62,595 nucleotides of DNA from Bryobacterales bacterium (GTDB lineage: Bacteria > Acidobacteriota > Terriglobia > Bryobacterales > Bryobacteraceae): assembly GCA_003167255.1 (NCBI GenBank), contig PMTR01000174.1:1-62595 (forward strand). Reading direction: 5' to 3'. Both the position numbers and the translations under genes were made by a program. Of this stretch, positions 1 to 62,595 are shown one piece after another. Below the pieces are notes generated by a model. The model had not been told where the DNA came from. It ran no database searches and saw nothing but the letters and a program-made list of their open reading frames with translations. Numbering within the stretch: the first letter of the stretch is position 1; every line of letters begins with the position of its first letter.

Positions 1-212
1 CTGCGTCAATGCCTCGCGCCACGCCCCGCCCGTCCAACGCCGCTCCCATTCTGCCATATCCAGAATGCCCGAGCGGTCCACCCCGCTGGTATGCGCCTCG
101 GCACTCGACCACCGCCATTCCGGCGCTCCGACACCATGCCGGCCCGCACCGGATTGCACTCTACATACCGCAAGGCCTCCCACTGGTGCCAATCGTCCAT
201 GGGGCAGGAAAA
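1..212 (-). pseudogene. REP-associated (Y1/RAYT) transposase C-terminal remnant
   Basis: The reverse strand encodes the C-terminal part of a Y1-type, REP-associated tyrosine transposase. The readable parts are FSCPMDDWH, then ALRYVECNPVRAGMVSE, and then, in a different frame, EWRWSSAEAHTSG continuing to the window edge. The frame change lies near positions 120-130 and looks like a single-base loss, so the product would not be translated as one chain. The usual N-terminal half with the catalytic HUH motif and tyrosine is absent: upstream of about 212 the reading frame no longer resembles the family. It is therefore both truncated and frameshifted. The gene end lies beyond the left edge of the window. 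A sequencing error could explain the frameshift but not the missing N-terminus. Confidence 0.7.
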
Positions 213-310
213 GGGGGTATTTCGGGGCCAGGCTACGCAACTCCCAACCGCCAGCGGCTTAGTGATAAGGGTATCTCGGGTATTTCGGGGACCGGTTTCT
301 CCCTGGCCTA

Positions 311-652
311 TCACCCCACCTTTCGCTTTTCTCGCTCGGTGAGTGTTTCGTGCAATAGCGATTTGATGTAGGTCTGGTAAGGTAGACCCTTCTGTTCGGC
401 TTGCTTTCGAGCCAAAGCCAAATCTGCTTCGGGAATCCGTAGCGTCACCATCGGCGCTGGCATCTTCCTGGACGCAGCTATCCGCTCCCGCAGTTTCTCC
501 TTCGTCAACAACTGAGCTTCGCCGTTCTTCACGGCGGCAAGTAGCTGTTTGCCATGTATGTTGCAGTTCTTATACCACCACTCTGCCTCTTCCGCCTCGG
601 TGGCGAAAGCCGGCATGATGCGCTTGGGTTGTTCCTCCAACTGCTTCTTCAT
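311..652 (-). CDS. brnA: BrnA/CopG-like antitoxin
   Basis: Small 113-residue protein resembling CopG-type antitoxins that pair with BrnT toxins. The C-terminal half, from MVTLRIPEADLALARKQAEQ onward, looks like a ribbon-helix-helix DNA-binding domain: a short beta strand with alternating residues followed by two helices (KGLPYQTYIKSLLHETL). The N-terminal half, with a WWYKN segment, would bind the toxin. Its start overlaps the stop of the upstream toxin gene by 4 bp, so the two are translationally coupled in toxin-then-antitoxin order, as is normal for BrnT/BrnA. The pair would repress its own promoter; that is family knowledge, not visible here. Confidence 0.75.
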   Translation of the reverse strand: MKKQLEEQPKRIMPAFATEAEEAEWWYKNCNIHGKQLLAAVKNGEAQLLTKEKLRERIAASRKMPAPMVTLRIPEADLALARKQAEQKGLPYQTYIKSLLHETLTEREKRKVG

Positions 653-930
653 TTGGGCCTCTCCAAAAAAGCCTTTCTGTCCGAAACACTAGCCGGAAAG
701 GCCGTAATGGCACGTACCTTGCCTTTGCGAATCGTCCACGCCGCTGCCAATAAATGGCCTCCGTGCGTAAGGCCGACAGAGCGGTACCGCTCTTCGTTAT
801 CGATCAGTTCGAAATTCAGGTCTAAAGGATCGTTGTTCAGCAACTGCTCGAACTCCGCGGGCGCCACCTTGTGGGCGTCCCGGTGCTGCTTATTCTCGTC
901 ATCCCAATCGAATTCTATTCCGCTGGCCAC
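649..930 (-). CDS. brnT: BrnT-like ribonuclease toxin
   Basis: BrnT-family toxin, a RelE-fold ribonuclease in the known family. The diagnostic opening IEFDWDDENKQHRDAHKVAP corresponds to the usual F-x-W-D-x-x-K-x-x-x-N-x-x-K-H-x-V pattern, and the C-terminal half has ERYRSVGLTHGG and KVRAITAFPASVSDRKAFL, which match the family's strand-rich core and end. I place the start at the GTG at 930 because similarity begins there. An in-frame open stretch reaches back to 1158 but does not look like the family and would give an oversized protein. The product would be about 93 residues. It is coupled to the antitoxin gene downstream by a 4-bp overlap. Confidence 0.72.
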   Translation of the reverse strand: MASGIEFDWDDENKQHRDAHKVAPAEFEQLLNNDPLDLNFELIDNEERYRSVGLTHGGHLLAAAWTIRKGKVRAITAFPASVSDRKAFLERPK

Positions 931-1614
931 CGCCCTACATTGTATCGCGACGTATATACGTTCATGGCTCGCACCCGCCGCCGACCGGTGAGGCCGATCT
1001 CTTGGGCGAAAAGGGCTCAGACGCATGTTTTCTCGCATTCCGATGAAGCCCCCGGTGCCGGCGTCCGGAGCCCCCAGAGACGCAACGTTTTGATGGTCTC
1101 CGGCCTCTTTATTCCACGACTTCATGACGCATGGTCCCCACGTTTCAACTAAAAGCAAACTATTTCCGGCTTATTCCTCTGTCACTTACGGTTTTCTCAC
1201 CCCAAACTCCTAATTCCCGCCTGCTACTATGAAACCGGGATGGGCCCTGCGCGGCCGCCCTTCCTTTCCATCGGAATTGCTGAAGGAATCGCTATGTCTT
1301 CACTCTGTCAAATCGAACCCAATTGCATCGACTCTTACGGCTCCACCGCTCCCTGCACCAACCCGGCCAAACCCTTGCCTAGTCCCAATTTCGGACATTC
1401 CGCGTCGCCGTCGGTCCTCGCGCCGGCTTCGCCACACCACCGCACAACCTGTTTTACCGAACGAACCCAATATTGTTGGCAACCCGAGCAAACGCAACAG
1501 ATACCGGCCCCTGGACGAACCCAATTCCACATCTGGAGAACCACCGGGCGGATGGGCCGTAACGCAGGAGTTTCAGAGCTTCAGGAACTCCTCTGCCGCC
1601 TCCACCAAGCCGGG
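931..1614. other. 684-bp stretch without a recognisable gene
   Basis: No open frame here gives a protein I recognise. The segment up to about 1158 is an in-frame upstream extension of brnT and probably includes its promoter. The rest contains three exact copies of the 10-mer CGAACCCAAT, at 1314-1323, 1462-1471 and 1515-1524, all on the plus strand. The long plus-strand frame through here continues antisense to nfo and is not a gene. Confidence 0.5.
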
Positions 1615-2463
1615 CTATGGCGCAAGAGACTTCAGGGTTTCAAAATTGCGGCGGTCGTCGCCTTCGATCTCCACGGGGGTTTCGGAAATGAAGACTTTGC
1701 GGCGCAATTTTGGGTTCGCCAGAAGGCGGCGAAAGGACTCGGCGCCGATGTGGCCCTGGCCAATCTTGGCGTGGCGATCCACGCGGGAGCCCAGCGGCGC
1801 CTTGGAATCGTTGGCGTGAAAGACGGGGACATGGTTGAGATCCAAAACGCGCTCCGCCTGGCGGAGAGTGGCGCGCAGGCCGGCCACGGTCGAGATGTCG
1901 AAACCCGCGGCGAACAAGTGGCAGGTGTCCAGGCAATAACCGATCGGGAGATCGCTCGAGCCACCCGCCAGATCGCGGATGGCCCTCAGTTCCTCAAAGC
2001 GGCTGCCCACCGCGGAGCCGCTGCCGGCGGTGTTCTCCAGCAGAACCGTGACGCCGCTCCCTTCGAAGCCGGCGGCCGACTCGCGCAGGCCTTCGGCACA
2101 CGCGGAAATTCCCTCTTCCAATGTCCCGCCTTTGTAGCTGCCGGGGTGAACTACCAGAAACTCCGCTCCGAGGATGGCCGCGCGCTCCAGTTCCCCGCGG
2201 AAGGTCTCAATCGACTTGGTGCGAATCGCCGGGTCCCGCGAGGCCAGGTTGACCAGGTAGTTTGCGTGGATCGCCAGCGGGTGGATGTCATGCCGCCGGC
2301 GGATGTCGCGGAGCGCCTTCACCTGGGACGGGTCGGGAACGCGGGCCCGCCACATGCGCGGGCTGGCCGAAAAGATCTGGAGTGTATTCGCCCCGATTTC
2401 GGCGGCCCGCAGCGCGGCCCTTTCGAGCGAGCCGAAAGTGTATAGATGGATACCCAGGCGCAG
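1615..2463 (-). CDS. nfo: Endonuclease IV (AP endonuclease), uncertain start
   Basis: Metal-dependent AP endonuclease of base-excision repair: it cuts 5' of abasic sites. The TIM-barrel signature runs throughout: GANTLQIFSASPRMW near the N-terminus, HANYLVNLAS, VVHPGSYKG, LLENTAGSG, IGYCLDTCHLFAAGFD, HANDSKAPLGSRVDRH, and a late IGQGHIG. These carry the His, Glu and Asp zinc ligands. About 282 residues, normal for the family. The start is a problem: the conserved frame begins just after an in-frame TAG near 2474-2476, with only CTG codons (2463 or 2457) and no ATG, GTG or TTG before the conserved region. An ATG at 2471 lies in another frame and would join only if two bases were removed. Either the gene uses CTG, or a dinucleotide insertion has broken its start. 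Confidence 0.85.
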   Translation of the reverse strand: MRLGIHLYTFGSLERAALRAAEIGANTLQIFSASPRMWRARVPDPSQVKALRDIRRRHDIHPLAIHANYLVNLASRDPAIRTKSIETFRGELERAAILGAEFLVVHPGSYKGGTLEEGISACAEGLRESAAGFEGSGVTVLLENTAGSGSAVGSRFEELRAIRDLAGGSSDLPIGYCLDTCHLFAAGFDISTVAGLRATLRQAERVLDLNHVPVFHANDSKAPLGSRVDRHAKIGQGHIGAESFRRLLANPKLRRKVFISETPVEIEGDDRRNFETLKSLAP

Positions 2464-2526
2464 AGGTTCATCCTACCAGGACGGGTGCGGCCTCACAACC
2501 TGATTGGGATGCTGCCTTTTTCCCGC

Positions 2527-2574
2527 TTGACAACAGGATTGATTCAATCATACGATTGAATCATTCGAATGATT
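2527..2574 (+). promoter_or_regulatory. Promoter and overlapping palindromic operators of the efflux regulator
   Basis: A perfect -35 box TTGACA (2527-2532) is followed after 18 bp by TACGAT (2551-2556) as a plausible -10. Over the -10 lies a perfect inverted repeat, GATTCAATC (2541-2549) and GATTGAATC (2554-2562) with a 4-bp spacer. A second perfect 16-bp palindrome, AATCATTCGAATGATT (2559-2574), covers the ATG of the regulator gene at 2569. Predicted transcription would begin within a few bases of that ATG, so the message may be nearly leaderless. The layout suggests that the TetR-type product binds here and represses its own operon. Confidence 0.75.
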
Positions 2575-3207
2575 GACACGCGGCAGAAAATCCTGGATGC
2601 GGCCGAGCGGCTGTTCGGCGAACAGGGCTACGGGGCCACGTCGCTGCGGCACATCATCGCCGAAGCGGGCGTAAACCTGGCGGCCATCCACTACCATTTC
2701 GGAACCAAGGAAGAACTGTTGGACCAATTGATCATGCGCAAAGGCGCGCCGGTGAATGCCGAGCGGCTGGCCTTGCTGGATGCTCTGGAAGCCAGGGCGC
2801 AGGGCAAGGCGGTGCCGCTTGAGAAGTTGCTGGAGGCGTTTCTGGGACCGCCCATGAAGAGGGTGGGGAAGAGTCCCGAGTTCGCGAAGCTGATGGGGCG
2901 GATGTACGGCGAGGGACTGATGCCCGGGATTGTGGAGCGGCACTTCCAGACGGTAGTGAAGCGGTCCTTCGCGGCACTGGCCCGGACGCTGCCGCACCTT
3001 ACGCCGGGAGAACTGGCGCTGCGGTTGCAGTTCATGACGGGTGCCATGGCGCACATCCTGATGGGCAAGGCGCTGGACGCCAAAGCCATGACTGGGGCGA
3101 CCCCGCCCAGAGGCTCGCAAACCGTTCTGCGGGAACTGGTGGCGTTCCTGAGCGGCGGGTTGCGGGCGCCGGCGGCGCGCAAGGGAAGACGGAGGATCGA
3201 CAAATGA
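2569..3207 (+). CDS. TetR-family transcriptional regulator (CecR-like) of the efflux operon
   Basis: A 212-residue TetR-family repressor. Residues 3-48 form the helix-turn-helix: QKILDAAERLFGEQGYGATS followed by LRHIIAEAGVNLAAIHYHFG, the standard TetR recognition helix ending in YHFGTKEELL. The helical C-terminal ligand-binding part resembles CecR (YbiH) of E. coli, which regulates the homologous ybhGFSR genes. It is the first gene of a coupled operon: its stop codon overlaps the ATG of the TolC-type gene by 4 bp. Two palindromes over its promoter and start codon are the expected operators. The ligand is unknown. It divides the efflux operon from the divergent nfo gene. Confidence 0.88.
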   Translation: MIDTRQKILDAAERLFGEQGYGATSLRHIIAEAGVNLAAIHYHFGTKEELLDQLIMRKGAPVNAERLALLDALEARAQGKAVPLEKLLEAFLGPPMKRVGKSPEFAKLMGRMYGEGLMPGIVERHFQTVVKRSFAALARTLPHLTPGELALRLQFMTGAMAHILMGKALDAKAMTGATPPRGSQTVLRELVAFLSGGLRAPAARKGRRRIDK

Positions 3208-4520
3208 AAATGGCTTGGCTGATATTGTGGGCAGCGCCGCTCGGGTTGGCGCAAGGACCGCTGGCTTTGAGCATGAAGCGGGCGGTGGAGATGGCGATCT
3301 CGCCGGAAGGCAATACGCGGATCGAGCTCACCGGGGAAGCGCTGAAGCAGGCGCAATCGAAAGCGGCGCAATCCCGCGCGGCGCTGCTGCCGGACGTGGA
3401 AGCCGCGTTTAGCGATCAAAGCCGGACCGCCAACCTGGCGTCGATGGGAATCAAGATCGTCGTGCCCATCCCGGGTTTTCAATTCCCGACGTTTGTGGGG
3501 CCGTTCTCTACGATGGATGCGCGGGTGAGTGGGACACAGAGCATTTTCGACTTCAGCTCGTTGCGAAGGTTCCAGGCGTCCAAAGTGGGAATCTCGGCGG
3601 CAAAATCGGACCTGGACACCGCCGGCGAGCAGGTGGCCGGACAAGTGGCGCGCGCTTACCTGGCGGCGGTGAAAGCGGACACGGATGTCGAGATGGCGCA
3701 GGCCAACGTGACGCTTTCCGAAGCGGTCCTGAAGCAGGCCGAAAACCAGAAGGCCGCGGGAACGGGCACCGGGATCGAGATCACGCGGGCGAAAGTGCAA
3801 CTGGCCAACGACCGGCAGCGGCTGCTGGTGGCCAGGAACGCGGGCCGCACTGCGCACCTGCAACTTCTGCGCTCGATCGGGCTGCGCCTGGACACGGAAC
3901 TGGAGCTGACCGATCGGATGCAATACACGCCGGTGGACGCGGTCACGCTGGAGCAGGCGCGCGCGCAAGCTTTGGAGCAGAGGCCCGAATTGAAGGCGCA
4001 GCAGGAACGGGAAACCACTGCGCGGCTCTCGGCGAGCGCGACCAGACTGGAGCGGCTGCCAACGCTGGCGGCGTTCGGCGACTACGGATCGAACGGGACC
4101 GGTTTCAACAATTCGCTCCCCACGCGAACGGTGGGGATCCAGGTGAAGGTGCCGCTGTTCGACGGCGGAAGGCGGGATGCGCGGCGGGAGGAATCGGCGT
4201 CCCAATACCGGGCGGAGAAAGTGCGGACCAACGACCTGCGGGAGCAGATCGAGCTGGACGTGCGGCTGGCTCTCGATGAATTGAAGTCGGCCGATGACGA
4301 AGTGAAAGTGGCCAAGGACGGCCTCTCGCTGTCGGAAGACGAGCTGACGCAGGCGCGGCGGCGGTATGACGCCGGAGTGGCGATCGGCGTGGAAGTCACC
4401 GACGCGCAGACGCGTTTGGAGCGCGCGCGCGACAACCAGACGGAGGCGCTGTACTTGTACAACCTGGCGCGGCTGGATCTGGCGCAGGCCATGGGAAAAA
4501 TCAGGAGCTTGGTGCAATGA
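3204..4520 (+). CDS. TolC-family outer-membrane efflux channel
   Basis: Outer-membrane factor of a tripartite exporter, 438 residues, the usual size. A short hydrophobic leader (residues 3-17, ending LGLAQG) is a probable signal peptide; there is no lipobox cysteine. The long Ala-, Gln- and Glu-rich heptad stretches (for example AQSKAAQSRAALLPDVEAAF, and AQANVTLSEAVLKQAENQKA) are the coiled-coil helices of the periplasmic tunnel. The repeated R-A-x-L-L-P motif and the late ARRRYDAGVAIGVEVTDAQT are typical of the family. The gene starts inside the stop codon of the regulator and ends inside the start of the HlyD-type adaptor, so channel and adaptor are made together. Confidence 0.88.
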   Translation: MKMAWLILWAAPLGLAQGPLALSMKRAVEMAISPEGNTRIELTGEALKQAQSKAAQSRAALLPDVEAAFSDQSRTANLASMGIKIVVPIPGFQFPTFVGPFSTMDARVSGTQSIFDFSSLRRFQASKVGISAAKSDLDTAGEQVAGQVARAYLAAVKADTDVEMAQANVTLSEAVLKQAENQKAAGTGTGIEITRAKVQLANDRQRLLVARNAGRTAHLQLLRSIGLRLDTELELTDRMQYTPVDAVTLEQARAQALEQRPELKAQQERETTARLSASATRLERLPTLAAFGDYGSNGTGFNNSLPTRTVGIQVKVPLFDGGRRDARREESASQYRAEKVRTNDLREQIELDVRLALDELKSADDEVKVAKDGLSLSEDELTQARRRYDAGVAIGVEVTDAQTRLERARDNQTEALYLYNLARLDLAQAMGKIRSLVQ

Positions 4521-5686
4521 AAAAGCCGATCATCATCATTCTGGCGCTGGCGGCCTTGGGAGTGGCGGCGTGGATCTACCACGAAAGAGGAAAGAAGCCC
4601 GACAACCGGATTGTCGTCTCGGGGAATATCGAGCTGACCGAGGTCAATATCGCGTTCAAGACGGCGGGCAAGCTGATCGAGCGCACGGTGGACGAAGGCG
4701 ACGCCGTGAAAAAGGGGCAAGTGATCGCGCGGTTGGATCGCGATCAACTGGTGGCGCAACGCGAGAGGGAAACCGCCGGCCTCGAATCGGCGCAGTCGCA
4801 ACTGGCGCAAGCGGAGACCGCGCTCGAATGGGAGAAAGCTACATTGGCCGGCGACGTTGAGCAGAAGCGCGGGGATGTGGCGGCCAACGAGGCGCGGCTG
4901 GCGGAGTTTCAGAACGGAGCGCGGCCCCAGGAAAAGCTGGACGCGCAGGCGGCCGTGGACTCGGCGCAGTCGGAAGTGGACCGTTCCAAAAAGGATTGGG
5001 ACCGCGCGCAGACGCTCTTTAAGGACGATGACATTTCGGCGGCGCAGTTCGATCAATACCGCAACCGCTGGGAAAGCGCCACGGCGGCGCTGAAATCGGC
5101 CAAAGAGCGGCAGGCGCTGGTCCTGGCGGGGCCAAGGGCCGAAGTGATTCAGGCACAGCAGGCGGCCCTCGAACGTTCGCGCGGCGCGCTCAAGATGGGG
5201 GAGGCGAACACGCTCGAAATGAAGCGAAGGGAGCAGGAACTGACCACTAGGAGAGCCGAGATCGCGCGGTCGAGGGCCAGCATCGCGATGATTGACTCGC
5301 AACTTGCCGACACGGTGGAGGCATCGCCGGTGGACGGCGTGGTGCTGGTGAAATCGGCGGACGTGGGCGAAGTGCTGGCGTCGGGGACCACCATCGTGAC
5401 GGTGGGGGACATCGACCATCCATGGCTGCGCGGGTATGTGAACGAAACCGATCTGGGGCGGGTGAAGCTGGGCTCCAAGGTGAAAGTGACGACGGATTCG
5501 TACCCGGGGAAAGTGTACGCCGGACGGGTGACGTTTATCGCCGCGGATGCGGAGTTTACGCCCAAGCAGATTCAGACCGCGGAGGAGCGCGTAAAGCTGG
5601 TGTACCGCGTGAAGATCGAGATGGACAATCCCCGGCACGAGTTGAAATCGAATATGCCGGCGGATGCCGAGATCGTACTGGATTGA
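4517..5686 (+). CDS. HlyD/YbhG-type periplasmic adaptor protein
   Basis: Membrane-fusion protein linking inner-membrane ABC permeases to the TolC-type channel, 389 residues. One N-terminal membrane segment (about residues 4-22) is followed by a lipoyl-like half (VVSGNIELTEVNIAFKTAGK, VDEGDAVKKGQVIARLDRDQ). Next is a long coiled-coil hairpin (about 80-255), then the second lipoyl half (SPVDGVVLVKSADVGEVLAS) and a beta-barrel domain (GYVNETDLGRVKLGSKVKVT). The DIDHPWLRGYV and FIAADAEFTPKQIQT segments are typical of the YbhG/EmrA-like branch. The start overlaps the stop of the channel gene. The first ABC ATPase begins 5 bp after its stop. Confidence 0.9.
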   Translation: MKKPIIIILALAALGVAAWIYHERGKKPDNRIVVSGNIELTEVNIAFKTAGKLIERTVDEGDAVKKGQVIARLDRDQLVAQRERETAGLESAQSQLAQAETALEWEKATLAGDVEQKRGDVAANEARLAEFQNGARPQEKLDAQAAVDSAQSEVDRSKKDWDRAQTLFKDDDISAAQFDQYRNRWESATAALKSAKERQALVLAGPRAEVIQAQQAALERSRGALKMGEANTLEMKRREQELTTRRAEIARSRASIAMIDSQLADTVEASPVDGVVLVKSADVGEVLASGTTIVTVGDIDHPWLRGYVNETDLGRVKLGSKVKVTTDSYPGKVYAGRVTFIAADAEFTPKQIQTAEERVKLVYRVKIEMDNPRHELKSNMPADAEIVLD

Positions 5687-5691
5687 AGAAA

Positions 5692-6435
5692 ATGTCCCCG
5701 ATCATTGAAACCCTCGACCTGACGCGGCGCTTCGGCGAGCTGACGGCGGTGGACCACCTGAATCTGACGGTGGCGCCGGGCGAAATTTTTGGCCTGGTGG
5801 GGCCGGATGGCGCGGGTAAGACCACCACCCTGCGCCTCTTGTGCGGCCTGATTGATCCCACCGAAGGCAGCGCGCGCGTGGCGGGCCACGACGTGGCGCG
5901 CGAGCCGCAGGCGGTGAAGGACCAGATCGGCTACATGGCGCAGCGATTCGGACTCTATGGGGATCTCACGGTGGAAGAGAACATGGTCTTCTACTCGGAC
6001 CTGTTCGCCATCATGGGCGCCGAGCGCGACCGGCTGATGGTGGAGCTGCTGCGCATGACGCGCATGGAGCCGTTCCGCGGGCGCCAGGCGGGGAAGCTTT
6101 CCGGAGGCATGAAGCAGAAGCTCGCGCTGATGTGCACGCTGCTGCACCGGCCGCAGATTCTCTTCCTGGACGAGCCGACCAACGGCGTGGACCCGGTCTC
6201 GCGGCGGGATTTCTGGGCGATCCTTTACCAGTTGCTGAAAGACGGAATCACGGTTTTCATGACCACCGCGTACCTGGACGAAGCCGAGCGGTGCAACCGG
6301 GTGGGGCTGATGTACAAGGGCAAACTGATCCGCTGCCAGGCGCCGGAGGAGATGAAGCGCGAGACGGATTCGAAGAACATGGAAGGCGCCTTCGTGAAAA
6401 CCATCCACGCGGTGGCCGGGGTGACGCGGCCGTGA
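5692..6435 (+). CDS. ABC exporter ATPase, equivalent to the N-terminal half of YbhF
   Basis: ABC-type ATPase of 247 residues. Walker A is GPDGAGKTT, with Asp in place of the common Asn as I recall for the first half of E. coli YbhF. The signature is LSGGMKQK and Walker B is LFLDEPTNGVDP. The switch (H-loop) position reads MTTAYLDEAE, with Ala instead of His, so this domain is likely a degenerate catalytic site, while the neighbouring ATPase keeps its His. I start at the ATG at 5692, 5 bp after the adaptor gene; the longer frame upstream is only a shadow of that gene. The protein probably dimerises with the second ATPase to power one transporter. Confidence 0.88.
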   Translation: MSPIIETLDLTRRFGELTAVDHLNLTVAPGEIFGLVGPDGAGKTTTLRLLCGLIDPTEGSARVAGHDVAREPQAVKDQIGYMAQRFGLYGDLTVEENMVFYSDLFAIMGAERDRLMVELLRMTRMEPFRGRQAGKLSGGMKQKLALMCTLLHRPQILFLDEPTNGVDPVSRRDFWAILYQLLKDGITVFMTTAYLDEAERCNRVGLMYKGKLIRCQAPEEMKRETDSKNMEGAFVKTIHAVAGVTRP

Positions 6436-7379
6436 ACGGGAATGGATGGGCGGTTGAGATCGACGACATGGTCAAGAAGTTCGGCGGCTTCGTGGCGGTG
6501 GACCACGTTTCGCTGAAGATTCCGAAGGGCGAGATCTTCGGCTTCCTGGGGCCGAACGGCGCGGGGAAGTCGACCACCATCCGCATGCTGTGCGGCCTGC
6601 TGAGGCCGACATCGGGACGCGGATCGGTGAATGGATTCGATGTGGCGTCGCAGCCGGAGGAAATCCGCCGGAGCATCGGCTACATGTCGCAGAAGTTTTC
6701 GCTGTACGACGATCTGACGGTGGAAGAGAACATCGATTTCTTCACGGGGATTTACGGCGTGCCGCAGGCCTTGCGCGCGGAGCGGAAGAACTACGTGTTG
6801 GAGATGGCCAATCTGGCGGAACGGCGGCGGGCCATGACGCGCACGCTTTCGGGCGGCTGGAAGCAGCGGCTGGCGCTGGGCTGCGCCATCCTGCACGATC
6901 CGCCGGTGTTGTTTCTGGACGAGCCAACCTCGGGTGTGGATCCGATTGCGCGCGGCGCCTTCTGGCACTTGATCCACGACTTGGCGGAGACCGGCCACAC
7001 GATTTTCGTGAGCACCCACTACATGGATGAAGCCGAATACTGCCACCGGCTGGCGCTGATGTACAAGGGGAAAGTGATTGCGCTGGGGACGCCGGCCGAG
7101 CTGAAGCGCGGCCTGACGGCGCACACGCTGCTCAACCTGGAAGCCACTGAACCGCTGGAGACCATGCGGGCGCTCGAGGGTCTGGAAGGCGTGCGCGATG
7201 TCGCTGTATTCGGCGGAGGGTTGCATGTCACGGTAGACGACGTGGAGGCCGGCAGCCAACGAATCCGCACCGCGCTCGAAGCCAAAAGGATCAACGTGCG
7301 GCGCCTCGAAGAAATCGAGCCCTCGATGGAAGACGTGTTCGTGGCGATGATCGAAGCCGAAGAGAAGAAGGCGGCATGA
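6432..7379 (+). CDS. ABC exporter ATPase, equivalent to the C-terminal half of YbhF
   Basis: ABC-type ATPase of 315 residues with a full set of motifs: Walker A GPNGAGKST, Q-loop region YMSQKFSLYDDLTVEEN, signature LSGGWKQR, Walker B LFLDEPTSGVDP and an intact H-loop STHYMDEAEY. A C-terminal extension (about residues 230-315, ending MEDVFVAMIEAEE) is the usual regulatory tail of multidrug ABC-2 ATPases. The start is a GTG at 6432 that overlaps the stop codon of the first ATPase (GTGA), and the conserved domain begins a few residues later. With its degenerate partner it forms an asymmetric pair that in E. coli is fused in one chain. Confidence 0.9.
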   Translation: MNGNGWAVEIDDMVKKFGGFVAVDHVSLKIPKGEIFGFLGPNGAGKSTTIRMLCGLLRPTSGRGSVNGFDVASQPEEIRRSIGYMSQKFSLYDDLTVEENIDFFTGIYGVPQALRAERKNYVLEMANLAERRRAMTRTLSGGWKQRLALGCAILHDPPVLFLDEPTSGVDPIARGAFWHLIHDLAETGHTIFVSTHYMDEAEYCHRLALMYKGKVIALGTPAELKRGLTAHTLLNLEATEPLETMRALEGLEGVRDVAVFGGGLHVTVDDVEAGSQRIRTALEAKRINVRRLEEIEPSMEDVFVAMIEAEEKKAA

Positions 7380-8503
7380 GTTACCGGCGGCTGCGGGCCA
7401 TGTTCGTCAAAGAGCTGCACCACATCACGCGCGACGCGCGCAGCCTGGCGATGGCGCTGGCCATGCCGATGATGATGCTGCTGCTCTACGGATATGCACT
7501 GAGCCTGGATGTCGACCACATCCAGACGCTGGTCTACGACCAGGACGGGACCTCGGCCAGCCGCGAACTGATACGGCAGTTTGAGGGCTCGCGCTATTTC
7601 GAAGTCACCGGGTTCGTGCACGACTACAAGACGATCGAGCGGGGGATCGACACGAACAAAGTGCTGATCGGGGTGGTGATCCCGCGCGGCTTCGGCGGGG
7701 AACTGGCGTCGGGGAAAGGGACCGTGCAGTTGTTGGTGGATGGGAGCGATTCGAACACGGCTTCCATTGCCATGGGGTATGCGGAAAGCGTGGTGCAGAA
7801 CTATTCGGCGGGGGTGCGGGCCGAACTTCTGAACCGCCGGGGCGTGCGTCCGCCGGGAATGGTGGATGCGCGCCTGCGCGTCTGGTACAACAGCTCGCTC
7901 GAATCCAAGAACTACGTGGTGCCCGGGCTGATCGCCGTGATTCTGATGATTCTGGCGGCGCAACTGACAACCCTCACGATCGCGCGGGAATGGGAAATGG
8001 GGACCATGGAACAGGTGCTCTCCACGCCGCTGCGGCCGGCCGAGATTGTGCTCGGCAAAATGCTGGCGTATTTCCTGGTGGGGCTGGTGGATTCGGTAAT
8101 CTCCGTCACGGTGGCGATTACGGTTTTCACCGTGCCGTTTCGCGGGAGCTTCGTAGTGCTGGCGGTTTCCACCTGCCTCTTTCTTTGGTGCGCGCTATTC
8201 TTGGGAATCTGGATTTCGGCGGGCTCGCGTTCGCAGGTACAGGCATACCAGATGGGCATGCTGGTCTCGTTCCTGCCGGGCTTTCTGCTTTCGGGCTTCA
8301 CTTTCTCCATCGACACCATGCCCAAGGTGATTCAAGGGATCAGCTACTTCTTCCCGTCGCGCTACTTCGTGACGATTGTGAAAGGCGTGTTCCTCAAGGG
8401 AATAGGATTCCGGCTGCTGTGGCTGGAGCTGGGATTCCTGTTGCTGTACGGGTTTCTGATCTTCCGCATGGCCGTGCGGAGAATGAACCAGAAGGTGGCG
8501 TAA
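7376..8503 (+). CDS. ABC-2 type exporter permease (YbhS/YhhJ-like)
   Basis: Inner-membrane permease of 375 residues. One membrane helix near the N-terminus (ALAMPMMMLLLYGYALSLDV) is followed by a large periplasmic domain (about 45-170, including VYDQDGTSASRELIRQF and VDGSDSNTASIAM). Five further helices lie in the C-terminal half, with the ABC-2 marker EWEMGTMEQVLSTPLRPAEI between the second and third. LSGFTFSIDTMPKVIQ and FPSRYFVTIVKGVFLKG complete the family pattern. Coupled by ATGA to the ATPase upstream and by TAATG to its paralogue downstream. The two permeases presumably form a heterodimer. Confidence 0.9.
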   Translation: MSYRRLRAMFVKELHHITRDARSLAMALAMPMMMLLLYGYALSLDVDHIQTLVYDQDGTSASRELIRQFEGSRYFEVTGFVHDYKTIERGIDTNKVLIGVVIPRGFGGELASGKGTVQLLVDGSDSNTASIAMGYAESVVQNYSAGVRAELLNRRGVRPPGMVDARLRVWYNSSLESKNYVVPGLIAVILMILAAQLTTLTIAREWEMGTMEQVLSTPLRPAEIVLGKMLAYFLVGLVDSVISVTVAITVFTVPFRGSFVVLAVSTCLFLWCALFLGIWISAGSRSQVQAYQMGMLVSFLPGFLLSGFTFSIDTMPKVIQGISYFFPSRYFVTIVKGVFLKGIGFRLLWLELGFLLLYGFLIFRMAVRRMNQKVA

Positions 8504-9666
8504 TGTGGGAACGATTGCAGGTGATTCTGCGGAAGGAATTCATCCAGGCGCTGCGCGAGCCACGCATGCGGGTCCTGCTGTTCCTGCCTCCACTGATGCA
8601 ACTGCTGATTTTCGGATATGCCGTCACTCTGGATGTGGACCACGCGCGGATTGCCTGGATGGACATGGACCGGACGCCGGAGAGCCGGGCGCTGCGGGCG
8701 CGGTTTGAGGGGTCGGGAAGATTCGACGTGATCGCGGCGCCTGAGAGCGAAGAGCAGGCGCAGAGCGTGCTGGACCGCGGGCAGGCGCATGCGGTGGTGC
8801 GGGTGCTGCCGGGATTTGCGCGCGATCTGGCGCGCGGCCGCGCGACCGAAGTGCAGGTTCTGCTCGACGGCACCAACTCGAACACCGCGTCGCTGGTTTC
8901 GGCGTACGCCTCGGGCGTGATCGCCGGTTTTGCGAACGATGTGATGGCGGGCCAGACCAAGAACGATCAGACCATCAAGGTGGAAATTCGCGGGCCGGGG
9001 TTGGCGCGCAGCGCCATGCTGACGCCGGCGGCGGCCGGCAGCCGCGTGTGGTTCAACCCCGATCTGCGCAGCCGCAACTATTTCGTGCCCGGCGTCATCG
9101 CCAACATCCTCTTCATGGTGACGCTGATGCTGACCGCCCAGGCGATCATCCGCGAAAAGGAAATCGGCACCCTGGAGCAATTGATGGTGACGCCCATCCG
9201 GCCCATCGAGCTGATGCTCGGCAAGACCCTGCCATTCGCCCTGGTGGGACTGATGAACATGCTGATCATCACCGCCGGAGCGTTGCTGATTTTTCACATT
9301 CCCTTCCGCGGCAACTTTTTTCTGCTGCTCTTCTGCGCCCTGTTGTTTCTGATGACCAGCTTGGGCGCGGGCCTGTTTCTATCCACCGTCTCGCAAACCC
9401 AGCAGCAGGCCAACATGGGTTCCTTTTTCTTCACCACGCCGGCGTTCATGTTGAGCGGCTTCATGTTTCCCATCCGCAACATGCCGGTAGCGGTGCAGTA
9501 TCTCTCCTACCTGAACCCGCTGCGCTATTTCATGGAGATTGTACGCGGCGTGTTTCTCAAGGGCGTGGGCGTGGAAGTGCTGTGGCCGCGGATGCTGTGC
9601 CTGTTGGTATACGGCGTCACGGTGCTGGGGCTGAGCGCGGCAAGATTCCATAAGACGCTGGATTAG
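8503..9666 (+). CDS. ABC-2 type exporter permease (YbhR-like)
   Basis: Second permease of the exporter, 387 residues and clearly paralogous to the preceding gene: same N-terminal helix (LPPLMQLLIFGYAVTLDVDH), periplasmic domain with a matching DGTNSNTASLV segment, and C-terminal helices. The coupling-helix marker is EKEIGTLEQLMVTPIRPIEL, and LSGFMFPIRNMPVAVQYLSY with LNPLRYFMEIVRGVFLKG closes the fold. Its ATG at 8503 shares a base with the TAA of the first permease. It is the last gene of the regulator-channel-adaptor-ATPase-ATPase-permease-permease operon; the next gene starts more than 50 bp later and belongs to a toxin-antitoxin pair. Confidence 0.9.
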   Translation: MWERLQVILRKEFIQALREPRMRVLLFLPPLMQLLIFGYAVTLDVDHARIAWMDMDRTPESRALRARFEGSGRFDVIAAPESEEQAQSVLDRGQAHAVVRVLPGFARDLARGRATEVQVLLDGTNSNTASLVSAYASGVIAGFANDVMAGQTKNDQTIKVEIRGPGLARSAMLTPAAAGSRVWFNPDLRSRNYFVPGVIANILFMVTLMLTAQAIIREKEIGTLEQLMVTPIRPIELMLGKTLPFALVGLMNMLIITAGALLIFHIPFRGNFFLLLFCALLFLMTSLGAGLFLSTVSQTQQQANMGSFFFTTPAFMLSGFMFPIRNMPVAVQYLSYLNPLRYFMEIVRGVFLKGVGVEVLWPRMLCLLVYGVTVLGLSAARFHKTLD

Positions 9667-9719
9667 CCTGGATTAGCGTGGGCATTGCGAATCGAACAGA
9701 AGTGTTCGATAATAGAGCC

Positions 9720-9932
9720 GTGAAGGGCAGCGAGTTTCTGCGCACAGCGAACGCCGTCGCCAGGCGGAACAAACTCGCGTACCGCTGGGCTCCCGAACGC
9801 GGCTCGGGCAGCCACGGCACACTTTACGTTGGCGGCCGGTTCACCGTTGTGAAGGATCTCAAGAAGGAAATCGGCCCCGGCTTGCTGTCTGACATGTGCA
9901 AGCAGCTCGGCGTCCGTAAGGAGGACCTGTAA
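9720..9932 (+). CDS. hicA: HicA-family mRNA interferase toxin
   Basis: HicA-type toxin of about 70 residues. The dsRNA-binding-like fold is marked by VKGSEFLRTANAVARRNK, the GSGSHGTLYV segment holding the catalytic His, and FTVVKDLKKEIGPGLLSDMC followed by KQLGV. I choose the GTG at 9720 because family members begin with the K-G-S-E/K-F motif there; an upstream GTG at 9678 adds 14 unrelated residues. The antitoxin ATG overlaps its stop codon by one base (TAATG). Family members cleave mRNA when released from HicB. The gene looks intact. Confidence 0.8.
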   Translation: MKGSEFLRTANAVARRNKLAYRWAPERGSGSHGTLYVGGRFTVVKDLKKEIGPGLLSDMCKQLGVRKEDL

Positions 9933-10369
9933 TGTTCACCGCCACCTATCCCGCCAGTTTTCTACCCGAGAAAAACGGCAAGGGCTTTCACGTCCGTTTT
10001 CCGGATCTACCCGAGGCGCTGACTGGAGGAGTGGATCTCGACGATACGCTCGTTGAGGCCACCGACTGCCTGGCTGAAGCCATTGCCGGACGGATCGTCC
10101 GCGGCGATGGAATTCCGGTCCCTTCCAGGCTGAAGCGCGGCCAATACCCGGTCAGCGTTCCGCTTTATCTTGCGCCGAAGCTTGCCCTTTATCTGGCGAT
10201 GCGCGAGGGTGGAATGCGGAATACGGAGTTGGCGAAACGGCTTAGCGTCAGCGAAACCGTTGTCCGCCGGATGCTTGACCCCAAGCACAACACCAAGCCC
10301 GAGAAGATTCAAGCCGCACTGGCAGCGCTCGGCAAGCGGATTGTTGTCAGATTCGAAGATGCGGCGTAA
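9932..10369 (+). CDS. hicB: HicB-family antitoxin with helix-turn-helix
   Basis: Antitoxin of the HicA/HicB pair, 145 residues. Residues 1-75 form the RNase H-like HicB fold (FHVRFPDLPEALTGGVDLDD, then TLVEATDCLAEAI). Residues 85-140 are a helix-turn-helix (YLAMREGGMRNTELAKRLSV, then SETVVRRMLDPKHNTK, then IQAALAALGKRI). It would neutralise HicA and, through the C-terminal domain, repress the pair's promoter. The start codon overlaps the stop of hicA, so both are made from one message. Confidence 0.82.
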   Translation: MFTATYPASFLPEKNGKGFHVRFPDLPEALTGGVDLDDTLVEATDCLAEAIAGRIVRGDGIPVPSRLKRGQYPVSVPLYLAPKLALYLAMREGGMRNTELAKRLSVSETVVRRMLDPKHNTKPEKIQAALAALGKRIVVRFEDAA

Positions 10370-10483
10370 CGGTTCGAGACATGACTGGTTCGTGCCGCTG
10401 AGTGGGCGATGACTGGTAGGCTTTTTGGCCTGTGCCGTCGAGGAATCGCCCGAAGGCTGATTTTCCGAGCGTGAGGCCTGGCC

Positions 10484-11329
10484 TCAACCCTCTTCTGTCT
10501 CCTTCAGTGTTTTGCCATTCTCGTCCCTCCAGGCGGTGAGACCATTAGCGCCACCCCCGTAAATAACGCTCGCTGCAGCGCTCGGGCTGTCGAATTCGGC
10601 GTCCTTTGTGAATACGAGCCGCCCGCCTTTCTCGACTAGCGTTCCATTCTGTAGGAGCTTCTTTCTCAGCGCGATTAACCAGGGGTGTTGGGTTTCGGCT
10701 GAGGGCCTCACCGCACTAACGGCGGTGGAGTCCTTGAAAACCACGGATCCAGCCTCAGTTCGTCTGCCGCGGCCGATAGCATCCTTAATCTTGCAGACGA
10801 GCACACTTTGAGGATTGGCGCCCTTGGTTGAGCCCGCCACGGGCGTGAGAAGATCTGAGCCAAGGACGGGAAGAACCTGTTGTATTCGCGAAAAGAAGAC
10901 CTCCATGTCTTCGCGGTCAGATTCAGGTAGCCTTGGACTGCTGGTGTTTGAGTTCTCCAATCGATAGCGATCGACCTTCTTTGCTTCCTGAAGAATGCGA
11001 CTTTCAAGGTAACGGATGTGCGCCTTCGTGAGGTTCTCGTCTTTACTCACGAAGACGACCACCGAGTTCCAATCCCTCGCTCTATGCTGCTTGAGCCGAT
11101 CTCGAACTACCTCCGCCTCTCCGATGTAAACCAGCGGGTCGCCAAGTTCAGAGTCCGATCCGAATAGGAAGTATACACCGGAGTTTTCTGCTTCTTCACG
11201 AGCCAATAGGTCGTCTAATTCAGTTCGCGGAGCCGCCAGAGCTTTGCCGGTCCAGTTCGATACTTCGCACACTCGCAGACGCTTCGCATCGCCGTGCGGC
11301 AGGAAGAGCTTGATCGTTGCCGATGCCAT
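10484..11329 (-). CDS. GIY-YIG domain protein with C-terminal DUF4357
   Basis: Protein of 281 residues with a GIY-YIG nuclease fold at residues about 45-130: SGVYFLFG and LVYIGEAEVVRDRLKQH are the two defining strands with the catalytic Tyr residues and Arg, and a Glu lies in RYLESRILQEA. The C-terminal part (about 195-281) fits DUF4357 (GRGRRTEAGSVVFKDSTAVS, then ASVIYGGGANGLTAWRDENG), which commonly follows this nuclease. The substrate is not known for these proteins; they are often in mobile or defence regions. It stands alone, with no close partner on the same strand. Confidence 0.8.
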   Translation of the reverse strand: MASATIKLFLPHGDAKRLRVCEVSNWTGKALAAPRTELDDLLAREEAENSGVYFLFGSDSELGDPLVYIGEAEVVRDRLKQHRARDWNSVVVFVSKDENLTKAHIRYLESRILQEAKKVDRYRLENSNTSSPRLPESDREDMEVFFSRIQQVLPVLGSDLLTPVAGSTKGANPQSVLVCKIKDAIGRGRRTEAGSVVFKDSTAVSAVRPSAETQHPWLIALRKKLLQNGTLVEKGGRLVFTKDAEFDSPSAAASVIYGGGANGLTAWRDENGKTLKETEEG

Positions 11330-11511
11330 AATGTGCAGTCATTGTAATTCCACCACCCGCAATGCGTGGCCGTCGGCAGGCGCACCGTGCGCGGGCTTTC
11401 GGCGCTACTCGTGCGAAAATTCTCGCCGAGACCGAACAGTCGCCTTAAGGCGGCTGCCGGCAAAATTGCCCGCCCCACAGCGATGGCCAGCGGCACTGAA
11501 CGCGCCCCCCT

Positions 11512-11826
11512 TTACCCCGCCATCTCCACCGACCGCGCGAACTCCACCGCCGGGTTCTCCCGCAGTTGCGCCAGCACCGATTCCGGCACCAGTTCATCTG
11601 TGGAGACTACCGCGACGGCTTCGTGCGGTTCGCCGGGGACGATAGCGATGTCGCGGCGTCCCAGCGAGAAATTGGCGATGTTGATGCGGTTCCGGCCCAG
11701 CACGGTTCCCACGTGGCCGATGACGCCGGGAACGTCGCGGTTCTTCATGAAGATGAGGAAGCCCGCCAGGGCCACTTCGCAATCGATGCCGTCTACCTGC
11801 GTGAGCTTGCTGAAGAGCGGAGCCGC
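11512..11826 (-). pseudogene. Detached, diverged copy of the serA 3' end (ACT domain)
   Basis: This minus-strand segment encodes only the last ~105 residues of 3-phosphoglycerate dehydrogenase, starting at LTQVDGIDCEVALAG and running through the ACT-domain core (FLIFMKNRDVPGVIGHVGTV, then NRINIANFSLGRR) to its own stop. It is roughly 90% identical by eye to the end of intact serA (12303-12612) in the same orientation. Nothing upstream supplies the substrate- or NAD-binding domains, so it cannot be a working enzyme; a free-standing ACT domain is conceivable, since the frame is open. It forms, with the end of intact serA, a pair of ~310-bp direct repeats bracketing parD and the parE remnant. 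Confidence 0.85.
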
Positions 11827-11855
11827 CAACCCGATGCGGCAGCACCCGTCGGGTG

Positions 11856-11883
11856 TTGCCTGACGCCCGTTTTCCCGTATTCT
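11856..11883 (+). promoter_or_regulatory. Possible parD promoter
   Basis: TTGCCT (11856-11861), a 16-bp spacer and TATTCT (11878-11883) form a moderate promoter just before parD. The predicted start is only a few bases from the ATG at 11891, next to GGGAG, so any leader would be very short. This is a consensus match only. Confidence 0.35.
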
Positions 11884-11890
11884 GGGAGCC

Positions 11891-12148
11891 ATGGAAGTAC
11901 ATTTTGCCCCCGAGACAGAAAAGAAGCTCAAGGACCTCGCCGCGCAGAGCGGACGTGGAACCGCCGATGAGCTTGTGCAGGATGTCGTAGAGGGATACTT
12001 CGTTGAGCTTGCGCAGACGCGTGAAATGCTCAACAGCCGCTATGACGACCTGAAAAGCGGCAGGGTGAAGCCCATTCCCGGAGACGAGGTTGTTGCCTAC
12101 TTCCGTGAAAAGAGCGCCGCCGCGCGGCGTTCACAGCCCGGTTCATGA
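11891..12148 (+). CDS. ParD-like antitoxin
   Basis: Antitoxin-like protein of 85 residues. The N-terminal part (EVHFAPETEKKLKDLAAQSG, then ADELVQDVVEGYF) has the ribbon-helix-helix pattern, and the C-terminal tail (SRYDDLKSGRVKPIPGDEVV) is the flexible toxin-binding region seen in ParD antitoxins. GGGAG just before the ATG is a possible ribosome site. Its stop overlaps the ATG of the broken parE gene by 4 bp, which confirms its role as the antitoxin half of a former pair. It seems intact although its toxin is not. Confidence 0.75.
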   Translation: MEVHFAPETEKKLKDLAAQSGRGTADELVQDVVEGYFVELAQTREMLNSRYDDLKSGRVKPIPGDEVVAYFREKSAAARRSQPGS

Positions 12149-12302
12149 CCGGATACGACTTCCACCCGTAAGCTCGCTTTGACCTTGACGAGATTTGGGA
12201 ATTCATTCGCGCGGATAATCTCGACGCCGCCGACCGCCTGATCGCGGAAATCCTGGGCGCTATTGATGCTCTTGTGCCTTTTCCCGGGCGAACGCCGCGC
12301 CC
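12145..12302 (+). pseudogene. ParE toxin remnant, nonsense codon plus 3' truncation
   Basis: Starts with an ATG inside the parD stop codon, as in normal parDE pairs. The ninth codon is TAA (12169-12171). Beyond it the frame continues as a typical ParE N-terminal half, ARFDLDEIWEFIRADNLDAA followed by DRLIAEILGAIDALVPFPGR. The sequence then ends at the stop codon of serA (12303), so the C-terminal half, which holds the toxic residues of the RelE/ParE fold, is missing. It cannot make a toxin. Confidence 0.8.
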
Positions 12303-13895
12303 TTACCGCGGCAATTCCACCGACCGCGCGAATTCCACGGCCGGGTTCTCCCGCAATTGCGCGAGCACGGATTCCGGCACCAACTCGTCGGTAGACACCA
12401 CCGCGACGGCTTCGTGCGGTTCGCCGGGGACGATGGCGGTGTCCCGCCGTCCCAGCGAGAAATTGGCGATGTTGATGCGGTTCCGGCCCAGCACGGTTCC
12501 CACGTGGCCGATGACGCCGGGCACGTCGCGGTTCTTCATGAAGATGAGGAAGCCCGCCAGGGCCACTTCGCAATAGATGCCATCCACCTGCGTGAGGCGC
12601 GGCTTGTCCAGGAAGACGGCGCCTTCCACGGTGGTGACGGCGCGGTCGGTTTCCAGTTCGATGCGAATGGTGTCGGTGCGGGCGGAGCGGCGCTCGTGAC
12701 TTTCCGCCACCAGCCAGCCCCGCTGCTCGGCGGTCTGCATGGCGTTGACCAGGTTGACGCGGCCGGCCGTGGAACGGCTCAGCACACCCGCCAGTCCGGC
12801 GCTGCGCAGCAGATTGGTGTTGGATTCGGCGATCTTGCCGCAATAGACCAGCCGCACCCCGCGCGGGCTTCCGGAAGCGATATGAGCGGCGAAATTGCCG
12901 AGGCGCTCGGCGAGCATGACGTAGGGCCCGAGCGCGCGATACTGCTCCGGCGTCAGCGCCGGCATATTCACGGCGTTGATGGCGATCGCGTTCCGCAGGT
13001 ATTCGACCACCTGTTCGGCGATGCGCACGCCAACGATTTCCTGCGCTTCCTCGGTAGAGCCGCCGATGTGCGGGGTGGCGATGACGGCGTCGGATTCGAA
13101 GAGCGGTGAGCCCGCGGGCGGCGGTTCCACCGAGAAAACGTCGATCGAGGCGCCAGCCACTTTGCCGGAGCGGATGGCTTCGGCGAGAGCGGCTTCATCC
13201 ACCAGTTCGCCGCGCGCGCAATTCACGATGCGGACGCCCGTCTTCATTTGCTGGAAGGCTGCGGTCGAAAGCATGCCCTCGGTTTCCGGTGTGGCGGCGA
13301 CATGCAGCGTGATGTAATCGCTGGCGGCGTAGAGCGCGGGCAGCGTGACCAGATCGACGGCCAGGTCCTGGGCGATCTTGGAAGTGATGTACGGGTCATG
13401 GGCCACCACGCGCATTTCGAAGGCGCGGGCGCGCTTGACCACTTCGCGGCCGATGCTGCCGAGCCCCACGATGCCGAGAGTTTTGCCGCGCAGTTCGCTG
13501 CCGAGGAACTTCTTCTTTTCCCACTTGCCGCTGCGCGTGGAGGCGTTGGCTTGGGGGATGCGGCGGGCCATGGCCAGCATCAGGGCCAGGGTATGCTCGG
13601 CCACTGAGATGGCATTGCCGCCGGGCGTATTCATGACCAGAACACCGGCTTCCGTGGCGGCATCCAGATCCACATTGTCGACGCCCACGCCGGCGCGGCC
13701 GATGACGCGCAGCTTGGGCGCGCGTTGCAGCACGGAGCGATCCACCTGCACGGCGCTGCGCACCAGCAGGGCATCCGCGTCGGCCAGGTGCTGGGCGTAT
13801 TCCTTGGGGTTGGAAACGACGACTTGCCAGCCGGGCTGGGCGACTAAGAGTTCGATGCCCGCAACGGCCAGTGGCTCGGCGATGACGATCTTCAT
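12303..13895 (-). CDS. serA: D-3-phosphoglycerate dehydrogenase, long form
   Basis: First committed enzyme of serine synthesis: oxidises 3-phosphoglycerate with NAD. At 530 residues this is the long form. The domains are an N-terminal substrate half, the NAD-binding Rossmann domain (LGIVGLGSIGREVVKRARAF), the catalytic Arg/Glu/His region (VNCARGELVDEAALAEAIRS, then DVFSVEPPP and ATPHIGGSTEEAQ), an intervening regulatory domain, and a C-terminal ACT domain (DVPGVIGHVGTV). The ATG at 13895 overlaps the stop of the aminotransferase gene by 4 bp, so both enzymes of the phosphoserine branch are co-translated. The 3' end is the site of the partial duplication described for 11512-11826. Confidence 0.95.
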   Translation of the reverse strand: MKIVIAEPLAVAGIELLVAQPGWQVVVSNPKEYAQHLADADALLVRSAVQVDRSVLQRAPKLRVIGRAGVGVDNVDLDAATEAGVLVMNTPGGNAISVAEHTLALMLAMARRIPQANASTRSGKWEKKKFLGSELRGKTLGIVGLGSIGREVVKRARAFEMRVVAHDPYITSKIAQDLAVDLVTLPALYAASDYITLHVAATPETEGMLSTAAFQQMKTGVRIVNCARGELVDEAALAEAIRSGKVAGASIDVFSVEPPPAGSPLFESDAVIATPHIGGSTEEAQEIVGVRIAEQVVEYLRNAIAINAVNMPALTPEQYRALGPYVMLAERLGNFAAHIASGSPRGVRLVYCGKIAESNTNLLRSAGLAGVLSRSTAGRVNLVNAMQTAEQRGWLVAESHERRSARTDTIRIELETDRAVTTVEGAVFLDKPRLTQVDGIYCEVALAGFLIFMKNRDVPGVIGHVGTVLGRNRINIANFSLGRRDTAIVPGEPHEAVAVVSTDELVPESVLAQLRENPAVEFARSVELPR

Positions 13896-15046
13896 TGTAG
13901 GGCCGCCTTTTGGTAAATCTCCTCGGCGGCTGCGACGCCGGCGCCGAATTCCACCGGGAGTCCGTTGGCTTTGAGAATGAGTTCGAGGCACGCGATCACG
14001 GCGAAGAGATCCATGAAATCGAAGTAGCCGAGGTGAGCGATGCGGAAGATTTGCCCCTTCATGGAGCCCTGCCCGTTGGCGATGATGGCTCCGAAACGCG
14101 AGCGGAATTCCTTGACGATGACGCCTGAATCGAGACCCGCGGGAGCCTTCACGGCGGTGACGGAAGCGCCGGGCGAGCCTGGCGCGAACAATTCCAGGCC
14201 GAGTTTCAGCACGGCCGCGCGTGTGGCCTCCGCCAGAAGCTGCGCGTTCTTGATGAGGTTTGCCATGCCGATCTGCTTGACGTAGCGCAGCGCTTCGGCC
14301 AGCGCCAGAATCAGCGCCGTGGAAGGCGTCCAACTGGATTCGCCGGCGTCGCCGCTCTTCTTTTCCTTCTTTAAGTTGAAGTAGTAATGCGGCAGGGTAG
14401 CGGTCTCGGCCAGCTTCCAGGCCTTGGCGCTGACGGACAGAAACGCCAGGCCGGGCGGGATCATGAAGGCTTTTTGCGACCCTCCGATCACCACGTCCAG
14501 GCCCCATCCATCGATATCGAGCGGCATGGTGCCGAGCCCGGTGATGGCATCGACAATGAAGATGGCCGGAGTTTTCGCGATGGCCGCGGCCATCGCGCGG
14601 ATGTCGTGCGCCGCGCCGGTGGAGGTTTCCGAAGCTTGTGCGAAAACGGCCTTGGTAGCGGGCTCGGCGGCAAGTGCGGCTTCCACTTGTGCGGGCGATA
14701 CCGCCTGTCCGTACGGCACGCTCAGGACGTTGGCATCCAGGCCGTACGCCTTGGCGATCTCGGCCCAGCGCTCGCCGAACTTGCCGGCGCAGCAGACAAT
14801 CGCCTTGTCGCCGCGCGAAAAAAGGTTGGAGACGGAGGCGTCCATGGCGCCGGTGCCCGATGCGGCGAAGAGCAGCACATCGTTGGCGGTCGCCATCACC
14901 TCCTTCAGGTCGGCCAGGCAAGACCGGTACACGCGCCGGAAATCTTCCGTGCGGTGGTGGATATCGGACGCCATCATGGCGTGCAGGGCCGGGGGATAAA
15001 GAGGCGTCGGGCCCGGCGTCAATAAGCGCTGTTTGCGTATGTACAT
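13892..15046 (-). CDS. Class V aminotransferase, probable phosphoserine aminotransferase role
   Basis: PLP-dependent aminotransferase of the alanine-glyoxylate/serine-pyruvate family, 384 residues. The N-terminus LTPGPTPLYPPALHAMM and the later DIHHRTEDFRRVY are family hallmarks; GSGTGAM-like AASGTGAMDASVSNLFSRGD binds the phosphate; VVIGGSQKAFMIPPG contains the PLP lysine. It sits directly upstream of serA with overlapping codons. In other bacteria with the same pair, such as Thermotoga, an enzyme of this family supplies the phosphoserine aminotransferase step, so I infer that role here. A glyoxylate-linked role is the alternative. Its start is only 30 bp from the divergent yqeY gene. Confidence 0.85.
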   Translation of the reverse strand: MYIRKQRLLTPGPTPLYPPALHAMMASDIHHRTEDFRRVYRSCLADLKEVMATANDVLLFAASGTGAMDASVSNLFSRGDKAIVCCAGKFGERWAEIAKAYGLDANVLSVPYGQAVSPAQVEAALAAEPATKAVFAQASETSTGAAHDIRAMAAAIAKTPAIFIVDAITGLGTMPLDIDGWGLDVVIGGSQKAFMIPPGLAFLSVSAKAWKLAETATLPHYYFNLKKEKKSGDAGESSWTPSTALILALAEALRYVKQIGMANLIKNAQLLAEATRAAVLKLGLELFAPGSPGASVTAVKAPAGLDSGVIVKEFRSRFGAIIANGQGSMKGQIFRIAHLGYFDFMDLFAVIACLELILKANGLPVEFGAGVAAAEEIYQKAALQ

Positions 15047-15076
15047 CGGGGGATTAGTCTTCTAGAATATCAGATC

Positions 15077-15523
15077 ATGCCACTCATCGATCAAGTGTCG
15101 CAGGACATGGTTGCGGCCATGAAAGCCCGGGCGGAAGCGCGGCTCAGCGCGCTCCGCATGATCAAGGCCGCGCTCATGAAGCTGAAGGTGGATTCGCCCA
15201 AGCCGCTGGACGAAGCGGCCGAGATGCAGGTATTGAAATCGCTGATCAAGCAGCGCATCGATGCCGCCGACATGTTTCGCAAAGCCGGCCGCGCCGAACA
15301 GGCGGATAAGGAAGAGGCCGAGCGCAAGCTCATCGAAAGTTACCTGCCGGCGGGCGCCAGCGAGGAAGAGACCGACGCCGCGATTGCCGAGGCCATGGCC
15401 GAGACCGGCGCGACCGCCATCAAACAGATGGGCCTGGTGATGAAAGCGGTGCAAGCCAAACTGAAGGGCAAGACGGTTGACGGCAAAGCGCTAAGTGATA
15501 AAGTGAGGTCCAGACTACAATGA
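15077..15523 (+). CDS. yqeY: GatB/YqeY domain protein
   Basis: A 148-residue YqeY-family protein, all alpha-helical and homologous to the tRNA-binding tail of GatB. Typical segments are ARLSALRMIKAALMKLKVDS, KQRIDAADMFRKAGRAEQAD and EAERKLIESYLPAGASEEE. YqeY proteins are thought to bind tRNA, perhaps in amidotransferase reactions, but the function is not settled. The ATG lies 30 bp from the divergent aminotransferase start, and the stop overlaps the start of the OPT transporter by 4 bp. Confidence 0.9.
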   Translation: MPLIDQVSQDMVAAMKARAEARLSALRMIKAALMKLKVDSPKPLDEAAEMQVLKSLIKQRIDAADMFRKAGRAEQADKEEAERKLIESYLPAGASEEETDAAIAEAMAETGATAIKQMGLVMKAVQAKLKGKTVDGKALSDKVRSRLQ

Positions 15524-17541
15524 CGCCTCCCGAAGAAAAGAAATTCCGGTCGTACGTGCCGGACAAGACCGACATGCGCGAGTTCACACTGCGCGCCATT
15601 TTGTTGGGTCTGGCGATGACCGTCGTCCTCGGCGCCGCCAACCTCTATCTGGGCCTGCGCGCCGGCATGACGATTGCGGCCACCTATCCCGCGGCGGTGA
15701 TCGGCATGGCTATCCTGCGGCTGATGAAGGGCTCGATTCTGGAAGAGAACATGGCTCGTACGATCGGTTCGATCGGCGAGTCGGTGGCCGCCGGCGCGGT
15801 GTTCACCATCCCGGCGTTCGTGCTTTCGGGTGTCTGGCCGGCGTTCGACCTCGAGCACGGCTACTGGAAATCGGTGGCGCTGATGGCCGTGGGCGGCACG
15901 CTGGGGATCCTGTTCGTCACCCTGCTGCGGCGGGTGATGGTCGAGGATCCGGACCTCCCGTTCCCGGAATCGGTGGCCGCGGCGGAGATTCATAAAGCCG
16001 GCCAGCAAGGCGCCAAGGCCGCCAAGATTCTCTTCGCCAACATGGGAATTGGAGCGGTGACGTTCTTCCTGGGCGCGCTCAACGTGTTCGCCGCCAGCAA
16101 GGATTTCGTGCTGCACGTCGGGGAGTTGGGAAAGAGCATGGTCAAACTGACGCGCGCCGCTGGTTCGCCCACCGTGCAGGCTGGCGCTATGACGACGTTC
16201 TCCGCCCCGGCCATCAGTCCCGCGTATCTGGGAGTGGGATACATCATCGGACCGACCTTGGGAGCGCTGAACTTCGCCGGCGGCGTCTTCGCCTGGGGGC
16301 TGCTGGTTCCGCTGCTGGCGTTCTTCCTCGGTCCGCAGTTGGGCACTAGCGGCACCAGTGAAGGCGATTGGGCGAAAACGGCGGGCGCCATCTGGTATCA
16401 CATCGTGCGCCCCATCGCGGTGGGCGGCATGCTCGTCGGCGCGTCTTACACGCTGTTCCGCATGCGCAAGAACCTCGGCATCGGTATGAAGCGCGCGGTC
16501 GCCGACCTGAAGAAATCCGCCGCGGGATATGAATCCACCAGCCGCACGCAGCGCGACCTCAGCAGCAAGGTGGTGTTCGGCGGCCTCGCCGCGGTCTTCG
16601 TTTGCATGGTGGCGCTGTACTACTACTTCGCCGGGCAGGTCCCCGGAGCCGTGGTGGCGGCGATTGTCATGATCGTGCTCGGCTTCTTCTTCGCCGCCGT
16701 TTCAGGCAACCTGGTGGGCATGATCGGGTCGTCCAACAACCCGGTCTCCGGCCTGACGCTGTGCACGCTAGTGGTGGCGGCGCTGCTGATGGTGGCCCTG
16801 GGGCTGCGCGGCAACGCGGGCATCGCCGCGGTGCTCGGTGTGGCGGCGGTGGTGTGTGTGTCCTCGGCGGTGGCGGGCGAAATGCTGCAGGACCTGAAGG
16901 CCGGGTTCATTCTGGGCGGCACGCCGTCCAAGATGCAGATCGGCGACCTGTTCGGCATCGCCGCATCCAGCATGGCGTTGTTTTTCCCGCTGATGTGGCT
17001 GCACCGCGCGTACACCTTCGGCACACCGCAACTGCCCGCGCCGCAGGCGGGACTGATGGCCTCGCTCGCTCAGGGCATCGTGGGTGGCAACATGGCGTGG
17101 CCGCTGGTGGTGGTCGGCATCTTCATGGGATTCGGTTTGATCCTCGTACAGGTGAAGAGCCCCATGCTGTTTTCGGTAGGTATGTACCTGCCGCTGGAGA
17201 CCACCTTCGCGATCTTCGTGGGCGGCATCTTCCGCTGGCTGACGGACAAGTACCGCGATAAGGGCAACTTCAACGAGGCGCAGAAGGCGCGCATCGAGAA
17301 CGCCGGAATATTGACGGCGGCGGGGCTGATCGCGGGCGAGGCGTTGTGCGGGCTGGTGGTGGCGGGCTTCCGCGCGGCGGAGAAGAGCTGCGCCTGCAAG
17401 ATCCTGCCGGACTGGACCTGGCCCGGAACGGGCTGGCTGGCCGTCGCGGTGCTGGTGGCACTGGCGGTGCTGATGATCCGGCTGCCACTGAAGAACGCCG
17501 GCCGGCCGGATGAACCCGCGCCGCCGACCGCAATTATGTAA
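15520..17541 (+). CDS. OPT-family oligopeptide transporter
   Basis: Polytopic inner-membrane transporter of 673 residues, mostly hydrophobic with about 15 or more helices. The opening RAILLGLAMTVVLGAANLYL with GLRAGMTIAATYPAAVIGMA, and later GSSNNPVSGLTLCTLVVAAL, are standard OPT motifs. Members move small peptides or peptide-like siderophores, driven by protons. The next gene is an M20 dipeptidase 16 bp downstream, which fits uptake followed by intracellular hydrolysis of peptides. Coupled by ATGA to yqeY. Confidence 0.92.
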   Translation: MTPPEEKKFRSYVPDKTDMREFTLRAILLGLAMTVVLGAANLYLGLRAGMTIAATYPAAVIGMAILRLMKGSILEENMARTIGSIGESVAAGAVFTIPAFVLSGVWPAFDLEHGYWKSVALMAVGGTLGILFVTLLRRVMVEDPDLPFPESVAAAEIHKAGQQGAKAAKILFANMGIGAVTFFLGALNVFAASKDFVLHVGELGKSMVKLTRAAGSPTVQAGAMTTFSAPAISPAYLGVGYIIGPTLGALNFAGGVFAWGLLVPLLAFFLGPQLGTSGTSEGDWAKTAGAIWYHIVRPIAVGGMLVGASYTLFRMRKNLGIGMKRAVADLKKSAAGYESTSRTQRDLSSKVVFGGLAAVFVCMVALYYYFAGQVPGAVVAAIVMIVLGFFFAAVSGNLVGMIGSSNNPVSGLTLCTLVVAALLMVALGLRGNAGIAAVLGVAAVVCVSSAVAGEMLQDLKAGFILGGTPSKMQIGDLFGIAASSMALFFPLMWLHRAYTFGTPQLPAPQAGLMASLAQGIVGGNMAWPLVVVGIFMGFGLILVQVKSPMLFSVGMYLPLETTFAIFVGGIFRWLTDKYRDKGNFNEAQKARIENAGILTAAGLIAGEALCGLVVAGFRAAEKSCACKILPDWTWPGTGWLAVAVLVALAVLMIRLPLKNAGRPDEPAPPTAIM

Positions 17542-17557
17542 ATAAATGGGAGGCCTT

Positions 17558-18916
17558 ATGAATTATTCTCAAGAGCACCAAGCCGATTTTCTGGAAGGGT
17601 TGAAGACATTCCTGCGGATTCCGAGCATCAGCGCGCTTTCGGAGCACAAGCCGGATATCCTGCGCGCGGCCGAGTTCGCAAAGAACGAGCTGCTCGGCGC
17701 GGGGATGACCTCGGCCGAGCTGATCGAAGATGCCAAGGGCGGCAATCCGCTGGTATATGGCGAATGGCTGGGCGCGCCGGGCAAGCCCACGGTGCTGTTC
17801 TACGGCCATTACGACGTGCAGCCGCCCGATCCGCTGGATGAGTGGAAATCGCCGCCGTTCGAGCCCACCATCCGCGGCAACGACATCTTCTGCCGCGGCG
17901 CCTGCGACGACAAGGGGCAAGTCTACATCCAGATCAAGGCCGTGGAAAGCCTCATGAAAACCCACGGCAAGCTTCCCGTGAATGTGAAGTTCCTGCTGGA
18001 GGGCGAAGAGGAGACCGGGGGCGAGCACATCGAGGCGTACGTGAAGTCCAGGCCGCCGCGGCTGAAGGCCGACTCGGCGATCGTGTGCGACACCGAAATG
18101 TTCGCGCCGGAGATGCCCACCATCTGCATCGGCCTGCGCGGGTTGGTGTACTACGAACTGGCGGTGCAGGGCGCCGATCACGATCTGCATTCCGGCGTGT
18201 ATGGCGGCGCGGCGCCCAACCCGATCATGGCCATCGCCGAGATTCTGTGCGCGCTGAAGGACCGCAACGGCCACCTCCAGATCCCCGGGTTCTACGATCG
18301 CGTGGTGCCGCCGGCGGCCAAGGAGCTGGAGGCCTGGGCGCGGCTGCCCTTCGATGAGAAGGAGTACACCGAGAAGGAGATGGGCGCGAAGGAACTGGTG
18401 GGCGAGCCCGGCGTTCCGCTGTTCGAGCGGGTGTGGGCGCGGCCCACGCTGGAGGTCCATGGCATCAAGGGCGGCTTTGTGGGCGAAGGCGCCAAGACCG
18501 TGATCCCGGCGCGCGCGGTCGCCAAGATCTCGACGCGCCTGGTGGGCGACCAGCGGGTGGACGAATCCATCGAGCAGTTCAAAGCCGCGGTGAAAGCCGC
18601 GTGTCCCAAGGGTGTGACGGCGGAAGTGAAGCTGCTGAGCGCGGGAGCACCGTCGCTGACCGACCCCGACAATAAGTACATCCATGCCGCGGCCGAAGCC
18701 ATGAAGCAGATTTGGGGTAAGGAGACGGTGTACATCAGGTCGGGCGGGTCGATTCCGATTGTGGGTGTGTTCGACAAGTACCTCGGCGTGCCCAGCGTGA
18801 TGATGGGCTTCGGACTGCCGGATGATAATCTGCATGCGCCGAACGAGAAATTCCATCTGCCGAATTTCTACCGCGGGATCGAGACGGTGGCGCGGTTCCT
18901 GGAGATTCTGGGTTGA
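17558..18916 (+). CDS. M20-family dipeptidase
   Basis: Zinc dipeptidase of the M20/M25/M40 family, about 452 residues. Metal and catalytic motifs: FYGHYDVQPPDP (His and catalytic Asp), RGACDDKGQ (bridging Asp), LLEGEEETGG (catalytic Glu and metal Glu), CDTEMF, and DNLHAPNEKF near the C-terminus (final His). The central part is the dimerisation/lid domain with HDLHSGVYGGAAPNP. I prefer the ATG at 17558 because GGGAGG lies 4 bp before it; an ATG at 17546 lacks such a site. No signal peptide, so it is cytoplasmic. It likely cleaves peptides imported by the OPT protein upstream. Confidence 0.92.
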   Translation: MNYSQEHQADFLEGLKTFLRIPSISALSEHKPDILRAAEFAKNELLGAGMTSAELIEDAKGGNPLVYGEWLGAPGKPTVLFYGHYDVQPPDPLDEWKSPPFEPTIRGNDIFCRGACDDKGQVYIQIKAVESLMKTHGKLPVNVKFLLEGEEETGGEHIEAYVKSRPPRLKADSAIVCDTEMFAPEMPTICIGLRGLVYYELAVQGADHDLHSGVYGGAAPNPIMAIAEILCALKDRNGHLQIPGFYDRVVPPAAKELEAWARLPFDEKEYTEKEMGAKELVGEPGVPLFERVWARPTLEVHGIKGGFVGEGAKTVIPARAVAKISTRLVGDQRVDESIEQFKAAVKAACPKGVTAEVKLLSAGAPSLTDPDNKYIHAAAEAMKQIWGKETVYIRSGGSIPIVGVFDKYLGVPSVMMGFGLPDDNLHAPNEKFHLPNFYRGIETVARFLEILG

Positions 18917-19176
18917 AGGAGATGCGCTTCAGTTAAGTGGTGATGGGCGCCCCGACACGCTTCCTAAGGGGTCGTTTCCGAGGGGTCTGCGGCGGACGGC
19001 AGTTCCGCGCGGGCAGGCGACAAGAGGTTCAAGTGGATTACGCACAAGGATGGCCGGCCGGGTTTTCAGGCGTAAAGTAGTTAGTTCAATTACTTGCATG
19101 AATCATCGAACATACAAAGGATGTTATGCTGTGCCATCTGCTTGACGCCAAGAACCGGACACGCTAGGGTGGATTC

Positions 19177-19437
19177 ATGGAGGTGACCCTGCACATCCCG
19201 GACGAGATTGCTGCCCACCTGACCCAGGGTGGGGGCGATCTCACGCGTCGGGCGCTGGAATCCTTCGCCCTTGAAGAACTCCGGGCTGGCCGCATCACCG
19301 AACCAGAGTTGCGTAAGATGCTGGGGCTAGCTCGCATCCAGTTGGATGGTTTTCTCAAGTCCCATGGCATCTATCAGGACTACACGCTCGAGGACTTCGA
19401 GCAGGAACGCCAGGCTCTCAAAGATCTGGGATTGTAA
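19177..19437 (+). CDS. UPF0175-family antitoxin
   Basis: An 86-residue protein of the UPF0175 family, small DNA-binding-like antitoxins. Diagnostic segments are VTLHIPDEIAAHL, RRALESFALEELRAGRITEP and ELRKMLGLARIQLDGFLKSH followed by GIYQDYTLEDFEQE. AGGGTGG upstream of the ATG can act as the ribosome site. The PIN-domain toxin gene starts 4 bp after its stop, the usual arrangement for UPF0175 with DUF3368 toxins. The 260 bp before it hold no gene I can see. Confidence 0.82.
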   Translation: MEVTLHIPDEIAAHLTQGGGDLTRRALESFALEELRAGRITEPELRKMLGLARIQLDGFLKSHGIYQDYTLEDFEQERQALKDLGL

Positions 19438-19440
19438 CCG

Positions 19441-19924
19441 GTGCGGTTGGTAATCGCCGATACTGGCCCGATCAATTATCTAATCCAGATCGGCCATATC
19501 GAGCTTCTGCCCCGCATGTTTGAAAGAGTCGCGCTTCCGAGCGCTGTTCAAGCCGAACTTTCCAACTCTCTCGCGCCCCTGCCGGTTCGTCGTTGGATCA
19601 CCACACCGCACGCATGGCTTGAAATACACGACGCGAGCGTCCTGCCGCAAGTTCCGGGCCTGGATGGAGGAGAAAGCGCCGCCATCGCCCTCGCGGAATC
19701 CCTCCACGCCGACCTATTGCTGATCGATGAGCGGGACGGCTCTCGCGTAGCCAGGGAAAAGGTCTGCGGGTTACTGGCACACTTGGATTGCTCGATCTCG
19801 CGGCGGAGCGCGATCTGGTGGATTTTGCAGAAGCCATCCGCAAACTGGAGCTTACAAGCTTCCGGCGCCCGGAGGCGGTGCTGAAAACCCTGCTCGCTAA
19901 ACACAAGCGGTCCGAAAAACCATG
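19441..19924 (+). pseudogene. PIN-domain (DUF3368) toxin with a frameshift
   Basis: Ribonuclease toxin of the PIN fold. The first part is normal: RLVIADTGPINYLIQIGHIE with the first acidic residue, LDGGESAAIALAESLHADLL with the Glu, and LLIDERDGSRVARE with the Asp cluster. At about 19762 the frame breaks. In the annotated frame the tail is unlike the family, but in the adjacent frame it continues properly as GLRVTGTLGLLDLAAERDLV, then DFAEAIRKLELTSFRRPEAV, and ends at a TGA at 19922-19924. A single G missing from the run GAAAAGG explains this. The frame as read ends at 19884. It is either a dead toxin or a base-calling error. Confidence 0.75.
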
Positions 19925-20120
19925 ACCGCTGCCCAACTCGTCGCTGGCACGCCGTCCCGGCGCTTCCGGCGCTCATTGCCGGCGCGGGAAAGCAAGCCGC
20001 GCTGCGCTTCCTTAGAGTTCTTCACCGTCAAATATCCGCAATCGAGACACGCGGGCGGCTTATGCGCGGGGCGCGGCTGACTTCCTCGGCTAGTGAACTG
20101 CGCGCTTTTTTGCAATTGGT
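19920..20120 (+). pseudogene. Tyrosine recombinase N-terminal fragment, heavily frameshifted
   Basis: Beginning with ATGACC at 19920, pieces in alternating frames match the N-terminal SAM-like domain of a phage- or plasmid-type integrase: MTAAQLVAGT, VPALPALIAGAGKQAALRFL, EFFTV, IRNRDTRAAYAR and AADFLG. At least three single-base indels are needed to join them (near 20010, 20027 and 20070), and stop codons follow at the end of the fragment. The catalytic domain is gone; nothing similar is found up to 20292. This is a relic of a former mobile element beside the broken toxin gene. Confidence 0.55.
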
Positions 20121-20292
20121 GGACTTGGGTTTTCCCGAGATGCGGTTCCGGAAAAGTCGTGCAGTTCAGGCTGACGGGTTTTCTTCATCTGAAATCACTA
20201 TCCCACGTTTCATAACGCGTCTGCGTGGTCGCGCGCCGACATTCAGCTTTCGGCAGTGCCGACGCCACTCTTCCAGAATCCCGCCTTGTGGG

Positions 20293-21288
20293 TCAGCGGA
20301 TGCCGAACGGGTCATCGCGCGGCAACGTAAGCGAGACCATCTCGTACGGAGCGCCGTCCGCGGCTAATCCGCACTTGAACTCATGTTCTGGAAAATATTG
20401 ACCCGGCGCGGTCGCTCCAACGCGCTGCCACTGCCCCACTCGGGACCGCTGCGTTAGCTTTACGATTTCGAGGTGCGTTCCTGGGTGAATGACATCGTCT
20501 GCACCTCCACCAAACAACACCCAGCCTTGGGAAGTAGGTCGCAGCGGCAGGCCCCAGTGTCCATTTCCATCAAGGCCGTAGGCCGCGAAGTTGATGCCGG
20601 GTATCACCTCGTATCGTAGGCTGGGGAACCGGGCGATCGCACGACCGGAGTTCATGATGCCGAGGTAGAATTCACGTTCGTAAAAGGCACCTCCACTTTC
20701 AGCCTTGAAACCGCCCAGTTTCGACAATAACGACAGAACCGGACGTTGGCGCCGGCCGAATAGGTCCGCAAGTTGGAAATACTCCATCGGGAAGGTGCCG
20801 GCGCTGACCCGCATGTAGAAGTTCGAGTGCTTCCGCGACCGGACCGGCAGACCCTCGGTGGGTGGAATGTAAACCAAGACGAATCCGGATGGTTGTCCGG
20901 GAACCTCCATCACCTCAGCAACGCGAATCCCCGGCAGCGGTGGTTCTACCAGATTGCCGATGAGGTTTTCGATCTTGGATTTAACGCCCATGGCGTCAGC
21001 CACGGGCTTGAGGCTCTGGATGATATCAGGGTCGCCCTTGTTGACTGATCGTGCTTCAAGTCCGATCACAAGAATGCCACCGTCAGCATTGGAAAACCCG
21101 GATAGTGCCTTGGCCAGTACCCGCTGTGCATCGTCCTCGCGGGCTGGCCACTCCTTGGCATCTAAATGGAGGTCTTCTGTTTGGCCGATCAGGGCTTGGA
21201 CCTCTGCCAAGTCCCGGAGTTTGTCAAAGCGTGTTTCTAAGGGCGACACATCGGGCTCCGCGAGCAAGATTGTGAGTATCGGACTCAT
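20293..21288 (-). CDS. Schlafen/AlbA_2-domain protein
   Basis: Protein of 331 residues. Residues about 35-160 fit the AlbA_2 (Schlafen-like) domain: LHLDAKEWPAREDDAQRVLA, then SGFSNADGGILVIGLEARS, and later GFVLVYIPPTEGLPVRSRKH. The family is linked to RNA or DNA binding and sometimes to tRNA cleavage, but this member's role is unknown. The C-terminal half (about 175-331) has a beta-rich region with no family I recognise. It stands alone on the minus strand in a region of decayed mobile genes, consistent with an accessory or defence role. Confidence 0.75.
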   Translation of the reverse strand: MSPILTILLAEPDVSPLETRFDKLRDLAEVQALIGQTEDLHLDAKEWPAREDDAQRVLAKALSGFSNADGGILVIGLEARSVNKGDPDIIQSLKPVADAMGVKSKIENLIGNLVEPPLPGIRVAEVMEVPGQPSGFVLVYIPPTEGLPVRSRKHSNFYMRVSAGTFPMEYFQLADLFGRRQRPVLSLLSKLGGFKAESGGAFYEREFYLGIMNSGRAIARFPSLRYEVIPGINFAAYGLDGNGHWGLPLRPTSQGWVLFGGGADDVIHPGTHLEIVKLTQRSRVGQWQRVGATAPGQYFPEHEFKCGLAADGAPYEMVSLTLPRDDPFGIR

Positions 21289-21374
21289 CGTAGCACCGTT
21301 GCAAAAACATTTCGGAATGACCCCGCTGTAGATCTGTGTCGCAAGGAGGGCGAAGTTTTGTATTCTTCAAACAT

Positions 21375-21470
21375 ATGGACAACTCTGAGCATCAAGGCCG
21401 CACCCCTAGCGAGTTGGCAGCCCTGTTGAAGGATATCCGGGCCAATTTGGACAAGAGTGATATCAAATAG
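21375..21470 (+). CDS. Possible 31-residue small protein
   Basis: A short frame with ATG at 21375 and TAG at 21468, encoding a polar, helical-looking peptide (TPSELAALLKDIRANLDKSD). Amino-acid composition is gene-like, but the purine-rich site AAGGAGGGCG is about 25 bp upstream, too far for a good ribosome site. It overlaps the 3' end of the convergent gene by 8 bp. Confidence 0.25.
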   Translation: MDNSEHQGRTPSELAALLKDIRANLDKSDIK

Positions 21471-22071
21471 TGGTGACGGTGGCCGCCGCAGCAGCTGATG
21501 CTGGCGTGCAACTATTACACCAACCAGTGCACGTCGCCGAGAAAACGACGGTTACCGTCGCAGGCAGGCCCGCAGGTCCGGTGCCGGAGATGATCCCGTC
21601 ATAGCTGCCCGATCCGCCTCCTGCCGCCGGGCTGTCGGTGCCGGCGACTATGGCCGTCGTCGCGCCGACCGTGACGACCACACTCGAGACACTTATCGCG
21701 CACGGAGGATCGCTGCTGGCGGTCAGGTAATCAAACGCCACGATCGTCACCCCGGACATACCCGACCGGGATGAATTAACGATCACGTTCGAGAGCGTCG
21801 GCGTCCACGTTCCGGTCGTTCCTTTGCACGTTCCGAGGAGCGCGAAAGTCTCTATCGCTTTACCGAGCAGCCCATCGGGAACCAGCAGCTCGCGGTCGGA
21901 TTCGTCCCTAAGCAGCTCCCTCAGTGCGTCAAGCCCCTCTTGCAGCTTCCAGTGGCTCGCGGCCCGCTCAAACACCGCGACAAGGTCGGTCAGTGGAACG
22001 GCGGTGTAACCGTTTAACGGTTCCCGATGCGCTTTATCGCGTGATTTCACTGCTTCTTCTCCAGAGCTCAT
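21463..22071 (-). CDS. Hypothetical protein with low-complexity Ala/Thr/Gly/Ser C-terminus
   Basis: I do not recognise this 202-residue protein. Residues 20-75 look helical and ordered (YTAVPLTDLVAVFERAASHW, LDALRELLRDESDRELLVPD). From about 80 on it is rich in Thr, Val, Ser, Gly and Ala (for example SSVVVTVGATTAIVAGTDSP and GGGSGSYDGIISGTG), with beta-strand-like alternation and several Cys near the end. There is no signal peptide. The start is an ATG at 22071 placed 5 bp from a palindromic AGTATACT that may serve as a divergent -10. Its neighbours are also unknown. Confidence 0.5.
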   Translation of the reverse strand: MSSGEEAVKSRDKAHREPLNGYTAVPLTDLVAVFERAASHWKLQEGLDALRELLRDESDRELLVPDGLLGKAIETFALLGTCKGTTGTWTPTLSNVIVNSSRSGMSGVTIVAFDYLTASSDPPCAISVSSVVVTVGATTAIVAGTDSPAAGGGSGSYDGIISGTGPAGLPATVTVVFSATCTGWCNSCTPASAAAAATVTTI

Positions 22072-22075
22072 TAGC

Positions 22076-22083
22076 AGTATACT
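22076..22083. promoter_or_regulatory. Palindromic AGTATACT between two divergent starts
   Basis: AGTATACT reads as TATACT, a good -10 box, on both strands. It lies between the minus-strand ATG at 22071 and the plus-strand ATG at 22093, and could serve a divergent pair with very short leaders. No good -35 is visible on either side. Confidence 0.35.
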
Positions 22084-22092
22084 AAGAATCGC

Positions 22093-22251
22093 ATGGAACG
22101 CCGCACTGTGATCCTAGGCAGGAAAGTTGCAGCCGTTTCGCAGCTCGCACAAGCGGCAATCGCTTGCGGGCGTAAAGTTCCGGAACGCATCATCGCCACA
22201 ATCCCGGCCACGATCCCGATGACCACGGCAAAGAGGATTTATGTCGGTTGA
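22093..22251 (+). CDS. Possible 52-residue small protein
   Basis: An open frame from ATG at 22093 to TGA at 22249-22251, encoding a basic, helical-looking peptide (RKVAAVSQLAQAAIACGRKV). It begins 9 bp after a TATACT box and overlaps the start of the next gene (22241) by 11 bp, which would suit coupling. No homology is recognised. Confidence 0.35.
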   Translation: MERRTVILGRKVAAVSQLAQAAIACGRKVPERIIATIPATIPMTTAKRIYVG

Positions 22252-23389
22252 CGCACAGTATCACATTCAGCTCAGGACCTTTATACCGCAGGTCCTCGCG
22301 GACCAGCGCTTCATCTCGCGCGGTTATTTGACCGGGGAATCGCCTCAAGGCTACTATTGGGTCGTAATCGATCCTGCGCGACACAACTTTCAGGTCTGGC
22401 AGAAGAAAACAGGCCTCTCGTATCTCGCATTTGGAGCACTGGTCAAAGCGATCTTTCTTCCATTCCTGCCGCAGTACCGCTATCGGTGGACGGCGCTCAC
22501 GCTGAATTCTTCAGGCTATTCGAACGGGCCGATGATGGAAGTCGGCAGACCGGCCGATCTCGGGCGATTGCTTATACAATATGTAGGCGTAATCGCCCTT
22601 GCAAGCCTGCTGGGAGTTACGGTCCTCTGGACGATCCTGTCAGGCAGCATCACTACGGGTGCGCTGGTTGGTGCTTTGGCCGCTCTCGGCCTGGGCGTAC
22701 CAGCCGGCGTGCAGAAGGCGTTCGAAGAGTGGTCGAAGAAATTCGTACCCTTCGGGTTTGTCGAAGGCACCGCCGCGGGTGTTCACGATCCAGGTATGGG
22801 ATACAACGGCGATCTGGTATCGTTTGGACGCGGTCCAAGCCAGGCTTTCCCGTCCTTCAAGTTGTCGCGCACGAAGAGCCCAACCGGGTTCACCGAAGGA
22901 ATGGGCGGCCTCATCCCGGTCATCGTCAATTACGTGCCCTCGACCATCGTCCCGAATACGCCCGGATATAGCCTGCCTTTCACCAATCTCACCGCAAAAC
23001 AGGGCATCACGGCGTGGGGGCTGATCCCTTTGGACGGGTCTGCTGTTCCGCCACCTGACGGTTGGTCGCCCGAACTGCCTTACTGCGGTCCGCTCAGTGC
23101 GGAGGAGCTCGGTTATGACGACGATTGCAACGATGATTGCGACGACGGTTGCGACGACGGTTGCGACGAGGATTGCGACGATGATCGGCTCGACGGCGTC
23201 ATCATCGTTGCCGGAAACGACTCGAGCGGTATCCAACTGCCCAAGCACTTCGCCACTATCGGTGTGCGCGATGGCGTTGCGATGGATGGTAGCGATTCCG
23301 TCATGATGGGGTCTCAGACGGACGAATACCTGGATCGAATACCGTGGTACAAGGATCTCATCCAGCGATACGGCTTTTATTGCAGCTAG
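22241..23389 (+). CDS. Hypothetical membrane-associated protein with a Cys-Asp-Asp repeat
   Basis: I do not recognise this 382-residue protein. Residues 1-90 look like a folded domain (YHIQLRTFIPQVLADQRFIS, YYWVVIDPARHNFQVWQKK). Residues about 108-155 contain two probable membrane helices (LLIQYVGVIALASLLGVTVL, then ITTGALVGALAALGLGVPAG). Residues about 290-316 are an Asp/Cys-rich repeat made of units such as DDCD and DDGC, encoded by a near-tandem 12-bp DNA repeat at about 23115-23190. Such a stretch could bind metal ions, but that is inference. AGAGGA just before the ATG is a plausible ribosome site. Confidence 0.6.
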   Translation: MSVDAQYHIQLRTFIPQVLADQRFISRGYLTGESPQGYYWVVIDPARHNFQVWQKKTGLSYLAFGALVKAIFLPFLPQYRYRWTALTLNSSGYSNGPMMEVGRPADLGRLLIQYVGVIALASLLGVTVLWTILSGSITTGALVGALAALGLGVPAGVQKAFEEWSKKFVPFGFVEGTAAGVHDPGMGYNGDLVSFGRGPSQAFPSFKLSRTKSPTGFTEGMGGLIPVIVNYVPSTIVPNTPGYSLPFTNLTAKQGITAWGLIPLDGSAVPPPDGWSPELPYCGPLSAEELGYDDDCNDDCDDGCDDGCDEDCDDDRLDGVIIVAGNDSSGIQLPKHFATIGVRDGVAMDGSDSVMMGSQTDEYLDRIPWYKDLIQRYGFYCS

Positions 23390-23782
23390 TGTCATGAGTT
23401 ATAAATTCATTGCAAAAATCATCGGCTTCCTTTTTCCTGGGTCTGTACTTCATTCTTCGAAAGGGGCAGACACGCGAACAGGCGGTGTGGACAACAAGGC
23501 CTCGAAGTTGACACCTCGGAGAAATTGCGCGGGAAATTTCCGCTCTCTTATAATCAACGTCTTACAAGCGGAGCCGGATCTGGTCACGGATACTGCTATT
23601 CACTCTTAACGCCCTCCGGACCGCCCCTAGCATCGTTATCCAACCCATCCAGCTTCTGCGCGCACGCCGCCGGAGAGACTGATGGTTCTTCATTCTGAAA
23701 CAGACTCTGTCGATAATCCGTTCCCGGTACACTCTGGCTGCGAGAAAACCGGGGCCTGGCCTTGCCGCGGGGCCGGTGGTTC

Positions 23783-23947
23783 TTAGCGCTTGGTGACTTT
23801 TTTCGCCTTTGCGGAATCAACCTTGGTTGGCGCGCCGGAGTGATCTCGATTGTGGCGCGCCACAGCTTTCGCAATCTGTTCCGCAGAGAGCTTGCTGTGA
23901 TTTTCAGAATGCAAAACATCGGTTCCTGAACTCGTATTCGTGACCAT
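23783..23947 (-). CDS. Possible 54-residue basic small protein
   Basis: Frame from ATG at 23947 to TAA at 23783-23785. The peptide is polar with a lysine-rich end (LSAEQIAKAVARHNRDHSGA, then KAKKVTKR). TAAGGAG lies upstream, but with about 11 bp between it and the ATG, longer than usual. No homology recognised; it may be a DNA-binding or disordered small protein or chance. Confidence 0.35.
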   Translation of the reverse strand: MVTNTSSGTDVLHSENHSKLSAEQIAKAVARHNRDHSGAPTKVDSAKAKKVTKR

Positions 23948-24775
23948 CGCTTTATAAGCTCCTTACTGTCTGAACATGCACACGCATACCAGCCTTGCTG
24001 GATGGGAAGCGCCGTTCCTGACTGTTCTGAGACTGTGTGGTACTTCGCCGCGTTGACTGAGAATCGGCCTTTGGGCCGCGTGGCGTAAAAGAGCTTGCTG
24101 CAGCTCGGAAGAGACATTCGCTGAACAGCAATGCTCATCTGCATTATACGCCCCCTCTGTATTGGCCGGTTTGGGCTCTGCTGATCCGGCCGCGCTAAAA
24201 CGGGCCGCAAAGTGGGCGAATCGGCCCGCCACCACTGCACCGTTAGGTCGATACGGGTGGGCAGAAGCAATCTTCAATCACGCGGCCAAGGCCATTGAGA
24301 TCGAGGATATCGAAGCGCGCGTCTCCGCGCTGGAGGCGTCGGTAGACGGGCGGAATGGCGGGCGGCGCACTGCCTGTCGATTCCGTCTGCTTGCAGTTCT
24401 CGGGACTCACGCGAGAGTACACGAAGCTCCTGGCGCAGTATTCAACTCCGGGCTGGCAGATGCGACCGAGATAGCCCGCGCGGTGATGGGCGGGAGACGC
24501 CAGGGAGCGTTCGAGATCTCTCGGATGCTCGCTTGCGGGTGGCTGCCCCGGTTCCGATCAAGGTTTCACCGGAATTAACCAAAAGCGCACCCCTCGGCGG
24601 AGACTCTGAGACGCGCACCCTGAAAGGCCCTGGAGAGGCGACTTGGGCAAGCCGACGGACAGTCCTGACAAGCTTGAGAGAGCCGCCTTCCCGCAGTATT
24701 GGCCATTTCCAACAAGTCCATGCCGCCGCGCCGTTAACCAGCAGGACAAAGAGTTCGTCGCCGGATTATTTGGCT

Positions 24776-24807
24776 CCCTAAGGCGGCGGCTTTCGAACGG
24801 ATTCTCC
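24776..24807 (+). repeat. 32-bp direct repeat, left copy
   Basis: This segment, with the core GGCGGCTTTCGAACGG, recurs at 26891-26922 in the same orientation with two mismatches in 32 bases. The two copies lie on either side of the AlbA-domain gene at 24961-26376. Confidence 0.7.
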
Positions 24808-24847
24808 ATCTCGACCGCCGTTTTCCGCAGACCGGTCGGGAGTCTCC

Positions 24848-24866
24848 CTCGGTGCTCAGCACCGAG
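24848..24866. other. 19-bp perfect palindrome
   Basis: CTCGGTGCT and AGCACCGAG flank a single C. It lies about 95 bp before the start of the AlbA-domain gene and could be a protein-binding site; as an RNA hairpin its loop would have to open to about five bases. Confidence 0.4.
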
Positions 24867-24960
24867 AACCATTGCTATGTGAAATGATGATTGTTTAAGC
24901 ACAGCCACTACTCCAGCCGACCGAGCACCGGGTTTGACGACCGGCGGAGTCAAAGCCGAA

Positions 24961-26376
24961 ATGATAATTCCCGAACTCGAAGCCCTCGTCCGCCGCGGCG
25001 AATCCGACTCCGTAGAGTTCAAGAAGAGCACCGGTCAACTGACCCGCGCTGCGGAGACGCTGTGCGCCTTCCTGAACGGCCATGGCGGCCTCGTTGTGGT
25101 CGGCGTGTCGCCGGACAACAAGATCACCGGCCAGACTGTCGCCGACGGGACTCTGCGGGACATCGCCCAGTGCCTCAAACGATTTGAGCCTCCCGCTCCC
25201 ATCCAGATACATCGAGTTCCTTTGCCAGATTCAGATCGCGAGGTGCTCGTCCTCCAGGCGGACGCCTCCTACGAAACCCGGCCCTTCGCTTTCGACGGGC
25301 GGTCCTATGAGCGGGTCGGATCGACGACGTCGGTGATGCCGCAAGAGACATACCAGCGCCTTCTCCTGGAACGAGCTCACGCGAAGCAGCGCTGGGAGAA
25401 TTTGCCAGCGGCGGTGAGTTTGGAGGACCTTGATCAGGACGAGATCCTGAGAACACTGAAACTCGGCGCGGCGACCGGTCGAATGCCAGCTTCCGTGTCT
25501 GCGGACGCCGCTGACGTCCTCGACCGACTCGGACTTCGTGATCATGATCGCGTTCTCAATGCTGCGGTTGTCGTGTTTGGACGCCGGATGCTGCCGGACT
25601 ACCCTCAGTGCCAACTGAGGATGGCCCGCTTCCGCGGGAATGACAAGACGGAATTCCTCGACCAGCGGCAGCTTCACGGACACGCGCTGCAACTGCTGGA
25701 AGACGCGATGCAGTTTCTCACTCGTCATCTCCCCGTTGCCGGCCGGATTGAACCCGGAGTGTTTGAACGGGCCGACGCTCCACTGTTCCCGCCGATCGCC
25801 CTCCGGGAGGCATTGGTGAACGCGTTTTGCCATCGCGACTACTCGATCACGGGCGGCGCCGTGAGTCTCGCAATCTACGACGATCGCCTTGAGGTCTGGA
25901 GTGACGGTACGCTGCCGTTTGGATTGAGCGTCGAAGATCTGAAACGCGATCATCCCTCCAGGCCGCGGAATCCGCTGATCGCCGAAGCATTTTATCGGCG
26001 TGGGCTCGTTGAGCGATGGGGCCGAGGCACGCAGAAGATTGTCGAGTTGTGCGTTCAGGCCGGGCATCCCGAGCCGGAGTTCATCGAGCAGGCTGGGGCG
26101 CTTGGTGTGCGGTTCTTACCCAGTGCGTACATTGCGCCGCACCGTGTTGGCCACGACCTCACGAGTCGTCAGCGCCGGATCTTGCAGTCCTTGGCTGCCA
26201 GACAGGACGTCACCTTTGGCGAACTGCGCTCGTTGGCCGGCCCCACGGTTGCGGTCCGAACCTTCCGGGACGATCTCCTGCACTTAAAGAGGTTGGGCAT
26301 GATCGGATTGCGCGGGCGGGGGCGGGGCGCCACGTGGTTCATCGTGCGGACACAGGGTGACAATAAGGCGGAATAG
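24961..26376 (+). CDS. AlbA_2 / RecG-like ATP-binding regulator
   Basis: About 471 residues with three parts. The N-terminus (1-120) is an AlbA_2/Schlafen-like domain (RRGESDSVEFKKSTGQLTRA, then LCAFLNGHGGLVVVGVSPDN). The middle (about 265-390) is the HATPase_c_4-type region common to this group (ALREALVNAFCHRDYSITGG, AIYDDRLEVWSDGTLPFG, RGLVERWGRGTQKIVELC). The C-terminus (about 400-465) is a winged helix (LTSRQRRILQSLAARQDVTF). Such proteins are often named RecG-like helicases or transcriptional regulators, but helicase motifs are absent. I use the ATG at 24961; a TTG at 24934 would add nine residues. Near-identical 32-bp repeats flank the gene. Confidence 0.85.
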   Translation: MIIPELEALVRRGESDSVEFKKSTGQLTRAAETLCAFLNGHGGLVVVGVSPDNKITGQTVADGTLRDIAQCLKRFEPPAPIQIHRVPLPDSDREVLVLQADASYETRPFAFDGRSYERVGSTTSVMPQETYQRLLLERAHAKQRWENLPAAVSLEDLDQDEILRTLKLGAATGRMPASVSADAADVLDRLGLRDHDRVLNAAVVVFGRRMLPDYPQCQLRMARFRGNDKTEFLDQRQLHGHALQLLEDAMQFLTRHLPVAGRIEPGVFERADAPLFPPIALREALVNAFCHRDYSITGGAVSLAIYDDRLEVWSDGTLPFGLSVEDLKRDHPSRPRNPLIAEAFYRRGLVERWGRGTQKIVELCVQAGHPEPEFIEQAGALGVRFLPSAYIAPHRVGHDLTSRQRRILQSLAARQDVTFGELRSLAGPTVAVRTFRDDLLHLKRLGMIGLRGRGRGATWFIVRTQGDNKAE

Positions 26377-26420
26377 GGCGGAATGAGGCGGCCGCCACCT
26401 TATTCTCGCCTCATTCCGCC
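26377..26420 (+). terminator. Possible hairpin terminator after the AlbA-domain gene
   Basis: GGCGGAATGAGGCG (26377-26390) and CGCCTCATTCCGCC (26407-26420) form a perfect 14-bp inverted repeat with a 16-base loop, starting at the base after the stop codon. No T-run follows, so it may not be an intrinsic terminator; it could protect the message end or bind a protein. Confidence 0.45.
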
Positions 26421-27015
26421 GGACACCCGCTGGTTAACAGGCCGATGCCCGACGGTTCGAAAGCTGTTACCGATCACTGCTGTCCAACGATCGATATTGT
26501 CGGCATCAACATCACCGTTCCCCTTATTTTCGGCGGTTCGCATAGCATGACCGCGACAATTCATAGCACGTTCCGGAGAATGGCGCGCTGCTAACCGCAG
26601 GGTGGGCCATCGTGCCACCCTTGGCGATTCTTCGCCGCACGGTGAAGGTATTTCGAACATCCCGGATCGCTACCATCGGAGCACGTTCGCTCCTTCGTTT
26701 TCAGTCACTTGGCTCATACCGGCGATCACTTGGGCGGGCCGATTCGAAACCCGGCGATTTGGTCCTGCGGAGTCGCCCCCGACGGTTAACAGGACGTTTC
26801 GCGCGCTCCTTTATTTTCAATGCGGTGCAGGTTCATTCTGAGCGGCAGATGGCGCTGAATAGCGCTGGATGGCGCCTTATCGCAGTGATTCCCCAAGACG
26901 GCGGCTTTCGAACGGATTCTCCCGCTCGGGCCCGAGGTCGAGTGCGCCCCTGCTGCTACTGGCCCAGGGACGTGAATCCTGTCTGAATCAAAGCGAGACC
27001 ACGTGCAGACCTGTA
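26421..27015. other. 595-bp stretch without a recognisable gene
   Basis: No frame here resembles a protein family. It contains the right copy of the 32-bp repeat (26891-26922) and two copies of GGTTAACAGG (26431-26441 and 26783-26793 regions), a motif also approximated near 24731. It may be decayed mobile DNA. Confidence 0.45.
26891..26922 (+). repeat. 32-bp direct repeat, right copy
   Basis: Matches 24776-24807 at 30 of 32 positions in the same orientation, with the core GGCGGCTTTCGAACGG identical. It lies about 515 bp after the stop of the AlbA-domain gene. Confidence 0.7.
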
Positions 27016-28650
27016 TCATGCCGTCAACCCAGGTCTGCCGCACTTCTCGACGAAATAGTCCTCGATTAGGAGCACGTCGATTCCAGTGCTCAGAAGTGTC
27101 GCTATCGCGTCGTGCGGTGTCTCCACAATTGGTTCCCCGCGTCTATTAAAAGACGTGTTCAGCACTAGAGGGACGCCCGTCAGTTTTCCGAACTCAGCGA
27201 TCAGCCTGTGATAGCGCGGATTGGTAAGGCTTGAGACGGTCTGTATGCGGGCTGTACCGTCGACATGAACTACCGAGGGGAAAGAATCCCTATATTCTGG
27301 CCGAACCCTGCCGACAAGTTGCATGAACGGAGACGGGCACGGTAGATCGAAGTACGTTGCTGCCGCCTCTTCCAGCACACTGGGCGCATAGGGCCGGAAA
27401 GGCTCGCGCCGCTTAACCGTCGAACTGAGGCGTTGGCTGACACGGCGGTCGCGAGGATCCGCAAGGATGCTGCGGTGACCGAGTGCGCGGGCACCCAGTT
27501 CGCTGCCCCCTTGAAACCACCCCACGATCCGACCATCTGCGAGGCACTTGGCAGCCACTGCTGCTGGATCCGCTATCTTCTCATAGCGGATCCCAGGTGC
27601 TTCCACAATGAAGTTGTTGCCAAGTTCCATCCGGCGATCGAGGACCCGCCTAATCTCTTCGTCCCCGTAGTAGCAGCCAAACGAGTCATCACGGAGGGGG
27701 GCGGGGCGGGGTGCATCCAATATACCGTGAGCCCCGTACAAGGCATTCCCTAGGCACTGCCCTTTGTCACTTGCGCAAGGAACGACCCAGAGGGCTTCAG
27801 CGCCGCTGTCGTCAAGTACGCGTCTGTTCAAGACGCAGTTCAGGGCGACCCCACCAGATAGACAGATGTGTTTCAGACCCGTCATACTGATCAGGTTGCG
27901 GACGTAGCGCACGACCGCCTTCTCGGTTCGGTCTTGGATAAACCTTGCCACGTCCCTAGATTGCTTTGTCTGGCCACGGTCAAACGGTGCGCCAAACTCG
28001 ACGCCGGCCTCACGGGCAAATTCCACCACCCCTTGCACGTATTTTCGTCTAAGCAGACCATTAACCTGATCGTCGTTGTTCGAAAATACTTCGAGATCGG
28101 CAAAGGCCGCTGGGTCACCCAACGCAGCGAGGGCCATTGTGTGGGCAGACTGCATCATGGTCCATCCTAAGAAGCTTGTGAATGCCTCATATGTTTTCCC
28201 GACACCGCGGTGATAGGACCGGACTTGGTTGCTGCCAACCTGTCGGACGGATTTCCCAGCACCCACAAAATAGCTTTCGGTACCTCCGCCGTTTCCAGAG
28301 CCATCGATCGCAATAATCAGAGCTTCGTCAAACGGTGATGTGAGGAACGCGGACCAGGCATGGGAAAGATGGTGGTCCAGAGTCGTGCATCGTGGTGGAG
28401 TTGGCGTAAACAAGTCGAAGCCTCCGCGAAAATCGGCGGGCAAAGGCTCATCGTAGCTGCTGAAAACAGCGAGGTCGACGTCGCTGAGTGAAATCCCAGC
28501 GTTGCTGAGGCAGTACCGCAAAGCGTAAAGGAAGCCTCGCGAACCCTTAATCCGCGTCAATCTCTCTTCGCTTATTGCGAACTGAACCTTGCCATCGCGA
28601 ATTAGGCAACACCCACCGTCGTGCTGTGTGTTCAGACCAAGTACGATCAT
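27016..28650 (-). CDS. NodU/CmcH-family carbamoyltransferase
   Basis: O-carbamoyltransferase of 544 residues; the family transfers a carbamoyl group from carbamoyl phosphate, by way of an adenylate, to a hydroxyl on a sugar or natural product. The N-terminal domain has GLNTQHDGGCCLIRDGKVQF and ISEERLTRIKGSRG, the metal-binding LDHHLSHAWSAF, AIDGSGNGGGTESYF and LSGGVALNCVLNRRVL. The C-terminal domain has VGWFQGGSELGARALGHRSI and REPFRPYAPSVLEE. It is the last gene of a minus-strand operon with an ABC importer; the receptor gene ends 18 bp before its start. The acceptor is unknown. No biosynthetic enzymes are nearby. Confidence 0.92.
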   Translation of the reverse strand: MIVLGLNTQHDGGCCLIRDGKVQFAISEERLTRIKGSRGFLYALRYCLSNAGISLSDVDLAVFSSYDEPLPADFRGGFDLFTPTPPRCTTLDHHLSHAWSAFLTSPFDEALIIAIDGSGNGGGTESYFVGAGKSVRQVGSNQVRSYHRGVGKTYEAFTSFLGWTMMQSAHTMALAALGDPAAFADLEVFSNNDDQVNGLLRRKYVQGVVEFAREAGVEFGAPFDRGQTKQSRDVARFIQDRTEKAVVRYVRNLISMTGLKHICLSGGVALNCVLNRRVLDDSGAEALWVVPCASDKGQCLGNALYGAHGILDAPRPAPLRDDSFGCYYGDEEIRRVLDRRMELGNNFIVEAPGIRYEKIADPAAVAAKCLADGRIVGWFQGGSELGARALGHRSILADPRDRRVSQRLSSTVKRREPFRPYAPSVLEEAAATYFDLPCPSPFMQLVGRVRPEYRDSFPSVVHVDGTARIQTVSSLTNPRYHRLIAEFGKLTGVPLVLNTSFNRRGEPIVETPHDAIATLLSTGIDVLLIEDYFVEKCGRPGLTA

Positions 28651-28668
28651 TCCGCTTCAAAGAGGTCC

Positions 28669-29769
28669 TTACTCGCCGTACTTGCGCACGTAGGCGTCCA
28701 GTATTTCTGGCATGAGAAAGACACCACTCGCATCTACGGCCATCGGGATTCTGCTCTTCTGATTGTTGATCCTTAGGAAATAGTAGTTGGAATCGTCCCA
28801 GCGCCGTTTCCAATAAGTCGGACTGTTCGGTGATAGTATCCGCTGCCGAGCCTCGGCCGGCGTGCCCACATAGTGCTCGTAGTTGTTCCAATACCGTTTG
28901 AAGTCCTCCACAGTGAAGTCACCCTTCTTCATTTGGCCAACGATTATTGAGGCTACTTCGTCGAGGTGTGTATTGGTGTATTCAACGATTTTGAACATTA
29001 CGTGAACGAGCTTGAGAACGGCTTCCTGGTGAGCTTGGGCGAACTTACCGGTCGAGACAAGGCCGTTTATCTCGCTCGGTCCCAGCATTGGCCCTGAAAC
29101 CAGCTCAACTGAGCCTTGCTTCAGCGCGCGCGTCCTTTGAGGAATTCCACCAAGGTAGGCGTCGCCCGACCCGTGGAGAAAAGCACTCAATCCGTCATCG
29201 GGTTCCATATCAAGCACCTTTACATCCTTGCCCAGTTCCATTCCAGCCGCTCGAACGGCATAGGCAACAACTTGCTCCATGTCAGTCTGGGCAGTCGTGA
29301 TGACTGACTTCCCGCGCAGTTGGTGAATTGCGGCCAAGGCGGCTTTTTCGGGAGATCCGAGCTCTTGTTCCAGTTGTGCTGCGGTCTTCATCCCTGAGTC
29401 CTTCCGGACCATAATCGCGAATCCATTGTCAAACGTGTTGAAGAGCAACAGAATCCTGCCGTCTGGGAAATTATGATGTGCGCCGATCACGCTGGCGATG
29501 TTACCCATTCCGACGTCAATGTGCCCAGATGCAAGGGCCTCCTGTGTAGCGTACCAATCCGTTGGGACGATCTCAACGTCGAGCCCTTCCTGACCGTACC
29601 AGCCCTTCACTACTCCAACAACGGGCAAGAGCGTGTCCTGAAAGGGTGCTACTGAAAATCGAATCTTTGTAGCGGGTACCTCGGTTGGCTTTCGAGTATC
29701 CCCGCACGCTGTGAGCAATACCAAGCCGACGACTCCAGCGAGAAACTGTAACTTTCGGATTATGTTCAT
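28669..29769 (-). CDS. ABC importer lipoprotein receptor (NMT1/THI5, SsuA-like)
   Basis: Substrate-binding lipoprotein of about 366 residues. The start at 29769 gives a lipoprotein leader with lipobox LLTAC at residues about 16-20; the upstream in-frame extension overlaps the permease gene and is not used. The mature protein has the NMT1/THI5-type fold: KIRFSVAPFQDTLLPVVGVV, GWYGQEGLDVEIVPTDWY, ASGHIDVGMGNIASVIGAHH, FDNGFAIMVRKDSGM. Relatives bind taurine, sulfonates, nitrate, bicarbonate or thiamine precursors; the ligand here cannot be told. The permease gene stop overlaps its start. It shares full-length similarity with the second half of the 686-residue protein at 31329-33389. Confidence 0.88.
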   Translation of the reverse strand: MNIIRKLQFLAGVVGLVLLTACGDTRKPTEVPATKIRFSVAPFQDTLLPVVGVVKGWYGQEGLDVEIVPTDWYATQEALASGHIDVGMGNIASVIGAHHNFPDGRILLLFNTFDNGFAIMVRKDSGMKTAAQLEQELGSPEKAALAAIHQLRGKSVITTAQTDMEQVVAYAVRAAGMELGKDVKVLDMEPDDGLSAFLHGSGDAYLGGIPQRTRALKQGSVELVSGPMLGPSEINGLVSTGKFAQAHQEAVLKLVHVMFKIVEYTNTHLDEVASIIVGQMKKGDFTVEDFKRYWNNYEHYVGTPAEARQRILSPNSPTYWKRRWDDSNYYFLRINNQKSRIPMAVDASGVFLMPEILDAYVRKYGE

Positions 29770-30548
29770 GAGAGATGTTCCCTTCTTTCCAGTCCATACA
29801 ATGCCAGTGTAGTTGGTTCGGCCCAACGTGAGAGCCTTCGCAAAATGCTTCGAATTGTCAGATCCGTGGCGCGAGCGAGCACGCCAACGATAAGCATTGC
29901 GAGCATAATCGTCTCCGTATCCAGAGACCTCCTGGCGCGCATTATAAGGCCGCCCAGTGACCATTGAGCGCCAGCGAACTCAGCTGCAACCGTGATCGCA
30001 AAACTCAGAGCGGCAGCAATTCGCAGGCCAGATAGTCGCGGAACGATGATGGGCAGCAGCACCTCACGGTACAGCGCGGAGCGGCTCGCCCCTAAGCACT
30101 GAGCTGCCCGAACCATAAGCGGATTTACAGTCGTAATCGCAATGTAGACGTCCACTGCCACAACACAGCCACATGAAAGCGTTATTAGTAACAGCTGCGC
30201 CAGAAGTGTCGGTCCCAGCCACAGAATCATGAAAGGAATCGCAGCCACCGCCGGAACCGGACGCACGCTCTCGACTACAACATCCAAGAAGCCAAACCAC
30301 AGGCGATTCCAACTCATCAATACACCCAACCCAAGCCCCAACATGCTGCCAGCAGCGAAGCCCAGAAGTGCGCGTCCACCAGTTGCAGCGGTGTCATAAA
30401 CGATGTCCGGCCAGTTGATCCACAATGAGCCGATGACTCTCGCGGGGCTTGGGAGGAAAAGTTCCGGAGTCAACCTAAGGCCGGATATCGCAATCCAGAG
30501 GATGAGGAGTCCCATCGTGGTTAACACCCCAAACCATCGAGCTTTCAT
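29766..30548 (-). CDS. ABC importer permease (SsuC/TauC-like)
   Basis: Inner-membrane permease of 260 residues with about six helices. The loop AAQCLGASRSALYREVLLPI is the EAA motif that contacts the ATPase, with the conserved Gly and the L-P of this family. LFLPSPARVIGSLWINWPDI near the start and RSLDTETIMLAMLIVGVLAR near the end are typical of sulfonate/taurine/nitrate importers. It starts inside the stop codon of the preceding ATPase gene and ends inside the start of the receptor gene, so all three are coupled. Confidence 0.9.
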   Translation of the reverse strand: MKARWFGVLTTMGLLILWIAISGLRLTPELFLPSPARVIGSLWINWPDIVYDTAATGGRALLGFAAGSMLGLGLGVLMSWNRLWFGFLDVVVESVRPVPAVAAIPFMILWLGPTLLAQLLLITLSCGCVVAVDVYIAITTVNPLMVRAAQCLGASRSALYREVLLPIIVPRLSGLRIAAALSFAITVAAEFAGAQWSLGGLIMRARRSLDTETIMLAMLIVGVLARATDLTIRSILRRLSRWAEPTTLALYGLERREHLS

Positions 30549-31321
30549 GCAGGTCTCCGCTCGGATTCATCGGGTTCTGCTGCATCTAGCAAGTCGAACA
30601 GCCGACGACGAAGCACCTGCAATTCAACTGATGTGCGGAGCATTGAATCACGAGGTCTTGGGAAAGGGATTGTTAGTTCTGCGGTCACGGTCCCAGGTCG
30701 CGGCGACATAACGATTATCCGATCTGCGCAGTAACAGGCTTCTTCCAGGTCGTGAGTAACCCAAAGGACAGTTCTCGGGCTCTCCATCCACAGGCGCTGT
30801 ATCACGTCTTGTGTGTGGGCCCTAGTAAGTGCATCCAGTTGCCCAAGGGCTTCGTCGCAGAGGAGGAGCGGCGCGGGATTGGTCAGGATAGTCGCGCGCA
30901 CAATTTCAACGAGTTTTCGCATTCCTCCCGAAAGCTGGAACGGAAAATAGTGAAGAAAGGGTCCTAGGCCGACGGCATCCAGAGCACTACACGCAAGCTG
31001 CCGTCGGTGATGGCTGGTCATGCCCTTGTGTTTCAGCCCGAATTCTATATTTTCACGTGTCGTCAGATGCGGGAAGAGCGCACTGTCCTGGAAGATCATG
31101 AGGCGGTCGGAGCCGGCACTTGACAAAAGGCGGCCGTCGAGACTGACAGAGCCGGATGTCGCGTTTTCAAAACCCGCGATTATACTGAGCATGGTGGTCT
31201 TTCCGCAGCCCGACGGCCCGACGATTGCGACAAACTCAGTGTCGTTGGTCTCGAAGGAGACATCGCTGAGTATGGCGTTTGCCTGGAAGGACTTACTTAG
31301 GTGGCTTATACGAAGCTGCAT
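30545..31321 (-). CDS. ABC importer ATPase (SsuB/TauB-like) with altered motifs
   Basis: ATP-binding subunit, 258 residues from the ATG at 31321. Walker A is GPSGCGKTT (residues 35-43); the D-loop and H-loop are LGQLDA and VTHDLEEAC. The signature reads LSGGMRKLVEI, where LSGGQRQR is usual, and Walker B reads LLLCDEALGQLD with Ala in place of the common Pro. The catalytic Glu and switch His remain, so activity is likely. A longer frame upstream extends into the neighbouring gene and lacks family similarity. Co-transcribed with the permease and receptor. Confidence 0.9.
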   Translation of the reverse strand: MQLRISHLSKSFQANAILSDVSFETNDTEFVAIVGPSGCGKTTMLSIIAGFENATSGSVSLDGRLLSSAGSDRLMIFQDSALFPHLTTRENIEFGLKHKGMTSHHRRQLACSALDAVGLGPFLHYFPFQLSGGMRKLVEIVRATILTNPAPLLLCDEALGQLDALTRAHTQDVIQRLWMESPRTVLWVTHDLEEACYCADRIIVMSPRPGTVTAELTIPFPRPRDSMLRTSVELQVLRRRLFDLLDAAEPDESERRPA

Positions 31322-31328
31322 AAGGCCA

Positions 31329-33389
31329 TTATCCTGGACTAGGCTGCGAGTATTCGCGCTCGTATTCGCGCAACACCACTTCGAGGGGTAACGCACTCGC
31401 CGGGTCTGCAAGGTCTGAACAACGGCTCTCTATCTCAGGGGCAAGGGACTCTCCACGGCTCAAAGCGTATCGGACAGTCTGATCTATGTCGGCCTTCAAT
31501 GGTGTTTCATCCGTCCCTTCACCGATAATAAAGCGCCTCACTTCCTCTGGGCTTGCCACGAAAAGCTCTTTACTCCATGCTTGGGCAATCTGACGGATTA
31601 CCATGTCCCCGACCACATCATCCTCGACCACAGTTTCATACCGCAGCCTGATCGTTTGATTTCCTTCCTTGAATGCGCGGTCGACGATCCATGATGGGGT
31701 TAAGAAGCGGGCGTACTTCTCGTGTTCCTTGCCATCATCCCTCGTCTTTGCCATCCCATCGGTCGTAAGGCCACCAACTTCCATCCTCACCAGTCGCGCT
31801 ATCTTGAACCACACATGTAAGAAGCGCGGCAGAACGTCAGTGCCGATCAACGCACTGCTACCGATGAAGCCGTTGACCTGGGGTTGTGCTCCGAAATCAG
31901 CTGGCCTCAACAGTTCCTTCCAGCGATCCTTTTCAGACTTCATTTGTAAGAGTTGCATTCGCTGTGGCAGCGTCCCAAGGTGGAAATGGCCTTCCGGTTC
32001 GAGGTCGGTGATGAATTTCTTGGATGTCTTCGGGGTCTCTTGAATCCAGACGAAGCCTGCGTTGTCGCCTAGCTGTCGGTCTACAAGTGTTTTGTCTTTG
32101 ACCTTCATTCCGATTGAGAAGCGCCTGCATGTTTCGAAGAGTTGTACTGCAAAATCGCTATCTGGTGGAAGGTATATCTCAAGATCCTTGCCCGAGAGGA
32201 TCTCCATAACGCGGCGCCAGCGATCCTTGCCGGCCAAAAGAGGATCAAGGTCCTTGAAATGCGCTTGCCAATACTCAGGGTCACATAAGACAGCGTTACC
32301 GTGGTTGAACACGTTAGCCGCAAAGAGGAATGAAATATCATGCCGTTGCAGCTGTTCAAAATGCTTCAGGAAACTATAGATATTGCAGAACGCGAGCCAA
32401 TTCCTTCCGTCCTTGAGATCATCAAAGCCGCTATACCAGTCCTTCTCATCGAGCACCACGTCCAAGCCTTCTTGTGCGAATAGTCCAAGATCGGATCCGA
32501 CGTAGGGCAAAAGCGCATCTTGAAAAGGTGCCACGAGTACTCTGAGCTTATCCCTTTGAAATCGAACCTTGTCTTGTCTGTACGCTGACTTGTTGTGGAC
32601 GGTGGTCTCGGCGATCACCCGACCACAAAGTCGCAGATCGGGTTCCCTCACGAGAGTTGAAACGTCCGAGGCTGTTCCGCCCTTTTCCCTGTAGGCTGTC
32701 GGACCTTCTTTTACGGCGAGGAAACTCGGCGATTTGCCATTCGACAGAACTACTGTATCTCCCACGTCAGGCTCAGATGGGTCGTCGGCGGGCGCGATGA
32801 GATAGAGCCGAAGCTCTTGTCCAGGGTTGTCTCCACCTGCAACCGCCACTCGGCAATCAGGAGTGCTACAGAGGAATTGGAATCCAGGCTCCCATTCGGA
32901 TCCCAGAGCCAGAGGTTCGAGGTTCCAGCGATTGCCGTGCGGGCGGACCGCGAGGACTCCGAAGTCCTCCTTTGCAATGTAGCGGTAGTATTCAGGGCCA
33001 TAGCCGGCGTTGATCAAGCCCTGATCCACATCGACGGGGCGGAGCTCTTTTATCTTTTCATCATCCGGAGTTGCTGGTTGCCCGGACTTCCTCACGCGCT
33101 CCGCAGCCGGCAAAATGAACTTCAGCAAGCCGGTCCGGTCAGGAAAACCGTTTCCAGTTTGCAGGGAAGAGATCTCGGCGTCCTTGAGAGACAGATCAGT
33201 CTTTGCTTTGAGGTCCAGCCACTCCGGCGAGTCAAGCGAGATCCCGATGTCTTCAAGCCCGATCTCTTCAAGCTTCTGGTTCAGTGCGCGAATCTTCGGT
33301 ATCGCCGCGTTGAGCCATCTCGCAAAACGGGGAGACGCCTTTGGTTTGCGGAGAATCTGGAACTGCCGCGTTGCTTTTCCTGGAATCAT
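31329..33389 (-). CDS. Unknown N-terminal domain fused to a substrate-binding-protein-like domain
   Basis: A 686-residue protein with two parts. Residues 1-275 match nothing I know; they start with a basic region (GKATRQFQILRKPKASPRFA) and are mixed helix and strand. From about 280 on the chain resembles the receptor encoded at 28669-29769: KLRVLVAPFQDALLPYVGSD and GLFAQEGLDVVLDEKDWYSG against its KIRFSVAPFQDTLLP and GWYGQEGLDVEIVPTDWY, and LGTLPQRMQLLQM against LGGIPQRTRALKQ. There is no signal peptide or lipobox, so unlike the receptor it should stay in the cytoplasm. It lies 7 bp upstream of the ATPase gene in the same operon. It may be a cytoplasmic ligand sensor or an enzyme in the manner of THI5; the role is unknown. 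Confidence 0.75.
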   Translation of the reverse strand: MIPGKATRQFQILRKPKASPRFARWLNAAIPKIRALNQKLEEIGLEDIGISLDSPEWLDLKAKTDLSLKDAEISSLQTGNGFPDRTGLLKFILPAAERVRKSGQPATPDDEKIKELRPVDVDQGLINAGYGPEYYRYIAKEDFGVLAVRPHGNRWNLEPLALGSEWEPGFQFLCSTPDCRVAVAGGDNPGQELRLYLIAPADDPSEPDVGDTVVLSNGKSPSFLAVKEGPTAYREKGGTASDVSTLVREPDLRLCGRVIAETTVHNKSAYRQDKVRFQRDKLRVLVAPFQDALLPYVGSDLGLFAQEGLDVVLDEKDWYSGFDDLKDGRNWLAFCNIYSFLKHFEQLQRHDISFLFAANVFNHGNAVLCDPEYWQAHFKDLDPLLAGKDRWRRVMEILSGKDLEIYLPPDSDFAVQLFETCRRFSIGMKVKDKTLVDRQLGDNAGFVWIQETPKTSKKFITDLEPEGHFHLGTLPQRMQLLQMKSEKDRWKELLRPADFGAQPQVNGFIGSSALIGTDVLPRFLHVWFKIARLVRMEVGGLTTDGMAKTRDDGKEHEKYARFLTPSWIVDRAFKEGNQTIRLRYETVVEDDVVGDMVIRQIAQAWSKELFVASPEEVRRFIIGEGTDETPLKADIDQTVRYALSRGESLAPEIESRCSDLADPASALPLEVVLREYEREYSQPSPG

Positions 33390-33480
33390 TAAACCCTTGA
33401 CTCTTTACAGTATACGTTGCGCTGGCCAGTTTAGGCTCATCCGTTGCGGGATGTTTGGTATCGTGCCCAATCGGAGGGGC

Positions 33481-34113
33481 TTAAACTTCGGCCAGGACCT
33501 GTCGCCACAGAGTATCCAAGTTGACATCCCATGGGCCAGAAACGCGCCAGACGCGGATTCCCGCCGCAAGTGCGGATTCGGCGCCATATCGTCCATCCTC
33601 AACAGCGAGGCATTCATCAGGAAGAAGCCCCAGAAGGCTGACGCAGCGGGCATAAGGCTCAGCGTCTGGTTTGGGGTGGGCGACATCATCGCCGGCCACG
33701 ATTACGTCGAGGTATTGACTGAGACCCGCCAAGTCGAGCATCTCGGTGACTGTCGAACGGCCGGCATTGGAAACTGCAGCCAGCCGCAAACGCCGCTTTA
33801 TTAGCACTTCCAGCATGCGGGTCCGATCACTGTGCGGGCGACAGCGCTGCCGAATGATTTCGGTCGTGCAGCTGCGCTTCGCCTCCAAAATCGCCGCGGT
33901 ATCTTCAGAGGCAATCTGACCTTGCTGAACCAACCGGAGAAGTTTCTGGGCGGAGGTGAGCCCAAGGTACTCGCTCCTGTGCTCATCGATTGTTAGCGGG
34001 TGCCCGAAGGGCGCCAATGCCCGATTGAACGCCTCAAAGTGCCAATCCGCGGCATCGATCAAAACGCCATCGACGTCAAAGATGACCGCTTTGGCTCTCA
34101 TCTGTTCCAGCAT
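33481..34113 (-). CDS. HAD-superfamily phosphatase (beta-phosphoglucomutase-like)
   Basis: Haloacid-dehalogenase hydrolase of about 210 residues. Motif I is FDVDGVLIDA (nucleophile and acid Asp), motif II is AAVSNAGRS, motif III Lys is in HPKPDAEPY and motif IV is AVEDGRYGAES. The helical cap at residues about 20-85 (FEAFNRALAPFGHPLTIDEH) is of the C1 type seen in beta-phosphoglucomutases and phosphoglycolate phosphatases. I use the ATG at 34113; GTG at 34125 or ATG at 34101 are possible. It is the first gene of the carbamoyltransferase/importer run, 91 bp before the fusion protein, and probably acts on a sugar phosphate or related metabolite. Confidence 0.85.
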   Translation of the reverse strand: MLEQMRAKAVIFDVDGVLIDAADWHFEAFNRALAPFGHPLTIDEHRSEYLGLTSAQKLLRLVQQGQIASEDTAAILEAKRSCTTEIIRQRCRPHSDRTRMLEVLIKRRLRLAAVSNAGRSTVTEMLDLAGLSQYLDVIVAGDDVAHPKPDAEPYARCVSLLGLLPDECLAVEDGRYGAESALAAGIRVWRVSGPWDVNLDTLWRQVLAEV

Positions 34114-34174
34114 ACCACCCGACACTCTACGGATAGATCTTAACCAGCAATCATGAAACTGTTCAGTAAAGATG

Positions 34175-34204
34175 TTGACAGTAGATTATGTTTAAGAATA
34201 TTCT
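34175..34204 (+). promoter_or_regulatory. Promoter for the 34313-35442 genes
   Basis: Perfect -35 TTGACA (34175-34180), an 18-bp spacer and TATTCT (34199-34204) in an unusually AT-rich patch between the divergent HAD gene and the plus-strand genes. It points toward the gene at 34313 and leaves a leader of about 100 bases. Confidence 0.6.
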
Positions 34205-34312
34205 ATATGTGATAGAAGGTTGTACGCCCCGAGATGGAAGGACACCGAAATCGGGTCCCGAGGGGACGAAGCGGAATCGGAAGTCGCCAGCCCGGTGCAG
34301 GAGGTTGAGGAC

Positions 34313-34585
34313 ATGAAGATCACGGGAATCATCGGCGGGATGATCACGGCATTGCTCGCGGTTGCTCACGACAACCCGTTGATCAAGCAGCGGGAGCAGC
34401 CCCTCCGGCCGAAGGTGGCGGTGGTGCTGGACGGCGACGTCTACGTCGGCGACCTCGATGAAAAAGTGGCAGGGGGCCTTTGGGCCGTGACCCTGCCGGC
34501 GGACGGCGGCGAAGTGCTGCTGGGCGTCTTCCGAATGGGGGAGATTCTGGACCCCGTCACGATGACACCGAAGATGCTGAATTAG
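34313..34585 (+). CDS. Hypothetical protein, small
   Basis: I do not recognise this 90-residue protein. It begins with a weak hydrophobic stretch (MKITGIIGGMITALLAVAHD) that could be a short membrane anchor or signal, followed by a beta-rich domain (KVAVVLDGDVYVGDLDEKVA, LLGVFRMGEILDP). AGGAGG 8 bp before the ATG at 34313 is a strong ribosome site and decides the start over an upstream in-frame ATG at 34220. The YdcF-like gene follows after 150 bp on the same strand. Confidence 0.6.
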   Translation: MKITGIIGGMITALLAVAHDNPLIKQREQPLRPKVAVVLDGDVYVGDLDEKVAGGLWAVTLPADGGEVLLGVFRMGEILDPVTMTPKMLN

Positions 34586-34737
34586 AAGCGTTTATGGTAA
34601 CTAGGAAGGCCAGGGAAAAGGAGGGCTGTAGCGCAGAAAACTGTCGAAACTTGCAACAGGACTCAGTGGCGGGCGGCTGTTGGCGCAGCCGACCCGCCGT
34701 CGGATGCCAACCAGATAACTCACCCAAGGAGGTAGTC

Positions 34738-35442
34738 ATGGTGATCAACACCCGGCCGGAGGAATATACGCCCCGGCAAATCTACACTACGATGGGGCAT
34801 TTGCCCCGTCAAGTCGCTCCGATTCGGACGGGGATCGTCGTACTGGGTCATTCTGACCCTATCCCCTGTGGGCCGAGTACGCGGATGCTCGCGCGGATCC
34901 GTGAGGGGCTGGCCGTTTTCGCGCGCTCGGATTCCCCACTCGCGATTGGTTCGGGCGGCGTCGGAGGCGCCGACGCCGAAGGGCGGTATATCGGCCGCAT
35001 TCTGAATGAATCGGGAATCGCGCCCGTCCCTTGCGAATGCTACTCCAAGGAGACGGTCGGAAACCTCGTATTTACAACGCTCGGCATCATTCTTGACCTT
35101 GATATTCGAAACGTCCGATTCGTCACTGACCCGCCGCACGCGCTCCGGATCGAAGCACTCGCTCACCATATCTTGCGTGGTGTTGTGAACTTCGACGTGT
35201 CGACGTGTGGTTGGCCGCTCAGCGACGAAGAACTGGAGATCGAGTTCGCCAAGGAGCGCGCCGGAATGGCGTTCATTCGCCAACTCCGCTCGGAAGTGCC
35301 CGCGGGTGACCCCATGGCCGCCTTGCGATGGGTCGCTACGAATCATAGCCGCAAACCCTACAGCGGCATCGACCTCGGCTTAGCCGTGGAGGCCATACGT
35401 CAGGGCGTCCGGGCGGACCTCCGTATCGAAGTTGCCGCGTAG
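34738..35442 (+). CDS. YdcF/ElyC-like DUF218 protein
   Basis: DUF218-domain protein of 234 residues. Key segments are GIVVLGHSDPIPCGPSTRML, SPLAIGSGGVGGADAEGRYI and CYSKETVGNLVFTTLGIILD, then VRFVTDPPHALRIEALAHHI, which form the Rossmann-like core with the conserved Gly-Gly and E-x-x-x-x-T motifs. Many relatives are membrane anchored and act in envelope synthesis; this one has no membrane helix and should be cytoplasmic, like YdcF. AAGGAGG 5 bp before the ATG at 34738 fixes the start. A strong terminator follows 35 bp after its stop. Confidence 0.75.
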   Translation: MVINTRPEEYTPRQIYTTMGHLPRQVAPIRTGIVVLGHSDPIPCGPSTRMLARIREGLAVFARSDSPLAIGSGGVGGADAEGRYIGRILNESGIAPVPCECYSKETVGNLVFTTLGIILDLDIRNVRFVTDPPHALRIEALAHHILRGVVNFDVSTCGWPLSDEELEIEFAKERAGMAFIRQLRSEVPAGDPMAALRWVATNHSRKPYSGIDLGLAVEAIRQGVRADLRIEVAA

Positions 35443-35799
35443 TCTACGATTCACAATTACTAGCTGCAAGAGCCAGGAAAGGGCCGCCCCCAAGGCGGCC
35501 CTTTCCCTTTCCAGAATACTGCCGGCACCAACTGCGGTGACGTATCGTCATGACGGAACAACTGGCCGGAAACGCCGCCTGACAGCCGAAGCGTCATGCG
35601 AGTCCTTGTGCGGGGGCGTCGTCTACCGGGTTCCGCACTTCCCGCGCACTCCACGCCGTTGTTCTCGATGGGCGCGCCGTCGCAGGCAGGAATCCGGTCT
35701 CCGCCCGGGTCCGCAGGCGGCGTGTTTCGCAATGAAGCCCAGCGGCACGCCCTACCTTTGCCGCACCCTAATCTCCCCTCAGGTCCAGCCTTGCCAGGC
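35443..35799. other. 357-bp stretch between genes
   Basis: Holds the strong terminator at 35478-35504, which closes the plus-strand genes just before the 3' end of the convergent BREX operon. I see no gene in the remaining ~295 bp. Confidence 0.6.
35478..35504 (+). terminator. Rho-independent terminator
   Basis: AAAGGGCCGCC (35478-35488) and GGCGGCCCTTT (35494-35504) form a perfect 11-bp stem with the loop CCCAA, followed by CCCTTTCC. The A and T ends suit termination on both strands, so it may serve both the YdcF-like gene and the convergent BREX operon. Confidence 0.85.
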
Positions 35800-37818
35800 T
35801 CACGGCGTCCTGTGGGAGTAGACGATCGGGCTTTCCAACGATCTGGTCGCCGCGGGCCAATCGTACAGGCGTTCCTGCGCGAAGCGGACGAGGAGGTCGT
35901 CCGGTAGGCACTCCTCGAACTTGGGGCGGAAACGGGAGGGGATGTCCGGCGCCGTATCCCGCGCGGCGACTTCCAGGAGCCGTTTCAGTTCGACCGGTGT
36001 GCAGCGGGATCGGATGGTCATACTATCGGCGGTGGCGGGGATGGCGAAGCGTTGAACCAGGGTGGCGTTGGCCTTTAGTCCGGCCCAGGTCCACCATTCG
36101 CAGCCTGTCTTAGTAGCGCGGAGGACGGTTCCGCCGGGATCGACGGTGCCCTGGGCGGCGAGGAGGTCCATTTGTTCGGTCGCGCGCCGCGAGAGCGTTG
36201 CCCCGGCGCCAAGCAGGACCTCGCGCATCGCCTGGCAGATTTCGTAGGACAGCGCCTGACTCGAACCGAGCCAGGTCGAGCGTCCCGGCGCGTCCTCGGC
36301 AGGCTCTACCTGGGCAATACGGTGCTTAACGTCCACGCTGGTAACTCTCCAGGACCGGCCGCCCAGCAGCACGATCGGGTCCTCCCGGCGGAAGCTGAGC
36401 TCGTGGAGAACGCCGAGTTCATGGTTGCCGGCGAAGACGGTGTAGAGTTCGGGGGTATCGAACACGCTCAACAGTTCCATGTAGTTGCGCGCACCCCACA
36501 GCCGCTGGGCTTCGGGGCCGATACTGACCAGGCCTCCGTCGGTGTGCAGGAAGCCGCGGTCCAGCAGGGTATTGAACAGGCCGGGGTAGGCCTTCAAAAA
36601 CGAAGCTAATTTCGGCATGGGTAGCGCGCCGTTTTGCAGGACCCGGCAGAGGGTCTGTTGGGCCATCACGTGGACCGGGAAGGGTGGCGGCGTAACCGGC
36701 TCCACCCAGCCTTCGCGCCAGAGCTTCTCGATGGCGGCTGCCCGCACCAAGGCGTGCGGGTTCGACGCCAGGAAGAGGCAGTTGCGCTGCGTTCCCGCGC
36801 GGCGACCGGTTCGCCCCAGTCTTTGCAGGAACGAAGCCACTTTGGTGGGGGCGTCGATCTGGATGACCCGGTCCAGATCCCCGACGTCGATGCCCAACTC
36901 AAGCGTGCTGGTGGCGACGATGACGCAGTCGCGGGCTTCCTGGAAAGCCTGTTCGGCGCGGAGCCGTTCATCCCGGCTGAGCGAACTGTGGGAAACAAAG
37001 GTCTCCACCATCTGCCCGCGCAGAAACGAAGCCAATTCCTCCGCCTGGGAGCGGGAATCCGTAAACGCCAGGCGCTTCTCGCCCTTGTGCAGGCGAGCGA
37101 TGACGTAGGCCGCATTGGGGATACTCCCGACGTAGTCGATGAGGACTTCCGCTTCCACTGGGCCGGAAGCGCCGGGTGAGATGACTTGCGCCGGACGCTC
37201 GGACTGGCCGCAGAACCAGTGGAGCAGCGCCCCTGGCTCGCCTACGGTTGCGCTGAGGCCGATCCGCTGCGCATCGATGCCCGACAACTCCCTGATCCGG
37301 CTCAGGATGTGCAACAGGTGCCAGCCACGATCATCGGCCCCAAAGGCGTGCAACTCGTCGGCGACGACGAACTGGATCCGGGAGAAGAGGGCGCCGTTGT
37401 TGACCCGGGTGGAGACCAGCATGGCCTCCAGGCTCTCGGGCGTGGTGAGGAGGACGTCGGGCGGGTTCCGCAGGACGGCGGACTTGCCCGCCTGGGTGAT
37501 GTCCCCGTGCCAGAGGGCGCAAGTGCGGCCCACCAGGGAGGTGTACCAGCCGAGGCGGATCTCCAGATTGTTGAGCAGGGCGCGGATGGGGCAGACGTAC
37601 AGGACGCTGGGCGCCGGCAGGTCGCGGCTCAGCATCTCGGAGAGGATCGGGAAGATGGCGCCTTCGGTTTTACCGCCGGCTGTGGGAGCGATCAGGAGGG
37701 CGTTCGCGCCATCCAGGATGGGACCGATGGCGGCCTCCTGGAGAGGGCGCAGCGACCGCCATTCCAGCGAGTTGAGGATATGGTGCTGGACGGCGGGGTG
37801 GAGTCGCTCGAAGTTCAC
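35800..37818 (-). CDS. brxHI: BREX type 2 Lhr-like helicase BrxHI
   Basis: Superfamily 2 DEAD/DEAH helicase of 672 residues, Lhr-like. Walker A is APTAGGKT (44-51), motif II is DELH (154-157), motif III is SAT (189-191), and motif VI is QRLGRTGRRAG near residue 345. The C-terminal half beyond the helicase core is specific to this family. It is the final gene of the BREX operon and is coupled to brxD (its GTG start overlaps the TGA of brxD). In BREX type 2 this helicase is a standard component; its exact step is not known. Confidence 0.88.
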   Translation of the reverse strand: MNFERLHPAVQHHILNSLEWRSLRPLQEAAIGPILDGANALLIAPTAGGKTEGAIFPILSEMLSRDLPAPSVLYVCPIRALLNNLEIRLGWYTSLVGRTCALWHGDITQAGKSAVLRNPPDVLLTTPESLEAMLVSTRVNNGALFSRIQFVVADELHAFGADDRGWHLLHILSRIRELSGIDAQRIGLSATVGEPGALLHWFCGQSERPAQVISPGASGPVEAEVLIDYVGSIPNAAYVIARLHKGEKRLAFTDSRSQAEELASFLRGQMVETFVSHSSLSRDERLRAEQAFQEARDCVIVATSTLELGIDVGDLDRVIQIDAPTKVASFLQRLGRTGRRAGTQRNCLFLASNPHALVRAAAIEKLWREGWVEPVTPPPFPVHVMAQQTLCRVLQNGALPMPKLASFLKAYPGLFNTLLDRGFLHTDGGLVSIGPEAQRLWGARNYMELLSVFDTPELYTVFAGNHELGVLHELSFRREDPIVLLGGRSWRVTSVDVKHRIAQVEPAEDAPGRSTWLGSSQALSYEICQAMREVLLGAGATLSRRATEQMDLLAAQGTVDPGGTVLRATKTGCEWWTWAGLKANATLVQRFAIPATADSMTIRSRCTPVELKRLLEVAARDTAPDIPSRFRPKFEECLPDDLLVRFAQERLYDWPAATRSLESPIVYSHRTP

Positions 37819-39116
37819 AGGGGCAACTCGATGTCATCCACCACGGCTCCGCGCTCGACATCGGTCATCTCGGCGGTTGAGATGGTCAGCTCGTAATGGC
37901 GACGCGGGTCGAAATCCGGGAATTGATCGATACGGTCGAGAACGTCACTGACCAGTTTCTTCAGGAACAGGCGCGGGGCCACGCCGACTCTGCCGCCGAG
38001 GCTGCCGGAAACGGCGGTGGCCAAGGTCAGGATGTAGCGGTCGTCGCACAGTTCGCCGATCCGCTGCTCCGCCGAGGACCCCGTGGCGTAAATATCGCGG
38101 ACCTTGCGGCCCACGTCCCGGAGCGAATCCAGGTCGAAGCCGCGGAGCCGGATCTGGGGAGCGCGGGCGTTGTCAAAGCGCGGGTCGGAGCCGAAGTCGG
38201 TATGAAGCCGCTGGGCGAGCGGCGTGAGCCGGCGGATGCCCTGAGGCCCGTCGAAGAAGGCCGGCGTGCCGGTGATCAGCAAATACAGGCCGGGATACAG
38301 GGGCAGCTCGTCCAGGAGTTGGCGGAGTGCGTTGAGCGCCTTCTCGCGGACGTCGCCCCGCACCCGCTGGAGGGTCTCCACTTCATCCAGGACCAGCACC
38401 AGGCCGGCCTGGCCGCCGTCCCGAAGCATGGTGAGGAGCCCTTGGAGCGCTTTGAGGGCGCCGTAGTGGTCGATCTCGCCGCGCAGTCCGGCGTCGCGGA
38501 GGAACTTGGCGCCGACGTTGGGCTGCCCGGCTACCCAGGAAAGCAGCGCATCGGCAGCAGCATTATCGCCAGCCGCGCTGGCGCGGCGGTATCCGCGTAG
38601 AGCTGCGGCGAATGAGGGCGAAAGGTCAGTGATGCGGGAAAGCCTCGACTGCATCAGCGCATCGGTCTCCCCCAGTAACCGCTCGGAGTCGCTCGGATCC
38701 ACGCCGTTGGCCAGGACGTCCTCTTCCAGGGTGAAGAACCAGCCGTCCACGATGGAACGCAGGGCGCCTGACTCCATGGAGGCCGTCGAGAGACGTTCCA
38801 TGAGGCGCCGGTAGACGGTTTCCAGGCGGTGCAGCGGAGTCTCCGTCTCGGAGATCTGCACTTCAGACGTGGCGAAGCCGAGTTTCTTGGCCCGTTCCTG
38901 AACCCAGCGTGCGAAGAAGGTCTTGCCGCCGCCGTACTCACCCCGAATGGCTTTGAATTTGCTGCCGCCTGCACGGACGGCTTCGAGTTCCTCGCCGATC
39001 ACCCGGTCAAAGTGGCCGAGCCCCACGGCGAGTGTCTCCAGACCTCGGCGCGGGACGGCGCCGGCGCGGAGGGCGTCAATAATCTCAGACCGGCGCTGGG
39101 GACTGACCGCGCTCAT
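37815..39116 (-). CDS. brxD: BREX type 2 ATPase BrxD
   Basis: P-loop ATPase of 433 residues, of the DUF2791 type. The N-terminus RRGLETLAVGLGHFDRVIGE precedes Walker A GEYGGGKT (59-66); Walker B is VLVLDEVE (240-247). ADALLSWVAGQPN lies between them, and LRQLLDELPLYPGLYLLITG with TPAFFDGPQGI follows. Coupled by a 4-bp overlap to pglZ upstream and brxHI downstream. The set of pglW, X, Y, Z, brxD and brxHI in this order identifies the system as type 2. Confidence 0.9.
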   Translation of the reverse strand: MSAVSPQRRSEIIDALRAGAVPRRGLETLAVGLGHFDRVIGEELEAVRAGGSKFKAIRGEYGGGKTFFARWVQERAKKLGFATSEVQISETETPLHRLETVYRRLMERLSTASMESGALRSIVDGWFFTLEEDVLANGVDPSDSERLLGETDALMQSRLSRITDLSPSFAAALRGYRRASAAGDNAAADALLSWVAGQPNVGAKFLRDAGLRGEIDHYGALKALQGLLTMLRDGGQAGLVLVLDEVETLQRVRGDVREKALNALRQLLDELPLYPGLYLLITGTPAFFDGPQGIRRLTPLAQRLHTDFGSDPRFDNARAPQIRLRGFDLDSLRDVGRKVRDIYATGSSAEQRIGELCDDRYILTLATAVSGSLGGRVGVAPRLFLKKLVSDVLDRIDQFPDFDPRRHYELTISTAEMTDVERGAVVDDIELPL

Positions 39117-41620
39117 AGCTTGAACTGTACCTCAAGCAGGGAGCGATTCAGGACCACCATGTCGGCCGATTCGTCGATGGTGAGCACGCCGTAACCGTCG
39201 TAGTTGAGGACGCGCTGCATCATGGCGACGGTGGTGGAGACCCTGACCAGCGCCAAGTTCATGCGGGAGGCGAACACGGGACGCAGAAGGCGGCCGCCGG
39301 CGGCATCGAGCGCGCGCAGGGCACCGGCAATCACGTCCGCCTTGATGCGGTTCCCAGGGAGGTCCATCTGCTGGAGGAAGACGTCGTTGGCCAGCAGGGC
39401 GGCGACCCAATCGGGCTCCTCGGCAAACAGCGACACTTGCTTGGTCTTGCGCTTGGGTTTCGCGGCGTCCACCGCACTGGGCACCGCCGCGGGCGCCGAC
39501 GCGCCGGCGAGCCACCAATCCGGGGCGGACTCGGCCACCTCCTGCCAACCGCGGATGGCATTCTCGCGGTCGGCCAGGACCACCACCGGCACCAGGCACT
39601 CCTCGGGAGTGATTCCGCCGTGGTAACCGTTGCGCGGCTTCGCGCTGTAGCGGACGCCTTCGCGGCCAAGGGCGGTGATGGCGCTGCCGATAACACGGCC
39701 TCCTTCCAGCTCAAACTCGCCGGGGATCTCCGCCCTGCCGGTGCGATACCGGTCAGAGCCGTCCTGCCGGCGGAACTCGGAGCCGTAGTCGAGGACGTGG
39801 CCGTGATCGCTGGTGAGGAGGACGACGCGGCCGGCGGCGGACGCCTCCGCCAGCACCGGGCGGAGGACGGCGAGGTACTCCAAGTTCCAGTCGGGCGCGA
39901 TCTGCACGGGGCCGCTGAGGCTGTCATCGATGGCGTTAACCACGATCCCGACGACGGTGCGCCGCGTGTTCGCGATTTCGCGGAGCACGGGTGAATCGGG
40001 ATCGGACATGGCGGCGAGATCGTTCTTATGGAACAGCACGGGCGGATGCTGGCGCGAGCCCAACGAACGGCTGGCAAACGCTGCCTCTTCCGCTCCTTGC
40101 GTGCCGCGCGCCAGGTTGCCGGAGATGAGCGAGAAGCGCGAAAACTCGGTGACGGAAGGGAGGGCGGTGACGGCGGGCGGGATCTCGCGCCCATCCGGCG
40201 ACCATGGTGTCCAGCGGCGCATCGTGGGGTCGGCGGACAACTCCCGGCATACCGCGAAGCTCATGCCGTCGAGCACAATGACCAGCACCGGTTGCTCCGG
40301 GGGGATGTAGCCCTCCAGAACCGATTCCACGCCGCGCAACCCACGGAAATGTGCGCCCTGGTTGTTCCAGACCGCGAGCGTCTGGGCGAACTGCAGGTTC
40401 AGCCGCTCGCGGCGCTCCTTCACCGCGGAAGTCAGGCGAGCCAGCGCCGACGCCAACGCTCCGCGCTCGTAGCCCCCGCGAATTCGGGTACGGGCCCAGT
40501 CCACCCAACTGCCTTCCGCGGCATACCACCGGGCGAGGTCCTCGAATTCCGCGTGGGCCGGATCCGACAGGTGCAGCCAGCGCAGGAGCCGCACCCCCAT
40601 CTCCAGCCGGCCGAGCAAGGGTCGTTCCGCTTTCGGCCAGTAGCGGTCTCGCAAGGATGCAAGGGCGGACTCCAGGCGATCCGGGTTCGCCGGTAGTTCG
40701 GCAAGGTCGGCCGCGAAGCGATCGATCAACTGCTCGTTGCCGAGCAGGGACCAGCGGCTCAGCCAGGCGAAGGCCGAGGCGCCAAGTTCGTTCAGCAGCC
40801 GGTCGGCCGATGCGACGATGTCGGCGACATCCCCGGCGGGCAGGAGCTTCTCCGCGGCCGCGGCCCAGGCTTGGGCAACCTCACGGGGGATCGGCTGATT
40901 CCCGGTGAATCGCTCCAGGCGGACCAGCGCCTGGGCCAGTTCCGGCTTCCCCTGATCGGCCAGGATGGCGCGCAGGGCGATACCGATGGCGATGGCGGAG
41001 CGGGCCTGTCCCACGCCGGCGACAGCGAGCAGCAGGCCGGCGATGGGGCCGGTGGTGCGAGTGAGCCACTGGACAAGCCGGTCTCGCAGGTCGGCCGGGG
41101 CCGCAGCCAGACGTTCGGCGGCTGGCCCGGCGACCCACTGCAGGAGCGCTTCGGCGTCGGGACGGGCCGTCGTCAGTTGAAAGATTTCCGGACAGACGGT
41201 CTGCCAGGCCGCTTCTTCGTGAAGGATTCCCCCCGCTACTGGGACCGGCGTACAGCGCAGGAGCGCAGTGGAGAGCGCCTGATCGGCGGCGACCCGACTA
41301 TCGACATCGCGCGCCTCGTACAACTGCTTGAGCATCTCCCGGACGTCGATGGGGAAGAGCTTCTGCCGGTAGATCCGTGCCTTGATGTCGGCCGCCAGTT
41401 CCTCCTCCACCGGGGTGACAATCACCAGATTGGCGGGGTCGGAGCCAGCCAGGTGGTCGCGCATCTCCAGGGTGGAGCGGCACCACACCACCCGCATGTC
41501 GCGGACCTGCTCCCGATCGGGTGGCGTGGGGCTGTGAATCGCGATGGCTAGCCGGGAGCCCGAATCCCCACGGCGGCGCAGGACTTCCCGGACCGTGGCT
41601 TCGAGGAAAGCCCCGATCAT
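39113..41620 (-). CDS. pglZ: BREX phosphatase-domain protein PglZ
   Basis: PglZ, 835 residues, the marker of all BREX systems. The C-terminal half has an alkaline-phosphatase fold: VLVIVLDGMSFAVCRELSAD with the first metal Asp (451), SVTEFSRFSLISG with the likely nucleophile region, and LLTSDHGHVLDYG with metal ligands Asp, His and His (605-608). The N-terminal ~430 residues are helical and specific to BREX type 2. Coupled to pglY and brxD by 4-bp overlaps. Known to be essential for BREX defence; its in vivo substrate is debated. Confidence 0.92.
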   Translation of the reverse strand: MIGAFLEATVREVLRRRGDSGSRLAIAIHSPTPPDREQVRDMRVVWCRSTLEMRDHLAGSDPANLVIVTPVEEELAADIKARIYRQKLFPIDVREMLKQLYEARDVDSRVAADQALSTALLRCTPVPVAGGILHEEAAWQTVCPEIFQLTTARPDAEALLQWVAGPAAERLAAAPADLRDRLVQWLTRTTGPIAGLLLAVAGVGQARSAIAIGIALRAILADQGKPELAQALVRLERFTGNQPIPREVAQAWAAAAEKLLPAGDVADIVASADRLLNELGASAFAWLSRWSLLGNEQLIDRFAADLAELPANPDRLESALASLRDRYWPKAERPLLGRLEMGVRLLRWLHLSDPAHAEFEDLARWYAAEGSWVDWARTRIRGGYERGALASALARLTSAVKERRERLNLQFAQTLAVWNNQGAHFRGLRGVESVLEGYIPPEQPVLVIVLDGMSFAVCRELSADPTMRRWTPWSPDGREIPPAVTALPSVTEFSRFSLISGNLARGTQGAEEAAFASRSLGSRQHPPVLFHKNDLAAMSDPDSPVLREIANTRRTVVGIVVNAIDDSLSGPVQIAPDWNLEYLAVLRPVLAEASAAGRVVLLTSDHGHVLDYGSEFRRQDGSDRYRTGRAEIPGEFELEGGRVIGSAITALGREGVRYSAKPRNGYHGGITPEECLVPVVVLADRENAIRGWQEVAESAPDWWLAGASAPAAVPSAVDAAKPKRKTKQVSLFAEEPDWVAALLANDVFLQQMDLPGNRIKADVIAGALRALDAAGGRLLRPVFASRMNLALVRVSTTVAMMQRVLNYDGYGVLTIDESADMVVLNRSLLEVQFKL

Positions 41621-44600
41621 TCGCGGATCTCCCAGGTGATCTCGATCTCAGACTCTGGATGGGCCTCGGCGGCGCGCTCCAGTTCGGTGAGGGTTTCCCT
41701 CAGCCGGGCCGGCGTGGTCTGGCGTGATTCGTGGGCGATGGTCCGCCGGCCCTCGGTGGTAGGCGTGGGGGGAGGGGGAACCACGGGTGTCGGCGGTGGC
41801 GAAGGGACGGGCGGCTGCGGCGGCGGTGGCGGAGTTCGCTCCAGTACCAAGCGTGCGGCAGCCGCCGAGCACTCACGGAGCCGGTCCGCCAGCGGGGTCA
41901 CATACTCGTTTTCCGCCAACCCGGCGTCCAGGCGGGCCAGGATCTGGGCGCCGGCCGGGATGTTCTTCAGCCCTTCCAGCAGCGTCCAGTTGCAGTGGTC
42001 GATCGCGGTAACGACGTCGGCGGCGCGAACCATGCTCCGGTCCATCGCGGTCAGGTTGGTGGCGATTTCGGTGGAAACGAGCCGCTTCACCACGTCGATT
42101 GGCTTGAGCTTCACATCGAGCTTATCGAGGAGACGGACGCAGGCGTTCGCCGTCACCACGCGATCGGCGCCGGCAGGCGCCACGCGCTTCAGTGCCTCGA
42201 GGAGCTTGCGCGCGGCATCCCGTTTTGCCGTAGCGACGCCCACCACATCGGCCGCGAACTTGTCGAGATTCGAGGCGTTGCACAGGGCGGAGGCCGGCTT
42301 GCCAAACAGCGTGGAACTGCGTTCGCGCGCGACATCCCAGTCTGCCTGGGACGGAAGTTCCTGCGGCTCCAGCTTCCATTCGTCGCGCAGGCGGCCAATT
42401 GCGGGATCGGCCGGGCCGAAGGCATCGCGGAAGCTGCAGTTGGATTGGGCGGCATAGACCAGGATGACGAGGTCCTGCAGATCCCGCGGCAGCCCCATGC
42501 GCTTGGGTTCGTTCATCCAGTCCCGCAGCTTGCCCACGGTGACGGGCCCGCCGTACTGTGCTTCCTTGCGGTCGAAGTGATCGTGCCAGTCACGCAGGGG
42601 GACGGTGTTCTGTTCCGTGACCTGCGCCAGGCGCAGCGGCTCCAGCAGGGGACGGATCTGCTTGCGGACATCCTTCTCCGTGGCCTTGCGGCCTTCCGGA
42701 TCGCGGAGCGCGCCCAGCACTTCGTTGTAGGCCAGCTCGATGTACTTGCGGCCGAGTTTGACGTCGTCCTCGTTGAACTCGGGGTGGCCGGGGAACTCGA
42801 AGGTCAGGGCCTGGCGGACCAGGCGGCGCGCGGAGTCGGCCAGGTTCTCACCCGCGGGCGGCTGGAGTTGCAGATCGGCATTGAGGGACTGGAACTGCTC
42901 GGAGGGATCGAGCGGCATCGATTCATCGAGCGCCCCCGCCTCCGGCTTGCCCACCCCATACGCAGCCCGGATGGCGGCGCGCAGCCGGACTTCCAACTCG
43001 CGCTTCATGCTGTCCATGACCGCACGGGCCTCTTCCCGTTCGATGGCGGTGAGGTGCTGGGTGTACTCGCGCAGCTTGTCTGGCTTCAGAAGGTAGTCGA
43101 GGATTGCGTATCGCCCGAGTTCGGTGCGGGTCCGGTCGCTCAGAAAGGTGGGGAGCCAGACCAGCGTGCGGAGCGGCTCGCGGAGGCCGGTGCGCACTTT
43201 GCGCAACTGCGCCAGGTCGTCCGATGGACTGTAATTCTCGCGGTCGATCGGGAGGTCGATGACCAGATGCCAATCGTCGCCGGTGGGCCGCAGTTCGCGA
43301 TCCCCGGCCTCGCGGACGTTGAGGATGGAGATCTCGTAGGAGCGCGGCGTTCCCCGCCAGTTGACCTTCGCCTGAAGCGGGTACTGGCGCACGGAGTCCA
43401 TTTCCATCTCGCGGAAGAAGAGGTCGGTCACCTTGAGCAGGCGGTTGCCGTGGCTGTCCTCATGCTTGGCGTTGTCGAGGATGGATTCGATATCGACGCT
43501 GGTGAGCTGGACATTGATAGAGGCCTGGCTCTCGGTCCCCGGGCTAATGCGGATCTCGCCCACGCCGGTAGCCCAGCGCCGGCACAGGGCTAGGGCATCG
43601 CGACCTTCGGTGCCCGGAATGAAGGGGCGGAGGCTGCCGTAATTGAGGGCGGCCAGGCGCGGTCCGGTCAACCCGCGCAGCGGCTCCAGGTCGGAGGCGA
43701 GGCCGGTCAGGATCAGCGTTCCGGCAATCCGCTCGTGCGCGCGCAACTGGCGGGCCTTGGGGTCGTCAGGCGGCATGCCGTCCAGGTCGTCATAAGACGC
43801 CCCAGCATCTGCCTCGATCAGAGGCCGCAGCTTGCGTTCCCAGAGCTTGCGAGCATTATCGAACTGCTGTTTGAGCGAGCTGCCGAACGGGTCGTAGCCG
43901 TCGCGCAGCTCGACAAACAACTCACCGACCGAGACCAGTTCGCCCAGGCGCATCCGGTTCCGCGACTTCACCAGGACCTGGGCCATGATGTTCAGCACGG
44001 TGCGCTCCCGCTGCAGCGCGGAGGCCACGGCCACCAGGATCTCGATGAGCGCCGGCGTGAAGGGATACAGATCCCGGAACTGCCCGCGGTCGCTTTTGCT
44101 GGTGACAATCGTGTCGATGACGGAGTTGCCCAACCGGCCGATGTTGGCGAATTCGGCGTCGATGAGCTGACGGGCGGCCTCGCTCTTCGGCTTGAGCAGG
44201 CGGCGGCGGGCGATGGCGGAGAGGTTCTTATCTTCCAGGGTGATGGTGGTGAACCGCTTCTCCCACCATTCCAAGGCTTCTTCCACCAGCGCCTGATTGG
44301 CTCCCAGCCCAGCTTTGCCGATGAGGTCGCGGATGGCGCGCTGGCGCGCCACGAAGCTGACAATGGGAGCCGGCCGGTTGGCGTTCCCGCTCTCCACCAG
44401 CTTCGCCAGCTTGGGTCCCTCCCGCGTAATCCACGCCGGATCCGCCGCCCGGCTGGCCAGCCACAGAATCATCTCGTCCAAGAACAGGATCACCGCGTCA
44501 TAGCCCAGCGACTTGGCGTGCTGGCTCATCAGCGAGAGGCCCGTATCCAGATCGACGGTAGCGACCGTGTGACGCGCGCCGGGCATGAGGGTGTGGGCCA

Positions 44601-45270
44601 GCGCGCCCACCAGTTCGGCGCGGTCGCGGGAGCGCGCATCGGCCACGGCGGCGGCTTCGAAGGAACGTTCGTCCCAGCGGGGGGCGTCCCCCCAGCCATC
44701 GTTGGAAACGGACTGGTTCAACGCACGGAAGAAGTCCTCATCTTTGAACTGCTGGCGCAGCTTGCGGGCGTTGCTCACCATGGCGTCCGCGTCGTACAGG
44801 CCCGGCGGCTGCACGTCCGGGTGCAGTTCGCGGATGCGATCCAGGTAGCCGCCCAGGACGCGCTCTTCCACCGTCTCCGCGCCGATCATGTGGTAGGGCA
44901 CCAGCAGGAACTTCTTGCCCGTGGTCCAGTCGTGCTTGGCGACCACTTCCGCCAGGTCCGGCAGGGAGCGGGCCCGCGCGTCGTTGCTCAGCAGCAGGTA
45001 GAGCACGGCCATGAAGTGGCTCTTACCGGTGCCGAAGCTGCCGTGTAGGTACGCGCCGCTGCTGCGGCGCCCCGTGACGGAGTCCCGGACGAGGGAGAGC
45101 GCATCATCGAAGCATCCGCGCAACTGACCGGTCACGACATAGTCTTTCACGGTCAGCTCCGGGCGCAGGATGGCCTCGGTGAGCCGCAGGACAAAGTCGT
45201 CGCTGCGGACGTGGTCGGGAAGATCGAACAACTCGCCGATGGTTGGTTTCGGATTGGTTGGCGGAGTCAT
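41617..45270 (-). CDS. pglY: BREX type 2 ATPase PglY
   Basis: Large P-loop ATPase of 1217 residues. Walker A is GSFGTGKS (77-84) within AYLHGSFGTGKSHFMAVLYL; Walker B is ILFLDE (261-266). A long helical region follows, and the last ~65 residues include a proline-rich linker (PPPPPQPPVPSPPPTP) before a short C-terminal tail. Its TGA overlaps the pglZ ATG, and its ATG lies 3 bp after the pglX stop. It plays the role of BrxC in type 1 systems by family knowledge. Confidence 0.9.
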   Translation of the reverse strand: MTPPTNPKPTIGELFDLPDHVRSDDFVLRLTEAILRPELTVKDYVVTGQLRGCFDDALSLVRDSVTGRRSSGAYLHGSFGTGKSHFMAVLYLLLSNDARARSLPDLAEVVAKHDWTTGKKFLLVPYHMIGAETVEERVLGGYLDRIRELHPDVQPPGLYDADAMVSNARKLRQQFKDEDFFRALNQSVSNDGWGDAPRWDERSFEAAAVADARSRDRAELVGALAHTLMPGARHTVATVDLDTGLSLMSQHAKSLGYDAVILFLDEMILWLASRAADPAWITREGPKLAKLVESGNANRPAPIVSFVARQRAIRDLIGKAGLGANQALVEEALEWWEKRFTTITLEDKNLSAIARRRLLKPKSEAARQLIDAEFANIGRLGNSVIDTIVTSKSDRGQFRDLYPFTPALIEILVAVASALQRERTVLNIMAQVLVKSRNRMRLGELVSVGELFVELRDGYDPFGSSLKQQFDNARKLWERKLRPLIEADAGASYDDLDGMPPDDPKARQLRAHERIAGTLILTGLASDLEPLRGLTGPRLAALNYGSLRPFIPGTEGRDALALCRRWATGVGEIRISPGTESQASINVQLTSVDIESILDNAKHEDSHGNRLLKVTDLFFREMEMDSVRQYPLQAKVNWRGTPRSYEISILNVREAGDRELRPTGDDWHLVIDLPIDRENYSPSDDLAQLRKVRTGLREPLRTLVWLPTFLSDRTRTELGRYAILDYLLKPDKLREYTQHLTAIEREEARAVMDSMKRELEVRLRAAIRAAYGVGKPEAGALDESMPLDPSEQFQSLNADLQLQPPAGENLADSARRLVRQALTFEFPGHPEFNEDDVKLGRKYIELAYNEVLGALRDPEGRKATEKDVRKQIRPLLEPLRLAQVTEQNTVPLRDWHDHFDRKEAQYGGPVTVGKLRDWMNEPKRMGLPRDLQDLVILVYAAQSNCSFRDAFGPADPAIGRLRDEWKLEPQELPSQADWDVARERSSTLFGKPASALCNASNLDKFAADVVGVATAKRDAARKLLEALKRVAPAGADRVVTANACVRLLDKLDVKLKPIDVVKRLVSTEIATNLTAMDRSMVRAADVVTAIDHCNWTLLEGLKNIPAGAQILARLDAGLAENEYVTPLADRLRECSAAAARLVLERTPPPPPQPPVPSPPPTPVVPPPPTPTTEGRRTIAHESRQTTPARLRETLTELERAAEAHPESEIEITWEIRE

Positions 45271-45273
45271 GGT

Positions 45274-48200
45274 TTACTCGGGGGGCTGCGGCGTCTCTTC
45301 CACGATGGTGGCACGGGCGCCGGTCTTGCGGGGCCTGCCTGCCCGGCCGCGCGCGGGTGGACGCCAATCGCGCAGGGTCTGGGAACTGATGCCAAGCTGC
45401 GTCATTTCCGACTCGACAAAGGTCCGGATGGATTCATTGAGCCGTTGTTGCCGGTCCGGGTCGATCTCGTTGTGCCACTGGTCCAGCCAGGGCTGGAGTT
45501 GTTCCAAACCGGCGAAGACCGGGACGAGGCGGTCGGCGGTCCAGCCGTCGTTGGCGCGCACGTCGTTGGCGTAGCCGGCCAGCGCCAGTGCCTGCTGGCC
45601 ATGGTCGTAGCCGGCCCAGGCGATGACCAGCGACTTGTCCGCGTCGCGCTCCAGGTGCGGGTAGGAGATCCAGCGCTCCTTGGGAACGTCGAGCTTGCCG
45701 CGGAGCCGCCAGTAGTCGGCGGAGAGGAAGTCGGTTCGTTCGTACTTGGGCGGGACGGGGATTTCTACGGTTTCGCCGGCGTCTTCGCGGCGCTGCAACG
45801 CCCAGGTCTGCTCCCAATCGGCCCGGGTACGCAAACCGCTTTCCTTGTAGCGGAGCACGGCGAGGAACGGGACGGACTCTCGGGCCACGAGTTCCTGGAC
45901 GAGGTCGGCAACGTCGAAATCGGGCCGACCACGGTAGAGCTCGGCCACCTGGAGAAATTCGGGGTCCAGACGGACGGCGTCGGCGAGGCGGGCGACGGAG
46001 GTAAGGGCCGGTGGGTGCACCGGCCAGTAGCGCGGATCTTCGAGGCGGTTGAGAAGCCAGTTACGAAGGGCCTCCTTTTCGAGTTCCTCCCAGGGAGGGA
46101 GGTTCCATCGCCGCTTGTACTCGGGCTGCTCAATGAGGGCGATATCGCGGTCCGCCGCGATGGTTTCCAAGCGGCGCTGCACCAGGGCGCGGTAAGGTGC
46201 CGGCCAGTGCTCCGGGATTTCGGTGCGGGGCGTGGAACGGTGGCGACCGAACCACTCGGTTTCGAGTTCGCCGGCTGCCATCGCTCGGGCCATGAGGATC
46301 TCGAAAGCACGCTCGCCGAGTTGGATGGGCGGGACCTGGTCGATGGGCAGAGTGAGGGGTTCGTCGATGAGGCCGTAGAGGTGGTAGACGTGCCAGTCGA
46401 GCTCTTCCTGGAGGGCGATCATCCGGAGCAGGAGGGCTTGGGCGCGGTCGTGGGCGGCGTCGAGCGCAGCGCGAGTCGGCGTTTCACGGGCGGCAAGGGC
46501 GGCGGGGAGGAGCGTGGTGCGTTCGTCGGCAGATACTTGGACTTCGGTGGCAACGTCGATTGGAGGGGCTGAAGGCAGCGGTATATCGAGTAGGTTAGTG
46601 CCGTTGAAAGAGAAATAGACGTCCCACAAACTTTTGCGTACCCGCGCGCCCTCCGTTCCGACTTGGTCACCGCTCCTCTGGAAGCATACCTGCCGGAGCC
46701 AAAACGATACAGCAGATGAGTTCAAGATGCTGAGCAGGTTAAGACAGGTCGAGAGAGATGGGGAGCGCAATAGAATGGCTGGAGCGTTTTGATTAAACAG
46801 CTTGCCACCACGTTCGAGCGCGAACGTAGGGTGTGTACCAATCTCACCTGATGCTATGGCGAGTGGAGCCAGGAATCGCTCAGGAAAGAACATCGAATGC
46901 TCGTACCATTGCAGTCCGCGCTCTGTGACTGTTTGCTCATAGTCGCGCCGGTTTCCCAGGTTCGTGCGGTAGGGCCAGAGCCTGCGAAGTAGCGGTCCTG
47001 GCAACGGTTTCACCTGTCCCGCGTGGTCGTATGGAAAGATCGCGGCGGTTTCAGGGTGGGTGCAGTATTCTTGGACTGCTTCCCCCCTCACGAGGGGCAC
47101 ACAATACTCTCTCAGGCCGAAAGTGTTCAGGCACGTGGCTGGAAGGATGAAGACTTCGTTTTCGCCCGTATGCGTTGTGCGGCCAGCAGCAAAGGCGTGG
47201 GTCGATACGCGGGAGATGGCCCCTCTGCCAATCCGCTCCTTCAGTTCGGCTGCGCCGCCCCCGCCGATGCTCCAGGGATGTGATCTGATCGCTTCGCGGT
47301 CCACATCAGCCACGGTTACGAATTGGCCTTCGAATCCAGCCACGTCGGAATGATTGCTTATCTCGATCCAGATCGGCGCCTTTGACGGGACATCAGGGAC
47401 GCCGATCTGTCCCCGAATGCCGCGGACCATACGGAGAACAGGCCCAAGGGGCCGTCTCCTCCGCAGAAAGAGGATAACCGTCGGGGTGCCATGCCCTGGG
47501 AGGTAGACGCCTGACGTATCAATAACTGTAGTGAGATCCCAGTTGGGAAGGAACTCTTCTACCAGCACTCGGCCGAATTGCTGTTTTGTGAAGGCGATCG
47601 ACGTGATCATGCCTACGTATCCCCCCGTTTCACTCAGATCGAGCGCACATTCGGTGAACGGGACAGAAACTTGGTAGGATCCGGAACAAGTCTTGTAGAG
47701 CTTGCGATAAAGGTTTCGGAGACCTGCGTCCTTCAGGTTGATGTACGGAGGGTTCGCGACAACCACCTGATATCCCTGTGCCTGCAGCACTACACGCAGT
47801 TTCTCAGGGTCTTCAGACGATTGCGCCACCAAGCTCGGGACCATCCTGTTGGGTCCGAAGATCAGTGAATCACCGGCCAGGATATGAATCGGCCAGTCCG
47901 GCGCGCTGGCCAGCGTAGGGATATGCGTGGCGCGCAGAGCCGCAATCAGCAGTCGGAAGCGCGCAATGGCAGCAGCGTAGGGATTCAAATCCACCCCGTA
48001 GATGCAGTCCAGCGTATTGCGGACGACCACCGTCAGATCGCCGTCCCGGTCCGCCCACAGTGGGAACAGACGGTCAAACGCTGCCAGCAAGAAGTGGCCG
48101 CTACCGCAGGCAGGGTCGATTAGGCGGAAGCCGTCGAGGGGGAATTCCTTCAGCGCTGGAGTGAGGGTCCGGTCCAGAATGAAATCGACGATGAAGTCCG

Positions 48201-48813
48201 GTGTTTGCAGAAGGGCGTAGCGTTTGCGGGCCGATTCCGAGATGTTCTGGTAGAGGTCGCCGAGAAAACGGGTACTACCGGCGGTGTCGCTGAAGTTGTG
48301 GCGCAGGTCTTGCGTGTCGGGGTTAGCGTCCTGGAAGAACCTCCAGATCACCTCGGCCCCGTCGCCATCCGGACCGAGGGTCCAGAGTGGGTTGTGGGCT
48401 CGGTCCAGCAACCCTTTCAAGCCCGGCAGGTGTTCCAGTTCGGAGAAGATGGCAAGCAGGTACTCGCGGTCGTTTCCCTCCGGGTGGGTGCGATACCAGA
48501 CGGTACGGCGATCCTGTGCGGCTTTGAGCCGCTCCCCGGGACCAGCGAGGTAGACGGCGCCGAGGAAGTCGTTGTCCTCCAGGAAGCGGATGAAGACGCA
48601 GGCGAGCAGCCAGGCCACGCCGGCCTGGGTGATTTCGCCTTCGCGCCACTCACTGAAGGTCATGCCCGTGCGGCCGGCGCGGCGCGCGGCGTCGTACCGT
48701 TCCTGGAGCGGCGTATTGACAGCAGGGGATTCGTCGCAGCGCTCCCGGATGTTGTTTTCGGTCGCGGTGAGGAGGCGGATCAGGTCGTTGCGGAGCAGCG
48801 TTTCGTCGATCAC
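45274..48813 (-). CDS. pglX: BREX type 2 adenine methyltransferase PglX
   Basis: DNA N6-adenine methyltransferase of 1179 residues. Motif I is DPACGSGHF (233-241) and motif IV is NPPY (354-357) in VVVANPPYI. The N-terminal part has NIRERCDESPAVNTPLQERY and the central region a target-recognition domain (from about 500). It starts with a GTG overlapping the TGA of pglW. In BREX it methylates host sites to mark self DNA, and is also needed for defence. The C-terminal extension beyond 950 is typical of the type 2 form. Confidence 0.92.
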   Translation of the reverse strand: MIDETLLRNDLIRLLTATENNIRERCDESPAVNTPLQERYDAARRAGRTGMTFSEWREGEITQAGVAWLLACVFIRFLEDNDFLGAVYLAGPGERLKAAQDRRTVWYRTHPEGNDREYLLAIFSELEHLPGLKGLLDRAHNPLWTLGPDGDGAEVIWRFFQDANPDTQDLRHNFSDTAGSTRFLGDLYQNISESARKRYALLQTPDFIVDFILDRTLTPALKEFPLDGFRLIDPACGSGHFLLAAFDRLFPLWADRDGDLTVVVRNTLDCIYGVDLNPYAAAIARFRLLIAALRATHIPTLASAPDWPIHILAGDSLIFGPNRMVPSLVAQSSEDPEKLRVVLQAQGYQVVVANPPYINLKDAGLRNLYRKLYKTCSGSYQVSVPFTECALDLSETGGYVGMITSIAFTKQQFGRVLVEEFLPNWDLTTVIDTSGVYLPGHGTPTVILFLRRRRPLGPVLRMVRGIRGQIGVPDVPSKAPIWIEISNHSDVAGFEGQFVTVADVDREAIRSHPWSIGGGGAAELKERIGRGAISRVSTHAFAAGRTTHTGENEVFILPATCLNTFGLREYCVPLVRGEAVQEYCTHPETAAIFPYDHAGQVKPLPGPLLRRLWPYRTNLGNRRDYEQTVTERGLQWYEHSMFFPERFLAPLAIASGEIGTHPTFALERGGKLFNQNAPAILLRSPSLSTCLNLLSILNSSAVSFWLRQVCFQRSGDQVGTEGARVRKSLWDVYFSFNGTNLLDIPLPSAPPIDVATEVQVSADERTTLLPAALAARETPTRAALDAAHDRAQALLLRMIALQEELDWHVYHLYGLIDEPLTLPIDQVPPIQLGERAFEILMARAMAAGELETEWFGRHRSTPRTEIPEHWPAPYRALVQRRLETIAADRDIALIEQPEYKRRWNLPPWEELEKEALRNWLLNRLEDPRYWPVHPPALTSVARLADAVRLDPEFLQVAELYRGRPDFDVADLVQELVARESVPFLAVLRYKESGLRTRADWEQTWALQRREDAGETVEIPVPPKYERTDFLSADYWRLRGKLDVPKERWISYPHLERDADKSLVIAWAGYDHGQQALALAGYANDVRANDGWTADRLVPVFAGLEQLQPWLDQWHNEIDPDRQQRLNESIRTFVESEMTQLGISSQTLRDWRPPARGRAGRPRKTGARATIVEETPQPPE

Positions 48814-51800
48814 TTAATGTCTCCGCGGTGCTGGTTCTTGATCCAGTAGCGATTGAGGCGCGCCCAGTGGTTGGGCGAGAGGAGCGGAACGGCGGCGGAG
48901 TCGATCATGGGTTTGTGGGTGTCCTGCCCGGCAACCAGAAGCCATACGCCGGGGCCGGGATTCTCGCGGATGCGATCGACGAAGGACGTCTGGCGGTACC
49001 GCGCGAGCAGACCGGGGTTGACCAGGAGGACGGGCCGGCCGGCAGCATGGATCTCAGTTTCCACGCCAGCCAGAGCATCGGCGGCGAGTCCCGCGAGGCG
49101 GGCGCGGTGCAGGCTTTCCTCGGGTTCGGCGTCGGCGGTGACGACGCGTTCCCAGGAGATGTTGCGGGTACGGGCCAGGGCGCGCATGGAGTCCAGCAGT
49201 TTGCGGTCCAAGTCGATGACGACGGGGTCCCAGCGCTTGACCAGCTCGCCGACGGCGTCGCCGTAATCGCGGATCGCTGTGGTGAGGACAAGGGGAGCGC
49301 GCTGGGCGAAGGCGACGGAGAGTTTGTGTTCGGTGTCGAGGGCGGTCTCGTAGTCGTCCCGTTCGGAAGGTGGCACGTCATACGTGCGACGGACCAGCAG
49401 GGTCGCGGAGCGGGGGACGTAGGAACTGGAAATATCGGTGGCCACGCGGGGCGCGCGGTAAAGGCCGGCGGCGGGATCCCAGGTCCAGTCGTAGCCGGCA
49501 TGAGCGAGGACGCCGTCGAGTTCAGGTCGGTCCGGCAAAGGAGCGGCCTCGGGGTAGCGGTCGCGTAGGCGGGCGCGAAGCTCGGGGATGGCGATGGCGT
49601 CGGCACCGGCCAAGGCGGACTGGGAGAGTTCCAGGGCGTCGCGCACCGCCATGTTTCGGGGGTAGAGTTCCAGCCGCGCGGACAGGGCGACCGCGGCCAG
49701 GGTGGCGGCCAAGCGCAGGAGGCGAGCGTCCTCCAGCGGCGCGAGGTGGGCCGGGAACGGGACGGCGCGCAGGGTTTCCAGGGCGCGCGCCGGGGCCGGC
49801 AAGGGGTGGGCGTTGGCCAGGACGCCGGCGACGTCCCCGAGGCGGCGGGCCCAATCCACCACAGCCAGTTCGTCCGCGGCAACAATCAGGATGCTGGAGA
49901 GGCAGCGGGCTTCGGTGAAGCGGGGCTTCTCCATGGCGCGTTCGGCTTCCAGGGCAGCCCGGCAGACGGCGGAGGCGTAGCGCAGGCGGAGGTGTCCTTC
50001 GCTGGTGGAGCCGCGCCCTGCGAGCAGAAGGCCAGCCAGTTCCACGGCTTCGAGGAGTCCGGAGCCGGAACTGAGCCGCTCATGAATAAACGTGCGGATT
50101 TCGGTGAGGGAGGGGTTGCGCCGCCAGCGCTGGCGTCCGGCGGCGACCACCTGGCCGATGCGGGCGCGGGTGACGTTCGAGCGGGCGGCAATCTCGGTCT
50201 GGCTGGGCCAAAGCGGAGCGCGGTCACTGGCGAGATCGTCAAGATCGAGGAGGGCGGCGAGGCGGCCACGGTCATCGCGCGTTTTGGCGCTGGCCGCCGG
50301 GAGGAGTTGCGCCGCGATTTCATCCACCGAGTGGACGAGCGGGGCGTCTTCATCGGGGGCGGTGGGCAGAGAGGGCGGGGCGGCGATGGCGGCTTCGGGG
50401 AAGCGGGCGCGGAGGTCCGCGATGAGTTCGATGATCTCCTTGCGCGTCTTGTCGCCCACGCCGCGGAGGCGTCGAAACCGGGTGGACGGGGTGGCGATGA
50501 GGTCCGCCACCGTATTGATGTTCTCGCGTTCGAGGACGTTCTGGGCGCGAGTGGAGAGGTGGAGGGAGACGACCGGCGTTTCGAGAGAGGCGGAGGCGAT
50601 GGCCTGGGTGCGCGCCGTGGGGTCGGGCAGGTGGGAGTCAGTGAAGCGCGCTTCGGAGAAGGCTGCGTGCCAGGCGCCGCGCATTTCGATGGCGGTATCG
50701 AACCGATCCTGGGGAGTGCGGCGGAAAGCGCGGGAAAAGAACGCGGTGAGGGCTTCGCGCACCTGGGAATCGAACCGGTTGGAGGCGATGGCCACCTCGT
50801 CCTGGATCAGGTGCGGCGCGCTCTGACCGTTGCCCCAGATGGGGAGGGCGCCGGTGGCCATCTCATAGAGAACGATGGCGGCGGAGAAGCGTTCGGCGTG
50901 CGGGTCCCAGCGGGGGCGCAGGATGAGGAAGGGCTCCATGTAGTCCGGCGTGCCGGCGCGGACGTTGTCGAGGGGGAGCCGCGAGAGGGAGAAATCGAAG
51001 AGCTTGAGGTGGAGCTGTTTGGCGTACTCGCGAACGCCGATGTTGTCGGGCTTGAGGTCGCGGTGGGGGACACCTTCGTGCTCCAGGAGTTCGAGGATAT
51101 CGAGCAGGTCGTCGCCGAAGCGCTGCAGGAACTCGCCAGAGAGGCGTCCGTCTTCCGTGAGGCGGGCGGCGAGGGTGCGATCTCCGGCGCGCTCCACCAG
51201 GAAGGCGTTGAGGCCGTTGAAGGTCAGCAGTTCGCTCTTGGGCGCCACGATGAATTTGTGGCGGAGCTTCTCCAGGACGTCGAGCTCGTCGCGGAGACGG
51301 TTGTTGTACTCGGGCTTGAGGGCGACCTTGAGGACGAGTTCCTCTTTCTCGCGCTCCACCAGGATCGCGGCGGCTGTGCCGCCGGTCCCGAGGCGGGCCT
51401 TGATCTTGAGGTTTCCGGGGAGGGTTTCGCCGATTGGTGCGCGGAGCGGATCGGGGCTGGGAGTGTCCGCGGGGGCGGTGAGTTCGTCTTCTACCTCATC
51501 GAGCTGACGGAGGAAGGCCGCAGCGGAATCGGTGCGGAGAAGCGTATCCGGGTGGGTTGCGTTGCGGATGAGGTCTTCGAGCTTGGCGCTGGCGCCGTCG
51601 ATGACGGAGGGCAGCGGCAGTCCCTGATGCGCGGCCAGGATTTCGTGGAGCTCGCGCATGTTGGGGGCGGGGGGCTGGCCTGAGAAGATGTGGAAGGCTA
51701 GGGCGCCGAGGGAGAAGATGTCGCAGATTTCGTCGCGGAGGTTCCGATTGCCGAGGGCTTCGGGCGCAACGTAGACGAGAGAGGCTTCCTCAATCCAATC

Positions 51801-52958
51801 CTCGAAGTGCAGGGTGAGCGAGGTGCGCTGTGTGGATTGGGACGCGGTGGACACTACGCGGCCGGCCTGCCAGTTGAAGATCTTGAGCTTGGGCTGGGGG
51901 GTGTCCGGTCCGGTGACGAGGATGGACTGCGGGCTGAGGGCGCGGTGGATGACGCGGCGGCCGTGAGCGTAACGAAGGGCGTCGGCGATCTGGCGGACGA
52001 AGTCGATGCGGAGGTGCAGGGGGATCTTGCGATCGGGCTGGCGAAGGTAGTGGTCGAGGCGGATTTCGTCGGCTTCGCGGCGGAACAGGATCGCGGGACC
52101 GAGTTCGTGCTCGGTGTAGTTCTGGGCCTCCAGGATGTGGTCGTGGCGGAGGGTGCGGAGGATGTCGTACTCGCTCTCCGCCATCTTGTGGACGATGCGG
52201 GGATCGACGGCCGGCTGGCGGGAGACCACATAGAGACGGACGCGGCGCGGGTCGTTCTTCAGGGAGACGTGCTCGGCGTGCCAGTCCTGGAAGGCGTTGT
52301 CTGGGCCTTCGGCGAGGAGTTCCTTGAGTTCGTAGTCGCCGACGCGGCGGTGCCGCTGGCTGCGGCGAATGCCCGCCTCGTCCATGGCGCGGGCCAGCCG
52401 GGCGAGGATGGGGCGATTGATGAGCGGGACGTCCTGCTTAAGGCCGGTGGCGTTGCGAAACTTGAGGGCGGCGATGATGCCGGGGGAGTTGTCACGGTCA
52501 CGCTGGCAGACGCGGATGCGGTCGGACTCGGGGAGGTGGTTGCGAAGTTCGGGATTGGAGAGAAAGATCAGGGCTTCGAGGTAGGGCAGCTTTTCGGCGC
52601 GAGTGGACGGCTGGTGCTCCAGGAGGGATTTCAGCTTCTTGCACTTCCGGTCGGCGTTGATGAGTGGGTTGTCGACAGTCTTGAGCCGGCCGTTGGGCTT
52701 GTGGTAGGTCCAGGTGCCGCGGTCGCCGCGCAGCTCGCCTTCGTCGCTCTTAATTTCCACGAGGAACAGTCCTCGCGGGGTGACGATGAGGGCGTCCACC
52801 TCGTTGACGGTACCGTCGTCGGCGATGAACGAGAAGTTGGTCCAGCCGAAGTAGGGGTCGCAATCGGGGAGTCCGGAGCGGAGGAATTCCAGCGCTTCGG
52901 CTTCCCATGGGAAGACGGATTCGGTGATGCGTTTCCAGCGTTGCTGCGAGAGTCCCAT
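48810..52958 (-). CDS. pglW: BREX type 2 kinase PglW with NERD domain and two kinase-like domains
   Basis: PglW-type Ser/Thr kinase, 1382 residues, first gene of the operon. Residues 15-120 form a NERD nuclease-like domain (EVDALIV with Asp55, LVEIKSDEG with Glu68 and Lys70). Residues about 205-490 are a first kinase-like domain whose catalytic motifs are lost: HRALSPQS (338-345) in place of HRD, and FNWQAG in place of DFG. Residues about 515-760 are a second kinase with LGTGGTAA, VLKVAL (Lys544), HRDLKPDN (632-639) and DFS (655-657). A helix-hairpin-helix-like segment (FRRLRGVGDKTRKEIIELIA) follows near 840, then a long C-terminal region. Phosphorylation by PglW is part of the type 2 mechanism. 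Confidence 0.9.
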   Translation of the reverse strand: MGLSQQRWKRITESVFPWEAEALEFLRSGLPDCDPYFGWTNFSFIADDGTVNEVDALIVTPRGLFLVEIKSDEGELRGDRGTWTYHKPNGRLKTVDNPLINADRKCKKLKSLLEHQPSTRAEKLPYLEALIFLSNPELRNHLPESDRIRVCQRDRDNSPGIIAALKFRNATGLKQDVPLINRPILARLARAMDEAGIRRSQRHRRVGDYELKELLAEGPDNAFQDWHAEHVSLKNDPRRVRLYVVSRQPAVDPRIVHKMAESEYDILRTLRHDHILEAQNYTEHELGPAILFRREADEIRLDHYLRQPDRKIPLHLRIDFVRQIADALRYAHGRRVIHRALSPQSILVTGPDTPQPKLKIFNWQAGRVVSTASQSTQRTSLTLHFEDWIEEASLVYVAPEALGNRNLRDEICDIFSLGALAFHIFSGQPPAPNMRELHEILAAHQGLPLPSVIDGASAKLEDLIRNATHPDTLLRTDSAAAFLRQLDEVEDELTAPADTPSPDPLRAPIGETLPGNLKIKARLGTGGTAAAILVEREKEELVLKVALKPEYNNRLRDELDVLEKLRHKFIVAPKSELLTFNGLNAFLVERAGDRTLAARLTEDGRLSGEFLQRFGDDLLDILELLEHEGVPHRDLKPDNIGVREYAKQLHLKLFDFSLSRLPLDNVRAGTPDYMEPFLILRPRWDPHAERFSAAIVLYEMATGALPIWGNGQSAPHLIQDEVAIASNRFDSQVREALTAFFSRAFRRTPQDRFDTAIEMRGAWHAAFSEARFTDSHLPDPTARTQAIASASLETPVVSLHLSTRAQNVLERENINTVADLIATPSTRFRRLRGVGDKTRKEIIELIADLRARFPEAAIAAPPSLPTAPDEDAPLVHSVDEIAAQLLPAASAKTRDDRGRLAALLDLDDLASDRAPLWPSQTEIAARSNVTRARIGQVVAAGRQRWRRNPSLTEIRTFIHERLSSGSGLLEAVELAGLLLAGRGSTSEGHLRLRYASAVCRAALEAERAMEKPRFTEARCLSSILIVAADELAVVDWARRLGDVAGVLANAHPLPAPARALETLRAVPFPAHLAPLEDARLLRLAATLAAVALSARLELYPRNMAVRDALELSQSALAGADAIAIPELRARLRDRYPEAAPLPDRPELDGVLAHAGYDWTWDPAAGLYRAPRVATDISSSYVPRSATLLVRRTYDVPPSERDDYETALDTEHKLSVAFAQRAPLVLTTAIRDYGDAVGELVKRWDPVVIDLDRKLLDSMRALARTRNISWERVVTADAEPEESLHRARLAGLAADALAGVETEIHAAGRPVLLVNPGLLARYRQTSFVDRIRENPGPGVWLLVAGQDTHKPMIDSAAVPLLSPNHWARLNRYWIKNQHRGDIK

Positions 52959-53173
52959 GGATGCGGCCCGATGTCGTAACTCGACAATTGTAACGCTTGG
53001 CCGCCACCGAGATGCCTCCGGGCCGGAGTCCGATCGCCATCTTCACGCCACACAGCGCCAACGGAATTAGAAGAGGCCCAAAACGCGAGTAAGCCGATGT
53101 GGCGGCACGCCAACGCTCCATCTGATACCATCCGCATTCTCACCAGGACTTAATCGCGAACACCGGAGGTCAA

Positions 53174-55972
53174 GTGAACTACACACCATCGCAACAGCGC
53201 GCCATCGCATCCATTGACCGAAACTTGCAGATCATCGCCTGCGCTGGATCCGGCAAGACCCAGGTAATCTCTCGCCGTATTGTAAATATCCTGGAAAAGA
53301 AGAAGAAATCGGGCATTAAGCCCGAGAACATCGTGGCCTTCACTTTTACGGAGAAGGCGGCTGGCGAGTTGAAGGACCGAATCCAGCGACTCTCGATCGA
53401 CCATCTGGGAACTGACGAGGGACTGGCCGGGATGTTTGTCGGCACAATCCACGCCTACTGTCTGAACCTGCTCCAACAACCGCCCGTCTATTCCTTCCTC
53501 AAGTACTCGGTGCTCACCGAGGTGCAGCAGCGCTTGTTGATCGACCGGAATAGCAAGAAGAGCGGTCTGACCGAGGTGCCGCTCCTGGATGGCCGAACGT
53601 TGACGCGGTACGCGGACTCGCGGCTGTACCAATCGCTGCTGGGGGTGTTGGAAGAAGGCGGCGTGAAAATGCGGAGTGTGCCCGACGGCGTCAAGCAGGC
53701 AGCGGCGAAGTACCGCGCCCTGCTGGAGGAGAAGAAGTACTTGGACTACTCCGGCATGCTGAGCCGGGCGGTGCACGAACTCAAGGGAAACCCCAAGCTA
53801 CGCGAAGGACTCAAAGCCTCGATTCGATACCTCGTCGTTGACGAATACCAGGACGTGAATCCGCTGCAAGAGGCTCTGATCCGGGAGATTGCCTCTCTCG
53901 GCGCCAACATCTGCGTTGTCGGAGACGACGACCAGACTATCTATCAATGGCGCGGGAGTGATGTCCAGAACATCATTCGCTTCACGGATCGTTATAGCAA
54001 CGTGAAGACGGAGCGACTGAACGAGAATTTCAGAAGTAGCAAGGGAGTCGTGCTTACGGCGCGCAGAATCATCGAGCAAAATCCAGACCGCCTCGAGAAG
54101 AAGATGGAGAGCACCGAAGCCCAGCCGTTCGAGCGAGGCGATATCCTGGCCGTCCATTTTACGGATGAGGCGGAAGAGGCCCGGTGGATCGCCAAGAAGA
54201 TTGAATGGCTGAAGGGCGCTTATTACCGGGATCGCGCCGAGAAGCCACCCAGGGGTCTGACGTACTCAGATACAGCAATTCTGGTTCGGGCGTGGAAGGA
54301 TGCTGGTCCAATTGTCGACGCACTCCGCGATGCAGAAATACCGTATCTCGGTGGCGGAATGAACTCGCTGCTAGACACTCCGGAGGCACAGGCGATTCGC
54401 GAAGCGTTCTACTACATGGCGGACCACGTCGCACGCGGCCGCGCGCCGTCGTCCGAATCCACCGTAGCCCAGTCCTTGGTGTCCGCCTTTCCGGGCCTGA
54501 ACGAGGATGAAATCCAAGCGGGCATCCGGTTTCTGCAAGGGATTCGGAAGCGAATCCCGCTGGGTAGCGACAACCAACTCTTCCTACAACGGGTCTTTCT
54601 TGACTTCCTGGAGGCACTTTCAATCGCGGAAGAAAAAATCGGCAGCAAGGGCCGAACAGGAGAGGTTATCTTTTTCAATCTGGGCAAGTTCAGCCAGCTT
54701 ATCTCTGACTTCGAGCACATCCACTTTCACAGCAGCCCCGGGCAGCTTTACTCCAGTTTCGCCAGCTTCCTCGAATTTCAGGCTGCTGATTACTACCCGG
54801 AAGAGACGCAGGAAACGATACGTCCCCGCCCCGACGCGGTGAGTGTAATGACCGTTCACCAAGCCAAAGGCATGCAGTGGCCGGCGGTTTTCGTGCCCTG
54901 CCTGCGTGCGAACCGATTTCCTTCCCGCCGCCAAGGCGGCCGAACGATTTGGCATGTCATCCCCGAAACTGCTGTGCCAGATGCCGACCGATACAAGGGG
55001 ACCAAGGAGGACGAGCGCCGGCTTTTCTATGTCGCGTTGACGAGGGCAGAAAAGTACTTGTTTTGCTCATGGGCGCCCGTACCTGGGAACCGACAGCAGC
55101 AGCGGGTTTCCGAATTCTTCACCGACGTAACTCAGAGTGAGCACGTGCTCAGCAAGGAGCCCGGCCGGCAACCGAAGCGGCTGGAGCCGAAGCCGCGAGT
55201 CCCCGATGCGCCTCTCCCCCTGACGTTCAGCGAACTCCGATACTTCTTCCAGTGTCCATACGATTTCAAGTTGCGCTTCATGTATGGATTCGATTCGCCG
55301 GTCAGCCGCGCAATGGGCTTCGGCAAGTCGCTTCACGATGCGCTCTGCGAAATCCATGCCGAGTCCATCCGCGGCGCAGTTCCCACGGTCGCCGGGGTGC
55401 CGGACTTGGTTGAGCGTCATCTGCACCTTCCATTTGCCAACGACGAGGTCCGGGAGAATGCTGGAAAGGAGGCCGCAAAGGCCCTCCGGCGATACCTTGA
55501 GAACCACCGAGAGCATTTGGAACGATTGGAGCACGCGGAGAAGACGATCGAATTGAAACTAGCTGATGGCATCGTGGTGAGTGGCCGCATTGATCTGATC
55601 CGAAGAACCGATACGAACGAGATCGCGATTGTGGACTTCAAGTCCAGTGAAGACGCGCAGCCAACAGAGATGACCCGCCTTCAGCTGCAGGTCTATGCGG
55701 CGGGATATCAGAAGGCGGTGGGCAAGCCAGCCGATCTCATAGAGATACACAACCTGGATCTCGGCCACATTCACCGCGAGGAAGTGCAAGATACGATCAT
55801 TAAGCAGACGCTCGACCGGGTTGTCGAGGCAGGCAAGAATATTCGCGACGTAAATCTCGCCAAGCATGAGACGTGGTGTACGACCTGCAGCTCGTGCGAC
55901 ATGGCAGGAATTTGCCGCCCTAGACCGGCCAACCCGCGCAAAACGCGGAACCGCACAAACTCGTCAAACTGA
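53174..55972 (+). CDS. UvrD/Rep-type helicase with C-terminal PD-(D/E)XK nuclease and Cys cluster
   Basis: Superfamily 1 helicase-nuclease of 932 residues. Helicase motifs: CAGSGKT (23-29), AFTFTEKAAGELKDRI, motif II DEYQD (223-227), GDDDQTIYQWRG, VMTVHQAKGMQWPAVFVPCL and RRLFYVALTRAEKYLF. The C-terminal third is an AddB/Cas4-like nuclease: GRIDLIRR with Asp807, IVDFKS with Asp821 and Lys823. Cys694 together with Cys902, 905, 908 and 914 (CSSCDMAGIC) is the pattern of a 4Fe-4S cluster. The GTG start follows GGAGG by 4 bp. It is divergent from the BREX operon across 215 bp and heads three plus-strand genes. Likely a DNA end-processing enzyme in defence. Confidence 0.88.
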   Translation: MNYTPSQQRAIASIDRNLQIIACAGSGKTQVISRRIVNILEKKKKSGIKPENIVAFTFTEKAAGELKDRIQRLSIDHLGTDEGLAGMFVGTIHAYCLNLLQQPPVYSFLKYSVLTEVQQRLLIDRNSKKSGLTEVPLLDGRTLTRYADSRLYQSLLGVLEEGGVKMRSVPDGVKQAAAKYRALLEEKKYLDYSGMLSRAVHELKGNPKLREGLKASIRYLVVDEYQDVNPLQEALIREIASLGANICVVGDDDQTIYQWRGSDVQNIIRFTDRYSNVKTERLNENFRSSKGVVLTARRIIEQNPDRLEKKMESTEAQPFERGDILAVHFTDEAEEARWIAKKIEWLKGAYYRDRAEKPPRGLTYSDTAILVRAWKDAGPIVDALRDAEIPYLGGGMNSLLDTPEAQAIREAFYYMADHVARGRAPSSESTVAQSLVSAFPGLNEDEIQAGIRFLQGIRKRIPLGSDNQLFLQRVFLDFLEALSIAEEKIGSKGRTGEVIFFNLGKFSQLISDFEHIHFHSSPGQLYSSFASFLEFQAADYYPEETQETIRPRPDAVSVMTVHQAKGMQWPAVFVPCLRANRFPSRRQGGRTIWHVIPETAVPDADRYKGTKEDERRLFYVALTRAEKYLFCSWAPVPGNRQQQRVSEFFTDVTQSEHVLSKEPGRQPKRLEPKPRVPDAPLPLTFSELRYFFQCPYDFKLRFMYGFDSPVSRAMGFGKSLHDALCEIHAESIRGAVPTVAGVPDLVERHLHLPFANDEVRENAGKEAAKALRRYLENHREHLERLEHAEKTIELKLADGIVVSGRIDLIRRTDTNEIAIVDFKSSEDAQPTEMTRLQLQVYAAGYQKAVGKPADLIEIHNLDLGHIHREEVQDTIIKQTLDRVVEAGKNIRDVNLAKHETWCTTCSSCDMAGICRPRPANPRKTRNRTNSSN

Positions 55973-56119
55973 GGCAACTGACACGCTTTCGCCAGAGCGC
56001 GACTCCGTGAATTGATCTGGGCAACGGTTGGCGATGGCGAACTCATCCACGGGTGGAGTCTGACCGGCATCTTCGCCTCTACCACTATCGGCGTGGAAAG
56101 GGAGTAAATTGAGTGTTCC

Positions 56120-57088
56120 ATGAGTCACGACATTGATCAGACGACCGGCAGACCTGCAATCGCCTACGTCGGCGAGAAACCCTGGCACGGGTTAGGCGAA
56201 GCACTGCCTGAAGGCCAACCAATTGAACTATGGCTCGAAAAGGCAAGGCTCGCATGGGAACTGAAGAGGTTGCCCGTGCAGTACCTGGCCGATGGAATTC
56301 ACCGAACGATGGCGGATAAGTTCGTGCTGTCCCGGAGTGACACCCATGAGGCGCTGTCCATTGTGTCGGGCGATTACCAGATCGTGCAGCCAAAGGAGGT
56401 CCTGGAGTTCTACCGGGACCTGATGGACGATTACGGCTACAAGCTGGAAACAGCCGGCGCGCTTGATCACGGCCGGAAGGTGTGGGCGTTGGCGAAGACC
56501 GGCGTCACCGCGGCCGCTGACGATCACGGCGAGGATAAGATCGCGGCCTACGTCTTACTCGCAACCTCCTGCGACAAAACACTCGCCACCTCCGTGGCGT
56601 TTACGAGCATTCGCGTGGTCTGCCAGAACACCCTATTCTTCGCTACGGAGGAAGTCAGGCAGAGGAGGCTGCCCCAGGTAAAGGTCCCGCATAATTTGTT
56701 CTTCGACGCTTCGGCTGCGAAGAAAGACCTGGGCCTGATGGATCCGGCATGGAAGGCGTTCTTGTCGAAAGTCCGCAAGATGGCGGTCTACCGGATGGGT
56801 ACGGAGCAGTCATCACGGTTCTTTGAAGCGCTACTTGCAGCCAAGGACAAGCCGCTATCGAAGCCGGCGCAACGAGAGCACCAAACGATGACGGCCCTAT
56901 TCCAGTCCGCGCCGGGCCAGAACTTCACTACAGCGAAGGGAACACTCTGGGGGGCCGTCAATACCGTGACCTACTACGTGGACCACGTGCGCTCCGGCGC
57001 CGAAGAGCGGCTGGACGCCGCCTGGTTCGGCAACGGCTGCACCCTGAAAGAAAAGGCATGGGCCCATGCGTCCACGATGGTCGGGTAG
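56120..57088 (+). CDS. DUF932 (phage/plasmid-like) protein
   Basis: DUF932 protein of 322 residues, of the phage/plasmid-like group. Recognisable segments are AIAYVGEKPWHGLGEALPEG near the start, SIVSGDYQIVQPKEVLEFYR, TSVAFTSIRVVCQNTLFFAT and NTVTYYVDHVRSGAEERLDA near the end. Function is unknown; members occur on phages, plasmids and genomic islands. It lies 147 bp after the helicase-nuclease gene and 84 bp before the ATPase-nuclease gene, all on the same strand, so co-transcription is likely. Confidence 0.85.
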   Translation: MSHDIDQTTGRPAIAYVGEKPWHGLGEALPEGQPIELWLEKARLAWELKRLPVQYLADGIHRTMADKFVLSRSDTHEALSIVSGDYQIVQPKEVLEFYRDLMDDYGYKLETAGALDHGRKVWALAKTGVTAAADDHGEDKIAAYVLLATSCDKTLATSVAFTSIRVVCQNTLFFATEEVRQRRLPQVKVPHNLFFDASAAKKDLGLMDPAWKAFLSKVRKMAVYRMGTEQSSRFFEALLAAKDKPLSKPAQREHQTMTALFQSAPGQNFTTAKGTLWGAVNTVTYYVDHVRSGAEERLDAAWFGNGCTLKEKAWAHASTMVG

Positions 57089-57172
57089 TGCGGCAGGGTC
57101 GCGGCGCTCGGCGAGTTATTGGGGCGGACCGCATCCCGAAAGAACCTCTAAGGTAGATCAAGGCGCATACAC

Positions 57173-60100
57173 ATGACCACCGTCACCCAGACCGCAATGA
57201 CCGACAGCGCCGCAGCGCAATTCGTGGTAGACGTCCGAAAGAAGAACCAGGACTTTTACGCCACCGACCGCGGATATGGCGCGCTGAAGGACCTTCAACA
57301 GACCTTCCCACACGCGTGGCTGTACGTTGGCGAGTTGCTGCAGAACGCAGTGGACGCTGAGGCCAAGCACATCCGCCTCTCGGTGGATGAAGCAGCGCGC
57401 ACGCTGGTTGTCGAGCATGATGGTAAGGCCTTTGATGACGGGCACGTCGAGGCGTTGTGCGTCCGCGGAATGTCCAAGAAGGGGGCCGGCACGGTCGGCT
57501 TCATGGGAATCGGCTTTAAGGCCGTGTTCCAGAGCTTTGAATGTGTCGATGTCAGTTCAGGGCCGTGGCGTTTTGGCTTTCGCGTCAAAGAGGAGGTCGG
57601 GGAACTGGGGGACCGGCAGCGCCACTGGCTTGGGTGCGTCCTGCCCGCTTATGAAGAGACGATCGCGCCGCCATCCCAGGGGATGACGTGCCGGTTCTTC
57701 CTCCACGACAGATTACAGCGGCTTGGCCCCATAGCGGATGACGTTACCAAGGTGCTCTCGCCAGATCTTCTGGTTCTTGCGTTGCTGGCGCGCCGGGGTG
57801 TCTTGGAAGTCGAGTGGTTAGGGGAGCACTGGCTGCTGGAGCAACAGGAGGAGACGGTCGACGAGCAGATGACCCGCGTCAAGCTCACCGCGTACCACGA
57901 GGCGAGTGAGCGCACGCGAGAGTGGATCCTGTTTTCCTCACGCTACCAGCCAAGCGGCCCCGCCATTGCGCGCTTTTTGGAACACCGGCAGATACAGCCG
58001 CGCCCCGAGGAGAAGGAAGCGGTATATGCCGAGGCGCAACGACAGCGGACAGTCGAGGTCTTCTGCCCACTGGACGATCGTGGCTTCCCGCAACCTCCTC
58101 AGCGCGGTCAAGCATACGCCCTGCTCCCTACTGGGGTGAACGTGCCGCTGGGATTGCACGTACAGGCGGACTGGCTGCTGGTCACCAGCCGCCGCGAGAT
58201 CATGGAGGTCGAGACCAACCAGTGGCATCGCGAGATCCTATCGCGGTTCGCCGGGCTTGTGGCGGCGTACCTCTCGTGGGTCACGACATTGCAAGACATC
58301 CCCGACCAGGCGCTTGGTGAGAGCATTGCGATATTGCCGGAGTGGGACGAGACGGACGGTGCGTTCAGCGCGTATCTAAGTGACCCTGAGTTCTGTGACG
58401 GCCTCAAGGCCGCACTGTCGTCCTTGTCCTTCTTGCCGGTCCGCGCGGAGGAGGGCACGCGGTTTGCGATGCCATCAGAAGCGCGACTGCTGCCTTCGAT
58501 CCTGCGGTCCTTTGACGAGGCAACTCTCTTGCCTTGGGTGCTTTTCGGGGACTGCGTTCTCAGCACGACGATCCTCGGCAACCGCACGCTGGACTCGCTA
58601 TCGCATCTTGGGCTTCTCACGCCCCTGACCGTTGCTGACCTGTCGAGCCACTGGGAGAGTGGCACTGTCGGAGAATGGCGAGAGCAACTCGGGGCAGGCG
58701 GGGCCGATGCTCACCTACGTCTCTTGCGGGCGCTGGCAAGCCTGGATGGCGTCACCGCTTGGCGTGAGTCTCGCTTGCGGTGCCTCCCCGCAGCCGATGG
58801 CGCATGGATCGACCGTGACAGCGCGATCGGACTGCCTGCCGAGTGGGATTCCGTTCCAGAAGAGGACCCGCCATTGCGATCGTTGCTGGAACCCCACCTG
58901 GCGCCACCGCATGAACGGCTGGAGTGGGGATTTGATCGATCCTTGCGACGTGACGCGGCTGCGCAGGAGTACGTCAGGCAGATGCGCCGCGAAAACCTGG
59001 AGGAGGTAATGCGGCGCTGGTGGGAGGGACTGCCCACCCAGCCGGATTCGGACGGGCAAACCCTCGTCCTCGACGTGTCCTGCTGGGTGCACCTGAAGCA
59101 GAAGCAGCGGCCCAATCTGGTGATGCGGGCACTGTGCGAGGACGGCACCGTCGCTCCACTGGAGAATGTCGTTCTGGCCGACCCGTACGCGAGCCCGTCG
59201 CGGAGACGCTTCTTCTCCGGTGTGCCTGTCATATCACCTCGATACTTGCAGCACAAGCCGGGGCTGACGGATGCCGACTGGCGATCGTTCTTTGAAAGCG
59301 CAAGCGACAAGATCAAAGGCCCTCTTCGCCTTTGGCGTTCGTCGGCAACGCTCTCCCGTGCCGGCATTCAAGAGCGACTCCCTGGCTACAGCGCTCCAGA
59401 TACAAAGTCGTGGGCAATTACGGCCAAGTATTCTATCTGGAGCTTCTACTCCAAGAACTACCTTCTCATCGACGCCAATTTTGACAAGCAGGTTCTTGCG
59501 ATCCTGAACGGGCCCACGCCGGAGGACGCGCGTGAGTTCGGGGCGTGGCTCCATGAGGCGCGCCAAGTGCTGCCTGGCAACCACCAACTCGAGATGGCCT
59601 ACGTGCCGTGGGGCTCCAGCAGCGTTTATGCCCCCAAGCTGCCTTACAGCGCAAGCTGGGTGGGCGTGCTGCAAACCGCAGTCTGGGTGCTCGCGGTCGA
59701 TGGCAGTGGGCCTTATCGGCCAGAGAGTGTGTTGCCAAACGCCGATCCGGCACGCCCGGATGCGCCCGTGGCGAACCTCTCGGCGGACCTGGTACGAATC
59801 CTGGAACAATGTGGGATCAACTTCGGCGCGAACATCGCTCAAGTCGCGTCGATTGATCGGTTGCGCCGGGAAGGGCCGGGAGCGGCACCGGAGCGCCTGG
59901 TGCAGCTTCTGGAGGCGGCTGTTGCAGACGCCGAGCAGAATCCTGAGTACCGGGCTGAACTCGCAACGGTCCTGGCGCTGCCATTGCTTCCGGTTGGTGA
60001 GGCGCTGATCGACGGATCCACGCGCATCGGCGCTGGGCGCTTGGTGGCCAAGAGCACGCGTGGCGCCGACCTCGGCGGCTGGCTGCTATCTGTGAACAGC

Positions 60101-61738
60101 GCGTCAGAGGACGGCCCGAACGCGCAGTTGTATGCCCTGGTGGCTCCGATTATTGAGATCCCACATGCACCCAAATGGGACCAGGCGCTGGAGTTTCTGG
60201 TGTGGGTTTGGCGGAAACGGCCGGACGCCGAGTTGGTGAGGCGCATCCTGCCACGTGCATACCGCCTCATCGCTGAGGGCCTCGATCACGATCGAGAGGA
60301 GGCATGGCGCTTCGCGCGTGAAGACGCGTTCGTGTACGTGGCCTCAAGGAAATGGGCGAGCGTGAAGTCGGACTTGCTCTTTCTCGATGACTTGGGAGAT
60401 GAACGCTTCAAAGGGCTGGTGAGCGCGCTGCTGCTGGCAACCCCCGGACACCTTGGTGAGACGCGCGACGAACAGTACCGCATTGCCGACCTCCTGGGCA
60501 TACAGCGTCTCTCGAGCCGCTTCGCCATAACGCTTTCGTTCGAAGGCGCGCAGGACGTGCCAGTAACGTGGCCGGAACGCCTCACACTGGTCATGGATTT
60601 CCTGTGCGCAGTTGCGCAGGAAGACGACGCCGACGACGGTCCGACTACTCGCCCCAGCATCGGCTACTTCTTGCAGATCAGCAAAGAACTCATTGACGAT
60701 GGCGTGACGAAGAGCGCGTGGCGTGTGTACGCTGCCCGTGATGAAGACTGTGTGTGCGTCGCGGGAGCGCCAGATGAGTTCAACGCGGACCTCTGTCGTG
60801 TGCTGCTGCAGTGGAGTGGCCTTGCCAACCGCCGCGACCTCGATGAGTTGGCACCCACGCTGACGCAGTTGCTCGGATGGCTTGACCGTGAGGAAAAGTT
60901 CGGCCCGCGACTGGAGGAACTTCGCAGTCAGCACGGGTTGTTCCAAGGGCCGGAAGAGCCCTCCGAGAGTGCAGCCGTGGAAGCGACCAAACCGGCCAGT
61001 GCAGAGCCAAAGGTACTGCCGCCGCCGGCTGAAAGCGGAAAGCCCGCCCCGCCCTCCTCCCCGACCCTGCCTCCGGCTGAGGACGCAGCCACCGAAGACG
61101 GGCGCGAAGAGCATGCGCCGCCCCAAAGCGGAACTCCTGAAGTGCCCTCGCCATCCGGCGGGCACACGGCGGATGATCGTGAGAGTCGACTACAGAGCCT
61201 GCGGAAGAAACGCTCGGAGATCGAGACGCAGATGAAGGAACTGCTGGGCGTCGGCCCCATCCCCGACGACACCGGCGATGGCACTGGGGATGGGGAGAAG
61301 CACTCGCACCAGGCTTTCGGGTCCGATGTGGCATACCGGCAGGCCGTGGTGGACTTCGAGCGTGATGCCGGGCGATTCGCCGAAGCCAAAGATGCTGGAC
61401 AACCAGGTTACGATATTGACAGCTTCGACAAGGCACTCGATTACCCCACAAAGCGCCTGGTGAGGCGCATCGAGGTCAAGGGACACGGCTGCGACTGGAC
61501 AGATGATGAGACGGTAGAGCTGAGCGACAGGCAGTTGCTCGACGCGATCGCGCGAAAGGCCGATCAGGTGCCGCTGTCGGAGGACTTCGACTACTGGCTG
61601 TACATTGTCGAGCGCCACGATGATGGAACACTCCAGGTGCTCCCAATTCAGAATCCTGCACGCCGAGCGGCAAGATTCGAGTTCCGGGCCGGCACGTGGC
61701 GGGCGCTGGTCGAGCAGCCGGACATCGGGGCTGAATGA
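57173..61738 (+). CDS. HSP90/sacsin-type ATPase fused to a DUF3883 nuclease-like domain
   Basis: Giant protein of 1521 residues. Residues about 45-180 form a GHKL-type ATPase: ELLQNAVDAEA (54-64) gives the N box, EHDGKAF (81-87) the G1 motif and GFMGIGFK (109-116) the G2 loop, as in sacsin and HSP90. The long middle has no clear family. A Pro/Glu/Ala-rich linker spans about 1265-1340, with a short coiled coil. Residues about 1410-1500 fit DUF3883 (the NO VEIN C-terminal domain): GYDIDSFD with Asp1414, and IEVKG with Glu1434 and Lys1436, a PD-(D/E)XK-like pattern, then FDYWLYIVER. I infer an ATP-gated nuclease or DNA sensor. The start is ATG 57173, with ATG 57197 as an alternative. Confidence 0.85.
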   Translation: MTTVTQTAMTDSAAAQFVVDVRKKNQDFYATDRGYGALKDLQQTFPHAWLYVGELLQNAVDAEAKHIRLSVDEAARTLVVEHDGKAFDDGHVEALCVRGMSKKGAGTVGFMGIGFKAVFQSFECVDVSSGPWRFGFRVKEEVGELGDRQRHWLGCVLPAYEETIAPPSQGMTCRFFLHDRLQRLGPIADDVTKVLSPDLLVLALLARRGVLEVEWLGEHWLLEQQEETVDEQMTRVKLTAYHEASERTREWILFSSRYQPSGPAIARFLEHRQIQPRPEEKEAVYAEAQRQRTVEVFCPLDDRGFPQPPQRGQAYALLPTGVNVPLGLHVQADWLLVTSRREIMEVETNQWHREILSRFAGLVAAYLSWVTTLQDIPDQALGESIAILPEWDETDGAFSAYLSDPEFCDGLKAALSSLSFLPVRAEEGTRFAMPSEARLLPSILRSFDEATLLPWVLFGDCVLSTTILGNRTLDSLSHLGLLTPLTVADLSSHWESGTVGEWREQLGAGGADAHLRLLRALASLDGVTAWRESRLRCLPAADGAWIDRDSAIGLPAEWDSVPEEDPPLRSLLEPHLAPPHERLEWGFDRSLRRDAAAQEYVRQMRRENLEEVMRRWWEGLPTQPDSDGQTLVLDVSCWVHLKQKQRPNLVMRALCEDGTVAPLENVVLADPYASPSRRRFFSGVPVISPRYLQHKPGLTDADWRSFFESASDKIKGPLRLWRSSATLSRAGIQERLPGYSAPDTKSWAITAKYSIWSFYSKNYLLIDANFDKQVLAILNGPTPEDAREFGAWLHEARQVLPGNHQLEMAYVPWGSSSVYAPKLPYSASWVGVLQTAVWVLAVDGSGPYRPESVLPNADPARPDAPVANLSADLVRILEQCGINFGANIAQVASIDRLRREGPGAAPERLVQLLEAAVADAEQNPEYRAELATVLALPLLPVGEALIDGSTRIGAGRLVAKSTRGADLGGWLLSVNSASEDGPNAQLYALVAPIIEIPHAPKWDQALEFLVWVWRKRPDAELVRRILPRAYRLIAEGLDHDREEAWRFAREDAFVYVASRKWASVKSDLLFLDDLGDERFKGLVSALLLATPGHLGETRDEQYRIADLLGIQRLSSRFAITLSFEGAQDVPVTWPERLTLVMDFLCAVAQEDDADDGPTTRPSIGYFLQISKELIDDGVTKSAWRVYAARDEDCVCVAGAPDEFNADLCRVLLQWSGLANRRDLDELAPTLTQLLGWLDREEKFGPRLEELRSQHGLFQGPEEPSESAAVEATKPASAEPKVLPPPAESGKPAPPSSPTLPPAEDAATEDGREEHAPPQSGTPEVPSPSGGHTADDRESRLQSLRKKRSEIETQMKELLGVGPIPDDTGDGTGDGEKHSHQAFGSDVAYRQAVVDFERDAGRFAEAKDAGQPGYDIDSFDKALDYPTKRLVRRIEVKGHGCDWTDDETVELSDRQLLDAIARKADQVPLSEDFDYWLYIVERHDDGTLQVLPIQNPARRAARFEFRAGTWRALVEQPDIGAE

Positions 61739-61852
61739 ATCCCCCACTACCTCAACGCTGCGCCTGCGCCGTTCCACACCGTTCTTTAGCGGGTCCTCTG
61801 CATTTTGGCGAATCAGGGGTCCTGTACTTGGATGTGGCCCCGAGCGCGCTTC

Positions 61853-61975
61853 TCAGCACTCGGTCTTCACGGCTTTCTCCTTCCACATCGACTCTCCCTT
61901 CATGTCGATGCGATAAGCGTTATGCACCAGGCGATCTAAGATTCCGTCGGCGACCGTGGAATAGAGGATTAACGA
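61853..61975 (-). pseudogene. IS21-family IstB helper remnant (C-terminus only)
   Basis: The reverse strand encodes [20 protein letters not shown] then [12 protein letters not shown], the end of an IS21 IstB ATPase (compare the usual DRLVHNAHRI-x-L-x-GESMRK). Only about 40 residues remain. The plus-strand side (about 61800-61852) has GGGTCCTGTACTTGG-type sequence like an IS21 end. Upstream of the fragment the DNA becomes a phage tail-type gene, so the insertion sequence has been cut down to its end. Confidence 0.75.
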
Positions 61976-61982
61976 AGATGCA

Positions 61983-62252
61983 TCAGCGGTCTTGTACCTG
62001 GATGACAAACGAGCGCTCATCGGTGCGGCCGCCGGAGGTGGTAATGCGGTTGGTGACCGTGTACGCCTGGCATGCAACACCACCAGAGAGCCAGACGGTC
62101 GTGCGGGTTGGGGTATTCGAGTCAACTCCCGCTTCGAGTGCGGGATCGCTGACGGACCAGGCGCTGGTAGCGATTTGATCACCAGCCAGCCACTTCGACC
62201 AATCGACGGAGTAGTCCAGGACGGCATCGGGATCTTTGATGAAAGTCGTCAT
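61983..62252 (-). CDS. Phage tail-type small protein (fiber-tail adaptor-like)
   Basis: A protein of 89 residues beginning [20 protein letters not shown], with [20 protein letters not shown] and GRTDERSF near the end. This composition and layout match small structural proteins of phage tail operons annotated as fiber-tail adaptors, placed between tail and fiber genes. The ATG at 62252 is preferred because family members begin there; the frame stays open further upstream to the window edge. It lies next to the istB scar, so it is part of a prophage remnant or a phage-derived gene block. Confidence 0.6.
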
Positions 62253-62595
62253 GCGGCAAGGCTCCGGTTTTTCTGCAGACACCACGACCGTGCGTTGCTC
62301 CACGGCGGGAACCAGGACCCGCCTTTCTCGGGTGATGGCAACAACCCGGAACTCGGGGTCAGCAGCCAACGCCCGGTTTTCCTTGCCGATGACAACGAGG
62401 CGGAGGCCAGGAGTCTTGGCCAAGTGCCGCATTAGGACCCCGAGCACGCCATCGAGTTGCGTCCCGCCGGCGGCGATGCCCACGAATCCGCGCACGGGTG
62501 CCAGCAGTGAAAGCGCCGCTGCAGTTCCGGTCGCGGTGGCGGCCAAAGGGCGCACACGGGCCAACTGTGCGCGAACGGGGGCCGCCCCTGTGGCA
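62253..62595 (-). CDS. Partial upstream phage-like reading frame
   Basis: Continuous with the preceding frame and open to the window edge, so it may be an N-terminal extension or a separate gene whose stop I cannot find. It contains Ala/Gly/Thr-rich stretches (PLAATATGTAAALSLLAPVR) and an R-x-x-V-V repeat style (RERRVLVPAVEQRTVVVSAE) seen in phage structural proteins. Identity is uncertain. Confidence 0.4.

Follow-up and report, generated by a model that had tools for sequence, protein, structure and literature searches.

Three genes divergent from a BREX type 2 operon in a Bryobacterales contig: possible auxiliary DNA-degrading parts of a restriction island

Do three consecutive genes that adjoin a BREX operon constitute a defence system of their own, serve as accessories to their neighbour, or merely share an island with it? 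The question is raised by the window (the whole stretch of DNA analysed, 62,595 nucleotides), for which an earlier note had described three plus-strand genes divergent from a full BREX type 2 operon and had put forward either a new stand-alone anti-phage system or a BREX add-on. The open reading frames and all six BREX genes were confirmed. The reading to which we give about an even chance is that the trio comprises auxiliary or back-up DNA-degrading parts of a BREX/restriction-modification (R-M) island, interchangeable modules rather than a conserved stand-alone system. The genes, their domains, the kept catalytic residues and the neighbourhoods of relatives were seen directly, and from these we infer a defence function for the trio. 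The layout is as follows.

35800..37818, minus strand: brxHI helicase (PADLOC)
37815..39116, minus strand: brxD (PADLOC)
39113..41620, minus strand: pglZ (PADLOC)
41617..45270, minus strand: brxC/pglY ATPase (PADLOC)
45274..48813, minus strand: pglX methyltransferase (PADLOC)
48810..52958, minus strand: pglW, BREX type 2 kinase with NERD (PADLOC, Pfam, NCBIfam)
52959..53173, no strand: 215-bp intergenic stretch from which pglW and gene 1 diverge, with no sigma-70-like match in the promoter scan
53174..55972, plus strand: gene 1 (932 aa, starting with GTG), an SF1A helicase of the UvrD family joined to a nuclease of RecB/AddB/Cas4 type
56120..57088, plus strand: gene 2, DUF932/TIGR03299 protein, 322 aa
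57173..61738, plus strand: gene 3, sacsin/GHKL-type ATPase with a C-terminal PD-(D/E)XK domain, TmtA family, 1521 aa

The minus-strand operon is complete, with PglW, PglX, BrxC/PglY, PglZ, BrxD and BrxHI each matching a PADLOC model, and it is this operon, not the trio, that belongs to BREX type 2. Genes 1 and 2 are separated by 147 bp and genes 2 and 3 by 84 bp. Third-position GC content is 0.705-0.752 in the trio against 0.809-0.847 in five of the six BREX genes (pglX is at 0.738), and phage structural genes (head, endolysin and tail-adaptor) begin 244 bp downstream of the trio; together these make a separate arrival of the trio possible. The promoter and terminator scan gave 0 promoter-like and 6 terminator-like sites, where shuffles give 2.2 and 7.9, and Rfam and tRNA scans were empty. 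A repeat search returned short, chance-like pairs. The neighbour labels DUF262, Hsd, integrase, OLD, ERF, YqaJ, Pol A and HSP90-like, here and below, were assigned by eye.

That gene 1 couples a UvrD helicase to an AddB/Cas4-like nuclease, as had been read from its translation, is borne out by Pfam (UvrD-helicase 1.7e-55, UvrD_C 4.7e-33, PDDEXK_1 4.3e-21), and its nearest solved relatives are PcrA/UvrD. The nuclease part, delimited by Pfam and a 6-sequence alignment, is:

55220..55918, plus strand: gene 1 nuclease domain (residues 683-915)

D807, D821-x-K823 and Q837xxxY841 are invariant in the alignment, as are C694, C905, C908 and C914, a possible Fe-S site in a cysteine cluster that we take to resemble the AddAB/RecBCD/Dna2 type. 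The best PADLOC rows, RTasHel (8.1e-65) and GajB (1.8e-59), both lie over the helicase part. Of its relatives, 7 of the 12 with surroundings read sit in R-M neighbourhoods. Dcm with Vsr, or Dcm with a restriction endonuclease, accompanies L010, L011, L033 and L121, Dcm being adjacent or at most two genes off, and an N6/N4 methyltransferase with a ResIII subunit adjoins L021, L119 and L120. Upstream of L121 there is also a PglZ-domain gene. L032 and L034, the latter with its frame interrupted by a stop, are without R-M genes.

Gene 3 had been described as a 1521-residue ATPase with a nuclease-like end, and both parts are upheld, the first by NCBIfam, whose model of the sacsin N-terminal ATP-binding domain scores 62.6 bits (cut-off 50), and the second by a predicted PD-(D/E)XK fold.

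57326..57547, plus strand: gene 3 GHKL/sacsin ATP-binding region (residues 52-125), with E54, N58, D61, G84 and a GFMGIGFK motif
61322..61717, plus strand: gene 3 PD-(D/E)XK nuclease domain (residues ~1384-1515), with D1414 and E1434-V-K1436 invariant

The structural model has a mean pLDDT of 57 (46-88 in blocks of the nuclease domain); in VIA its C-terminal part resembles the SPARDA nuclease (Z 10.2, 114 aa, 3.9 A) and Hjc (Z 9.2, 103 aa, 2.9 A). Sequence searches of the PDB with the protein and with its C-terminal profile returned nothing. When five relatives were made into a profile that left out the window protein, it picked up residues 1325-1515 at 1.4e-30 and had 0 hits in 200 shuffles. 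The DUF3883-like end proposed earlier stands in part: Pfam makes no such call in the window protein, yet PF13020 (NOV_C), a DUF3883-like domain, is over cut-off in 4 of the 5 relatives scanned.

Eight PADLOC TmtA models match gene 3 (8e-38 to 7.1e-6) in N- and C-terminal stretches, the matches being partial, with best stretches such as residues 1207-1515 or 53-455. We take TmtA to be "Tiamat", a single-gene system. Gene 3 falls in a named family, and this and the failure to find the trio again largely tell against a stand-alone three-gene system by the test that the earlier note had set. At 3 of 21 other TmtA-family loci, several of which match TmtA in the N-terminal region only, there is a helicase-nuclease neighbour different from gene 1: AddAB-like in G102, upstream of pglW in a BREX-2 island; NERD-SF1, 2 bp away, in G082; and Dna2-like, overlapping by 4 bp, in G335. 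None was found at the other 18, some of which are on short contigs; L109 has a helicase-like neighbour and 12 loci are without any such neighbour. In G129 the distance from a DUF499 gene to a TmtA-family gene with an N-terminal match only is 6 bp. Out of 22 TmtA rows, those of the window and four examined were counted, the other 17 (model positions 1315 and beyond only, shorter frames) being dropped, and the McrBC locus L113 was left out of the counts. Plasmids and viral contigs yielded no TmtA relatives at the settings used.

The DUF932 identity of gene 2 is firm (Pfam 5.2e-54, 183.9 bits against a cut-off of 23; TIGR03299 276.4 bits against 110.7). For its model (pLDDT 84) no solved fold relative was found (top Foldseek TM 0.13, top VIA Z 3.8), which does not prove a new fold. 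The two nearest relatives, at 62% and 61% identity, lie in G322 and G274 inside "BREX-related" (BR) operons of a helicase, a DUF1156 methyltransferase and a HEPN-DUF499 protein, operons that are 55-73% identical to an annotated one of Meiothermus. In these the DUF932 gene is placed after the helicase gene, with gaps of 26 and 11 bp in G322 and 41 and 21 bp in G274, and the C-terminal profile of gene 3 matches the C-terminus of both operon helicases (2.2e-10 and 1.4e-5 in a 13-protein set). A tree in which 6 of 32 viral loci were taken and plasmid sequences left out joins the window to the BREX-related operon loci L152 and L153 with support 100/99. Phages and plasmids supply most of the DUF932 relatives found, the viral ones located in replication modules with ERF-like, YqaJ-like and Pol A-like neighbours; one viral-contig scan (A7) gave two DUF932 loci only. 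DUF932 is not a usual component of BR loci. Between 40 DUF932 plasmid records and 60 listed (of 61) with a DUF1156-type methyltransferase, one accession is in common, and in it the listed places are ~545 kb apart with no second DUF932 place seen. In one open-access library no paper joins DUF932 with BREX, and for pairs among DUF932, DUF499 and DUF1156 there is only PMC12839542, itself without DUF932.

Among 347 genomes of the phylum, genes 1 and 2 each occur in 6; gene 3 occurs in 2 of the 101 class genomes in which it was sought. A further search for genes 1, 2 and pglW covered 151 genomes, and the pattern-based scan of GTDB contigs recovers part of the relatives only. Row L012, which shares its contig with L005, was dropped before counting. 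In the surveyed genomes, at the cut-offs used, the trio was not found again, two of the three occur together only in the window's own genome, and no second instance of side-by-side orthologues of genes 1 and 3 was seen. The trio is therefore not a conserved three-gene system. Although the combination did not recur, each gene has relatives in or next to BREX-like or restriction systems; the three thus look like exchangeable add-on parts and not like random cargo. The proposal of a BREX add-on is favoured by the DUF932 relatives in DUF499/DUF1156 operons, by the TmtA-DUF499 spacing of 6 bp and by the G102 island, but in 10 of the 11 other BREX-2 loci examined no pair of TmtA-family and helicase-nuclease genes was found. 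(Past brxHI, G369 and a Polaromonas plasmid carry a helicase, UvrD-like or ATP-dependent, but no TmtA-family gene; the plasmid-record gene tables used here are incomplete.)

In another account, a Tiamat-like single-gene system, a helicase-nuclease of the restriction-associated kind and a DUF932 gene from a mobile element were each acquired on their own, and their functions are unconnected with one another and with BREX; this is a reading that we regard as somewhat unlikely yet to be taken seriously. The unrepeated trio, its loose spacing, the TmtA match of gene 3 with no helicase-nuclease found beside most of its relatives, and the gene 1 relatives that lack R-M genes all accord with it. It does not by itself explain why each member of the trio has relatives within or next to operons of the BREX-related, BREX-2 or R-M kind, or why G102 repeats the combination of BREX-2, helicase-nuclease and TmtA with parts non-orthologous to those of the window. 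A new stand-alone three-gene system is improbable. The genes are consecutive on one strand, two of them encode a nuclease that comes with an ATPase of its own, and in G054 a truncated gene 1 relative and a DUF932 gene share a strand, ~1.3 kb apart; that DUF932 protein, however, belongs to a distant branch (28%), the two of three that wider TmtA models place in G082 are on separate contigs with a stop in the gene 1 frame, and relatives of the genes otherwise keep other company. Least probable, and very much so, is that the helicase-nuclease and DUF932 protein serve phage or plasmid recombination with gene 3 the sole defence gene, since the downstream phage genes and the viral replication modules that favour it are outweighed by the R-M loci of gene 1 relatives and by nearest DUF932 genes that lie in BR operons, not phages.

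If the trio does supply auxiliary degradation, BREX (PglX/PglZ) would mark self and nick or stall unmodified phage DNA. The gene 3 ATPase, a GHKL clamp with a long sensor region, may respond, its PD-(D/E)XK end cutting DNA, and gene 1 could load at ends or nicks and degrade processively in the manner of RecBCD. Gene 2 would be an adaptor, perhaps DNA-binding, of a kind common to BREX-related operons and phage recombination modules. A more specific and rather doubtful extension is that BREX-type islands have a swappable degradation unit: a TmtA-type GHKL-PD-(D/E)XK sensor-cutter, any end-processing helicase-nuclease (UvrD-RecB, AddAB, Dna2 or NERD-SF1), and a DUF932 adaptor for BREX-2 islands and DUF499 BREX-related operons. 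Were it true, these surveys would have met the full set of three parts for the first time in the window, and some Tiamat-type genes, at the least, would act as one member of a two-gene system. More generally, DUF932, a phage and plasmid family given no function in the libraries scanned, is now placed in BREX-related defence operons, and the results suggest that some TmtA-type proteins may work with a helicase-nuclease partner. Both points bear on how BREX finishes phage DNA, its DNA-destroying step being still debated.

Among known systems, AddAB, RecBCD and Dna2 share with gene 1 the union of helicase and RecB-type nuclease; gene 1 is a single chain with a PcrA/UvrD-like motor, and it is far below the cut-offs for AddA (147.8 vs 707.65 bits), RecB (135 vs 696.05) and AddB (18.2 vs 486.5), so that AddAB/RecBCD membership was rejected. 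RTasHel (DRT) and GajB (Gabija) resemble its helicase part, whereas in gene 1 a nuclease is fused to the helicase and the neighbours are pglW and DUF932, not GajA; no GajA (OLD ATPase-TOPRIM) is among the matches listed for 13 window proteins, and Gabija was rejected. A published survey (PMC12839542) reports that BREX and BR loci are accompanied by auxiliary nucleases of various kinds, and the likeness is to extra PD-(D/E)XK nucleases adjoining core BREX loci; UvrD, sacsin, GHKL, HSP90, Tiamat and DUF932 are absent from its main text. The BR helicases of L152 and L153 have a C-terminus found by the gene 3 nuclease profile, and BrxHI shows weak helicase similarity to BR helicases (27-31% over ~100 aa). 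The trio locus is not BR type 1 (DUF499 ATPase, DUF1156 methyltransferase, SNF2 helicase): tblastn of the L152, L153 and L112 proteins against the window gave no match at 1e-3. MORC/paraMORC R-M systems (PMC2292703) likewise bring together a GHKL ATPase, a helicase and a nuclease of restriction-endonuclease fold in R-M loci, with SF2 helicases and other GHKL families; in the window the helicase-nuclease is of SF1, and the GHKL protein is of sacsin type and fused to the nuclease. With TmtA/Tiamat gene 3 shares the GHKL start, the nuclease end and the model matches; it differs in that those matches are partial and in that, beside BREX, gene 3 is preceded by genes for a helicase-nuclease and a DUF932 protein.

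The three plus-strand open reading frames that an earlier note had called are all present, and the BREX type 2 operon beside them is complete on the minus strand (PglW, PglX, BrxC/PglY, PglZ, BrxD, BrxHI). The gaps are 215 bp between the divergent pglW and gene 1, 147 bp between genes 1 and 2, and 84 bp between genes 2 and 3. Phage structural genes begin 244 bp downstream of gene 3 on the opposite strand, and the contig extends 5,955 bp beyond the window end. Schlafen-type effectors are described as adjoining BREX in a part of PMC12839542. The features are:

53174-55972, plus: gene 1, UvrD helicase and RecB-type nuclease, 932 aa
56120-57088, plus: gene 2, DUF932 protein, 322 aa
57173-61738, plus: gene 3, sacsin/GHKL-type ATPase with a C-terminal PD-(D/E)XK domain, 1521 aa
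20293-21288, minus: Schlafen AlbA_2 protein, far side of the BREX operon from the trio
24934-26376, plus: Schlafen AlbA_2 protein with HATPase_c_4, same far side
window 61983 to contig position 68550 (L004), minus: phage structural and lysis genes (Gp77 tail adaptor, head protein, endolysin)

Co-occurrence was judged on one same draw of class genomes, 101 for gene 3 and 151 for genes 1 and 2 and pglW. Besides the window's own genome, gene 3 was found in G011, gene 1 in G005, G147 and G082 (four of 151 in all, cut-off 1e-70), gene 2 in G054 and G088, and pglW in G102 and G131. At the cut-offs used, only the window's genome holds two of the four together. Gene 1 is in six of 347 phylum genomes, own included (cut-off 1e-80), and it is accompanied by gene 2 in the window's genome only. 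G054 has a truncated gene-1 relative close to a distant DUF932 gene; G082 has relatives of gene 1 and of the TmtA family on separate contigs. Searching GTDB contigs with a TmtA profile built from two sequences yielded nine loci, and BLAST matched gene 1 or 2 at none of them. The proposal of a new three-gene system with conserved neighbours therefore falls, as at these cut-offs no second surveyed genome has two of the three, and gene 3, taken earlier as part of an unnamed set, already has a family name, being matched by eight PADLOC TmtA models.

There is about an even chance that the trio is an auxiliary degradation cassette of BREX, BREX-related and restriction-modification (R-M) settings. 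That it is pure cargo is a more tentative reading, and the auxiliary cassette is favoured over it because the trio's parts recur with such systems strongly enough. In the auxiliary cassette, BREX would mark self and stall or nick foreign DNA, gene 3 would sense and then cut DNA, gene 1 would unwind it and degrade it from ends, and the DUF932 protein may bridge or regulate.

BREX-2 PglW is in three of 151 class genomes and six of 247 phylum genomes, and TmtA model PDLC03965 matches eight of the 151. Two of the three class BREX-2 loci (the window and G102) have TmtA with a helicase-nuclease. The link is only suggestive, because G102 is the single case among 11 other BREX-2 loci read (G102, G131, G332, G369, G208, G309 and five plasmids; the flank of G332 covers just 6.7 kb to one side, and the gene tables of the plasmids have gaps), and defence-island clustering alone could be its source. 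In G369, an HSP90-like (GHKL) protein by eye, of 770 aa (L056:11690-14002), lies a few kb upstream of BREX-2 pglW.

Besides the window, 21 TmtA-family loci were examined, membership meaning a TmtA model match or BLAST similarity to gene 3; in several (e.g. L107, L109-L112, L146, L147) the match was confined to the N-terminal region. A helicase-nuclease adjoins the TmtA-family gene in three. At L035 (G102), AddB-like (881 aa) and AddA-like (1117 aa) genes lie on pglW's strand, 148 bp before it, with TmtA divergent. A NERD-SF1 helicase is 2 bp from the gene at L106 (G082). At L145 (G335) a Dna2-like gene overlaps it by 4 bp; its helicase part matches DNA2 structures at 3.2e-14 and its nuclease-like start is judged by eye. 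The pairing recurs with interchangeable components rather than as an orthologous operon, because the neighbouring helicases belong to different families. At L108 a sacsin-type domain and an SF2 helicase share one polypeptide. At L112 (G129) the TmtA-family gene is 6 bp downstream of HEPN-DUF499, with a DUF1156-type methyltransferase further on. L111 has an SNF2 helicase and N6/N4 methyltransferase, then the TmtA-family gene, and L109 a helicase-like protein, then the TmtA-family gene. An Eco57I-like methyltransferase is nearby in L005, and ResIII with a methyltransferase in L014. No helicase-nuclease, helicase, methyltransferase or DUF499 neighbour was found in the other 12; of these, L016-L020 and L110 are interrupted or come from short contigs.

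L145:5210-13431: TmtA-family gene and overlapping Dna2-like nuclease-helicase gene
L108:9080-13588: sacsin-type/SF2 helicase fusion
L112:5321-15200: BREX-related (DUF1156/DUF499) locus with TmtA-family gene, the methyltransferase reading as two pieces

In gene 1, a domain scan places a PDDEXK_1 nuclease on the same chain as UvrD helicase domains, PcrA/UvrD being the nearest solved structures to its motor. Six aligned sequences show no change at the nuclease residues of RecB type (D807, D821-x-K823, Q837xxxY841) or at the four cysteines C694, C905, C908 and C914; the cysteine pattern resembles that of Fe-S nucleases of the AddB/Cas4 kind. Its relatives are in 12 plasmid records at 1e-40, two with coverage of at least 80%, and in two viral contigs, one cut off by the contig end. 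Surroundings were read for 12 relatives (L010, L011, L021, L022, L032, L033, L034, L039, L118, L119, L120, L121), and seven have an R-M neighbourhood. In L010, L011, L033 and L121 it pairs Dcm with either Vsr or a type II endonuclease, Dcm adjoining the relative or at most two genes off. In L021, L119 and L120 an N6/N4 methyltransferase adjoins it, plus a ResIII subunit; these methyltransferase and Res proteins are 64-83% mutually identical, and the L120 methyltransferase is without its middle part. Sequence ends at or close to the relative on one side in L022 and L118. No R-M gene was seen around it in L032 or L034, where the L034 frame holds a stop, and in L039 a truncated relative (about 236 residues) has a DUF932 gene near it. 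BLAST found TmtA-family, BREX or BREX-related proteins at none of the 12. Side observations from these loci are:

L021:4506-12800, L119:1952-10867, L120:1389-8698: recurring R-M-like operon of UvrD-RecB helicase-nuclease, N6/N4 methyltransferase and ResIII subunit, the latter ending S24-peptidase-like in L119 and L120
L033:7422-11726, L121:8774-13219: Dcm - UvrD/RecB helicase-nuclease - Vsr cassette shared by two genomes
L121:4045-6570: protein with a PglZ domain, about 2.2 kb upstream from that cassette's Dcm gene

DUF932/TIGR03299 records at 1e-20 number 42 from phages and 35 from plasmids, all below 60% identity to gene 2; DUF932 relatives are in 32 viral contigs, where BLAST found no relative of gene 1 or 3. 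Six of 347 phylum genomes have a DUF932 match, G322 and G274 at 62% identity, and these two form one clade with gene 2 (support 100/99, 13-row tree). Both have the operon order helicase - DUF932 - methyltransferase - HEPN/DUF499 ATPase, with DUF932 flanked by gaps of 26/11 bp (G322) and 41/21 bp (G274); G274 has a 596-aa gene after DUF932 and a 345-aa gene after the methyltransferase. Their operon proteins are 55-71% mutually identical, and 55-73% identical to those of an operon annotated in Meiothermus as 'helicase-related, DUF1156, Swt1 HEPN', which is without DUF932. This make-up is Type-1 BREX-Related in the terms used in part of PMC12839542. DUF932 is an occasional insert in such operons rather than a core part, because no such association was seen in plasmids. 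Among the more distant phylum genes, one is close to the gene-1 fragment of L039, that of L154 has an Hsd-like cluster about 3 kb off and that of L155 an integrase-like gene nearby, both labelled by eye. The gene 2 model is confident (pLDDT 84, pTM 0.82), and structure searches found no solved fold relative.

Gene 3 retains sacsin-type ATP-binding motifs (E54, N58, D61, G84, GFMGIGFK), which makes ATP binding likely, judged from sequence. The residue preceding G84 varies among five aligned sequences, with Asp in three and Asn in the other two, so hydrolysis is no more than possible. Its structure model is modest (mean pLDDT 57, domain blocks 46-88). The nuclease-like end noted earlier is borne out by a predicted C-terminal PD-(D/E)XK fold, for which the best Foldseek match is Hjc (5.5e-4) and the best by VIA is the SPARDA nuclease (Z 10.2; 114 aa, 3.9 A), with Hjc at Z 9.2. 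In agreement with this fold, a leave-one-out profile recovers the domain at 1.4e-30 and NOV_C is present in four of five scanned relatives; D1414 and E1434-V-K1436 are invariant. The same kind of profile matches the C-termini of the BREX-related helicases of L152 and L153, the loci of G322 and G274. This gene-3-type end on helicases of BREX-related operons corresponds to a link in print, as a passage of PMC3710099 describes SNF2 helicases, linked to DUF499, that carry a fused DUF3883, 'a novel REase domain'.
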